This document shows, one piece after another, positions 1 to 34,089 of a stretch of 34,089 nt of DNA. The DNA is from a virus. A model generated the notes under the pieces. That model was not told the DNA's origin and did no database searches. It was given only the letters and a program-made list of their open reading frames with translations. The position numbers and the translations under genes were made by a program. The stretch's first letter is position 1. Each line of letters begins with the position of its first letter. Location: positions 1-34,089 of IMG/VR virus record IMGVR_UViG_3300011115_000094. One strand, 5' to 3'.

Positions 1-69
1 GGTTGTGATACAGTCGGCGCGTTCTTCATTCATACCGCATGGTTTAAATAAATACTGAGCAGTCACAAT

Positions 70-813
70 ATGGCCAGACAGTCAACACAAAAGCTCACGC
101 GGGCGCAAATCCGTGAAGGGCTGGATACGATCCCGATAGATACGCTACTAGGTGCCGGACAGGGTAAAACACCAAAGCTAACAACCAAGCAAAGGGATTT
201 TGCAAAGGCGGTGGCGATGGGAAAGACCAAAGCACAGGCATACAGGGAGAGCTATAAGGTAGACGCTGCACAGAGCACTATCGTATGCGCTCCGTACAAG
301 CTGGCAGCAGACGCAAGGATTCAACAAGAGGTCGAAGCCTATAAGATGGCAATAGAGGCGGAGAAACACCGAACCCCGGCTCAGTTAAAGGCTTTGTTAG
401 TGCAGCAGCTGGTCCAGCACTCGCTAGACAATGACTTTCCCCCAGCTAGTCGCGTGCAATGCTTGAAGCTCTTAGGCTCTCTCTTTGAGGTCCAAGCATT
501 CACCGAGCATAAGACTGTAGAACGGGTGGACCACAAAGCCAGCGACATCCGCACGCGCCTATTGTCCAGGCTGCAGACCATCACAGTCGACGCCAACATA
601 GTGGCCGATGATGCGCTAGACCTATTGGCCGAGATCAAATCAGGCAAAGCCATGCAGGAACTGTCGCCGGTAGTGGTCGACGATGGCCAGCCAGCAGGAC
701 CCACCACAGGGGCACCCCCGCTCACAGGCCAGCCGCGCAGGGGAGAGCCTTCACATACTATTCCACTCAAACGATCTGATCTAGAAACCGAAGTAATGGA
801 TTTTGACAAATAG
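70..813 (+). CDS. terS: Terminase small subunit (putative)
   Basis: A 247-residue protein likely to be the DNA-recognition subunit of the packaging motor. Residues about 36-63 (motif 'LTTKQRDFAKAVAMGKTK', then 'AQAYRESY') read as the helix-turn-helix typical of Terminase_2-type small subunits, where a run of K/T-x-x-Q-x-x-F precedes a Y-R-x-S-Y element. The middle (about 90-180) is helical and probably oligomerises. The last 45 residues are rich in Pro, Gly and charged residues and probably disordered, as in the large-terminase-contacting tail of this family. It lies one gene upstream of the large terminase, the usual place. The ATG at 70 has only a weak ribosome binding site. Family assignment rests on the N-terminal motif and the gene order. 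Confidence 0.75.
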   Translation: MARQSTQKLTRAQIREGLDTIPIDTLLGAGQGKTPKLTTKQRDFAKAVAMGKTKAQAYRESYKVDAAQSTIVCAPYKLAADARIQQEVEAYKMAIEAEKHRTPAQLKALLVQQLVQHSLDNDFPPASRVQCLKLLGSLFEVQAFTEHKTVERVDHKASDIRTRLLSRLQTITVDANIVADDALDLLAEIKSGKAMQELSPVVVDDGQPAGPTTGAPPLTGQPRRGEPSHTIPLKRSDLETEVMDFDK

Positions 814-860
814 CCCCCCTTGTGTTTTGGTACAAAAAGGGTGGGGGGTATATATTTTTT
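814..860 (+). terminator. Probable intrinsic terminator after the small terminase gene
   Basis: CCCCCCTT (814-821) can pair with AAGGG (837-841) and GGG (843-845) around a single T bulge, and is followed by TATATATTTTTT (849-860). The hairpin starts directly after the stop codon at 811-813. The bulge and the G run between stem and T tract make it weaker than a textbook terminator. It would separate terS transcription from the regulated unit that follows. Confidence 0.5.
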
Positions 861-861
861 G

Positions 862-934
862 GGAACTATAACAATGTTAAAGTTGGAGATACAAATGTTA
901 AATATTGGCCAACTTTAACAGGTGGTAAAGTTGT
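862..934 (+). promoter_or_regulatory. Operator cluster: palindromes built on TGTTAAAGTTGG
   Basis: The half-site TGTTAAAGTTGG occurs at 875-886 and, as a perfect 12-base inverted copy CCAACTTTAACA, at 909-920. Imperfect copies lie at 862-873 (inverted, 9/12), 896-908 (direct, one base longer) and 923-934 (direct, 10/12). They form two back-to-back palindromes, 862-886 and 909-934, with their centres about 47 bases apart and one half-site between. The cluster ends 45 bases before the start of a LexA-type winged-helix protein (979), so autoregulation is the simplest reading. I could not place a convincing -35/-10 pair; TATATC at 935-940 is a possible -10. Confidence 0.6.
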
Positions 935-978
935 TATATCCTAAAGAGCCATATACGGTAAAGAATAAGGAGTACCTC

Positions 979-1200
979 ATGACGGAGAAGCAGCGGACGG
1001 TTTTTCTTGTTATAGATGAGTACTGGAAGAACTTTGGGTATGGGCCGTCTATAGATGACATCATGTACCAGACGGGGGATAAGGGGCGGGGGAATGTTCA
1101 CAGGGTAGTTAAGAAGCTTTGTGATCTTGGGATCTGTAAGAGGGTGAGTAAGAGCGCCCGTAGTGTTCGGCCTAGTTATTTGTCTATGCGCAACATATGA
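979..1200 (+). CDS. LexA-type winged-helix DNA-binding protein
   Basis: A 73-residue protein that resembles only the N-terminal DNA-binding domain of LexA: 'MTEKQRTVFLVIDEYW' (helix 1), 'GYGPSIDDIMYQTG' (the G-x-x-P-S/T-x-x-x-I signature), 'NVHRVVKKLCDLG' (recognition helix region) and a basic wing 'KRVSKSARSVRP'. The LexA protease domain is absent, so it would not be cleaved by RecA. I start it at the ATG at 979 because AAGGAG (967-972) sits six bases upstream; a longer in-frame GTG reading from 922 would run into the operator cluster and has no such site. Its stop overlaps the large-terminase start (ATGA, 1197-1200). It probably represses or modulates its own unit through the repeats at 862-934. 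Regulatory function is inference. Confidence 0.72.
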   Translation: MTEKQRTVFLVIDEYWKNFGYGPSIDDIMYQTGDKGRGNVHRVVKKLCDLGICKRVSKSARSVRPSYLSMRNI

Positions 1201-3587
1201 ACATTGACGCTATTAGTAAGGCGATAGAGCTTTTGCCTGTGAATGAGCAGGAGGCTTTCTTTGATGAGTTGGATGAGTACCGGGCTTCTTTAGCCAGGGA
1301 AGAGGCGCAGGCGGATTTCCTAAAGTTTGTCCATACGATGTGGCCGGGGTTTATTGACGGAAGACACCATAAGGTAATGGCCAGGAAGTTTGAGGACATT
1401 GCGTCTGGGAAGATTAAGCGCCTGATCGTGAACATGCCGCCCAGACATACAAAATCTGAGTTCGCCAGTTACCTACTACCGGCTTGGTTCCTGGGTAAGT
1501 ACCCTAACAAGAAGATCATCCAGACATCTAATACGGCTGAGCTTGCGGTCGGGTTTGGACGTAAGGTCAGGAACCTTGTGGGTAGCGAGCAGTACTCCAA
1601 GATCTTTCCCAACGTTAATCTTAGGCAAGACAGTAAAGCCGCTGGAAGGTGGTCTACTAATAAGGATGGGGAATATTTTGCTATCGGGGTGGGGGGTACG
1701 GTGACCGGTAAGGGTGCGGACCTACTTATTATTGATGACCCTCACTCTGAGCAAGAGGCTGCTTTGGCGGCGGGTGATGCTTCGGTCTTTGACAAAGTCT
1801 ACGAGTGGTACACATCTGGACCCAGGCAGCGTCTTCAGCCTGGTGGCTCCATCATAGTAGTTATGTGCATGACCGGGGACACTTCAGTCCTGATGGCTGA
1901 CGGCTTCAGTAAACAGTTAAAAGACATCCATGCCGGGGATATGGTTGCTACCTTTAATAAAGGGCGATTGGGCGCAAGCAAGATTAACAACTGGCGGTCA
2001 AGTGGTGTTGATTCCATATACAAGGTACAAACACAATCTGGTAAAATTCTTCGTGCAAACGAGAGGCATCCGTTTCTTGTTATGAATGAAGGAGTATTGG
2101 AATGGACAAGATTGAACCAACTGCGCGAGCAGGATTTACTTGTATCACTGAAGGATGCAGTAGGCCGTCAAGATCTCAAACCAAACGAGGGGCGTGTACA
2201 GCCTGCCAATCCAAGGCAAGCTACCACCGAAAAAATCCCGAGGCTCCGCAACGACCAATTGGCTTTCATGGAAAGTGGATTGGAAAGCAGTGCGAATGTG
2301 GAAAGCCAGTTCACTGCAAAGGATTGTGCGCGGCTTGTTATCGAAAAAGCTACACCCCACCTGCAACAACTGCCGATCAGCGCCGAGCAAGCCGAATCAA
2401 ACACCGGTATGGAATCACGGCCTCAGACTATGCGCGCATGGTTCAAGAGCGCCGGAACAAATGCGATGTCTGCGGTGAGCCGCCTTCTGAGAAAAACACA
2501 AGGGCGCATTGGAACGGAAAGCTCTGCATTGACCACGACCATGACACAGGAAAAGTCAGGGGACTGCTTTGCAACGACTGCAACCTTACAGTTGGCTACG
2601 GAAAGAAGCCAAGCATTCTTGAAAGAGCTGCATCGTATCTCCGACTTCACGGTAGATCCGATAGTTAGCATTACCCCGGACGGCCAAGAGGAAGTTTTTG
2701 ACGTAGAGGTTGACGGAACTGAGAATTTTATTGCCAACGGAATTGTCAGCCACAACACCCGCTGGGCCAAGAGAGATTTGACGGGCCGGATTCTCCAATC
2801 CTCTATAGAGAAGGACGGGAACGACGAGTGGGAGGTAATCGACTTCCCCGCGATACTGCCCAGCGACAAACCCTTATGGCCTGAATTTTGGAGCCTGGAG
2901 GAGCTAGAGGCTCTACGCTCAGAACTACCCGTTGCAAAGTGGAATGCCCAATACCAACAGAGCCCAACCTCAGAGCAGGGCGCTATTGTTAAGCGGGAGT
3001 GGTGGAAGGAATGGAAAGCTGATGATCCACCTAAGTGTGAGTTTGTTATCCAAAGCTGGGATACAGCCTTCTTAAAGACAGAGCGTTCAGACTACTCTGC
3101 ATGTACTACCTGGGGTGTTTTTTATATTAATGAGAACCCCAATGATGCCAATATTATTTTGCTGGATTCTTTTAAACGCCGGATGGAGTTTCCAGAGCTA
3201 AAGGAAAAAGCCTTCAACCACTATAAACAGTGGGAGCCAGATGCTTTTATTGTCGAGGCTAAGGCTTCGGGAGCGCCATTAATCTTTGAGTTGCGGGCGA
3301 TGGGGATACCGGTACAAGAGTTTACGCCTAGCAGGGGTAATGATAAGATGGTGAGGATTAATTCTGTATCTGATCTGTTTGCAAGCGGGAAGGTTTGGGC
3401 GCCTGCTACAAGGTGGGCCGACGAGCTAATAGAAGAGATGGCCTCTTTCCCTAATGCAGATAATGATGACTTGGTTGACTCCGCTACCCAGGCATTAATC
3501 AGGTTCAGGAAGGGCGGCTTTATTCGCTTGCAGACCGACGAGCAAGACGAAATTCGTGCGTTTAGGCGCAAGGTATCTTATTACTAA
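1197..3587 (+). CDS. terL: Terminase large subunit, interrupted by an intein
   Basis: DNA-packaging ATPase and nuclease, 796 residues as translated and 499 after removal of the intein (residues 224-520), which is the usual size. The ATPase half shows Walker A 'MPPRHTKSE' (80-88), Walker B 'LLIIDD' (176-181) and the later conserved 'TRW' motif, which lies just after the intein (T521). The nuclease half shows the RNase-H-like acidic residues in 'SWDTAF' (D622), 'VEAKASG' (E687) and 'NDDLVD' (N756-D758). The extein sequence joins cleanly as 'GGSIIVVM' plus 'TRWAKRDLTGR', a normal terminase sequence. The start overlaps the stop of the winged-helix gene, suggesting coupled translation. The protein would be inactive until the intein is spliced out. 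Confidence 0.95.
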   Translation: MNIDAISKAIELLPVNEQEAFFDELDEYRASLAREEAQADFLKFVHTMWPGFIDGRHHKVMARKFEDIASGKIKRLIVNMPPRHTKSEFASYLLPAWFLGKYPNKKIIQTSNTAELAVGFGRKVRNLVGSEQYSKIFPNVNLRQDSKAAGRWSTNKDGEYFAIGVGGTVTGKGADLLIIDDPHSEQEAALAAGDASVFDKVYEWYTSGPRQRLQPGGSIIVVMCMTGDTSVLMADGFSKQLKDIHAGDMVATFNKGRLGASKINNWRSSGVDSIYKVQTQSGKILRANERHPFLVMNEGVLEWTRLNQLREQDLLVSLKDAVGRQDLKPNEGRVQPANPRQATTEKIPRLRNDQLAFMESGLESSANVESQFTAKDCARLVIEKATPHLQQLPISAEQAESNTGMESRPQTMRAWFKSAGTNAMSAVSRLLRKTQGRIGTESSALTTTMTQEKSGDCFATTATLQLATERSQAFLKELHRISDFTVDPIVSITPDGQEEVFDVEVDGTENFIANGIVSHNTRWAKRDLTGRILQSSIEKDGNDEWEVIDFPAILPSDKPLWPEFWSLEELEALRSELPVAKWNAQYQQSPTSEQGAIVKREWWKEWKADDPPKCEFVIQSWDTAFLKTERSDYSACTTWGVFYINENPNDANIILLDSFKRRMEFPELKEKAFNHYKQWEPDAFIVEAKASGAPLIFELRAMGIPVQEFTPSRGNDKMVRINSVSDLFASGKVWAPATRWADELIEEMASFPNADNDDLVDSATQALIRFRKGGFIRLQTDEQDEIRAFRRKVSYY
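2089..2094 (+). promoter_or_regulatory. Ribosome binding site of the nested endonuclease gene
   Basis: AAGGAG lies seven bases before the ATG at 2102. A TGA at 2087-2089 closes the same frame just upstream, so the nested gene cannot be a read-through extension and must start at its own ATG. The site lies inside intein coding sequence, just after block B. Confidence 0.75.
2102..2668 (+). CDS. Endonuclease VII-type HNH homing endonuclease, nested out of frame in the intein
   Basis: A 188-residue nuclease read in a different frame from the surrounding terminase/intein gene. The C-terminal part is a recombination-endonuclease-VII domain: zinc ligands C121, C124, C157 and C160, catalytic 'CIDHDHDTGKVRGLLCNDCN' with D144 and H145, and N161 at the position of the essential Asn of T4 endonuclease VII. 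The preceding 'KHRYGITASDYARMVQ' is the family's usual lead-in helix. The N-terminal part has two small Cys clusters (C14/C19/C32/C35 and C64/C66/C76/C79, 'CECGKPVHCKGLCAACYRK') that look like DNA-binding zinc knuckles of homing endonucleases. All catalytic residues are intact. It lies exactly between intein blocks B and F, has its own ribosome binding site and a TAG stop, and would act separately from the intein polypeptide. Confidence 0.88.
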   Translation: MDKIEPTARAGFTCITEGCSRPSRSQTKRGACTACQSKASYHRKNPEAPQRPIGFHGKWIGKQCECGKPVHCKGLCAACYRKSYTPPATTADQRRASRIKHRYGITASDYARMVQERRNKCDVCGEPPSEKNTRAHWNGKLCIDHDHDTGKVRGLLCNDCNLTVGYGKKPSILERAASYLRLHGRSDS

Positions 3588-3595
3588 GGATTGAT

Positions 3596-6004
3596 ATGTC
3601 CATTGAAAAATCACTATACGCTGCTCCTATGGGCATTGAGTCATTGGCTGAGCCAGATATTGAGATTGAGATTGAAGACCCGGAGTCAGTAAGTATTAAG
3701 GCCGGGGATATTGAGATTGAAATAGGGAGCGTTGAAGATGACTTTGAGGCTAACCTTGTTGAGCATCTTCCTGACTCTGTTGTTACTGAGCTTGTCAGTG
3801 ACCTACTTAGTGATTTTGACGATGACATTAACTCTCGTAAAGACTGGATGCAGACTTACGTCGATGGCCTTGAACTTCTGGGAATGAAGATTGAGGAGCG
3901 GGCTGATCCTTGGATTGGTGCTTGCGGTGTATACCATCCTCTTCTATCTGAGGCCGTAGTTAAATTCCAGGCCGAGGTGATGATGAGTACTTTCCCGGCA
4001 GCCGGCCCGGTGAAGACGCAGATTATTGGCAAAGAAACTCAAGAAAAGAAGCAAGCCGCTACTCGCGTGGCTGCTGATATGAACTATGAGTTAACAGATG
4101 TAATGACCGAGTTCCGCCCGGAGCATGAGCGCATGTTGTGGGGTTTGGGATTGGCTGGCAATGCGTTTAAGAAGGTCTACTTTGACCCAAGCTTGGACCG
4201 CCAGACCTCTATTTTTGTTACGGCTGAAGACCTTGTTGTCCCTTACGGCGCATCAGACCTGCAAACTTCACCCCGCGTTACGCACATCATGCGTAAAACC
4301 GAGAATGAACTGCGCAAACTACAGGTTGCCGGCTTTTATGCCGATATAGACCTGGGTGAGCCAGACAATATCTTGGATGAAGTAGAGAAAAAGATTGCCG
4401 AGAAGATGGGATTTCGCGCCCAGACGGATGATCGCTACAAAATCCTTGAGATGAACGTAAATTTGGACCTTGAAGGGTACGAAGACAAGGACAAAAACGG
4501 CGAAGAAACAGGAATTGCCCTGCCTTATATTGTCACAATTGAAAAAGGCAGCAATAAGTGTCTGGCCATCCGCCGCAATTGGGAAAAAGACGACAAGTTA
4601 AAGACTAAACGCCAGCATTTTGTCCATTACGGCTATGTTCCTGGCTTTGGCTTCTACTGTTTTGGCCTTATTCACCTGGTTGGCGCGTTTGCCAAGTCTG
4701 GAACCTCCATTCTTCGCCAGTTAGTGGACGCCGGCACGCTTGCAAATCTTCCGGGAGGCTTTAAAACACGCGGCCTCCGTGTTAAAGGAGACGATACACC
4801 CATCGGACCAGCCGAGTGGCGCGATGTTGACGTACCCAGCGGGACTATTGCCGAGAACATCATGGCTCTTCCTTACAAGGAACCAAGCCAAGTACTGGCC
4901 ATGCTCCTTGACAAGATCGTGGATGAGGGTCGTAAGTTTGCTTCTGCTGCTGACATACAAGTTGCAGACATGTCGGCCAACTCTCCCGTTGGTACTACCC
5001 TGGCCATCCTTGAGCGCACACTAAAAGTAATGACTGCCGTCCAGGCGCGTATTCATTACTCGTTCAAGCAAGAGCTGGGGCTGCTGCGCGACATCATTCG
5101 TGACTACACGCCAGATGAGTACAGCTACGAGCCGGAAGAAGGATCTCCTAAAGCCAAGAAGTCTGACTATGACCTAGTGGCTGTTATCCCCGTCTCCGAT
5201 CCCAACGCCGCAACGATGGCGCAAAAGATTGTGCAGTACCAGGCGGTAATCCAACTGGCTCAGATGGCTCCTCAGATCTATGACCTGCCACAACTGCACC
5301 GACAGATGCTAGATGTTTTGGGGATTAAGAACCCAGAAAAGCTAGTACCTCTACCTGATGATGAGAATCCTGTGGACCCAATCAGCGAGAACATGAACGC
5401 TTTGAATGGTAAGCCGCTAAAGGCATTTATCACTCAGGACCAGCAGGCTCATATTGCAGCGCACCAAATGTTCATGCAAGACCCATTGATTATGAAGACC
5501 ATTGGGCAAAACCCACAGGCCAACATGATCATGGCGGCATTGCAATCACACATTGCAGACCACCTTGGCTTCTACTATCGCACAATGATTGAGAAGCAAA
5601 TGGGTGTACCAATGCCGGCGCCTAATGAGCATCTGCCAGAGGATATTGAGGTTGAACTTTCACGGCTGGTTGCCCAGGCAAGCGCACAAGTCCTGCAGGC
5701 TAACACTGCACAAGCCCAGCAAGCCCAGGCCCAGCAGATGGCTCAAGACCCACTTATCCAAATGCAACAACAAGAGCTGCAAATCAAAGGTGCAGAGCAA
5801 CAGCGCAAACAACAGAAAGACCAGATTGATGCTCAGCTAAAAACTAGCCAGCAACAGATTGAACGTGAGCGTATCCAAAGCCAAAAAGAAACGGATATGA
5901 CCAGGATTCAAACGGACTTTGTGAAATCACAAAAGGAACTGGATGCCCATAATGAAATTGAGCGCCAGCGAATATTAAGCAACCTTGTTGGACGTAAACA
6001 ATGA
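3596..6004 (+). CDS. Portal protein (podovirus / P22-like type)
   Basis: An 802-residue protein forming the dodecameric portal through which DNA enters the head. After an acidic N-terminus (about 20-45, rich in Glu, Asp and Ile), the core contains 'RKDWMQTYVDGLELLGMKIE' (about 83-102) and 'GACGVYHPLLSEAVVKFQAE', features typical of large podovirus portals. The last 120 residues are a Gln-rich coiled coil ('QQAQAQQMAQDPLIQMQQQE'), consistent with the helical barrel that extends into the head in P22-type portals. It follows the terminase directly and its stop overlaps the next start (ATGA, 6001-6004). Identification is by sequence character, size and order. Confidence 0.87.
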   Translation: MSIEKSLYAAPMGIESLAEPDIEIEIEDPESVSIKAGDIEIEIGSVEDDFEANLVEHLPDSVVTELVSDLLSDFDDDINSRKDWMQTYVDGLELLGMKIEERADPWIGACGVYHPLLSEAVVKFQAEVMMSTFPAAGPVKTQIIGKETQEKKQAATRVAADMNYELTDVMTEFRPEHERMLWGLGLAGNAFKKVYFDPSLDRQTSIFVTAEDLVVPYGASDLQTSPRVTHIMRKTENELRKLQVAGFYADIDLGEPDNILDEVEKKIAEKMGFRAQTDDRYKILEMNVNLDLEGYEDKDKNGEETGIALPYIVTIEKGSNKCLAIRRNWEKDDKLKTKRQHFVHYGYVPGFGFYCFGLIHLVGAFAKSGTSILRQLVDAGTLANLPGGFKTRGLRVKGDDTPIGPAEWRDVDVPSGTIAENIMALPYKEPSQVLAMLLDKIVDEGRKFASAADIQVADMSANSPVGTTLAILERTLKVMTAVQARIHYSFKQELGLLRDIIRDYTPDEYSYEPEEGSPKAKKSDYDLVAVIPVSDPNAATMAQKIVQYQAVIQLAQMAPQIYDLPQLHRQMLDVLGIKNPEKLVPLPDDENPVDPISENMNALNGKPLKAFITQDQQAHIAAHQMFMQDPLIMKTIGQNPQANMIMAALQSHIADHLGFYYRTMIEKQMGVPMPAPNEHLPEDIEVELSRLVAQASAQVLQANTAQAQQAQAQQMAQDPLIQMQQQELQIKGAEQQRKQQKDQIDAQLKTSQQQIERERIQSQKETDMTRIQTDFVKSQKELDAHNEIERQRILSNLVGRKQ

Positions 6005-6201
6005 TTGATAACTACCTAGAACATCTATCAAAGAAGATAGATGACAAAGTATCCCAACTCCAAATAGCTCTAGCGGATGGCAACGCTGGGGATTATGCGG
6101 AGTACAAGAAGATGTGCGGCGAGGTTAAAGGTCTGCTTACCGCACGTTTATTTATCTCAGACCTACAGGAAAGATTGAAAACCCATGATGACGATGAGTG
6201 A
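6001..6201 (+). CDS. Small helical protein downstream of portal, unknown function
   Basis: A 66-residue, largely helical and charged protein beginning 'MIDNYLEHLSKKIDDKVSQL' and ending in an acidic 'THDDDE'. It has no motif I recognise as catalytic. Small proteins of this kind, with a central 'YKKMCGEVKGL' helix, recur next to the portal in related uncultured phages; their role is unknown to me. It overlaps the portal stop by four bases and the following co-chaperonin start by 17, so it is almost certainly translated as part of the same operon. Confidence 0.7.
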   Translation: MIDNYLEHLSKKIDDKVSQLQIALADGNAGDYAEYKKMCGEVKGLLTARLFISDLQERLKTHDDDE

Positions 6202-6601
6202 TGTAGATTTAGTTAAAGCCGTGGACTTGTCTCAGATAATGAACAAGGGCGCGGAACAAAAAGCCAAGCAGCTACCCAAGCCGTCTGGCTACCGCATTTT
6301 GTGCGCAATTCCAGAAGTGGAAAAAGAATACGAAAGTGAACTTGGATTGCTTAAATCCGATGAAGCCATTCGTAACGAAGAGCTATTAACAACGGTATTG
6401 TTCGTTGTGGACCTAGGACCAGATTGCTATAAAGATGCAACCAGGTTCCCTACTGGCCCATACTGCAAAGCAGGCGACTTTATCTTGGTTAGGCCACACG
6501 CAGGAACCCGGCTAATCATCCACGGCAAAGAGTTTCGTGTAATTAACGATGACTCCGTTGAGGGTGTAGTTGAAGATCCCAGAGGGATACGCAGAAAATG
6601 A
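6185..6601 (+). CDS. GroES-like co-chaperonin
   Basis: A 138-residue protein with the Cpn10 fold signature: 'LPKPSGYRILCAIPEVEKEY' opens the beta barrel, 'ELGLLKSDEA' corresponds to the mobile loop (a hydrophobic triplet replacing the usual I-V-L), and 'GDFILVRPHAGTRLIIHGKE' followed by 'FRVINDDSVEGVV' matches the later barrel strands. It should cap host GroEL to help fold capsid proteins, as T4 gp31 does. No GroEL gene is present here, so it would act with the host chaperonin. Its location between portal and scaffold/capsid genes fits. Start choice is uncertain: ATGs at 6185, 6188 and 6194 are all in frame and no strong ribosome binding site decides. Confidence 0.82.
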   Translation: MMTMSDVDLVKAVDLSQIMNKGAEQKAKQLPKPSGYRILCAIPEVEKEYESELGLLKSDEAIRNEELLTTVLFVVDLGPDCYKDATRFPTGPYCKAGDFILVRPHAGTRLIIHGKEFRVINDDSVEGVVEDPRGIRRK

Positions 6602-7146
6602 AAATTTGCAAACATTGCATGATTGAAAAATTATTGACTGACTTTCGTTTAAGGAAAGACAGCTGTGATGGACATATGCATACTTGCAAAAAATGCGAAT
6701 GCAAGTCTAGGATGTTATGGCAACAAAACAACCCGGATAAAGCAAAGCAAGCCAAAGTTAGATATTACCAGTCTAAAAAAGGCAAAGCTCAAAAACAGAA
6801 AGAAGATCAAGCATATGTTCTTTCTGGAGGACGAGCTAACGCAGAGCTAAAGCGAGCATTACAACCAACATCAGAAGCACGCAAACAAGCAAAGCTCAAA
6901 TACCAAATTGCGCGGCGCGGATTGCAAAAATGTTTATCTGAGTTTGATCACTTTGTTTTACAAGAATCTGTTTCTTTAGCTTCTTTGCGAGCAAAGTATA
7001 GTAATTTTATGTGGCATGTTGATCACATTATTCCCGTTTCAAAAAACGGAACGTCAGAAGCATACAACCTACAAGTTGTTCCGGCTTTATGGAATCAACA
7101 AAAGTCCAACAACCATACTGAAAAATTTTTCGGTAACCGCAAATAA
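6598..7146 (+). CDS. Free-standing HNH homing endonuclease
   Basis: A 182-residue protein with an N-terminal Cys cluster (C4, C7, C30, C33, 'CKHC...CKKC'), a Lys/Gln/Ala-rich helical middle (about 40-110) and a C-terminal HNH motif: 'WHVDHIIPVSKNG' (H140, D142, H143), 'NLQVVP' (N157) and 'WNQQKSNN' (N166, K169). The motif is complete, so it is probably active. The start overlaps the stop of the co-chaperonin gene (ATGA, 6598-6601) and it ends nine bases before the scaffold gene. It is visibly more A-rich than its neighbours and interrupts the usual co-chaperonin/scaffold/capsid order, which fits a mobile homing gene. The target site is not identifiable from this sequence. Confidence 0.85.
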   Translation: MKICKHCMIEKLLTDFRLRKDSCDGHMHTCKKCECKSRMLWQQNNPDKAKQAKVRYYQSKKGKAQKQKEDQAYVLSGGRANAELKRALQPTSEARKQAKLKYQIARRGLQKCLSEFDHFVLQESVSLASLRAKYSNFMWHVDHIIPVSKNGTSEAYNLQVVPALWNQQKSNNHTEKFFGNRK

Positions 7147-7155
7147 GGAGCCAAT

Positions 7156-8085
7156 ATGTCTGATTTTAAATTTCCTGATGAGCAGGATGAATTAAATAAT
7201 GAATTAAAGGATGATGATCTTGACGATGAAATAATCGTTGAGGTAGAGGATAAGACTCCTCCAGAAGATCGTAATAAAGCACCTTTGCCTGAAAAGATTA
7301 AGGAAGAACTTTATAACGATGAGCTGGAGGATTACTCCACTAAGGTTAAGAAGAAACTTCTTCAAATGAAAAAGCTTGCGCATGACGAGCGCAGGGAAAA
7401 AGAAACTGCTTTGCGTGAGCAAAATGAAACCGTTGAGTTTGCTAAAAGATTAATGGATGAGAACAAAAGGCTCAAGTCCAACCTGTCTAATAGTGAAAAA
7501 AATGTTCTTTATTCTGTTACCAAAACCGTGGAAATGGAATTGGAGCAGGCCAAAAAAGCCTATCGGGAAGCCTATGATTCTGGCGATACTGATAAGGTAA
7601 TGGAGGCGCAGGAACGTCTTACTGAAGCAACACTAAAAATTGATAAAGTAAGAAATTTCCGCCCGCCGGCTGAAGAAGTTGAGCAAAATGTGGTACAAAC
7701 GCCTCAACCCCGTGTCCAACGGCCCCCGGCAGATCCGTCTGCTGTGGCCTGGCAACAGGCAAATCCTTGGTTTGGGGAAGATGAAGAGATGACCAGCTTG
7801 GCTTTGGGTCTTCACGAGAAGATGCAGCGCGAAGGGGTTAGAATTTCGTCGCAGGAGTATTACTCCCGTTTAGATAATACAATCCGCAAGCGTTTCCCAG
7901 AGAAATTTGAGGACGCAGAGGAACAAGAATCTCGGCCTAGCCGAAAAAGCTCGGTGGTTGCACCAGCTACACGGACAACGTCCGCAAAACGAGTTAGGTT
8001 AACCACTGGTGAACTTAACTTGGCAAAGAAGTTTAACTTAACACCGGAGCAATTTGCTGCGGAAAAAATCAAATTGGAGGCCTAA
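7156..8085 (+). CDS. Capsid scaffolding / assembly protein
   Basis: A 309-residue, highly charged protein upstream of the capsid genes. The N-terminal 55 residues are strongly acidic, residues about 75-175 form a long coiled coil ('LREQNETVEFAKRLMDENKR'), and the C-terminus is basic with 'KRVRLTTGELNLAKKFNLTP' followed by 'EQFAAEK', a small helical hook that in scaffold proteins binds the coat subunit. Acidic N-terminus, coiled coil and basic tail together are the usual scaffold design. AAGGAG (7146-7151) precedes the ATG by four bases. Assignment is from composition and position rather than a catalytic motif. Confidence 0.75.
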   Translation: MSDFKFPDEQDELNNELKDDDLDDEIIVEVEDKTPPEDRNKAPLPEKIKEELYNDELEDYSTKVKKKLLQMKKLAHDERREKETALREQNETVEFAKRLMDENKRLKSNLSNSEKNVLYSVTKTVEMELEQAKKAYREAYDSGDTDKVMEAQERLTEATLKIDKVRNFRPPAEEVEQNVVQTPQPRVQRPPADPSAVAWQQANPWFGEDEEMTSLALGLHEKMQREGVRISSQEYYSRLDNTIRKRFPEKFEDAEEQESRPSRKSSVVAPATRTTSAKRVRLTTGELNLAKKFNLTPEQFAAEKIKLEA

Positions 8086-8086
8086 T

Positions 8087-8536
8087 ATGGCTGAAAACAG
8101 AAAACCGCGTGAGCTTGAGGAACGACTATTAACTGAGCGCCCAAAGCAGTGGGCACCGGCTGAACTACTTCCTGAACCAGACAAGCAACCTGGCTACAAA
8201 TATCGGTGGGTGCGTGTTTCAACTTTGAATCAAGCAGATCCTCGCAATCTTTCGGCCAAACTCCGTGAGCATTGGGAACCTGTGCCAGTTGAAGAACAAC
8301 CCAGATTTAAACTGTTAGCTGATCCATCAAGTCGATACAAAGACAACATTGAGATTGGCGGGTTATTGCTTTGCAAGACTCCTGAGGAACTTGTTGACCA
8401 ACGTAATACTTACTTTGCACGACAAAATGTTGCTCAAATGGAGGCTGTAGACAATACTCTTATGCGTCAAAGCGATGCGCGGATGCCTCTCTTTAGGGAG
8501 AGTAAGTCTTCGAGTAGCTTTGGAAAAGGTATTTAA
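8087..8536 (+). CDS. Conserved phage protein next to capsid genes, unknown function
   Basis: A 149-residue protein. I start it at the ATG at 8087 because GGAGG (8076-8080) lies six bases upstream; an upstream in-frame ATG at 8054 would overlap the scaffold gene without such a site. The sequence contains 'YKYRWVRVSTLNQADPRNLS' and 'KLREHWEPVPVEEQP', a combination I associate with a protein that regularly sits between scaffold and capsid in related aquatic phages. 'GGLLLCKTPEELVDQRNTYF' follows, then a polar Ser-rich tail. A role in head assembly is likely from position only. Confidence 0.72.
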   Translation: MAENRKPRELEERLLTERPKQWAPAELLPEPDKQPGYKYRWVRVSTLNQADPRNLSAKLREHWEPVPVEEQPRFKLLADPSSRYKDNIEIGGLLLCKTPEELVDQRNTYFARQNVAQMEAVDNTLMRQSDARMPLFRESKSSSSFGKGI

Positions 8537-8552
8537 TTTTTAGGAGTCCTTT

Positions 8553-9377
8553 ATGGCTTATCCGGTTATTAGCGCCCCTTACGGGCTAAAGCCGATCAAC
8601 CTGATCGGCGGTCAGGTATTTGCGGGTTCTACTCGCGAGTATCCGATCACTAACGGTTACAGCACAAACATTTTCTACGGTGATTACGTAGGTTTGTCTC
8701 GTGGTGAAATCGTCCGTCTGTCTGTGTCTACTGGCACAGCAGGTAACCAAACTGGCATCTTTTTAGGATGTTCGTTTACCAACCCCGTCACAAAACAAAA
8801 GCAATTTCAGCAATACTGGCCCGCATCAACTGCGGCTGGCGATGCAGTAGCTATTGTTGCTGACGATCCTGACCAAGTGTTCAAGGGAGTTGTTTGCTCT
8901 GCTACTACCGCTGTTGCTTCTGGCGCTCGCGCTATGATTGGCCAAAACCTGGCTATGGTCAACAACACAGGCAGCACCGCAACCGGCAACTCCAAGAATG
9001 CTATCTTGGCTCCAAGCGATACGCCCGCCACCACTTCGTCCTTGCCCGTCCGCGTGCTTGGCTTGGTGCCTGACACGGCTGTTAGTTTGGGAACTGTGAC
9101 CTATACCAGCATCTCCACCGCTACAGTTACTTGCTCGGCTCTGCCGTTTGCATTGCCTGTTGGTACTGACGTTGGTTCGCTGGATTCAAACGGTCAATAC
9201 GTTTCTTCCGGTTCGTTTGTTGACACCGCTGCTGCTGCCGGTGCTACATCGTTTATCTTGAATCAAGCTCCTGTTGCTACATTGAACACAACCATTGTGT
9301 TGATGCAGTACCCTGAGATCCTGGTTAAGATTAACTTTGGTCAGCATCAGTATTACGCTGGCACCAGCATTGCCTAA
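8553..9377 (+). CDS. Capsid decoration-like structural protein
   Basis: A 274-residue beta-rich protein beginning 'MAYPVISAPYGLKPINLIGG' and continuing 'STREYPITNGYSTNIFYGD', a beginning I recognise from head-associated proteins encoded just before the major capsid gene in podovirus-like aquatic phages. Most of the rest is Ala/Thr/Ser/Val-rich strand sequence, including a roughly 50-residue segment near 180-230 that looks like a separate small beta domain. AGGAG lies upstream of the ATG. A decoration or minor capsid role is inferred from order and composition; no enzymatic motif is visible. Confidence 0.65.
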   Translation: MAYPVISAPYGLKPINLIGGQVFAGSTREYPITNGYSTNIFYGDYVGLSRGEIVRLSVSTGTAGNQTGIFLGCSFTNPVTKQKQFQQYWPASTAAGDAVAIVADDPDQVFKGVVCSATTAVASGARAMIGQNLAMVNNTGSTATGNSKNAILAPSDTPATTSSLPVRVLGLVPDTAVSLGTVTYTSISTATVTCSALPFALPVGTDVGSLDSNGQYVSSGSFVDTAAAAGATSFILNQAPVATLNTTIVLMQYPEILVKINFGQHQYYAGTSIA

Positions 9378-9390
9378 GGAGTAACTCAAA

Positions 9391-10299
9391 ATGGCTATTT
9401 CACGCGCACAACTACTTAAAGAGTTGCTTCCTGGGCTTAACGCCTTGTTCGGTCTACAGTACAAAACCTACGAACAAGAACACACGGAAATCTACGAAAC
9501 CGAGACTTCTGAGCGTTCTTTTGAAGAGGAAACAAAACTGTCTGGCTTTTCTGCTGCACCAGTCAAGAACGAGGGCTCTGCCATCGCTTATGACAATGCT
9601 CAAGAAGCTTGGACCGCTCGCTACAACCACGAAACCATTGCTTTGGGCTTCTCCCTGACGGAAGAGGCAATCGAAGACAATCTGTATGACAGCTTGTCCG
9701 CTCGTTACACCAAAGGTCTGGCTCGTGCTATGGCATACACCAAGCAGGTTAAAGCTGCTGCTGTATTGAATAACGGCTTCTCGTCTGCCTATCCAGGCGG
9801 CGATGGCGTATCGTTGTTCAACAGCGCTCACCCGCTGGTGTCTGGCGCTACCAACAGTAACGTTCCCGCTACTTCGGCTGACTTGAATGAGACTTCGTTG
9901 GAAAACGCAGTTATTCAAATCTCCCTGTGGACGGACGAGCGTGGTCTGTTGATCGCTGCCAAGCCAAAGAAGCTGATTGTTCCGCCTTCTCTGCAATTCG
10001 TTGCCACCCGTCTGCTGGAAACCGAACTCCGTGTCGGCACCACTGACAATGATGTCAACGCCTTGAAGAACAACGGTTCGATCCCTGGCGGTTACACGAT
10101 CAACCACTTCTTGACCGACACGAACGGCTGGTATTTGACCACCGACGTTCCTAACGGCATGAAGCACTTTGTTCGTACGCCTCTGTCCACTGGTATGGAC
10201 GGCGACTTTGATACCGGCAACGTCCGTTACAAAGCTCGTGAGCGTTACAGCTTCGGCTGGTCTGATCCTCTGGGCATGTACGCTTCGGCCGGCGCCTAA
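9391..10299 (+). CDS. Major capsid protein
   Basis: A 302-residue protein with the pattern of Mu gpT-like, HK97-fold coats: 'AISRAQLLKELLPGLNALFG' at the N-terminus, an acidic loop 'TETSERSFEEETKLSGF', the 'GFSLTEEAIEDNLYD' helix, 'LFNSAHPLVSG' and 'PKKLIVPPSLQFVATRLLET' in the core, and 'VRYKARERYSFGWSDPLGMY' at the C-terminus. Length is normal for this group. AGGAG (9377-9382 region) precedes the ATG. It follows the scaffold and is followed by the strongest terminator in the window, as expected for the most highly made virion protein. Confidence 0.88.
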   Translation: MAISRAQLLKELLPGLNALFGLQYKTYEQEHTEIYETETSERSFEEETKLSGFSAAPVKNEGSAIAYDNAQEAWTARYNHETIALGFSLTEEAIEDNLYDSLSARYTKGLARAMAYTKQVKAAAVLNNGFSSAYPGGDGVSLFNSAHPLVSGATNSNVPATSADLNETSLENAVIQISLWTDERGLLIAAKPKKLIVPPSLQFVATRLLETELRVGTTDNDVNALKNNGSIPGGYTINHFLTDTNGWYLTTDVPNGMKHFVRTPLSTGMDGDFDTGNVRYKARERYSFGWSDPLGMYASAGA

Positions 10300-10345
10300 A
10301 AGGATAGTTGGTTACCCGTTGGCAACTCAAAAATCACAAACGGAG

Positions 10346-10398
10346 TTGGGGTGAAAAACCCCAAACTAAGGCCCCCAAAAAGGGCCTTTTTTATTTTT
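10346..10398 (+). terminator. Strong intrinsic terminator after the major capsid gene
   Basis: Two consecutive hairpins. TTGGGG (10346-10351) pairs with CCCCAA (10359-10364). AAGGCCC (10368-10374) pairs with GGGCCTT (10382-10388) and runs into a T tract, TTTTTTATTTTT, ending at 10398. The second is a textbook rho-independent terminator. Confidence 0.88.
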
Positions 10399-10424
10399 GC
10401 AATTAACTAAAACTGTGATATATT
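10397..10424 (+). promoter_or_regulatory. Sigma70-type promoter for the second structural unit
   Basis: TTGCAA (10397-10402) and TATATT (10419-10424) are separated by 16 bases, and TG one base before the -10 (10416-10417) gives an extended -10 element. It begins inside the T tract of the terminator and lies about 90 bases before the gene at 10513, so terminator and promoter together separate two transcription units. Confidence 0.55.
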
Positions 10425-10433
10425 GCAGTTACT

Positions 10434-10488
10434 CCGGGCTTTCCGGTGCATCAAACAGTCCCGGCTGACGACATACCGATTGATGCAC
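10434..10488 (+). promoter_or_regulatory. Structured 5' leader with inverted repeats
   Basis: GTGCATCAA (10446-10454) and TTGATGCAC (10480-10488) form a perfect nine-base inverted repeat around a 25-base loop. CCGGG (10434-10438) could pair with CCCGG (10460-10464), which would compete with the long stem's loop geometry, or form CCGG-CCGG with 10443-10446. The element lies between the promoter and the gene at 10513 and would be in its transcript. I do not recognise it as a known riboswitch. Confidence 0.4.
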
Positions 10489-10512
10489 TTCACTTGTATG
10501 TAAGGAATTATC

Positions 10513-10977
10513 ATGGGATTCGCAACTCATCTCGGCCCTTGGCTGCTCGGCACTGTTAAAAACACCACCGGTACTACCGCTGGAACCATCCGCAATCTTG
10601 GCGCAACCGTAGTCAATCAATCCGCAAACGTTGTATTTGGAACATTGACCGGCACTGCGTTTGTTCTGCCCGCTGGCGCACAAGTAACACACGTAACAAT
10701 CGTTACCACTACAGTTTTTAGCGCCGCGACCACGTTTAAATTGAGTATTGGTGGCGTAGATTTCACTACCACTGGCACTATTACAAGCGTCGGCGCAGTC
10801 AACTTGACCGCTAATGCAACGACCCCCGGCGGCTGGCTCAATGTTGGTTCTACCGACGCGCTCATTACTTACACAATGGCAGGCACGGCACTCACTACTG
10901 GCGCAGCAACTGTGTTCATTATGTACGCTGTTGAAGGCCCAGACGGCGCTCAGTTCCCGTCGTCCACTGAGCAGTAA
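10513..10977 (+). CDS. Beta-rich virion-associated protein
   Basis: A 154-residue protein starting 'GFATHLGPWLLGTV' and 'TTGTTAGTIRNLGATVV', followed by Thr/Ala/Val-rich strands and ending 'PDGAQFPSSTEQ'. This N-terminus recurs in small proteins encoded just after the capsid gene in related uncultured phages, where I take it to be a capsid-surface or decoration protein, though its function is not established to me. It is the first gene after the terminator/promoter at 10346-10424 and has AAGGA (10502-10506) upstream. Its own promoter suggests a product needed in high amount. Confidence 0.68.
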   Translation: MGFATHLGPWLLGTVKNTTGTTAGTIRNLGATVVNQSANVVFGTLTGTAFVLPAGAQVTHVTIVTTTVFSAATTFKLSIGGVDFTTTGTITSVGAVNLTANATTPGGWLNVGSTDALITYTMAGTALTTGAATVFIMYAVEGPDGAQFPSSTEQ

Positions 10978-10985
10978 TTAATCTT

Positions 10986-11001
10986 GGGGGCTTCGGCCCC
11001 C
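10986..11001 (+). promoter_or_regulatory. UUCG-capped intercistronic hairpin
   Basis: GGGGGC (10986-10991), loop TTCG, GCCCCC (10996-11001): a perfect six-pair stem with the extra-stable UUCG loop. No T tract follows, so it is more likely an mRNA-stability or processing element between two structural genes than a terminator. It ends seven bases before the AGGAG of the next gene. Confidence 0.55.
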
Positions 11002-11020
11002 TCATAACAGGAGATTAGTT

Positions 11021-11299
11021 ATGCAACAGACAGACGTTAAGTCAGGCGCGGCGGCAGCAGGGGCAACCACTACTATTTTTGGTGGCCCATCCCGTATCAA
11101 GGGTATATCCATCAGTTACTCAACAGGCGCAACAGTTGTATTAAATGATGGAACAGGCGGCACAGCTATGTTCTCGTTTACTGCACCAGCCGCTGCGGGG
11201 TCTATCTATATGGTGTTCCCCGGAGAAGGTATTAAGTGCGCTACCAATATCTCTGCCGTGGTATCAGCAACTACAACCGCAGTAGTGTTCTATGGCTAA
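11021..11299 (+). CDS. Small beta-rich phage structural protein, unknown function
   Basis: A 92-residue protein with alternating hydrophobic/small residues ('SRIKGISISYSTGATVVLND', 'AVVSATTTAVVFYG') that suggests a single beta sandwich. There is no Cys cluster, catalytic motif or membrane span. AGGAG (11009-11013) is seven bases before the ATG. The C-terminus overlaps the next gene by eight bases. Its size and place after the 10513 gene fit a virion surface or tail accessory protein, but I cannot name one. Confidence 0.65.
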   Translation: MQQTDVKSGAAAAGATTTIFGGPSRIKGISISYSTGATVVLNDGTGGTAMFSFTAPAAAGSIYMVFPGEGIKCATNISAVVSATTTAVVFYG

Positions 11300-11549
11300 G
11301 AAAAAAGGCCCGGTTCTCTCTGTAGGCCGGGGCGAGAAGCTACCTGTCTCCAAGGGGGCTGGACTGACTGCCAAGGGCCGCGCCAAGTACAACGCAGCAA
11401 CAGGTAGTAATTTGAAAGCTCCCCAGCCTCAAGGTGGCGCACGCAAGAACTCATTTTGTGCCCGTATGTCTGGTATGCCGGGGCCAATGAAAGACGAAAA
11501 AGGCAAGCCTACCCGTAAGGCGGCTTCTTTAGCAAGATGGAAATGCTGA
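11292..11549 (+). CDS. Small basic conserved phage protein (GLTAKGRAKYN family)
   Basis: An 85-residue, very basic protein with 'KGAGLTAKGRAKYNAATGSN', 'LKAPQPQGG', 'KNSFCARMSGMPGPMKDEKG' and a C-terminal 'RKAASLARWKC'. I recognise this as a well-conserved small phage protein that keeps its Lys/Arg, Gly and two Cys residues (near 56 and the final residue) across many genomes; function unknown. The basic charge would suit nucleic-acid binding or packing inside the head, which is inference. It overlaps the preceding gene and abuts the next. Confidence 0.75.
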   Translation: MAKKKGPVLSVGRGEKLPVSKGAGLTAKGRAKYNAATGSNLKAPQPQGGARKNSFCARMSGMPGPMKDEKGKPTRKAASLARWKC

Positions 11550-11550
11550 C

Positions 11551-11871
11551 ATGGCTGACTTAGACATAAACAAAGAAGACCCAGACAAGCTAAAGCTGGG
11601 TATGCAGCCGCATTTTATTGAAAATAACAAGTACTTTACTGGCGCAGGCGCAAGATTAACTGCGGATAAAAAGCTTGGTAAAAATACAGATTTACAAGCA
11701 TATGCTGACTTAATTGCTTCTAAAATGGCTGACCAAGATGCATCATTAAAAGCTCAAAAACTTGGGTTTACTTTAACGCATAGGTTTGCAAAAGGCGGCA
11801 AGGTATCCAGCGCTTCTTCTCGCGCAGACGGCATAGCTCAACGCGGTAAAACCAAAGGTAGGATGTGCTGA
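11551..11871 (+). CDS. Small protein with C-terminal RADGIA-KGKTKG tag
   Basis: A 106-residue protein. Residues about 9-80 ('LKLGMQPHFIENNKYFTGAG', then 'LTADKKLGKNTDLQAYADLI') look like a beta-strand repeat that could fold as a small barrel or surface domain. The end is 'GGKVSSASSRADGIAQRGKT' followed by KGRMC. The same C-terminal peptide occurs, with variations, in the proteins at 11873, 12557 and 12963. The ORF is separated from the next by one base. Function unknown; the shared tag suggests a common partner or destination. Confidence 0.68.
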   Translation: MADLDINKEDPDKLKLGMQPHFIENNKYFTGAGARLTADKKLGKNTDLQAYADLIASKMADQDASLKAQKLGFTLTHRFAKGGKVSSASSRADGIAQRGKTKGRMC

Positions 11872-11872
11872 C

Positions 11873-12382
11873 ATGGCTGATAAAAGCGTCCTTGAAAAGT
11901 ATTACGACGAAGAGGCTAGGAAACGTCGCGCACCTACGTCCAAAGAAATGGAACGGGATGCAATTGAGCCAGACACTACTTTGGAAGGGCTTTTAATTGG
12001 CCCCGGAAGAGCCGCTGCTGGTGCAATTGCTAAAGGCGTTAATAAAATTGTAAACAAAGCAGCACCAAGAGTTACGGCCCCAAAAATTGGGTCTGCGGTT
12101 CCAGAAAGCGGCAGTCGCATTAAAAATCCAGACTTTCCCATTCTTTCTCCAATCCAGAGAGAAAAAAGAAAAATATTTAAAGATAAACAGGCGTTTATGG
12201 ACGCTGCTCATAATAGTATGGAAGTTGGAACTAGAAGGGCCGCTGGAGAACTTGCGGCTGATGGGTATAACTACCTCAATCAAGAAACAAATAAATACGC
12301 CAAAGGTGGTAAAGTGTCTAGCGCATCTAGCCGTGCTGATGGCATAGCCCAACGTGGCAAAACTAAAGGTAGGTATTTATGA
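11873..12382 (+). CDS. Hypothetical protein with C-terminal RADGIA-KGKTKG tag
   Basis: A 169-residue, basic protein. The middle contains an Ala/Gly-rich helix ('LLIGPGRAAAGAIAKGVNKI', about 35-54) that might associate with membrane, then polar sequence. The last 25 residues repeat the tag of the previous protein almost exactly ('GGKVSSASSRADGIAQRGKT', KGRYL) but with many different codons, so the peptide is conserved at protein level rather than by a fresh DNA copy. It overlaps the next start (ATGA, 12379-12382). Function unknown. Confidence 0.65.
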   Translation: MADKSVLEKYYDEEARKRRAPTSKEMERDAIEPDTTLEGLLIGPGRAAAGAIAKGVNKIVNKAAPRVTAPKIGSAVPESGSRIKNPDFPILSPIQREKRKIFKDKQAFMDAAHNSMEVGTRRAAGELAADGYNYLNQETNKYAKGGKVSSASSRADGIAQRGKTKGRYL

Positions 12383-12576
12383 ACGACGCACACGACGCAA
12401 AAACAATGGCTGATGGCGCTGCCGTAGTAATGGGCCTTGGTGGTTTTTTAGGATGGATGACTCCCGTGGTAACTCTTATTGGTGGCATCTTGACCATTGT
12501 TTGGTTAAGCATTCGTATCTGGGAAACCAATACGGTACAGAAGTTGGTGAAAAAAGATGCCAGCGACCAGCCGTAA
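12379..12576 (+). CDS. Small membrane protein, holin-like
   Basis: A 65-residue protein with a hydrophobic stretch at about 12-48 ('AAVVMGLGGFLGWMTPVVTL' then 'IGGILTIVWLSIRIWE'), long enough for one long or two short membrane spans, and a short charged tail 'NTVQKLVKKDASDQP'. The 'SIRIWETNTVQKLV' end is something I associate with small membrane proteins of related phages. It could be a holin or another inner-membrane protein, but it lies far from the lysis cassette at 24167-25659. It overlaps the genes on both sides. Confidence 0.6.
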   Translation: MNDAHDAKTMADGAAVVMGLGGFLGWMTPVVTLIGGILTIVWLSIRIWETNTVQKLVKKDASDQP

Positions 12577-12952
12577 ACAAAAGAGATTCATGGATGCTGC
12601 GGCGCACAATCCGGCGTTCGCTAAGAAGGTAGGAGTCCCACAGTCCGTGGGCAAAGATTTTGCAAGCGCGGACAAGGGCCGCAAATTTTCTAAAGGTGGT
12701 GATACTATGGCTTCTAAAATGAACGCTGGTTTTATGGCAATGATGGCTAAAAAGAAGGGCGCACAAGAAGGCTCTAAATCTGATATGGCCTCTGACAAAA
12801 AGCAAATGATGGGAATGAAAAAAGGCGGCGGCGTTAAGAAAATGGCTGGCGGCGGATTATCTTCTGGCCATAAGAGTGCTGATGGCATTGCCTCCAAAGG
12901 CAAGACCAAAGGTAAAATGATTAAAATGAACATGGGCGGAAAAGCCTGCTAA
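12557..12952 (+). CDS. Basic Met/Lys/Gly-rich protein with ADGIA-KGKTKG tag
   Basis: A 131-residue protein in two parts. The first 45 residues ('MPATSRKQKRFMDAAAHNPA', then 'FAKKVGVPQSVGKDFASADK') are a small conserved phage module. The rest is Lys, Met and Gly rich ('MMGMKKGGGVKKMAGGG') and ends in a variant of the shared tag ('SADGIASKGKTKGK') plus an extra 'MNMGGKAC'. An internal ATG at 12708 might start the second part separately but lacks a clear ribosome binding site. The strongly basic character suits DNA binding or a place in the virion interior; this is inference. Confidence 0.62.
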   Translation: MPATSRKQKRFMDAAAHNPAFAKKVGVPQSVGKDFASADKGRKFSKGGDTMASKMNAGFMAMMAKKKGAQEGSKSDMASDKKQMMGMKKGGGVKKMAGGGLSSGHKSADGIASKGKTKGKMIKMNMGGKAC

Positions 12953-12962
12953 GGAGTAAATG

Positions 12963-13196
12963 ATGGCACGCCCCAGCAAACAAGAAATTGAAAATATGCG
13001 TAGAGATGCGGCAGCAGCTAAAGCAGAAAAGCCGTATATGGAATCTTTAACTTCAACAGAAGAAGCTCCTCCATCTGCGGGTGCAGGTCGTGGTTTTGTA
13101 AATCCACCCGTAAAGAAAATGGCTAAAGGCGGCTCTGCTTCTTCGCGTGCTGATGGTATTGCCAAAAAAGGCAAAACCCGTGGCAAGATTTGCTAG
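12963..13196 (+). CDS. Small basic protein with RADGIA-KGKTRG tag
   Basis: A 77-residue protein from the ATG at 12963, six bases after AAGGAG (12951-12956); the adjacent ATG at 12960 is only three bases from it and less likely. The N-terminus 'ARPSKQEIENMRRDAAAAKA' is helical, the centre is Pro/Gly rich, and the end 'GGSASSRADGIAKKGKTRGK' followed by IC is the fourth copy of the shared tag. Like two of the others, it ends in Cys. Function unknown. Confidence 0.65.
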   Translation: MARPSKQEIENMRRDAAAAKAEKPYMESLTSTEEAPPSAGAGRGFVNPPVKKMAKGGSASSRADGIAKKGKTRGKIC

Positions 13197-13205
13197 GAGA
13201 TTAGC

Positions 13206-13454
13206 ATGATGGCCAGCCGAGGGATGGGTGATATATCCCCATCCAAAATGCCTAAAGGTGTGCGCAAAGCCCGCCGAGATAACACCGACTTTACGGAATA
13301 TGCTAAAGGTGGTGAAGTCTGGGACAAAGCACGGCCCAAAAATTTAGGCCCATCTAAGCCATTAAGCGCAAGTAAAAAAGCCAAGGCTAAAGCTTCTGCC
13401 AAAGCTGCTGGTCGCCCGTATCCAAACTTAATTGACAATATGAAGGCTTCGTAA
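13206..13454 (+). CDS. Small basic conserved phage protein
   Basis: An 82-residue protein with 'ASRGMGDISPSKMPKGVRKA', 'YAKGGEVWDKARPKNLG' and a C-terminal 'SKKAKAKASAKAAGRPYPNL' plus IDNMKAS. This pattern recurs as a small protein upstream of the head-tail connector gene in related phages, so I regard it as a real conserved gene of unknown function. The Lys/Ala-rich C-terminal helix ending in 'GRPYPNL' is its most constant part. It contains the 'KGG' element seen in its neighbours but lacks the RADGIA tag. Its final base overlaps the next ATG (TAATG). Confidence 0.72.
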   Translation: MMASRGMGDISPSKMPKGVRKARRDNTDFTEYAKGGEVWDKARPKNLGPSKPLSASKKAKAKASAKAAGRPYPNLIDNMKAS

Positions 13455-14386
13455 TGTCCACTACCGGTTCCACAGCCTTTAATCTAGAGTTTACGGAACT
13501 TGCTGAAGAGGCTTGGGAGCGGGCTGGGCGCGAGATGCGCTCTGGCTATGATTTACGTACAGCGCGTAGATCACTTAACTTGATGACCATAGAGTGGGCT
13601 AATCGCGGCCTAAACATGTGGACCATTGAGACTGGCACTATTACCCTAACGCAGGGTCTTAACACCTACGCTTTGCCTACTGATACGATTGATCTACTAG
13701 ATCATGTGATTCGGACGCAGCCAAACGTAGCGTCAACCCAGGCCGACTTAAGCATAACCAGGATTAGCGTATCAACGTATGCAACTATCCCCAACAAGTT
13801 AGTTCAAGGCCGGCCAATCCAAGTATGGATTCAGCGTTTGTCTGGCGAGGTTGGACCCACTACTGCAACTTTAAATGGCGCTATCACAGCCACGGCTGAT
13901 TCCATTACTTTAAGTACTGTTGTAGGTTTGGCTGGATCTGGTTACATCCGTGTAGATAGTGAAGATATCTACTACACCTACATATCTGGAAATACCCTGG
14001 GCGGCGTTTTCCGAGGCCAAAACAACACAACCGCAGCTTCTCACACAACTTTAACAGCTGTTAAAGTTCCCCAGTTGCCTGCGGTTACGGTTTGGCCAAC
14101 ACCTGATGGCTCACAGACTTACCAATTTGTCTACTACAGACTGCGCCGCGTTCAAGATGCTGGCAAAGGTGTAGAAACGGCTGATATGAATTTTAGGTTT
14201 TTGCCCGCTGTAACTGCTGGATTGGCGTACTATATAGCCATGAAAGTGCCTGAGTTAATGGGCCGGCTTGATATGCTAAAAGCTGTTTATGAAGAGCAGT
14301 ACAAGCTTGCCGCTGGCGAAGACCATGAAAAAGCTACGCTACGTTTAGCGCCTCGTATGTCATATATTGGTGGAGGTGGCATGTAA
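13454..14386 (+). CDS. Head-tail connector / adaptor protein (gp4/gp11-like, putative)
   Basis: A 310-residue protein. The N-terminal helical part ('LAEEAWERAGREMRSGYDLR', then 'TARRSLNLMTIEWANRGLNM') and the C-terminal 'FRFLPAVTAGLAYYIAMKVP' with 'LKAVYEEQYKLAAGED' form the helical-bundle pattern of podovirus adaptor proteins that bind below the portal. Between them, residues about 125-210 are a beta-rich insert ('GAITATADSITLSTVVGLAG'), likely a separate surface domain. A similar helical architecture recurs in the protein at 15869. Exact homology to P22 gp4 or T7 gp11 would need a structure comparison. Confidence 0.65.
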   Translation: MSTTGSTAFNLEFTELAEEAWERAGREMRSGYDLRTARRSLNLMTIEWANRGLNMWTIETGTITLTQGLNTYALPTDTIDLLDHVIRTQPNVASTQADLSITRISVSTYATIPNKLVQGRPIQVWIQRLSGEVGPTTATLNGAITATADSITLSTVVGLAGSGYIRVDSEDIYYTYISGNTLGGVFRGQNNTTAASHTTLTAVKVPQLPAVTVWPTPDGSQTYQFVYYRLRRVQDAGKGVETADMNFRFLPAVTAGLAYYIAMKVPELMGRLDMLKAVYEEQYKLAAGEDHEKATLRLAPRMSYIGGGGM

Positions 14387-14790
14387 TGACTTCACCGTAT
14401 GCATCTGGCAAATATTCAATTGCCCAATGTGATCGGTGTGGCCAGCGTTTTAAATTAAAGCAATTGAAAATTGAAGTCATTAAGACTAAACTCTATCAAT
14501 TGAAAGTTTGTGAGGAATGTTGGGACCCTGATCAACCGCAGCTACAGTTAGGGATGTATCCGGTTAATGATCCCCAGGCTGTATACCAGCCTCGCCCGGA
14601 CACAACTTATGTTGCGGCTGGATTGAATGGGTTACAGTTAACCAATGGAGGCCAGGGAACGCCCACTGGTGGCTCCAGAGACATTCAATGGGGTTGGTTC
14701 CCAGTAGGCGGAGCAAGTGGGTTTGATGCGGTTTTAACGCCTAATTACTTGGTTGGAACCACAAGTGTTGGCACGGTAACGATTTCATAG
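14386..14790 (+). CDS. Zinc-ribbon phage structural protein, unknown role
   Basis: A 134-residue protein with an N-terminal zinc ribbon: 'CDRCGQRFKLKQLKIEV' (C15, C18) and 'VCEECWDPDQPQLQLG' (C42 region, C-x-x-C). The rest is Gly/Thr/Val-rich with 'PRPDTTYVAAGLNGLQL' and probably beta structured. Zinc-ribbon proteins with this CDRCG...CEECW pair recur next to connector genes in related phages. It overlaps the preceding gene's stop by one base. Function unknown; a structural or tail-joining role is inferred from location. Confidence 0.68.
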   Translation: MTSPYASGKYSIAQCDRCGQRFKLKQLKIEVIKTKLYQLKVCEECWDPDQPQLQLGMYPVNDPQAVYQPRPDTTYVAAGLNGLQLTNGGQGTPTGGSRDIQWGWFPVGGASGFDAVLTPNYLVGTTSVGTVTIS

Positions 14791-14796
14791 GAGTTT

Positions 14797-14988
14797 ATGA
14801 TGGCTAAAGAAAAAATGGATATGGCGCAAGACAAGGCCATGATCAAGAAGGCGTTCAAACAGCATGATGCTCAAGAACATAAAGGCGGAAAAGGCACTGC
14901 TCTTAAGTTAAAAAAGGGTGGTCCTACTAGCATGGACCGTAAAAAGTACGGTAAAAACATGTCCCGCGCTATGAACCAAAAGGGGTAA
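14797..14988 (+). CDS. Small Lys-rich phage protein
   Basis: A 63-residue basic protein: 'DKAMIKKAFKQHDAQEHKGG' then 'LKKGGPTSMDRKKYGKNMSR' and AMNQKG. The 'GGPTS...YGKNMSRAMNQ' end is conserved in small proteins at this place in related phages. Two adjacent ATGs (14797 and 14800) are possible; AGGAG (14789-14793 region) precedes both. Function unknown. Its 'KKGG' element links it loosely to the KGG-bearing proteins at 11551-13454. Confidence 0.65.
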   Translation: MMAKEKMDMAQDKAMIKKAFKQHDAQEHKGGKGTALKLKKGGPTSMDRKKYGKNMSRAMNQKG

Positions 14989-14991
14989 TTT

Positions 14992-15246
14992 ATGGCTTAT
15001 TCCATGAAAAAGGGCGGCAAAGAAGTTGGCCCAGCTAGTGTTTACGCAAAGCCCCACACCATGTCTGGAGCGCCTGCTGAATTTACCAGTGTTACACCTC
15101 CTAACATGAGTGATCCTGCAAACATGGACATGACGTTAAATGGATTTAGCAATAAGCGTCCAGCACCAGCCAAAACCAGCGGCATCAAAATTCGCGGTAC
15201 TGGTGCAGCGACTAAAGGCGTAATGGCACGGGGTCCGATGGCTTAA
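14992..15246 (+). CDS. Small conserved phage protein ending GTGAATKGVMARGPMA
   Basis: An 84-residue protein with 'MAYSMKKGGKEVGPASVYAK' at the N-terminus, a Pro/Met-rich middle and a Gly/Ala-rich basic end 'KIRGTGAATKGVMARGPMA'. The C-terminal sequence is one I recognise as strongly conserved among small proteins in this part of related phage genomes. No domain is identifiable. It sits four bases after the previous gene and directly before the GIY-YIG gene, which apparently inserted between it and the connector gene at 15869. Confidence 0.68.
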   Translation: MAYSMKKGGKEVGPASVYAKPHTMSGAPAEFTSVTPPNMSDPANMDMTLNGFSNKRPAPAKTSGIKIRGTGAATKGVMARGPMA

Positions 15247-15248
15247 AT

Positions 15249-15872
15249 ATGATGCGTTACGGCTCAATCTACATTGCTACTAACAAACATACTGGTGAGC
15301 AGTATGTTGGGCAGACTCGTCAGCCCGTGCAAAAAAGATGGGTTGCGCATTGGAGAACAGCTATTTGCAGCAAAGCCAGAAAAGCAAAATTTCAAAACGC
15401 TTTGCTAGATTTTGGGCATGATGCATTTGGAGTTGAGGAAGTGTTTGTTGCTTTTGACGCAAATGCTTTGAACCGTGCAGAAATTGCAATTATTGCGGAA
15501 TTAAAACCGGGCTACAACGCCTCTAAAGGTGGGATGGGTCTTCGGCCTATTGAGGTAACAGGGGCCACAAAACACAAACGCTCAGAAGCAGCAAAAGCAA
15601 GATGGGCAAACCCTGAATGGCGAGCAAAAACAGTACAAAGTATTCAACGTGCTGCCCAAACGCCAGAAGCCACGGCACGGGGTAAAGCAGTAGCGGCTAT
15701 TGGTATCGCTGCCAGATTAAAGCCGGTTGCTTGTGTTGAGCTTAATACGTCATTTGACTCTATTACAGAGGCAGCGTATCAACTTGGATTGAGTGTCTCA
15801 GGCATTCGCTATGCTATCGCGCATAAAACAAAAGCGAAGGGTTGCTACACGTTACAAGGGGGCGCACTTTGA
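15249..15872 (+). CDS. GIY-YIG homing endonuclease
   Basis: A 207-residue, Seg-like nuclease. The catalytic domain shows 'GSIYIATN' (5-12) and 'YVGQT' (19-23), R30, the metal-binding Glu in 'NRAEIAIIAELKPGYNASKG' (E78) and N90. A NUMOD3-like motif follows ('HKRSEAAKARWANPEWRAK', 109-127) and then a NUMOD1-like helix-turn-helix ('VACVELNTSFDSITEAAYQL', 160-179, to 'GCYTL'), the usual DNA-binding tail. All key residues are present. The ATG at 15249 has no good ribosome binding site and follows the previous stop by two bases, so expression is probably weak or by coupling. Its last codons contain the ribosome binding site and start of the next gene. Confidence 0.9.
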   Translation: MMRYGSIYIATNKHTGEQYVGQTRQPVQKRWVAHWRTAICSKARKAKFQNALLDFGHDAFGVEEVFVAFDANALNRAEIAIIAELKPGYNASKGGMGLRPIEVTGATKHKRSEAAKARWANPEWRAKTVQSIQRAAQTPEATARGKAVAAIGIAARLKPVACVELNTSFDSITEAAYQLGLSVSGIRYAIAHKTKAKGCYTLQGGAL

Positions 15873-16567
15873 CGTATCAAGAATTAGTTGCAAGTATACA
15901 AACGTATACAGAAAATAACTTTCCGACGATTACCCTTGCGGACTCGTCTACTGTATCGTCTACGGCTCAGATTAACCGCTTTATTGAGCAAGCGGAGCAG
16001 CGCATCTATAACTCGGTGCAGTTTCCGTCATTGCGGAAAAATGTGACTGGCACAATCACATCAAGCAACAAGTACCTGTCTTGCCCAGAGGACTTCTTGG
16101 CCCCATACTCTTTAGCGGTATATCCATATGGTGGAGGAGACTTCACATTCTTACTAAACAAAGATGTGAATTTTATGCGTGAGGCGTACCCTGGTCCAAC
16201 AAGTACAGGAATTCCAAAGTACTACGCATTGTTTGGGCCTACTGTTTCTAGCGGCACTATATCCAATGAGTTGAGTTTTATCCTCGGCCCAACCCCTGAT
16301 GCAACCTATTCCGCAGAGCTTCATTACTACTACTACCCAGAGTCCATTACCACCGCCGGCACCACATGGCTTGGTGATAACTTTGATACAGCCTTACTGT
16401 ATGGGTGTTTGGTAGAGGCCTATACCTTTATGAAGGGTGAGTTGGATTTAGTTGCACTCTACAAACAAAAATACGTTGAAGCAATTGCATTGGCTAAGCG
16501 CCTGGGCGATGGAATGGAGCGCCAGGATGCATACCGCAGCGGTCAACTTAGGGTTGAGGTTAGCTAA
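15869..16567 (+). CDS. Head-tail adaptor / tail-completion protein (putative)
   Basis: A 232-residue protein. I start it at TTG 15869, which overlaps the GIY-YIG stop (TTGA) and has AAGGGGG (15856-15862) six bases upstream; a TTG at 15842 is in frame but lacks this. The N-terminus 'TYQELVASIQTYTENNFPTI' and 'INRFIEQAEQRIYNSVQFPS' start a helical bundle, followed by a beta region ('KYYALFGPTVSSG', 'YYYYPESIT') and C-terminal helices ('YKQKYVEAIALAKRLGDGME'). This matches the layout of adaptor proteins such as T7 gp11, and resembles the gene at 13454. The exact role is inferred. Confidence 0.68.
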   Translation: MTYQELVASIQTYTENNFPTITLADSSTVSSTAQINRFIEQAEQRIYNSVQFPSLRKNVTGTITSSNKYLSCPEDFLAPYSLAVYPYGGGDFTFLLNKDVNFMREAYPGPTSTGIPKYYALFGPTVSSGTISNELSFILGPTPDATYSAELHYYYYPESITTAGTTWLGDNFDTALLYGCLVEAYTFMKGELDLVALYKQKYVEAIALAKRLGDGMERQDAYRSGQLRVEVS

Positions 16568-16983
16568 TGACTATTCTTCAAACCCAGACCACTAGCTTTA
16601 AAAAAGAGTTGTACACGGCTGTCCACAATCTATCTACGGATACGATCTACATAGCCCTGTATACAGGTAATGCAAACTTAAACGAAGACACAACTGTTTA
16701 CAGCGCAACCAATGAAGTCTCGGGTACAGGCTACACGGCAGGTGGGCAGGCCTTGACTGGGGTAGCTATCAGTTCATCTGGCTATGTGGCCTATGTAAAC
16801 TGGAGCAATGTGTCTTGGACGGCTGCTTTGACCGCCCGATGCGCTTTGATTTACAACGTTACGCAAGGTAACAAGTCGATTGCGGTTCTAGACTTTGGGT
16901 CTGACAAAACTTCGACCACCACGTTTACAATCACCATGCCAGCAAACACTTCAACTACTGCGCTTATCAGGAGTTCAAATTGA
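16567..16983 (+). CDS. Beta-rich virion protein, paralogue of 17181-17672
   Basis: A 138-residue protein built of Thr/Ser/Val strands. 'DTIYIALYTGNANLNEDTTV' then 'YSATNEVSGTGYTAGGQALT' and the C-terminal 'TTFTITMPANTSTTALIR' align clearly with the protein at 17181, so the two are duplicates. The A of its ATG overlaps the previous stop, and its own stop overlaps the next TTG start. The 'YTAGG' plus 'TMP.NT.TTALIR' frame is common in tail or fibre-associated proteins of podovirus-like phages; exact role unknown. Confidence 0.68.
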   Translation: MTILQTQTTSFKKELYTAVHNLSTDTIYIALYTGNANLNEDTTVYSATNEVSGTGYTAGGQALTGVAISSSGYVAYVNWSNVSWTAALTARCALIYNVTQGNKSIAVLDFGSDKTSTTTFTITMPANTSTTALIRSSN

Positions 16984-17171
16984 TCGTTACTACCACCAAA
17001 GGCGACATGGATGATTCCCTGCTTGAGAAGCGGGAAGGTACAGTCGATAACGAAAACGAGCTAACCACATGGATTGAGTACTGGCTTGATGAAGAGTTGG
17101 TTCACCGATCAGTGCATGTTACGTTGAAAAAAGTGCCTACCTTTGCCGGTGGCGATACCGCATCTTTCTAA
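16980..17171 (+). CDS. Small acidic conserved phage protein (TTG start)
   Basis: A 63-residue acidic protein 'IVTTTKGDMDDSLLEKREGT' followed by 'ELTTWIEYWLDEELVHRSVH' and a short tail. The TTG start at 16980 overlaps the previous stop (TTGA) and has AGGAG (16969-16973) six bases upstream, so the start is well supported. The MDD-LLEKREG opening is familiar from small phage proteins located between the two paralogous beta-rich genes; function unknown. Confidence 0.7.
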   Translation: MIVTTTKGDMDDSLLEKREGTVDNENELTTWIEYWLDEELVHRSVHVTLKKVPTFAGGDTASF

Positions 17172-17180
17172 GGAAATATT

Positions 17181-17672
17181 ATGGCAAACACACAGAGCAT
17201 GGCTACTTCGTTCCTTAGTGAACTGATGCTAGGCCAACACCAACTTGGTGCTTCTACTATTGTTTCCCGTGGCAGCTTAACCGCTCCTACTACGGACACC
17301 TTGAAAGCGGCATTGTTCCTCGCTTCGGCTACGATTAATGCTGCCACTACTGTGTATTCAACTACCGGTGAAGTTACTGGTACGGGCTACACAGCAGGCG
17401 GCGTAACGGTCACTAATGCTACTGCGCCAACGTCCACCAATTCCTCAGCAACGGCTGGCGTGGGTTACTGGACTCCTTCTGCATCTTTTGTATATACATC
17501 GGTTACATTGGCTACAGCTTTTGATTGTGTTTTGTTGTACAACTCAACGCAGAGTAATAAGGCAATCAGTGTTCACACGTTTGGTTCGCAGACAATCACT
17601 GCTGGAACATTTACGTTGACCATGCCGTCCAACACCACTACGACTGCTTTGTTGCGTTTGGCAACAACCTAA
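17181..17672 (+). CDS. Beta-rich virion protein, paralogue of 16567-16983
   Basis: A 163-residue protein, paralogous to the protein at 16567 but with an extra N-terminal 30 residues ('SMATSFLSELMLGQHQLGAS'). Shared elements: 'TTVYSTTGEVTGTGYTAGG', 'LLYNSTQSNKAISVHTFGSQ' and 'TFTLTMPSNTTTTALLRL'. AAGGA (17170-17174) lies upstream of the ATG. As for its paralogue, a tail or fibre-associated structural role is likely but not demonstrated by sequence alone. Confidence 0.68.
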   Translation: MANTQSMATSFLSELMLGQHQLGASTIVSRGSLTAPTTDTLKAALFLASATINAATTVYSTTGEVTGTGYTAGGVTVTNATAPTSTNSSATAGVGYWTPSASFVYTSVTLATAFDCVLLYNSTQSNKAISVHTFGSQTITAGTFTLTMPSNTTTTALLRLATT

Positions 17673-17699
17673 TAGCGGGGCGGCGTAAAGCCGTAGGCC

Positions 17700-18611
17700 A
17701 TGTTTGGTATAACCCCTTTTGCTGGAGCGCCTTTTGGCGCTACTGGCGATACCGCCATAGTACCAACTTCCGGTACGTGGGGATATGGCACTTGGGGTTC
17801 TGACCCTTGGGGCGGCTTTACTGGAACTGTAGTTGCTTTAACAGGTGTAGGTGCTGCCGGTACAGTTGGTGCGCTAACGCCAAGCAATGTAGGCGCAGTT
17901 ATTGGAGATGAAGCCACTGGTAGCGCAGGAACTACTGGGGTAAGTCATACTAATGCCGTAACCGGCGTTTTTGCAGATGGTGCGGTTGGTACAGTCTCTG
18001 ATAAGGGGATTAGTATTGGCATCACAGGAGTTGCTGCGGATGGTTCGGCAGGGACTCTTACTAGCAGCCGGACAGTTAACCTTACAGGCACTACTGCAAG
18101 CGGTTTACTCGGCGCGTTTGCTTTAAGTAATACTAACGCCGTAACAGGTGTTTTTGCGGATGGCGCGGTTGGTACGGTTTCTGACAAAGGAATTAGTATT
18201 GGCATTACCGGGAATGCCGCAATTGGAGCGACTGAAACTGTAAGCCCAAGCACACAAGTTGAAATACTCGGTGTTGAGGCAGCAGGAGAAGCGGGGTATT
18301 TGTCTGTACCCCTTAGCCCGCTTACTGCGGAAGGTAATGTAGGTTCTGTTGAGTTTGGGTTTGGTTTTGATCTGACCAGTACGGCAGCGCAAGCCTCTGC
18401 TGGCAGCGTGAGTGTAGGCAACAGGACATTGGCCCTGACCGGAGTGTCTGCGGCTGGCTCTGTTGGAACTATTGTTCCTGTATATTGGCAGTTAATTGAT
18501 AACAGCGAAACCGCAAACTGGATTAATATTAACAGCACACAGACCCCCGGCTGGTCTACAATTGAAGATAGTCAGGCCGCAGGATGGGTGTTGATTAACA
18601 GCGCAACATAG
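17700..18611 (+). CDS. Repeat-rich fibre-like structural protein
   Basis: A 303-residue protein made mostly of a loose repeat 'LTGVxAxGxVGTxxxS' recurring every 20-30 residues from about 45 to 265, typical of beta-helical or strand-stacked fibre proteins. The N-terminus 'FGITPFAGAPFGATGD' with 'WGYGTWGSDPWGGFTG' is Gly/Trp rich. The C-terminus 'WININSTQTPGWSTIEDSQA' contains two W-x-x-I/W-x-x-I repeats. A 26-residue repeat is exactly duplicated (17952-18029 and 18135-18212). The ribosome binding site is weak. I read it as a tail fibre or spike component; receptor binding is not shown. Confidence 0.62.
   Translation: MFGITPFAGAPFGATGDTAIVPTSGTWGYGTWGSDPWGGFTGTVVALTGVGAAGTVGALTPSNVGAVIGDEATGSAGTTGVSHTNAVTGVFADGAVGTVSDKGISIGITGVAADGSAGTLTSSRTVNLTGTTASGLLGAFALSNTNAVTGVFADGAVGTVSDKGISIGITGNAAIGATETVSPSTQVEILGVEAAGEAGYLSVPLSPLTAEGNVGSVEFGFGFDLTSTAAQASAGSVSVGNRTLALTGVSAAGSVGTIVPVYWQLIDNSETANWININSTQTPGWSTIEDSQAAGWVLINSAT
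17952..18212 (+). repeat. Duplicated 26-codon unit inside the fibre-like gene
   Basis: The peptide 'NAVTGVFADGAVGTVSDKGI' plus SIGITG is encoded at 17952-18029 and again at 18135-18212, 61 codons apart. The two copies encode identical residues but differ at the third position of 13 of 26 codons. Confidence 0.85.
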
Positions 18612-18619
18612 AGGTTTAA

Positions 18620-18964
18620 ATGGCACTTGTCTTAGCTGATCGGGTTCAAGAGACTACCGCAACGACGGGTACAGGCACTGTTACGCTTGCCGGAGCCGTA
18701 ACGGGCTATCAAACCTTTGCTGCCGTTGGGGATGGCAACTCCACCTACTACACCATTGCTGGAGGTACAGAGTGGGAGGTCGGTATTGGGACGTACACAT
18801 CGTCAGGTACAACTTTATCCAGAACCACTGTACTTTCTTCTAGTAATTCAGGATCGCTAGTAAATTTCTCAGCGGGTACAAAAAATGCATTTGTTACTTA
18901 CCCGGCTTCCGTATCCGTGCCAGAAGGTAAAGCAATAATTATGGCAATGGTTTTTGGATACTAA
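18620..18964 (+). CDS. Fibre-associated structural protein, unknown role
   Basis: A 114-residue protein beginning 'ALVLADRVQETTATTGTGTV' and containing 'WEVGIGTYTSSGTTLSRTTV' and 'SLVNFSAGTKNAFVTYPASV'. This combination is very common in tail-fibre-region proteins of diverse tailed phages, either free-standing or as a domain in long fibres. It is beta-rich, lacks cysteine and ends hydrophobic ('AIIMAMVFGY'). GAGG (18611-18614) precedes the ATG. I am confident it is a real structural gene; whether it is a fibre tip, a connector or a chaperone-like domain is unknown. Confidence 0.72.
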   Translation: MALVLADRVQETTATTGTGTVTLAGAVTGYQTFAAVGDGNSTYYTIAGGTEWEVGIGTYTSSGTTLSRTTVLSSSNSGSLVNFSAGTKNAFVTYPASVSVPEGKAIIMAMVFGY

Positions 18965-18973
18965 GGAATAAAT

Positions 18974-19345
18974 ATGGCAAACCCAAATATCGTTAACGTA
19001 ACTTCCATCTACGGAAGTACAAACTACTTAATCCCAAGCACCACATCGGCTACGACTTGGACTGCACTTACGCCTGCTGCCGGTACTGTCAATAAAGTTA
19101 ACAACATTGTTGCGTCTAATGTCACCGCTAGTAACGCCACTGTGACCGTTGCGATCAATAGCGCGGCGGCTGGCGCTGGTACAAACTACCGCCTAATTTA
19201 CCAAGTTCCTGTGCCAGTAAACGCTTCTATCGTGATCGTGGACAAAAGCACGGCGTTCTATTTGGGTGAAGCGCAATCTATTGTGGTAACTGTTGGAACG
19301 GCAAGCGCAATTGAGTTAACGTCGTCGTTTGAAGCAATTACCTAA
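18974..19345 (+). CDS. Small beta-rich virion protein
   Basis: A 123-residue protein, Val/Thr/Ala/Asn rich, with 'NIVNVTSIYGSTNYLIPSTT' and a C-terminal 'YLGEAQSIVVTVGTASAIEL'. The pattern suggests a jelly-roll or Ig-like domain of a tail or fibre accessory protein, similar to those that cap or trimerise fibres. AAGGA (18964-18968) lies upstream. Its stop overlaps the start of the next gene (TAATG, 19343-19347), so the two are probably made together. Confidence 0.66.
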   Translation: MANPNIVNVTSIYGSTNYLIPSTTSATTWTALTPAAGTVNKVNNIVASNVTASNATVTVAINSAAAGAGTNYRLIYQVPVPVNASIVIVDKSTAFYLGEAQSIVVTVGTASAIELTSSFEAIT

Positions 19346-20508
19346 TGTCCACGCAATACAAGGGGTCTGTTCTTTCATCGACAGAACAGCCTACATCAAC
19401 TTCTAGCGCCAAAGGCATTTGGACTACCAGTGATGTGATGCAGGCGCAAAAAGCGTCTACATGGGTTACTTTAGCTATCCCAATTGAATTTTTATTAATT
19501 GCTGGTGGTGGCTCTGGAGGCTATCAATATAGTGGCGGCGGCGGTGCTGGCGGTGTGGTTTCATCTACTTCGTTAAATGTTGTTCCTGCCACAAGCTACA
19601 CGGTAACCATTGGGGCCGGTGGAACATCAGCATCATCTAATACAACTGCTGCAAATGGAAACGGCAACAATTCGGTATTCTCAGCATCAGGCTCTAGCCC
19701 CGCAATAGCTGGTGGTGGTGGTGGTATTGATCTTAGTAAAGCCGGGGCTTCAGGTGGCTCTGGAGGCGGTGCTGCTTATTTAGGCGGATTTGCTGGTGGA
19801 ACTGGAACAGCAGGCCAAGGTAGGAATGGTGGTGCTGGAGATTCAAACAGCAACTTTGGCGGCGGTGGTGGTGGTCAAGGTGGTGTTGGTGCAGGCGGCA
19901 CAAACTCTACGGGTATTGGCGGCGTAGGACTGTTAAGCACTATCACTACAAATTTTGCTGGGACTGCTAACACAAGCACTAGCACAAGCATAAATATCAC
20001 TGCCGTTTCTGCTGGTGTTATAGGTATTGGTACGCAAATAACCGGATCAGGTGTTCCCGCAGGAACAGTTATTACCGCTTTGGGAACAGGTACAGGCGGC
20101 ACTGGTACTTACACCATGAACAAGGCTACTACTACTACGTTAACTGGAACCGCAATCACAAGCACTGGCGTTTACTATGCTGGCGGTGGTGGTGGTTGGA
20201 CTCGAAACACAGGCACAACTCTCGGCGGTTTAGGTGGTGGAGGTGGTGGAGTAACTGGCACTAATACATCCGCAGGCGGCGTTAACCAAGGTGGTGGTGG
20301 TGGTGGCGGTGGCGCGTCCGCAGTAGGCGGTACTGGTGGCTCTGGAATATTAGTTATTGCCTACCCCAACACATACGCTAATCTTTCTTCTGTAGCCGCA
20401 GGGCTGACTTGCAACGGCAGCGCAGGCAACACTACGCCAAATACAACATACCGTACTGGTTACAAGGTGTACAGATTCACTGCCGGTACTGGCGCTATTT
20501 CTTGGTAA
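19345..20508 (+). CDS. Glycine-rich tail adhesin / fibre protein 1
   Basis: A 387-residue protein. N-terminal about 50 residues ('YKGSVLSSTEQPTSTSSAKG') form a possible attachment domain shared with the next protein. From about 52 ('LLIAGGGSGGYQYSGGGGAG') the sequence is dominated by glycine blocks of the type found in polyglycine-sandwich phage adhesins such as gp38 of T-even-like phages, where the loops bind receptors. Residues about 203-275 ('NITAVSAGVIGIGTQITGSG' and following) are a Thr-rich beta module inserted into the glycine region. The C-terminus 'LTCNGSAGNTTPNTTYRTGY' is shared with the next protein. A host-recognition role is inference from the glycine architecture. Confidence 0.72.
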   Translation: MSTQYKGSVLSSTEQPTSTSSAKGIWTTSDVMQAQKASTWVTLAIPIEFLLIAGGGSGGYQYSGGGGAGGVVSSTSLNVVPATSYTVTIGAGGTSASSNTTAANGNGNNSVFSASGSSPAIAGGGGGIDLSKAGASGGSGGGAAYLGGFAGGTGTAGQGRNGGAGDSNSNFGGGGGGQGGVGAGGTNSTGIGGVGLLSTITTNFAGTANTSTSTSINITAVSAGVIGIGTQITGSGVPAGTVITALGTGTGGTGTYTMNKATTTTLTGTAITSTGVYYAGGGGGWTRNTGTTLGGLGGGGGGVTGTNTSAGGVNQGGGGGGGGASAVGGTGGSGILVIAYPNTYANLSSVAAGLTCNGSAGNTTPNTTYRTGYKVYRFTAGTGAISW

Positions 20509-20514
20509 ACAAAA

Positions 20515-21498
20515 ATGGCTACTAGATACCGAGGCTCCATTCTGTCGTCAACGGCGCAACCGACAACAACGTCTAGCGCCAAAGGCGTTTGGAAAATTGC
20601 TACTGTTTTGCAGGCGTTAAAAGCCGGAACATGGCCCCTTTTATTTATTCCAATAGAATATTTAGTACTTGCTGGTGGCGGTGCTGGTACTTGCGGAAAC
20701 TCAGGCAATATTGGTAACGGTGGTGGCGGAGCAGGGGGTTTATTGGCATCAACTGAAAATTTAAATTTTGGCACAGCTTACACATTTACGGTTGGCGCAG
20801 GAGCAACAGGAACAGCGGCTGGTTTGGGTAATGTTGCTTCTAATGGTTCAAATTCGGTAATTTCTGGCACAGGGCTTACTACAATAACTGCATTAGGCGG
20901 TGGCAGTGCAAAAGCGTATCAAGCAACAGCAGCAGCATCAAACTCTGGCGGTTGCGGTAGTGGGGGTACATACAACAATATTTCTCCGGGAACTGGAGCT
21001 GCTGGCCCACCAAGGCAAGGCTATGACGGCGCTGCGGGTATAAATTCTGGAAATTACACTGGTGGTGGTGGTGGTGGCACAGGCGCTAATGGTGTTGCTG
21101 GCGCTTCTGGTGGCACTGGTGGTGCAGGCTCTTCTAAAACCATAATGGGTTCAGCAATACTTTATGGTGGCGGCGGAGGTGGTGGAGTTATAAGTGGCTC
21201 CCCCGGCGCTGGAGGTACTGGTGGTGGCGGTGCTGGCGGTCTTAATGTAGCTGGTGTAGCGGGAACAGCAAACCTTGGCGGTGGCGGGGGTGGTGCTGGT
21301 TACATTAATGCAACAGGAGCTAATGGCGGCTCTGGCGTAGTTATTATTGCTTATTTAAGTTCTTACCCCAGCGCAACTGCTGCAAGTGCTGGCTTGACTA
21401 TTAACGGCAGCGCAGGAAACATTACCCCTGATACTGCGTCTAGGGCTGGATATAAGATATACAGAATTACCGCTGGTACGGGGACTATTACTTGGTAA
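20515..21498 (+). CDS. Glycine-rich tail adhesin / fibre protein 2 (paralogue)
   Basis: A 327-residue paralogue of the preceding protein: N-terminus 'YRGSILSSTAQPTTTSSAKG' followed by 'VWKIATVLQALKAGTW', and C-terminus 'LTINGSAGNITPDTASRAGY' correspond directly, whereas the glycine-rich middle ('GGGGAGGLLAS', 'GGGGGGTGANG', 'GGGGGGVISG') differs and lacks the Thr-rich insert. Conserved ends with a variable centre is what is expected of adhesins under receptor-driven selection. It starts six bases after the previous stop. Whether both are on the same virion or work alternatively cannot be seen. Confidence 0.72.
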   Translation: MATRYRGSILSSTAQPTTTSSAKGVWKIATVLQALKAGTWPLLFIPIEYLVLAGGGAGTCGNSGNIGNGGGGAGGLLASTENLNFGTAYTFTVGAGATGTAAGLGNVASNGSNSVISGTGLTTITALGGGSAKAYQATAAASNSGGCGSGGTYNNISPGTGAAGPPRQGYDGAAGINSGNYTGGGGGGTGANGVAGASGGTGGAGSSKTIMGSAILYGGGGGGGVISGSPGAGGTGGGGAGGLNVAGVAGTANLGGGGGGAGYINATGANGGSGVVIIAYLSSYPSATAASAGLTINGSAGNITPDTASRAGYKIYRITAGTGTITW

Positions 21499-21503
21499 AC
21501 AAT

Positions 21504-21863
21504 ATGGCACACTTTGCAGAACTTGATGAAAACAACGTGGTTACGCAAGTAATTGTGGGTGTTGACGAGCCTTTGGACGGCGAGGCTATCTATGCGGAAA
21601 CAACTGGTACGGTCTGGAAGAAGACCAGCTACAACACACAAGCTGGACAACATTTGTTGGGCGGCACGCCATTTCGTAAGAATTACGCGGGGATTGGGTA
21701 CAACTACGATCCAAACAGGGATGCGTTTATCCCGCCACAGCCATACCTAAGCTGGACACTTGACGAACAGACATGCCAATGGCATCCTCCGATACAATAC
21801 CCTAGTGATGACAAAAGTTACCAGTGGGATGAGCAAACTATTTCTTGGAAAGAAGTCCTATGA
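21504..21863 (+). CDS. Conserved phage protein MAHFAELDEN family, unknown function
   Basis: A 119-residue protein from the ATG at 21504; a TTG at 21492 in the same frame would overlap the previous gene and is less likely. 'MAHFAELDENNVVTQVIVGV', 'NYAGIGYNYDPNRDAFIPPQ', 'PYLSWTLDEQTCQW' and 'YQWDEQTISWKEV' form a pattern I know from many marine and freshwater phages, including cyanophages, where it is annotated only as hypothetical. The repeated W-x-L/D-E elements could be tail-associated binding repeats. Its stop overlaps the next ATG. Confidence 0.78.
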   Translation: MAHFAELDENNVVTQVIVGVDEPLDGEAIYAETTGTVWKKTSYNTQAGQHLLGGTPFRKNYAGIGYNYDPNRDAFIPPQPYLSWTLDEQTCQWHPPIQYPSDDKSYQWDEQTISWKEVL

Positions 21864-22774
21864 CAGTCAATTACACAACCAACCTAGCCCTTGGTCAGCC
21901 GGTAACCGGCACTGAGTCTGGTACATGGGGCGATGATGTAAACAACAGCATTACTGCCTACCTAGACATCGCTATTGCGGGCGGTCTGTCGATTGCCATT
22001 ACCACAGCAGACGTTACCTTAGCCAATACTCAGGGTACAAGTTCAGCAACCAACATCGGCTCAACCACTGCGCAATACGCTATCCTCAATATTACAGGTG
22101 CTAAAACAGCAGCCCGTAATTTAAATGTACCTGCATCTAGTAGGTATTACATCATTAACAACAGCGCCGCTACAGGTGGATTCTTACTAACAGTGCGCGG
22201 CGTAACTCCAACAACCGGCATCACACTTGTTGACGGTGAAAAAGCAATTGTTGCCTGGAACGGAACCGACTACGTAAAAATCGTATCGACTGCTTTATCC
22301 AATTCAACTGGAGTTGGAACAGGAGTTGTCACTGCGCTTGGTGTAAATGTAGGCACAGCAGGATCGGTTGTTGTTAATGGCGGTGCGCTAGGCACTCCAT
22401 CTTCAGGAACTTTGAGCAGCACTACGGTAGACGGTACAAATGGGGTTGGATACATTAACGTCCCACAAAATGCGCAGACAGGCAGCTACACGCTTGTAGC
22501 GGGAGATGCAGGCAAACACATATACCACGCTGCTGCGGCGGCGGTGGCTACTTACACAATCCCGGCTAACGGCTCTGTTGCATATGCAATTGGTACTGCT
22601 GTGACGTTCATCAACATGTCTACAAACGCAGTTACCATCGCCATTACAACAGATACGCTTTATCTAGGCGGTACAGGTACAACGGGCAGTAGAACCTTGG
22701 CTCAATATGGAGTCGCAACTGCTGTCAAGATGACCAGTACGACTTGGGTCATTACAGGTTCTGGGCTGACATAA
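21860..22774 (+). CDS. Tail fibre-like structural protein
   Basis: A 304-residue protein; ATG at 21860 overlaps the previous stop (ATGA), and an in-frame upstream ATG at 21845 is therefore unlikely. 'VNYTTNLALGQPVTGTESGT', 'WGDDVNNSITAYLDIAIAGG' and 'NSAATGGFLLTVRG' are common in phage fibre proteins, as is the later 'VVNGGALGTPSSGTLSSTTV' segment, which is typical of fibre shaft modules. The C-terminus is a beta domain with 'LYLGGTGTTGSRTLAQYGVA'. A role as fibre or baseplate-proximal protein is likely; receptor specificity cannot be read. Confidence 0.75.
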   Translation: MTVNYTTNLALGQPVTGTESGTWGDDVNNSITAYLDIAIAGGLSIAITTADVTLANTQGTSSATNIGSTTAQYAILNITGAKTAARNLNVPASSRYYIINNSAATGGFLLTVRGVTPTTGITLVDGEKAIVAWNGTDYVKIVSTALSNSTGVGTGVVTALGVNVGTAGSVVVNGGALGTPSSGTLSSTTVDGTNGVGYINVPQNAQTGSYTLVAGDAGKHIYHAAAAAVATYTIPANGSVAYAIGTAVTFINMSTNAVTIAITTDTLYLGGTGTTGSRTLAQYGVATAVKMTSTTWVITGSGLT

Positions 22775-22775
22775 C

Positions 22776-23594
22776 ATGGGCGCACCGCAACAATTACTTG
22801 TAGGCGCTGGCGGGGGTAGGCTTACCGCTACGGTAACTATTAGCGCCAGTACTCAAAACTACCTTGCAAACACGGCAAAAGTTTCTGGGTATGTGTCTGG
22901 TAATACAGATGTTACTTTTGTAATTAATTCCGGTGTTGTAGTTGGGTCATCCTCTACAGGCTCTTATGCATTTACGGTAAATACATCTTGGGCTGCTGGT
23001 GATACCGTAACTGTAACTAACGCAGGCACTGTTATTGGCGCTGGTGGAAACGGTGGTGCTGGCGGTAATGCCACTTACCCAACTTCGGTTACAAACGGAA
23101 CAGCAGGAAGTGCTGGTGGCCCAGCAGTATCTATTGCACGGGCTGTTACGTGGACTAACACGGGCACTTGTGGCGGTGGCGGAGGTGGTGGCGGGGGCGG
23201 AAACTCATGGCAAGGGTCAGTTTTATGCGCACCATTTGCTGCTTCAGGTAGCGGAGGCGGCGGAGGAAGAGGTAATAACGGCGGTTCTGGGGCTAGTGGC
23301 GGCGTAGCTGCTGGAGCTGGGGGCGCAAATAATCAAGGTGGCTCAGGAACTTCTGGAACAAGTGCTGCTAATGGATCAGGTGGAACTGGCACTGCCTCTG
23401 GCTTTGCTGGTAACGGTGGTGCTGGTGGGGCTTTAGGTTCTGTTGGTGCTGCCGGAGTAACAGCTACAGGTGGTGGTTCAGGATATAGCTCTGCTGGAGG
23501 CGGCGGGGCTGCTGGCGCTTGTTTAGTTGGTAAATCTTTTGTTAATGCTGGCGCTGGTATTACTGGCGGCACAACTGGTGGAGGTCAATCTTAA
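22776..23594 (+). CDS. Glycine-rich tail adhesin-like protein 3
   Basis: A 272-residue protein. The N-terminus ('MGAPQQLLVGAGGG', then a beta domain 'NYLANTAKVSGYVSGNTDVT' and 'VNTSWAAGDTVTVTNAGTVI') differs from the two earlier glycine-rich proteins. From about 88 to the end it is Gly/Ala/Ser with long glycine blocks ('GGGGGGGGGNSWQGS', 'GSGGGGGRGNNGGSG'), ending 'GGTTGGGQS'. It starts one base after the previous stop and ends with a TAATG overlap. It could be a tip protein of the preceding fibre, as in the two-gene shaft/adhesin arrangement of T-even-like phages; this is inference from order. Confidence 0.68.
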   Translation: MGAPQQLLVGAGGGRLTATVTISASTQNYLANTAKVSGYVSGNTDVTFVINSGVVVGSSSTGSYAFTVNTSWAAGDTVTVTNAGTVIGAGGNGGAGGNATYPTSVTNGTAGSAGGPAVSIARAVTWTNTGTCGGGGGGGGGGNSWQGSVLCAPFAASGSGGGGGRGNNGGSGASGGVAAGAGGANNQGGSGTSGTSAANGSGGTGTASGFAGNGGAGGALGSVGAAGVTATGGGSGYSSAGGGGAAGACLVGKSFVNAGAGITGGTTGGGQS

Positions 23595-23866
23595 TGGACT
23601 ATCGTATTATTGCTGCCGATGCAACTATCGGGCAAATTCAAGTAACGTACAGTAACGCTGGTGAAGACATCGCCACATACGCAATCGACGTACCTGTAGT
23701 TGATGGCGCATTTTTAACTGGAGATGCGCTTGCAGAAGAAATTCAACGCCGCGCTCCTGTGTGGCTTTTGGAACGTAAAGCAGAAGTTGCTGCTGCTACG
23801 GGATTCAATGAAATTCAAGCATTAGTACAAGCCCCTCCTCCTGATAATGGGTTGACACAGGTCTAG
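23594..23866 (+). CDS. Small fibre-region protein, unknown function
   Basis: A 90-residue protein. 'MDYRIIAADATIGQIQVTYS' and 'IATYAIDVPVVDGAFLTGDA' are beta-like; 'LAEEIQRRAPVWLLERKAEV' is a helix with alternating charges, followed by a short Pro-rich end. The mix of one beta domain and a helix is compatible with a small assembly factor for the adhesin before it, but no tail-fibre-assembly signature is certain. The start overlaps the previous stop (TAATG). Real gene, function unknown. Confidence 0.6.
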   Translation: MDYRIIAADATIGQIQVTYSNAGEDIATYAIDVPVVDGAFLTGDALAEEIQRRAPVWLLERKAEVAAATGFNEIQALVQAPPPDNGLTQV

Positions 23867-23873
23867 CGTCGAT

Positions 23874-24152
23874 ATGAACGTAATACCCGCAACCCATATA
23901 TTCCACTACGTTGGGATGACAATGGGTGTTTACCATGCAAAGCAGGGTGAGGGGCTTCCTATGCATGAACATGACTTTAAACATGCTACTGTATGCCACG
24001 CCGGTTCTTGTGTAGTTCGCGTTAAAGGTCGGGAGATTATTATGGAGCCGGGAACAAAGCCACTTGATCTTCCTGCGGACATACCGCACGAAATTGAAGC
24101 GTTGGAAGATGGCACGGTATTTACTAATATTTTTGCAAGTACAGTAAATTAG
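23874..24152 (+). CDS. Small cupin-fold protein
   Basis: A 92-residue single-domain cupin. The metal-binding pattern is 'HEHDFKHATVCHAGSCVV' (H31, H33, H37), preceded by 'GEGLPM', and the second motif is 'PGTKPLDLPADIPHEIEALE', with His about 71 as the likely fourth ligand. Strand-turn repeats ('VRVKGREIIMEPG') fit a small double-stranded beta barrel. The substrate is unknown; phage cupins have been seen both as structural domains and as possible small-molecule or sugar-modifying enzymes. It lies between the fibre genes and the lysis genes, so a link to the tail or to host-surface modification is possible but unproven. Confidence 0.75.
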   Translation: MNVIPATHIFHYVGMTMGVYHAKQGEGLPMHEHDFKHATVCHAGSCVVRVKGREIIMEPGTKPLDLPADIPHEIEALEDGTVFTNIFASTVN

Positions 24153-24166
24153 GAAACTCCCTATGT

Positions 24167-24475
24167 ATGCGTTTGTTTCTGGTTTTTTTGATGCTGGTAA
24201 CGGTATCACTTGCACAGGACAAGCTGATTTTGAGCAAGACACCACCGCCTCTGCCCAAAAAGCAATCAAGTTGCGCGGTGCAAGAACTTTACGTCATAGG
24301 TTTAACAACCCACGACCCAGCAGAGCGTCACAAGGCTATGCTGCAATGGTTGGATGAGAACCCATGCAGTTCGGACGATTACGTAAATATTTGGAACGCC
24401 TTGCCGGAGTGGGCAGGCACATCAGACAGTCCTTTGCTACGCGCAAAGATCATAGAAAAAGTGAGGAAAAAGTGA
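24167..24475 (+). CDS. Secreted small protein of the lysis cassette
   Basis: A 102-residue protein with a signal peptide: 'MRLFLVFLMLVTVSLAQ' has a basic n-region, hydrophobic core and a VSLA-QD cleavage site. The mature part has two Cys ('SSCAVQELYVIGLTTHDPAE' and 'LDENPCSSDD') that could form a disulphide in the periplasm, then 'WNALPEWAGT'. No lipobox is visible, so it is not a typical outer-membrane spanin. The family is familiar next to holins in related phages; periplasmic function unknown. A second ATG at 24163 is in another frame. Its stop overlaps the next start (GTGA). Confidence 0.66.
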   Translation: MRLFLVFLMLVTVSLAQDKLILSKTPPPLPKKQSSCAVQELYVIGLTTHDPAERHKAMLQWLDENPCSSDDYVNIWNALPEWAGTSDSPLLRAKIIEKVRKK

Positions 24476-24723
24476 ACGACAACATCAAGGCTAGACTTAC
24501 CTTTGCCGTGACGCTTATGGTTAGCGCCACCTTATGCCTATCTGTAATTGGCATGGTTTCAGCATTCTTGCTTGGTTTGTGGTCAAAAGAAGTGGATAAC
24601 AGCGAGATATTTAAACTGCTGTCCCCAGCATTCCAAACCATCATTGGCGGCTTTATTGGCCTGCTGGCTGGTGTAAAACTCTCCCATGACGAGGATAATG
24701 TTCCTCCCTGCAAAAAGGACTGA
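24472..24723 (+). CDS. Two-span membrane protein, putative holin
   Basis: An 83-residue protein starting at GTG 24472, which overlaps the previous stop (GTGA, 24472-24475) and has GAGGA (24463-24467) upstream; a longer in-frame reading from 24364 would overlap the secreted protein in full and is unlikely. Two hydrophobic segments, 'LTFAVTLMVSATLCLSVIGM' with 'VSAFLLGLW' (about 9-37) and 'LLSPAFQTIIGGFIGLLAGV' (about 48-67), are separated by a charged loop 'SKEVDNSEIFK'. Size and layout fit a class II holin. The C-terminus is charged and ends 'PPCKKD'. Confidence 0.65.
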   Translation: MNDNIKARLTFAVTLMVSATLCLSVIGMVSAFLLGLWSKEVDNSEIFKLLSPAFQTIIGGFIGLLAGVKLSHDEDNVPPCKKD

Positions 24724-24724
24724 T

Positions 24725-25219
24725 ATGTTTGATTTACTTGGCGGCGGTATCCTTGGCTCCCTATTAGGGGGTGTGTTTCGTTTGGCTCCTGAAGTCCTGA
24801 AATGGATGGACAAGAAGAACGAGCGGGGGCATGAGCTGTTAATGTTCAGCCAACAGTGCCAGTTGGAGCAGTTGCGCGGTCAGCAAAAGCTGGCTGAGAT
24901 TGGAGCGCAGCGCGAGGCTACGGTGGATGCTGGCGTGATGGATGCGTTCAACTCCGCCGTTGAGCAGCAGACCGAAATGGTGAAAGCTGCCGGTGGTTGG
25001 GCCGCAAGCCTGTCCGCCTCGGTTCGTCCAGTGGCAACCTACTGGATTTTGATGCTGTGGAGTTTCGCGCACATCTGGTTTGCATGGACTGCGTGGGCGG
25101 CTGGCGCACCACCAGAGGCAGTGTTTAAGCTGATCATGTCCGCTGACTTTGCGGCCTTGGTATCAGGCACCTTGAACTACTGGTTCCTAGACCGTACCCT
25201 GGCCAAGCGTGGGCTATGA
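24725..25219 (+). CDS. Holin-like protein with membrane spans (3TM holin family)
   Basis: A 164-residue protein from the ATG at 24725. The N-terminal 'FDLLGGGILGSLLGGVFRLA' is hydrophobic, followed by a helical charged region (about 25-85, 'QLRGQQKLAEIGAQREATVD'), then two C-terminal spans ('PVATYWILMLWSFAHIWFAW' and 'ADFAALVSGTLNYWFLD'). This matches the layout of the gene-transfer-agent/phage 3TM holin family. It lies between the small holin and the lysozyme, so it may be the main holin, with the smaller protein as antiholin or pinholin; which does which cannot be decided here. Confidence 0.72.
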   Translation: MFDLLGGGILGSLLGGVFRLAPEVLKWMDKKNERGHELLMFSQQCQLEQLRGQQKLAEIGAQREATVDAGVMDAFNSAVEQQTEMVKAAGGWAASLSASVRPVATYWILMLWSFAHIWFAWTAWAAGAPPEAVFKLIMSADFAALVSGTLNYWFLDRTLAKRGL

Positions 25220-25659
25220 AGCTAGACATTGCCGCAGCGTTGTGCAAGCAGTTTGAGGGGTATAGGGGTAAACCCTATTTATGCCCGGCAGGTGTCGCCA
25301 CGATTGGTTTTGGAAGCACTTATTACGCCGACGGGCGTAAGGTGGCATTGACAGATGCGCCTATGTCCGAGCCGGACGCAACTTTGTTGCTACTGCAAGA
25401 ACTTCACCACACCTACTTACCGGCTGTATTGCGCCAATGCCCGGTCTTATTGACCGACGAGAAAAAGTGCAACGCCATCGTGGACTTCGCCTACAATTTA
25501 GGCACGGGACGTTTACAGACCAGCACCCTCAAGCGCAGAATAAATGCGCAGGATTGGGAGGGTGCAAAGCAGCAGCTTATGCTCTGGACAAAAGGTGGTG
25601 GACGAGTATTGCCGGGGTTAGTTAAACGCAGAACTGCGGAATGCCGATTACTGGATTAA
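25216..25659 (+). CDS. Endolysin, GH24 lysozyme (muramidase)
   Basis: A 147-residue soluble T4-type lysozyme that cuts the glycan strands of host peptidoglycan. The family catalytic pattern E-x8-[D/C]-x5-T is present as E14, C23 and T29 in 'FEGYRGKPYLCPAGVATIGF'. 'AIVDFAYNLGTGRLQTSTLK' and 'WTKGGGRVLPGLVKRRTAEC' are the usual conserved C-terminal lobe elements. The third position is Cys rather than Asp, a known variant. There is no signal peptide or SAR anchor, so it needs the holin upstream to reach the periplasm. It overlaps the holin stop (ATGA, 25216-25219). Confidence 0.93.
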   Translation: MKLDIAAALCKQFEGYRGKPYLCPAGVATIGFGSTYYADGRKVALTDAPMSEPDATLLLLQELHHTYLPAVLRQCPVLLTDEKKCNAIVDFAYNLGTGRLQTSTLKRRINAQDWEGAKQQLMLWTKGGGRVLPGLVKRRTAECRLLD

Positions 25660-25662
25660 CGT

Positions 25663-27762
25663 ATGCCTTTACAGAAACTACTGCTCAAACCGGGGGTTAA
25701 CCGGGAAAACACTCGGTATACCAATGAGGGGGGATGGTATGAGTCCGACAAGGTACGTTTTCGCCAAGGCACGCCCGAGAAAATTGGCGGCTGGCTACAA
25801 ATTTCTGGCAATACATTTTTAGGTGTCTGCCGCTCTCTATGGAATTGGGTAACCCTAGCTGGTAAAAATTTGCTTGGCGTTGGGACTTCTTCCAAGTTCT
25901 ACATTGAAAATGGCGGGGCTTATTACGATGTAACACCAATTAGAGCGTCGGACACCCTGACTAACCCCTTTACCACTAATACAGCAACCAACTCTGGTGG
26001 GTATACCACGGTAACAGTAACGGCTACTCCGGGGTTTGTTAACGGGGATTATGTTACTTTCTACGGCGCTTCTGCTGTAGGTGGAGTTACGGTGTCAGGT
26101 GAGTATCAACTCACCTTCATATCCTCTACAACATACTCCATCCTTGTCTCGGGTACAGCTTCATCTTCTACAACGGGGGGTGGCACGGTTTACGCTGTTT
26201 ACCAAATTACCACTGGCTCTAGTACATATATACCAACTGAAGGCTGGGGCGCAGGAGCATGGAATGCCGGAACGTGGGGTAACGGTGGGCCAGTAACAAT
26301 ATCAGCCACAGGTCTACGCATTTGGAACCAACTGAACTGGGGCCAGAATTTAGTCTACGGCCCCCGTGGATTCCCCCTGTATTACTGGGATGCAACTTTT
26401 GGCCTTACAGGGACAACAGTTACTATATCTAATGCTTCTCCTTGCATTGTTTCATGCAGCTTGGGTCTTGCAGATTTAACTCCGATTACGTTTACTACAA
26501 CCGGCGCATTACCAACAGGATTAACGCCGGGAACCACTTATTACGTAAGGTACTTATCTTCTAGTACGTTTAATTTGTCCCTTACCACAACTGGGGCGCT
26601 CATTAACACTTCTTCTGCTGGATCAGGTACACAAGCTGTTTCCTCTAGGGGTGCGTTGCTCTCCACCTTGCCCGGTGCAGATGCGTATGTGCCGCTGTAC
26701 CAAAACACATTTACGATATCTGATGCCAGCCGGTTCCTGATTGTGTTTGGCACAAACGACTACGGCAGTACAACACTTGACCCCATGCTTATCCGCTGGT
26801 CGGATCAGGAGTCTTTGACCACATGGTATCCAGCAATCACCAATCAGGCAGGTAGTGTGCGCTTGTCCCACGGTTCTGAGATTATCACTACCCTACAAAG
26901 CCGCCAAGAGATTGTGGTGTGGACAGACTCATCCTTGTATTCTTTGCAGTACCTTGGCCCTCCGTATGTCTGGGGTACGCAACTACTTGCAGATAACGTT
27001 TCCATCATTGGCCCTAATGCGGCGGTAATGGCTTCTGGTATTAGCTACTGGATGGGGGTAGATAAGTTCTACAAATACGATGGTCGGGTGCAAACCCTGC
27101 GTTGTGATTTGCTTCGATATATCTACAACAATATAAACTTGACTCAAGCCGAACAAGTTTTTGGTAGCACCAATGAAGGTTTTAATGAGGTCTGGTGGTT
27201 CTATTGCTCAGAAAGTAGCAACACAATAGATAGGTACGTTATATATAACTACCTTGAAGATAATTGGTACTACGGCTCAATGGCGCGTACTGCATGGCTG
27301 GATACAGGGCTACGCAATTTCCCACTTGCAGCTACCTACAGCTATAACATTGTTGAACATGAAAACGGCGTAGATGACGGAATCACAATCCCGGCTACCG
27401 CTATCAGCGCATCCATAACATCATCTCAATACGATATTGGGGATGGGCATAACTTTGCCTTTGTGTACCGCATGATCCCCGACTTGACATTTAGTGGTTC
27501 TACCGCAGGCACAACTCCTGCTGTGACTATGTACCTACAGGGTTTAAACAACTCCGGCTCTGGTATTACGCAGACAGGTAATGCTGGGGTTACGCATACT
27601 GGGCCTGTACCCGCAGCCATTAACGTCGATGAATTTACAGGACAGGTGTATATCCGGGTTCGTGGTCGCCAGATGCAGATGCAGATCACCTCCAACACCC
27701 TTGGTACGCAGTGGCAGCTTGGCGCTCCCCGTATTGACACTAGGCCGGACGGCAGGCGTTGA
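25663..27762 (+). CDS. Tail stabilisation/hub-like protein (P22 gp10-like, putative)
   Basis: A 699-residue protein beginning 'LLLKPGVNRENTRYTNEGGW' followed by 'YESDKVRFRQGTPEKIGGW', an N-terminus shared by large tail proteins of related podovirus-like phages and similar to phage stabilisation proteins. The middle has two Thr/Ser-rich beta inserts (about 105-170 and 245-335, 'GLTPGTTYYVRYLSSSTFNL'), probably Ig-like or carbohydrate-facing domains. The later region, 'LLADNVSIIGPNAAVMASGI', 'YWMGVDKFYKYDGRVQTLRC' and 'YYGSMARTAWLDTG', looks like a beta-propeller. A tail-hub/nozzle role is inferred from size, order and family. Confidence 0.68.
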   Translation: MPLQKLLLKPGVNRENTRYTNEGGWYESDKVRFRQGTPEKIGGWLQISGNTFLGVCRSLWNWVTLAGKNLLGVGTSSKFYIENGGAYYDVTPIRASDTLTNPFTTNTATNSGGYTTVTVTATPGFVNGDYVTFYGASAVGGVTVSGEYQLTFISSTTYSILVSGTASSSTTGGGTVYAVYQITTGSSTYIPTEGWGAGAWNAGTWGNGGPVTISATGLRIWNQLNWGQNLVYGPRGFPLYYWDATFGLTGTTVTISNASPCIVSCSLGLADLTPITFTTTGALPTGLTPGTTYYVRYLSSSTFNLSLTTTGALINTSSAGSGTQAVSSRGALLSTLPGADAYVPLYQNTFTISDASRFLIVFGTNDYGSTTLDPMLIRWSDQESLTTWYPAITNQAGSVRLSHGSEIITTLQSRQEIVVWTDSSLYSLQYLGPPYVWGTQLLADNVSIIGPNAAVMASGISYWMGVDKFYKYDGRVQTLRCDLLRYIYNNINLTQAEQVFGSTNEGFNEVWWFYCSESSNTIDRYVIYNYLEDNWYYGSMARTAWLDTGLRNFPLAATYSYNIVEHENGVDDGITIPATAISASITSSQYDIGDGHNFAFVYRMIPDLTFSGSTAGTTPAVTMYLQGLNNSGSGITQTGNAGVTHTGPVPAAINVDEFTGQVYIRVRGRQMQMQITSNTLGTQWQLGAPRIDTRPDGRR

Positions 27763-27763
27763 T

Positions 27764-28066
27764 ATGGCACAAAAAAATGTAACTGCCCCCAAACTACCTG
27801 CTGCAATAGGCGACACCTATGATCCTGCGCTTATAAATCAGCTAACCAATATATTGCGGCTGTACTTTAACCAGCTAGATAATGCAGGGCCGATGGTGGC
27901 AAGTACACAGCGCAACGGTACAGATATCGTGGCGGGGTTAAGTTTTTTCCCAACGGGAACTTCAACAACACCAAGCCTTCCAACACAAGCAGATTTAGCC
28001 AATTTGAGGGTAGGGGATATATACTACGACACCTCGGCTAGTAACGTTTTGAAGGTAAAAACATGA
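27764..28066 (+). CDS. Small tail-region protein, unknown function
   Basis: A 100-residue protein from the ATG at 27764; an upstream in-frame ATG would overlap the hub gene by 180 bases and is unlikely. 'MAQKNVTAPKLPAAIGDTYD' and 'ALINQLTNILRLYFNQLDNA' (a helix) lead to 'ANLRVGDIYYDTSASNVLKV'. The combination of a short helix and a beta hairpin 'RVGDIYYDTSASNVLKVK' resembles attachment pieces at the C-terminus of phage tail proteins. It overlaps the next start (ATGA). Role unknown. Confidence 0.62.
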   Translation: MAQKNVTAPKLPAAIGDTYDPALINQLTNILRLYFNQLDNAGPMVASTQRNGTDIVAGLSFFPTGTSTTPSLPTQADLANLRVGDIYYDTSASNVLKVKT

Positions 28067-31000
28067 ATAACCAGGGAATTAAATCTCTCTCCAGGCCACA
28101 AAGCCTGGATGAGTCCTATGGTGCAATGCAGCAAAAGATGGGGAAAGATGATCCTCAAGCATCACAAGCTGTGAACAAGGCTTTGGACAACATTGCTCCC
28201 ATGTTGAGCAAGCTGGACGATAAGACGCTTGATTTACTGTTGCAGCTTACCCAGTACCTTAAGGCGCACAAAGCCAAATACAAAGAGTTAATGGCCAAGC
28301 TTGAGCAAAAGGGCTCAATTCCAGAAGGCGTATTTCCTGATGAGTACGATCCCAAATTCTTATCTGTATTTGCCTTAACCGTTGCCCATGCTCAAAAGTC
28401 TCGGGAGGGTATGGCGGCTGGTGGTATTGCAGATGTAGCCCAGCACATGAAGGACCAGGGCCGTGGTAAAGACACCATCCTGGCTCACATTAGTCCTAAA
28501 GAAGCAGAGTTATTGCAATCTAAGGGTGGCATTGGCACGCTCAACCCGGCCACTGGATTGCCAGAATTTGGTTTGTTTGATGACATTGCTGACGGCTTAA
28601 AGGGTGTTGGTAACTTTATCGGTGATGTACTACGTCCTGTTGGGAATGTTATTGGGGACATTCTTCATAGTCCATTAGGACTAGCTGCTACTGCTGCAGC
28701 GGGAATGTATTTCTTAGGCGCTCCAACTGTTGCCTCTCTTGCGTCATCTGCACTGCCGGGTGATGCTGCGTTGGCTGCGGCGCTGCCTGGAGATGCTGTA
28801 CTAGCGGCTGCGCCTGAAGTTATGCATCTAACTCCTGCCGCAATTGAAGCCGGCATGGGTACTCCAGGGTATGGTTTTAATGCGTCAGCAGCAGAGTCTG
28901 GATTGTTTAATCCTGCCAACATTGGGGCTGGAGCGGCATCAGACTTTCCCACCAGCGGCATGACGGCCAAGGATATTCTTAAAAAAGGTAAAGATCTTTT
29001 AGGAAAAGATTCCGAGCAGGCTAAACAATCTGATCCAAATGAGATGGCTAAGCTCATGGCTATGTTGGAGATGATCAATAGCCAGAACCAGCCAAAAGAT
29101 GTACCAATTCCAAAACTAGATTCTGACAATAGTCGGCTGCCTTATGACATGCCGGCCAAGAAAAAAAGTGCTTATCCAAGTTACGTTCAAACAGCAGCAG
29201 ATGGAGGTTTAATGATGAACCAGCGATACGACATTGGCGGATTAACTGCCGAGAGAACACAGACGGATTACATGACAAAGATGTCTGATCCATCATACCG
29301 CCCAGGCCAAGGTGGTATTACTTATTTTTCCCCATTGGTATATAAGCCATTGACTACTAGCGGCGCCTTGCCAGGAGAAGACACAAAGAAAACAGCAATT
29401 GATGAATTGTTAAATCAAGTCTCCCGAGGTGGAAACCGTCCCGAATTTTCAACCAATCCCTATGGCACTGGTTTTACTGGAGCCACTACTGACATCTATG
29501 GAGACAGTGGCGTCACCACGGGTGCGGCATCTTATGCAAATAGACTGGCCGCATATCTTGGCAACTTGGGTGACCCCGTAAATCCTGTAACTGGGTTAAA
29601 AGATACCGGGTATTTAAATTACGTATCCAATGCTTTGGCTAGAAATGTTGATCCCAACTATGGTCACGAGGGTAAAGTTGGTATTAGGCAGGCTGAAGCA
29701 AATGTCCTATCCCAACAAGATAGAGCAGATGCAGCAGTAAGGGCAGATGCGCAAGCGGCAGCAGCGGAAAACGCCGCAATACAGGAATCTCGTAGTCATT
29801 ACGGCGGTTATAGCGGAGGAGATGGCGGCTTTAATACTAGCGGCGGCGGTAGTGCCGAGGGAAAATCTGCGCGTGATGGCATGGGGTTTAGTGGTAGCGG
29901 TTTTGCTCAAGGTGGTATCACTTCTTTGGCCACAGGCGGAGAAACGGAAGAAGAGTTGCTGAGGAAACAAAGTAGAGGTATGAGTGCGGAGCAACGAGAG
30001 GCTGCAGCAGATCCTAAAGCTTGGGCCAACTTAACTCCAGCACAACGCGCCTCATATTATGCGGATAACCCTAGAGCTGGGAAGCTTAGCAACACGTTTC
30101 AAGAAGCTTGGGGCGCATTAACCGGCATTGGAATGCTGCAAAAAAATTTAGCGCCTAATCAATGGAATGCTTGGATGCAAGAGGCGCAAGGCATTAACCC
30201 TTCTACTGGCTACAAAATGGCCACGACTCAAGCCTTACCTGGGTCAAAGGAAATACAAGGAATTGCAGCTTTGTATAAAGACAACCCATACATCAGGGAT
30301 GCCCAGCAAGCTATTCAAAGCATGGCTCAAAATGAATCTAAGCCAAACTTAATGCAGCCTGGATTAAGTATGCCGGCGTACATGAAGGCTCCACAAGCTG
30401 AACAAACGGCGGCAGCCCCTGCGGCGAGCAACCTTATGCAAGGCTTTACCAAAACTGAGTTATCAGATGCAGCAAGAGCTAATCAAGAAACCGCAGAAAG
30501 ACAAGCACTCCTAAAAAACTCTTACGATGTTGCACAGGCCAATCAACTTAGTGATGCACCTAGAACTTTTTTCCCCACAGTAAGGCTAGATTCACCATCT
30601 CTACAAGTAGCACCGGGTGTGGCATCTGATAACTTATCCCCCGAGGCTGCCGCTGAGTCAAGTAGATTAGCTGGTCTCTTTAAAAATCCTGTTTTTGGTC
30701 CAGAAGCGCCTGGGCCAGACATTGTCGATTTTAATCCTAATTATGGGAACGAAGGCGCAACTGGAATTAGGATGGCAGAACAAGCCGCACAAGAACGTGC
30801 AAATCAAATAGTGCGAGAAATTGCTGCATTTGATGCAAGCAGAGAAGGTTCAAGGGGCTTCGGTGGTTATGGTGGTGATGGCGGCGTTGCCACCAACGGC
30901 GGAGAAAATGGAGGATGGGGTAGCCGTGATGCTGGCGGTGGATTTGCTCATGGTGGTATCACTGCGCTGGCTCAAGGTGGGTATAACCTAGGCTCCTACT

Positions 31001-31260
31001 CTGATGGCGGAAGGCTATTACGTGGCCCAGGAGATGGTGTTTCAGATGACATTCCTGCTATGATTGGCAACAAACAACCAGCCCGCTTAGCTAATGGCGA
31101 GTTTGTTATACCAGCAAGAATTGTTTCTGAACTAGGAAACGGCTCTACAGATGCGGGCGCCAAACGCTTGTATGAGATGATGGCCCGAGTACAAAAAGTT
31201 CGTCGCAAAACAAAAAATGTAGCGGCGAATACAAAAGCAGCAAAATATTTGCCGGCATAA
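28063..31260 (+). CDS. Large virion/ejection-type protein with internal duplication
   Basis: A 1065-residue protein, long and low in predicted enzymatic motif. The N-terminus is helical ('DDKTLDLLLQLTQYLKAHKA'), followed by 'AAGGIADVAQHMKDQGRGKD', an Ala/Gly-rich hydrophobic part near 195-260 and a long polar, Gln/Ala/Ser-rich region. Two copies of a unit of about 90 residues lie at 530-627 and 889-973, each opening with 'NYGxEGxxGIRxAE' and closing with 'FAxGGITxLAxGG'. The C-terminal 'GDGVSDDIPAMIGNKQPARL' plus 'GEFVIPARIVSELGNGSTDA' is a widely conserved phage domain of unknown function. Position after the hub and before other large proteins suggests an internal or DNA-ejection protein; this is inference. 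Confidence 0.62.
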   Translation: MNNQGIKSLSRPQSLDESYGAMQQKMGKDDPQASQAVNKALDNIAPMLSKLDDKTLDLLLQLTQYLKAHKAKYKELMAKLEQKGSIPEGVFPDEYDPKFLSVFALTVAHAQKSREGMAAGGIADVAQHMKDQGRGKDTILAHISPKEAELLQSKGGIGTLNPATGLPEFGLFDDIADGLKGVGNFIGDVLRPVGNVIGDILHSPLGLAATAAAGMYFLGAPTVASLASSALPGDAALAAALPGDAVLAAAPEVMHLTPAAIEAGMGTPGYGFNASAAESGLFNPANIGAGAASDFPTSGMTAKDILKKGKDLLGKDSEQAKQSDPNEMAKLMAMLEMINSQNQPKDVPIPKLDSDNSRLPYDMPAKKKSAYPSYVQTAADGGLMMNQRYDIGGLTAERTQTDYMTKMSDPSYRPGQGGITYFSPLVYKPLTTSGALPGEDTKKTAIDELLNQVSRGGNRPEFSTNPYGTGFTGATTDIYGDSGVTTGAASYANRLAAYLGNLGDPVNPVTGLKDTGYLNYVSNALARNVDPNYGHEGKVGIRQAEANVLSQQDRADAAVRADAQAAAAENAAIQESRSHYGGYSGGDGGFNTSGGGSAEGKSARDGMGFSGSGFAQGGITSLATGGETEEELLRKQSRGMSAEQREAAADPKAWANLTPAQRASYYADNPRAGKLSNTFQEAWGALTGIGMLQKNLAPNQWNAWMQEAQGINPSTGYKMATTQALPGSKEIQGIAALYKDNPYIRDAQQAIQSMAQNESKPNLMQPGLSMPAYMKAPQAEQTAAAPAASNLMQGFTKTELSDAARANQETAERQALLKNSYDVAQANQLSDAPRTFFPTVRLDSPSLQVAPGVASDNLSPEAAAESSRLAGLFKNPVFGPEAPGPDIVDFNPNYGNEGATGIRMAEQAAQERANQIVREIAAFDASREGSRGFGGYGGDGGVATNGGENGGWGSRDAGGGFAHGGITALAQGGYNLGSYSDGGRLLRGPGDGVSDDIPAMIGNKQPARLANGEFVIPARIVSELGNGSTDAGAKRLYEMMARVQKVRRKTKNVAANTKAAKYLPA

Positions 31261-31269
31261 GGAACTATC

Positions 31270-32163
31270 ATGGCTAATCCTATTACTTCACCATCAGCGC
31301 TAGATAACAATCTAACTACCGGCGGCACGAATGCCCAAGGTCTATCAGATTGGGCGTCTCCATACATTACCAATTATTTGAGCCAGGCTCAGGCCTTATC
31401 AAATACTCCCTACCAGACCTATCAAGGTCCGCTAACCGCTGGAGCTTCTGATCTCCAGAACAAAGCGTTTACCGGGATTGGTTCATTAGCTTTCCCAACC
31501 AATCTTGGCCAAAGCTTTAGCTCTACCGGAGCCTATCAATTACCTCAGTACAACGCCAGCGGAGCAACTACCGGTGGAGATACTGCTACGCCAGGCATGG
31601 CGGCTCAGTACATGAACCCGTACTTACAGTCTGTGCTAAACCCTCAATTAGAGGAATTGCGTAGGCAGTCTGAAATTACCCAGATGGGTAACGCTGGTAA
31701 GAGTGCTGGGGCTGGTGCGTTTGGCGGTAGCCGTCAAGCCATTATGGATTCTGAGCTTCAGCGTAACTTGATGCAAGAGCAAAACAGGACCGTCGGCGCG
31801 GGTTACTCTAATGCCTATGACAAGGCTATGGGCCAGTTCAATACAGAGCAAAACCAAGCTAAGACTTTGGCTGATTTAATTGCTGAGCAGGGCAAGACTC
31901 AGCGTGGCATCACAGCAGAGGGTGTGGCCGCTGACCAAGCTGAGTTTGAGAAGCAACGCCAATACCCATTCCAGCAAGTTCAATTTCAGCGTGACATGAT
32001 TTCCGGCTTGCCCGTATCCTCTGTATCAAATACGCCTGGAGGCTTAACTGGCATGGGTTCTCTATTGGCTTCCCTGGGAGGCGGTGCTTCTGTCGCAGCC
32101 GCGCTTGGTTATAAAGATGTTGGTTCGCTCTTAAAGAAATTGGGGCTTGATTTAGGTCCATAA
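31270..32163 (+). CDS. Internal virion/ejection-type protein
   Basis: A 297-residue protein. The N-terminal part is Ser/Thr/Ala/Gly-rich ('WASPYITNYLSQAQALSNTP'), the middle is a long helix ('YLQSVLNPQLEELRRQSEIT', 'SELQRNLMQEQNRTVGAGYS', 'QAKTLADLIAEQGKTQRGIT') and the C-terminus is Gly/Ala/Leu-rich and hydrophobic ('GGLTGMGSLLASLGGGASVA', then 'ALGYKDVGSLLKKLGLD'), which could insert in a membrane. This arrangement of long helix and hydrophobic end fits ejection proteins that build a channel across the cell envelope in podoviruses, but no unique motif proves it. Confidence 0.6.
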   Translation: MANPITSPSALDNNLTTGGTNAQGLSDWASPYITNYLSQAQALSNTPYQTYQGPLTAGASDLQNKAFTGIGSLAFPTNLGQSFSSTGAYQLPQYNASGATTGGDTATPGMAAQYMNPYLQSVLNPQLEELRRQSEITQMGNAGKSAGAGAFGGSRQAIMDSELQRNLMQEQNRTVGAGYSNAYDKAMGQFNTEQNQAKTLADLIAEQGKTQRGITAEGVAADQAEFEKQRQYPFQQVQFQRDMISGLPVSSVSNTPGGLTGMGSLLASLGGGASVAAALGYKDVGSLLKKLGLDLGP

Positions 32164-32174
32164 GGGTATTCAAA

Positions 32175-33929
32175 ATGAATCTGATACAAATTCAAGACGA
32201 GCTTAAAGGTCTGCCCACCCAGGTGATCATGTCCTATGCAAATGGGCAGAATCCAGAGGTCCCACCTTACATGGCTCTTGGTGAACTTAATCGCCGCAAA
32301 ACAGCAGAGCAGCGCCGGGCAGAGCCGCCTACTCAGTCTGTTAAAGAAAAGTTAGAGTCTCAATTCCAGGCACCGCAAATGCCACAAGGTATGCCGCAGG
32401 CTCCTCAGGGAATGCCTCAAGGCCCACAAGGTATTGCTCAATTGCCGGCTGCACAAATGGCCCAGCAAGCCACTCCTCAGGCCGCACCTCAAGCGCCTGG
32501 TATGGCTGGTGGCGGGTTAGCAGAATTGCCTGTGCGCGATGATATGTTCCACTATGCCCCAGGAGGCATTGTTGCATTTGCTTCCGGCAAGCTTGTTCGT
32601 GGTCCGGGTGGGGAGCTTATTCCCGAGGATGACCGGGCTGGTGAAGCTGAAGCAGCTGCTCAATTTAAAGCCTCGCAACAGATTCCTGCCCAGGTCGCCC
32701 CTCAAGGAACGGCCTCTGTACCGCAAGTTGCCGCCCCTGCATATCAATCATCACTATCCGGTCTTGCGGCTTTAAAAGCTCCGGCAGCAGACCTCATCTC
32801 TAAGGCAATTACAGGAGAGATGGAAGAGCCTATGCCTAAAGACCCAGAGGTTATCCGCAAGGAAATTTTAGATAAGAATCCAGAGCTGGCTACGTTAGTA
32901 AACAAAATTCCAGGCTCCGAGTTAGCCTCATTGTCTACAAAACTGAAGGCACAAAATGAGGCTGGTAAAGCTCAATTCAAAGAAGGCCAAGGGCGTATGG
33001 GTCTTGCTGGCTTAGCCAATGCTTTGATTGCCGCCGGAGAAGCTACTCGTGGCCAAAAGGGTTCAGGCTTTGGTGAAGCAATGGGCGGATTTGGTAAGTC
33101 GTATAGCAAGTTTACCGAGGAAGATGTTAAACGTATACAAGCTCAACAGGCATTGGAGCGCCAGCAAGAAATTGAAGTTGGCAAACTGGATGCTGACATT
33201 GAGGCGCTACGCCAAGCTTATGCAAAAGCGCAGATTGAAGGCCGCGTCACTGATGCTGCAAATTATCAGAAAGCCATTGCCGAAAGAGTGGCTCGCAAAA
33301 ACACTCTCCAACTTGGTGCCGCTGAGAAGGGTCTTGATTTGCTTGGTAAAGAAGAGCTAATGAAACAAACCGGAGCGTACCAACAATCCGAGCTTCAACT
33401 AAGACGAGAGGCAAATCAACAAACTGCCGCCCATTACGCAGATGTTGCAAAATTGGAACTTGCAAAATTGGAAGAGATGAAAGCTAATCATTTGTCCCAA
33501 AGAGATATTGAGCGTCAAAAATTAATTGTGATGGAGGCAACAAAGAAATCTGAGTTGGCTCTTCACAAGGCGCAGCTGGAGGCGCTTAATGAATCAAGGC
33601 CTACTGCTGATCAAAAAATAGCTGCAAGAGTTGAGCAAAATTTAAATAAGCCAGGCTCTGATTTTGCAGAAGTTACAAAAAGGATTGCAGGCCTTTCTGC
33701 TGAAGAATTGGATTCTCCAGTTGGCAAATATTACCGAGAAATTAGAGACAAGTATCGTGAGGATGCTTATAAACGGGCTGGCTTAGTCCCAGATAAACCA
33801 ATCACATTACCGACGTTTGAATCTTTTCAGCCCAAGCCAGTGGTAGAGCCGGGATTCTTGGATAGACTTGGGACCTTATTTGGAGGTGGATCTTCTGCCC
33901 CAGCGCCAAAAGTAATTAAACTTGATTAA
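32175..33929 (+). CDS. Large helical virion/ejection-type protein
   Basis: A 584-residue protein. The N-terminus 'IQIQDELKGLPTQVIMSYAN' with 'PPYMALGELNRRK' is familiar from large proteins at this position in related phages. A Pro/Gln/Met/Ala-rich linker (about 55-115) precedes 'GGGLAELPVRDDMFHYAPGG' and 'IVAFASGKLVRGPGGEL', an element that resembles the GGI-x-LA-x-GG units of the protein at 28063. From about 195 to 520 it is mostly long charged coiled coil ('QQALERQQEIEVGKLDADIE'). It likely belongs to the internal/ejection group; no enzyme motif is visible. Confidence 0.62.
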   Translation: MNLIQIQDELKGLPTQVIMSYANGQNPEVPPYMALGELNRRKTAEQRRAEPPTQSVKEKLESQFQAPQMPQGMPQAPQGMPQGPQGIAQLPAAQMAQQATPQAAPQAPGMAGGGLAELPVRDDMFHYAPGGIVAFASGKLVRGPGGELIPEDDRAGEAEAAAQFKASQQIPAQVAPQGTASVPQVAAPAYQSSLSGLAALKAPAADLISKAITGEMEEPMPKDPEVIRKEILDKNPELATLVNKIPGSELASLSTKLKAQNEAGKAQFKEGQGRMGLAGLANALIAAGEATRGQKGSGFGEAMGGFGKSYSKFTEEDVKRIQAQQALERQQEIEVGKLDADIEALRQAYAKAQIEGRVTDAANYQKAIAERVARKNTLQLGAAEKGLDLLGKEELMKQTGAYQQSELQLRREANQQTAAHYADVAKLELAKLEEMKANHLSQRDIERQKLIVMEATKKSELALHKAQLEALNESRPTADQKIAARVEQNLNKPGSDFAEVTKRIAGLSAEELDSPVGKYYREIRDKYREDAYKRAGLVPDKPITLPTFESFQPKPVVEPGFLDRLGTLFGGGSSAPAPKVIKLD

Positions 33930-33937
33930 GGCTTGCC

Positions 33938-34089
33938 ATGCCCATTTATGAGTACAAGGGTCAGCAGTACGACATTACCACTGAGGACCCGGCTGAGGCT
34001 AAAGCTAAGATCCTAGGCTTTCTTGAGAAGCAACCTCCGGCTCCAGCTCCCAGGGTTCCTGACTTTGCGGGCAACGCAGCCATGTCTCC
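33938..34089 (+). CDS. Partial gene at the right edge; start of a large virion protein (putative)
   Basis: The frame is open from ATG 33938 to the window end (50 codons visible). It begins 'MPIYEYKGQQYDITTEDPAE' and continues 'AKAKILGFLEKQ' into a Pro/Ala-rich stretch. This start is familiar from long internal virion proteins of podovirus-like phages, some of which carry a lytic transglycosylase domain further on. That domain, if present, lies outside the window, so the function is not established here. Confidence 0.6.
   Translation, partial: MPIYEYKGQQYDITTEDPAEAKAKILGFLEKQPPAPAPRVPDFAGNAAMS

Follow-up and report, generated by a model that had tools for sequence, protein, structure and literature searches.

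The window analysed here, a linear IMG/VR virus record of 34,089 bases, carries inverted repeats in the gap between the genes taken as terS and terL, next to a short gene with a LexA-type winged-helix domain (wHTH), and this arrangement raises the question of which protein reads the repeats and what the reading is for. Judged from comparison with related phages, the palindromes near the packaging genes appear to belong to a group of short sites that are dispersed over the genome of a freshwater phage. Their most likely reader is a ParB-like protein whose gene lies elsewhere on the phage, not the product of the adjacent LexA-like gene. Who reads the sites is better supported than what the reading is for.

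Palindromes between the terminase genes

The features of the window to which the following text refers are:

70..813, + strand: gene taken as terS, 247 aa, assigned by its position and by the initial annotation
814..860, + strand: terminator-like C6...G6 hairpin with T-run, directly after terS and upstream of dyad 1
865..883, no strand: dyad 1, ACTATAACA-a-TGTTAAAGT, 1-bp gap, putative parS/OB-like site
889..908, + strand: scar in which the RBS and ATGTTAAA of a small gene are joined to TATTGGCC, the 3' end of that gene, from alignment to relatives
911..932, no strand: dyad 2, AACTTTAACA-gg-TGGTAAAGTT, 2-bp gap, overlapping the probable wHTH gene start
931..1200, + strand: LexA-type wHTH gene (PF01726), 89 aa from TTG 931 or 92 aa from GTG 922
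1197..3587, + strand: terL, 796 aa, containing an intein; operon downstream of the dyads
13454..14386, + strand: SU10-adaptor-like gene, host of dyad 3
14047..14068, no strand: dyad 3, perfect 22-bp AACTTTAACAGCTGTTAAAGTT, within the SU10-adaptor gene at offset +594

The initial annotation described an array of two back-to-back palindromes and one half-site, built round a 12-base inverted pair (875-886 and 909-920). This pair is exact and the palindromes are real, but the anatomy is that of two dyads, of which the perfect pair joins the right arm of dyad 1 to the left arm of dyad 2. Further inverted arms lie at 910-920 and 923-933 and at 867-879 and 926-938. Dyads of 22-23 bp with at least 9 of 10 positions paired occur six times in the window, as opposed to none in three shuffles, and in a scan of the window a degenerate 20-base dyad pattern matched 911-932 and 14047-14068, while the reversed control pattern gave no match. 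The proposed separate half-site at 889-902 was not retained, as it aligns with the RBS and start codon of a small gene (MLKFDGF..., phrog_13182) in relatives. For the same reason 889..908 was rejected as a third operator, the alignment identifying it as a leftover of the phrog_13182 gene, which is found between terS and the wHTH gene in L003, L004 and L007-L018 and is deleted in the window. Most close relatives keep this gene between the two dyads, and the counterpart of dyad 1 in L003, L004 and L016 is located at its start. Dyad 2 is identical in sequence in G001 and G002. The offset of dyad 3 is kept in G002, and G004 has a diverged dyad at that offset. The hairpin at 814..860, read from the sequence and its relatives, is conserved in the latter; its loop is long, which is why the stem-loop scan did not report it for the + strand. 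For the gene in the terS position, neither Pfam nor PHROG gave a match.

The small protein encoded next to the array does contain a LexA-type DNA-binding domain (PF01726, E=5.8e-6, 26.4 bits against a cut-off of 23.7), which is its likeness to the LexA/SOS box system. However, it differs from this system in that it comprises only 73-92 aa, of which the DNA-binding part alone matches, with the LexA peptidase domain absent, and in that it does not track the sites. Since relatives keep the N-terminal extension LYPKEPYTVKNKEYL, the gene probably starts at TTG 931 or GTG 922, and ATG 979 is probably internal to it. The assumed distance of 45 bases between the end of the array and the gene therefore does not hold; dyad 2 would instead overlap the gene start. 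The intein of the downstream TerL extends from 1866 to 2756 (residues 224-520, Cys as first and HN as last residues; PF14890, E=4.7e-17), and the TerL of G002 has 499 aa, the length expected without an intein.

Site families in related phage genomes

The wHTH protein is encoded by 175 viral contigs and had no match in the phage collection; the isolate relatives identified by TerL are HTVC027P, 023Pt_psg01 and DSL-LC04. Upstream of most of the wHTH genes there are dyads whose arms and core vary between contigs. That the repeats might be missing where the wHTH gene is kept applies to a minority: most relatives retain dyads within the 330 bp ahead of the gene at the threshold used, and several, among them G006, L201 and L212, do not. 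In the relatives of about 60 kb, each genome has a dyad family of its own, whose members are uniform and unlike those of other genomes (six or more members in the clearest cases), and the families occupy matching places, namely the terS-terL gap, the head of the early operon, a giant polyvalent gene, the adaptor gene and a Toprim gene. The types include AACTTTAACA in G002, AATTAACA and ATATTAACA in G012/G011, ATATTATCA in G013 and ACACTAACA in G010. Their common form spans 19-20 bp and consists of an outer arm with NCA, a gap of 1-2 bp, and TGN with the other outer arm; gaps of 1 and of 2 bp at times occur within one genome.

Dyads with the inner CA/TG number 156 in 82 ParB contigs, compared with 23 in dinucleotide shuffles. 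Under strict recurrence, the maximum number of partners per dyad was five each in G002, G012 and G016 and seven in MW202545, as opposed to at most one partner in 10 shuffles of each genome; the dispersed dyads per genome amount to six in G016, eight in MW202545 and at least six in G002 and G012. The dyads of G003 and G006 were not above shuffles in this test. The half-site recurs elsewhere, both as the perfect dyad at 14047-14068 and at unlinked places in relatives, and the suggestion of a phage-specific set of putative protein-binding palindromes heading the packaging operon is supported. The 77-kb contig L100/G014 was discarded as a relative: its single pattern match is attributed to chance, as there was no wHTH or ParB match and its dyads were not above shuffles.

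At least 587 ParB-like loci are present in the viral collection. Two distant ParB relatives own scattered dyad families, and none was seen in two others. In MW202545 (57,457 b), whose ParB is 33% identical, there are eight TTACTAGTC-N-GACTAGTAA dyads, a type that did not occur in ten shuffles, and two of the eight lie inside parB. G016 (L275-L278) has six GACTGTAAC-NN-GTTACAGTC dyads, whose AAC-N2-GTT spacing is shorter than the 3-4 nt of the main group. In G017 and G018, which have a ParB-like gene, no dyad family was detected at the threshold used. In two contigs of Phycisphaerales type, the dyads come as pairs within or next to parB, and in L230 the pair is upstream. Paired dyads inside or beside the linker-coding region of parB in distant relatives are located at 20476 and 20503 in L231, 10412 and 10478 in L227, and 10446 and 10509 in L228.

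Inside coding sequence, the dyads are conserved at the DNA level. In the giant polyvalent gene, the dyad stays after an AMLxE stretch and the encoded peptide varies (TLPPVKV, TITNVTV, LINSVNY, DIITDNM, DTNTVSV). The Toprim gene (a match to Toprim_3 at E=1.8e-5, which is below the cut-off) encodes FIFNNVKVE at the dyad in G002 and FICNSVTVE in G003 (codons read by eye), and the changes fall at the arms and fit each genome's own half-site. The dyad-carrying giant polyvalent protein of G002 has 3737 aa (17538-28751, L102:17538 to L103:8751) with LPD38, ART-PolyVal and DNA_methylase matches.

A T5+ run is found no more than 12 nt away from 40 of the 156 dyads, compared with 2% of random positions. 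These dyads are found mostly at two homologous spots, the head of the parB-containing early operon and the terS-terL gap, so that two conserved sites directly follow terminators and head operons. For 5 of 18 distinct early sites, a loose search found a TTGACA-18-TATAAA/TACAGT box whose start is 23-55 bp downstream. Downstream of many other early-site dyads no promoter is recognisable, which leaves a regulatory role weakly supported, and under the rule of the tool the promoter consensus scans around the L142 and L117 early sites yielded none.

A ParB-like protein as predicted reader

The candidate reader is encoded in G002 at 39116-39919 (267 aa), about 10 kb away and outside the window; the window contig itself is without parB, and its ParB type was inferred from G002, which has the same dyads at matching places. 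The association between protein and sites was compared across the 80 ParB contigs that were fetched. In the HTH helix of the protein, the first variable residues differ between genomes within an otherwise constant stretch, and they pair with the core of the dyads: VSxM with TAACA, VSIS with TATCA, VSLA with TTTCA and VSVQ with ATTCCA, to which ISSK with AGACA is added by a single dyad. When residue 134 (M or other) is compared with the third base of the half-site (A or other), the contigs divide into 42/4 and 3/13 (Fisher p=1.3e-7, at contig level and uncorrected for relatedness, the relatives not being independent). The dyads at the early-operon terminator and in the terS-terL gap both switch type with ParB.

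When the HTH columns are left out of the ParB tree, VSIS falls into two clades apart from each other. In both, the third base of the half-site is T, clearly in G013, L216 and L219 and more weakly in L208 and L201. VSLA (TTTCA) is nested at one VSIS clade, and VSVQ (TTCCA) is separate, beside the other; for L201, L202 and L207 the evidence consists of one dyad each. By this comparison, site and ParB-like protein appear to have changed together several times. There are exceptions: the VSVQ contigs L194 and L195 keep one TTAACA dyad and L200 shows the TTAACA type alone, L208 (VSIS) also keeps one TTAACA dyad, the sites of VSKA (G003) are mixed, and in the KM genomes G005 and G008 the commonest base is not A. 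At position 3208 of L211, a VSAM contig, a ATATTAGCA/TGATAATAT dyad typical of VSIS phages is located upstream of parB, possibly a recombinant boundary. The VSVQ site ACTATTCCACGTGGAATAGT contains TTCCACGTGGAA, the core of bacterial parS, a likeness to the ParB/parS system.

According to its models and profile matches, the protein has a ParB fold in its N-domain. A 28-sequence profile matches ParB/Spo0J/Noc chains in the PDB across the N-domain and the HTH (best E=1.6e-7), and the match to the PHROG ParB-like partition protein has E=5e-16, whereas that to PF02195 (E=0.0021) is below its cut-off. A model of residues 1-165 from a broader alignment (pLDDT 87) retrieved ParB, Noc and KorB in Foldseek, with E-values down to 3.7e-9, and VIA gave Z 13.9 to ParB over 94 residues (2.2 Å) and Z 12.3 to KorB 8qa9 over 143 residues (4.8 Å). 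The full-length model, with an overall pLDDT of 61, was excluded from the fold search; in it, the C-terminal third is modelled as long helices at 177-206 and 211-266. The HTH at residues 122-142 aligns with that of Spo0J/ParB and in the model is followed by a two-strand wing, and winged-helix proteins also match, so that the protein would differ from canonical ParB. In the model, the second HTH helix begins with residues 133/134, which are associated with the dyad core, and in the HMM alignment to Spo0J residue 133 takes the position of R/Q173, the specificity residue of ParB/Noc (PMC7383237). By eye, a Box I-like GGTQPR and a Box II-like DGFHRxHA are present, and the Box III ENxQR is replaced by ANxxHGKxR; a survey describes a diverged Box III as frequent among orphan ParBs (PMC12704722).

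Possible roles of the sites

Taken together, we consider it fairly probable that the dyads are sites of the parS or KorB-operator type for an orphan ParB-like protein that acts as a KorB-like regulator or DNA clamp. Each phage would have its genome-specific dyad family bound by its own ParB-like protein, predicted to consist of a ParB-type N-domain, an HTH modelled as winged and a C-terminal helical region. A dimer would load at the dyads, that is, behind the terminators at the heads of the parB-containing early operon and the wHTH-terL structural operon as well as within several genes. The loaded protein may act as a global regulator or clamp, probably autoregulatory, that would coordinate early and structural transcription. 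That the spacing differs by 1 bp in a single genome is unusual for rigid dimers and counts against this reading.

KorB of plasmid RK2 is the nearest described counterpart, as it is a ParB-fold protein that silences promoters from near and distant OB operators (PMC11790492). However, no KorA partner was identified for the phage protein, its HTH models as winged, its Box III is non-canonical, the spacer of its sites is 1 or 2 bp (with the AAC-GTT spacing also shorter in G016), and a KorB-type clamp is a prediction for it. The consulted part of the survey of orphan ParB-fold proteins in bacteria, archaea and phages describes the ParB fold outside parAB operons, including in phages, and divergent Box III; the difference is that this part reports no cognate dispersed DNA sites for the phage members (PMC12704722).

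Dispersed sites for one phage protein in a phage genome exist as the stoperators of mycobacteriophage L5 and the SopB sites of N15. The likeness is one of description, and no repressor-type or SopB/ParA genes are shown here in the present phages.

For function, the main rival is that the ParB-like reader serves segregation, condensation or localisation at the same sites, as in a plasmid-prophage or in the manner of Noc, instead of transcription control. The ParB/Noc fold and the dispersal of the sites round the genome and inside genes, like Noc sites, agree with this. ParB/parS and Noc/NBS share palindromic sites with the present phages, and their specificity is determined at the start of the HTH recognition helix, as it would be for the predicted reader (PMC7383237, PMC8429893). 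We regard the segregation role as unlikely: no ParA of the PF13614 family was found in 10 genomes, several of them incomplete (positive controls 14/14), the ParA-binding motif occurs in 0 of 79 ParB sequences, and the two conserved sites at operon heads behind terminators point elsewhere. A further difference from these systems is that at least four site specificities occur within one phage group.

The pairing proposed at the outset, in which the LexA-type wHTH protein encoded alongside uses the dyads as operators and represses its own gene and the packaging operon, is based on adjacency, the LexA-type domain and the overlap of dyad 2 with the probable gene start, and small HTH proteins can be co-repressors with a ParB-type protein, as KorA is with KorB (PMC11790492). 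However, the recognition helix of the wHTH protein is identical across contigs with TTAACA, TTATCA and TTTTCA dyads; the same region RGNVHRVVKKLCDLGICRRAKNSARS is accompanied just upstream by ATATTAACA, TAATTAACA, ACATTAACA, ATATTATCA or ATATTTTCA. Because identical wHTH regions accompany different dyad cores, this protein is an unlikely reader, and since most sites are kilobases from its gene, several of them inside unrelated genes, we consider the pairing very improbable.

Slightly less probable still are RNA hairpins acting in the transcript as attenuators or RBS masks, for which the complementary arms and the position of the dyads behind terminators and across start codons at the terL operon could speak. 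The changes of the core track the protein recognition helix at distant loci, there are copies inside coding sequence without a regulatory start, mismatches such as TAACA against TACCA would give A.G and not G.U in RNA, and Rfam had 0 matches in 1-2000. The location between terS and terL would also suit a pac/cos-type packaging site recognised by TerS, but this has the least in its favour of all, as the dyad family recurs at several unlinked places per genome and tracks ParB.

If the ParB-like protein is the reader, its helix variants and their sites (VSxM/TAACA, VSIS/TATCA, VSLA/TTTCA, VSVQ/TTCCA) form a natural series of matched pairs in which changes of DNA specificity are directly testable, and the reading offers a hypothesis of function for phage ParB-like proteins annotated merely as partition or nuclease-domain proteins. 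More tentatively, ParA-less phage ParB-type proteins may be a widespread class that controls or organises whole genomes via dispersed sites, with specificity switching at all sites together within a phage group; searches of the openly accessible literature, which leaves most subscription papers outside, gave no direct precedent for dispersed ParB sites in ParA-less phages. If true, such a joint switch could divide closely related phages into classes of incompatibility or immunity. An operator family held in coding genes by DNA-level selection would, moreover, be missed by an annotation of promoters only.
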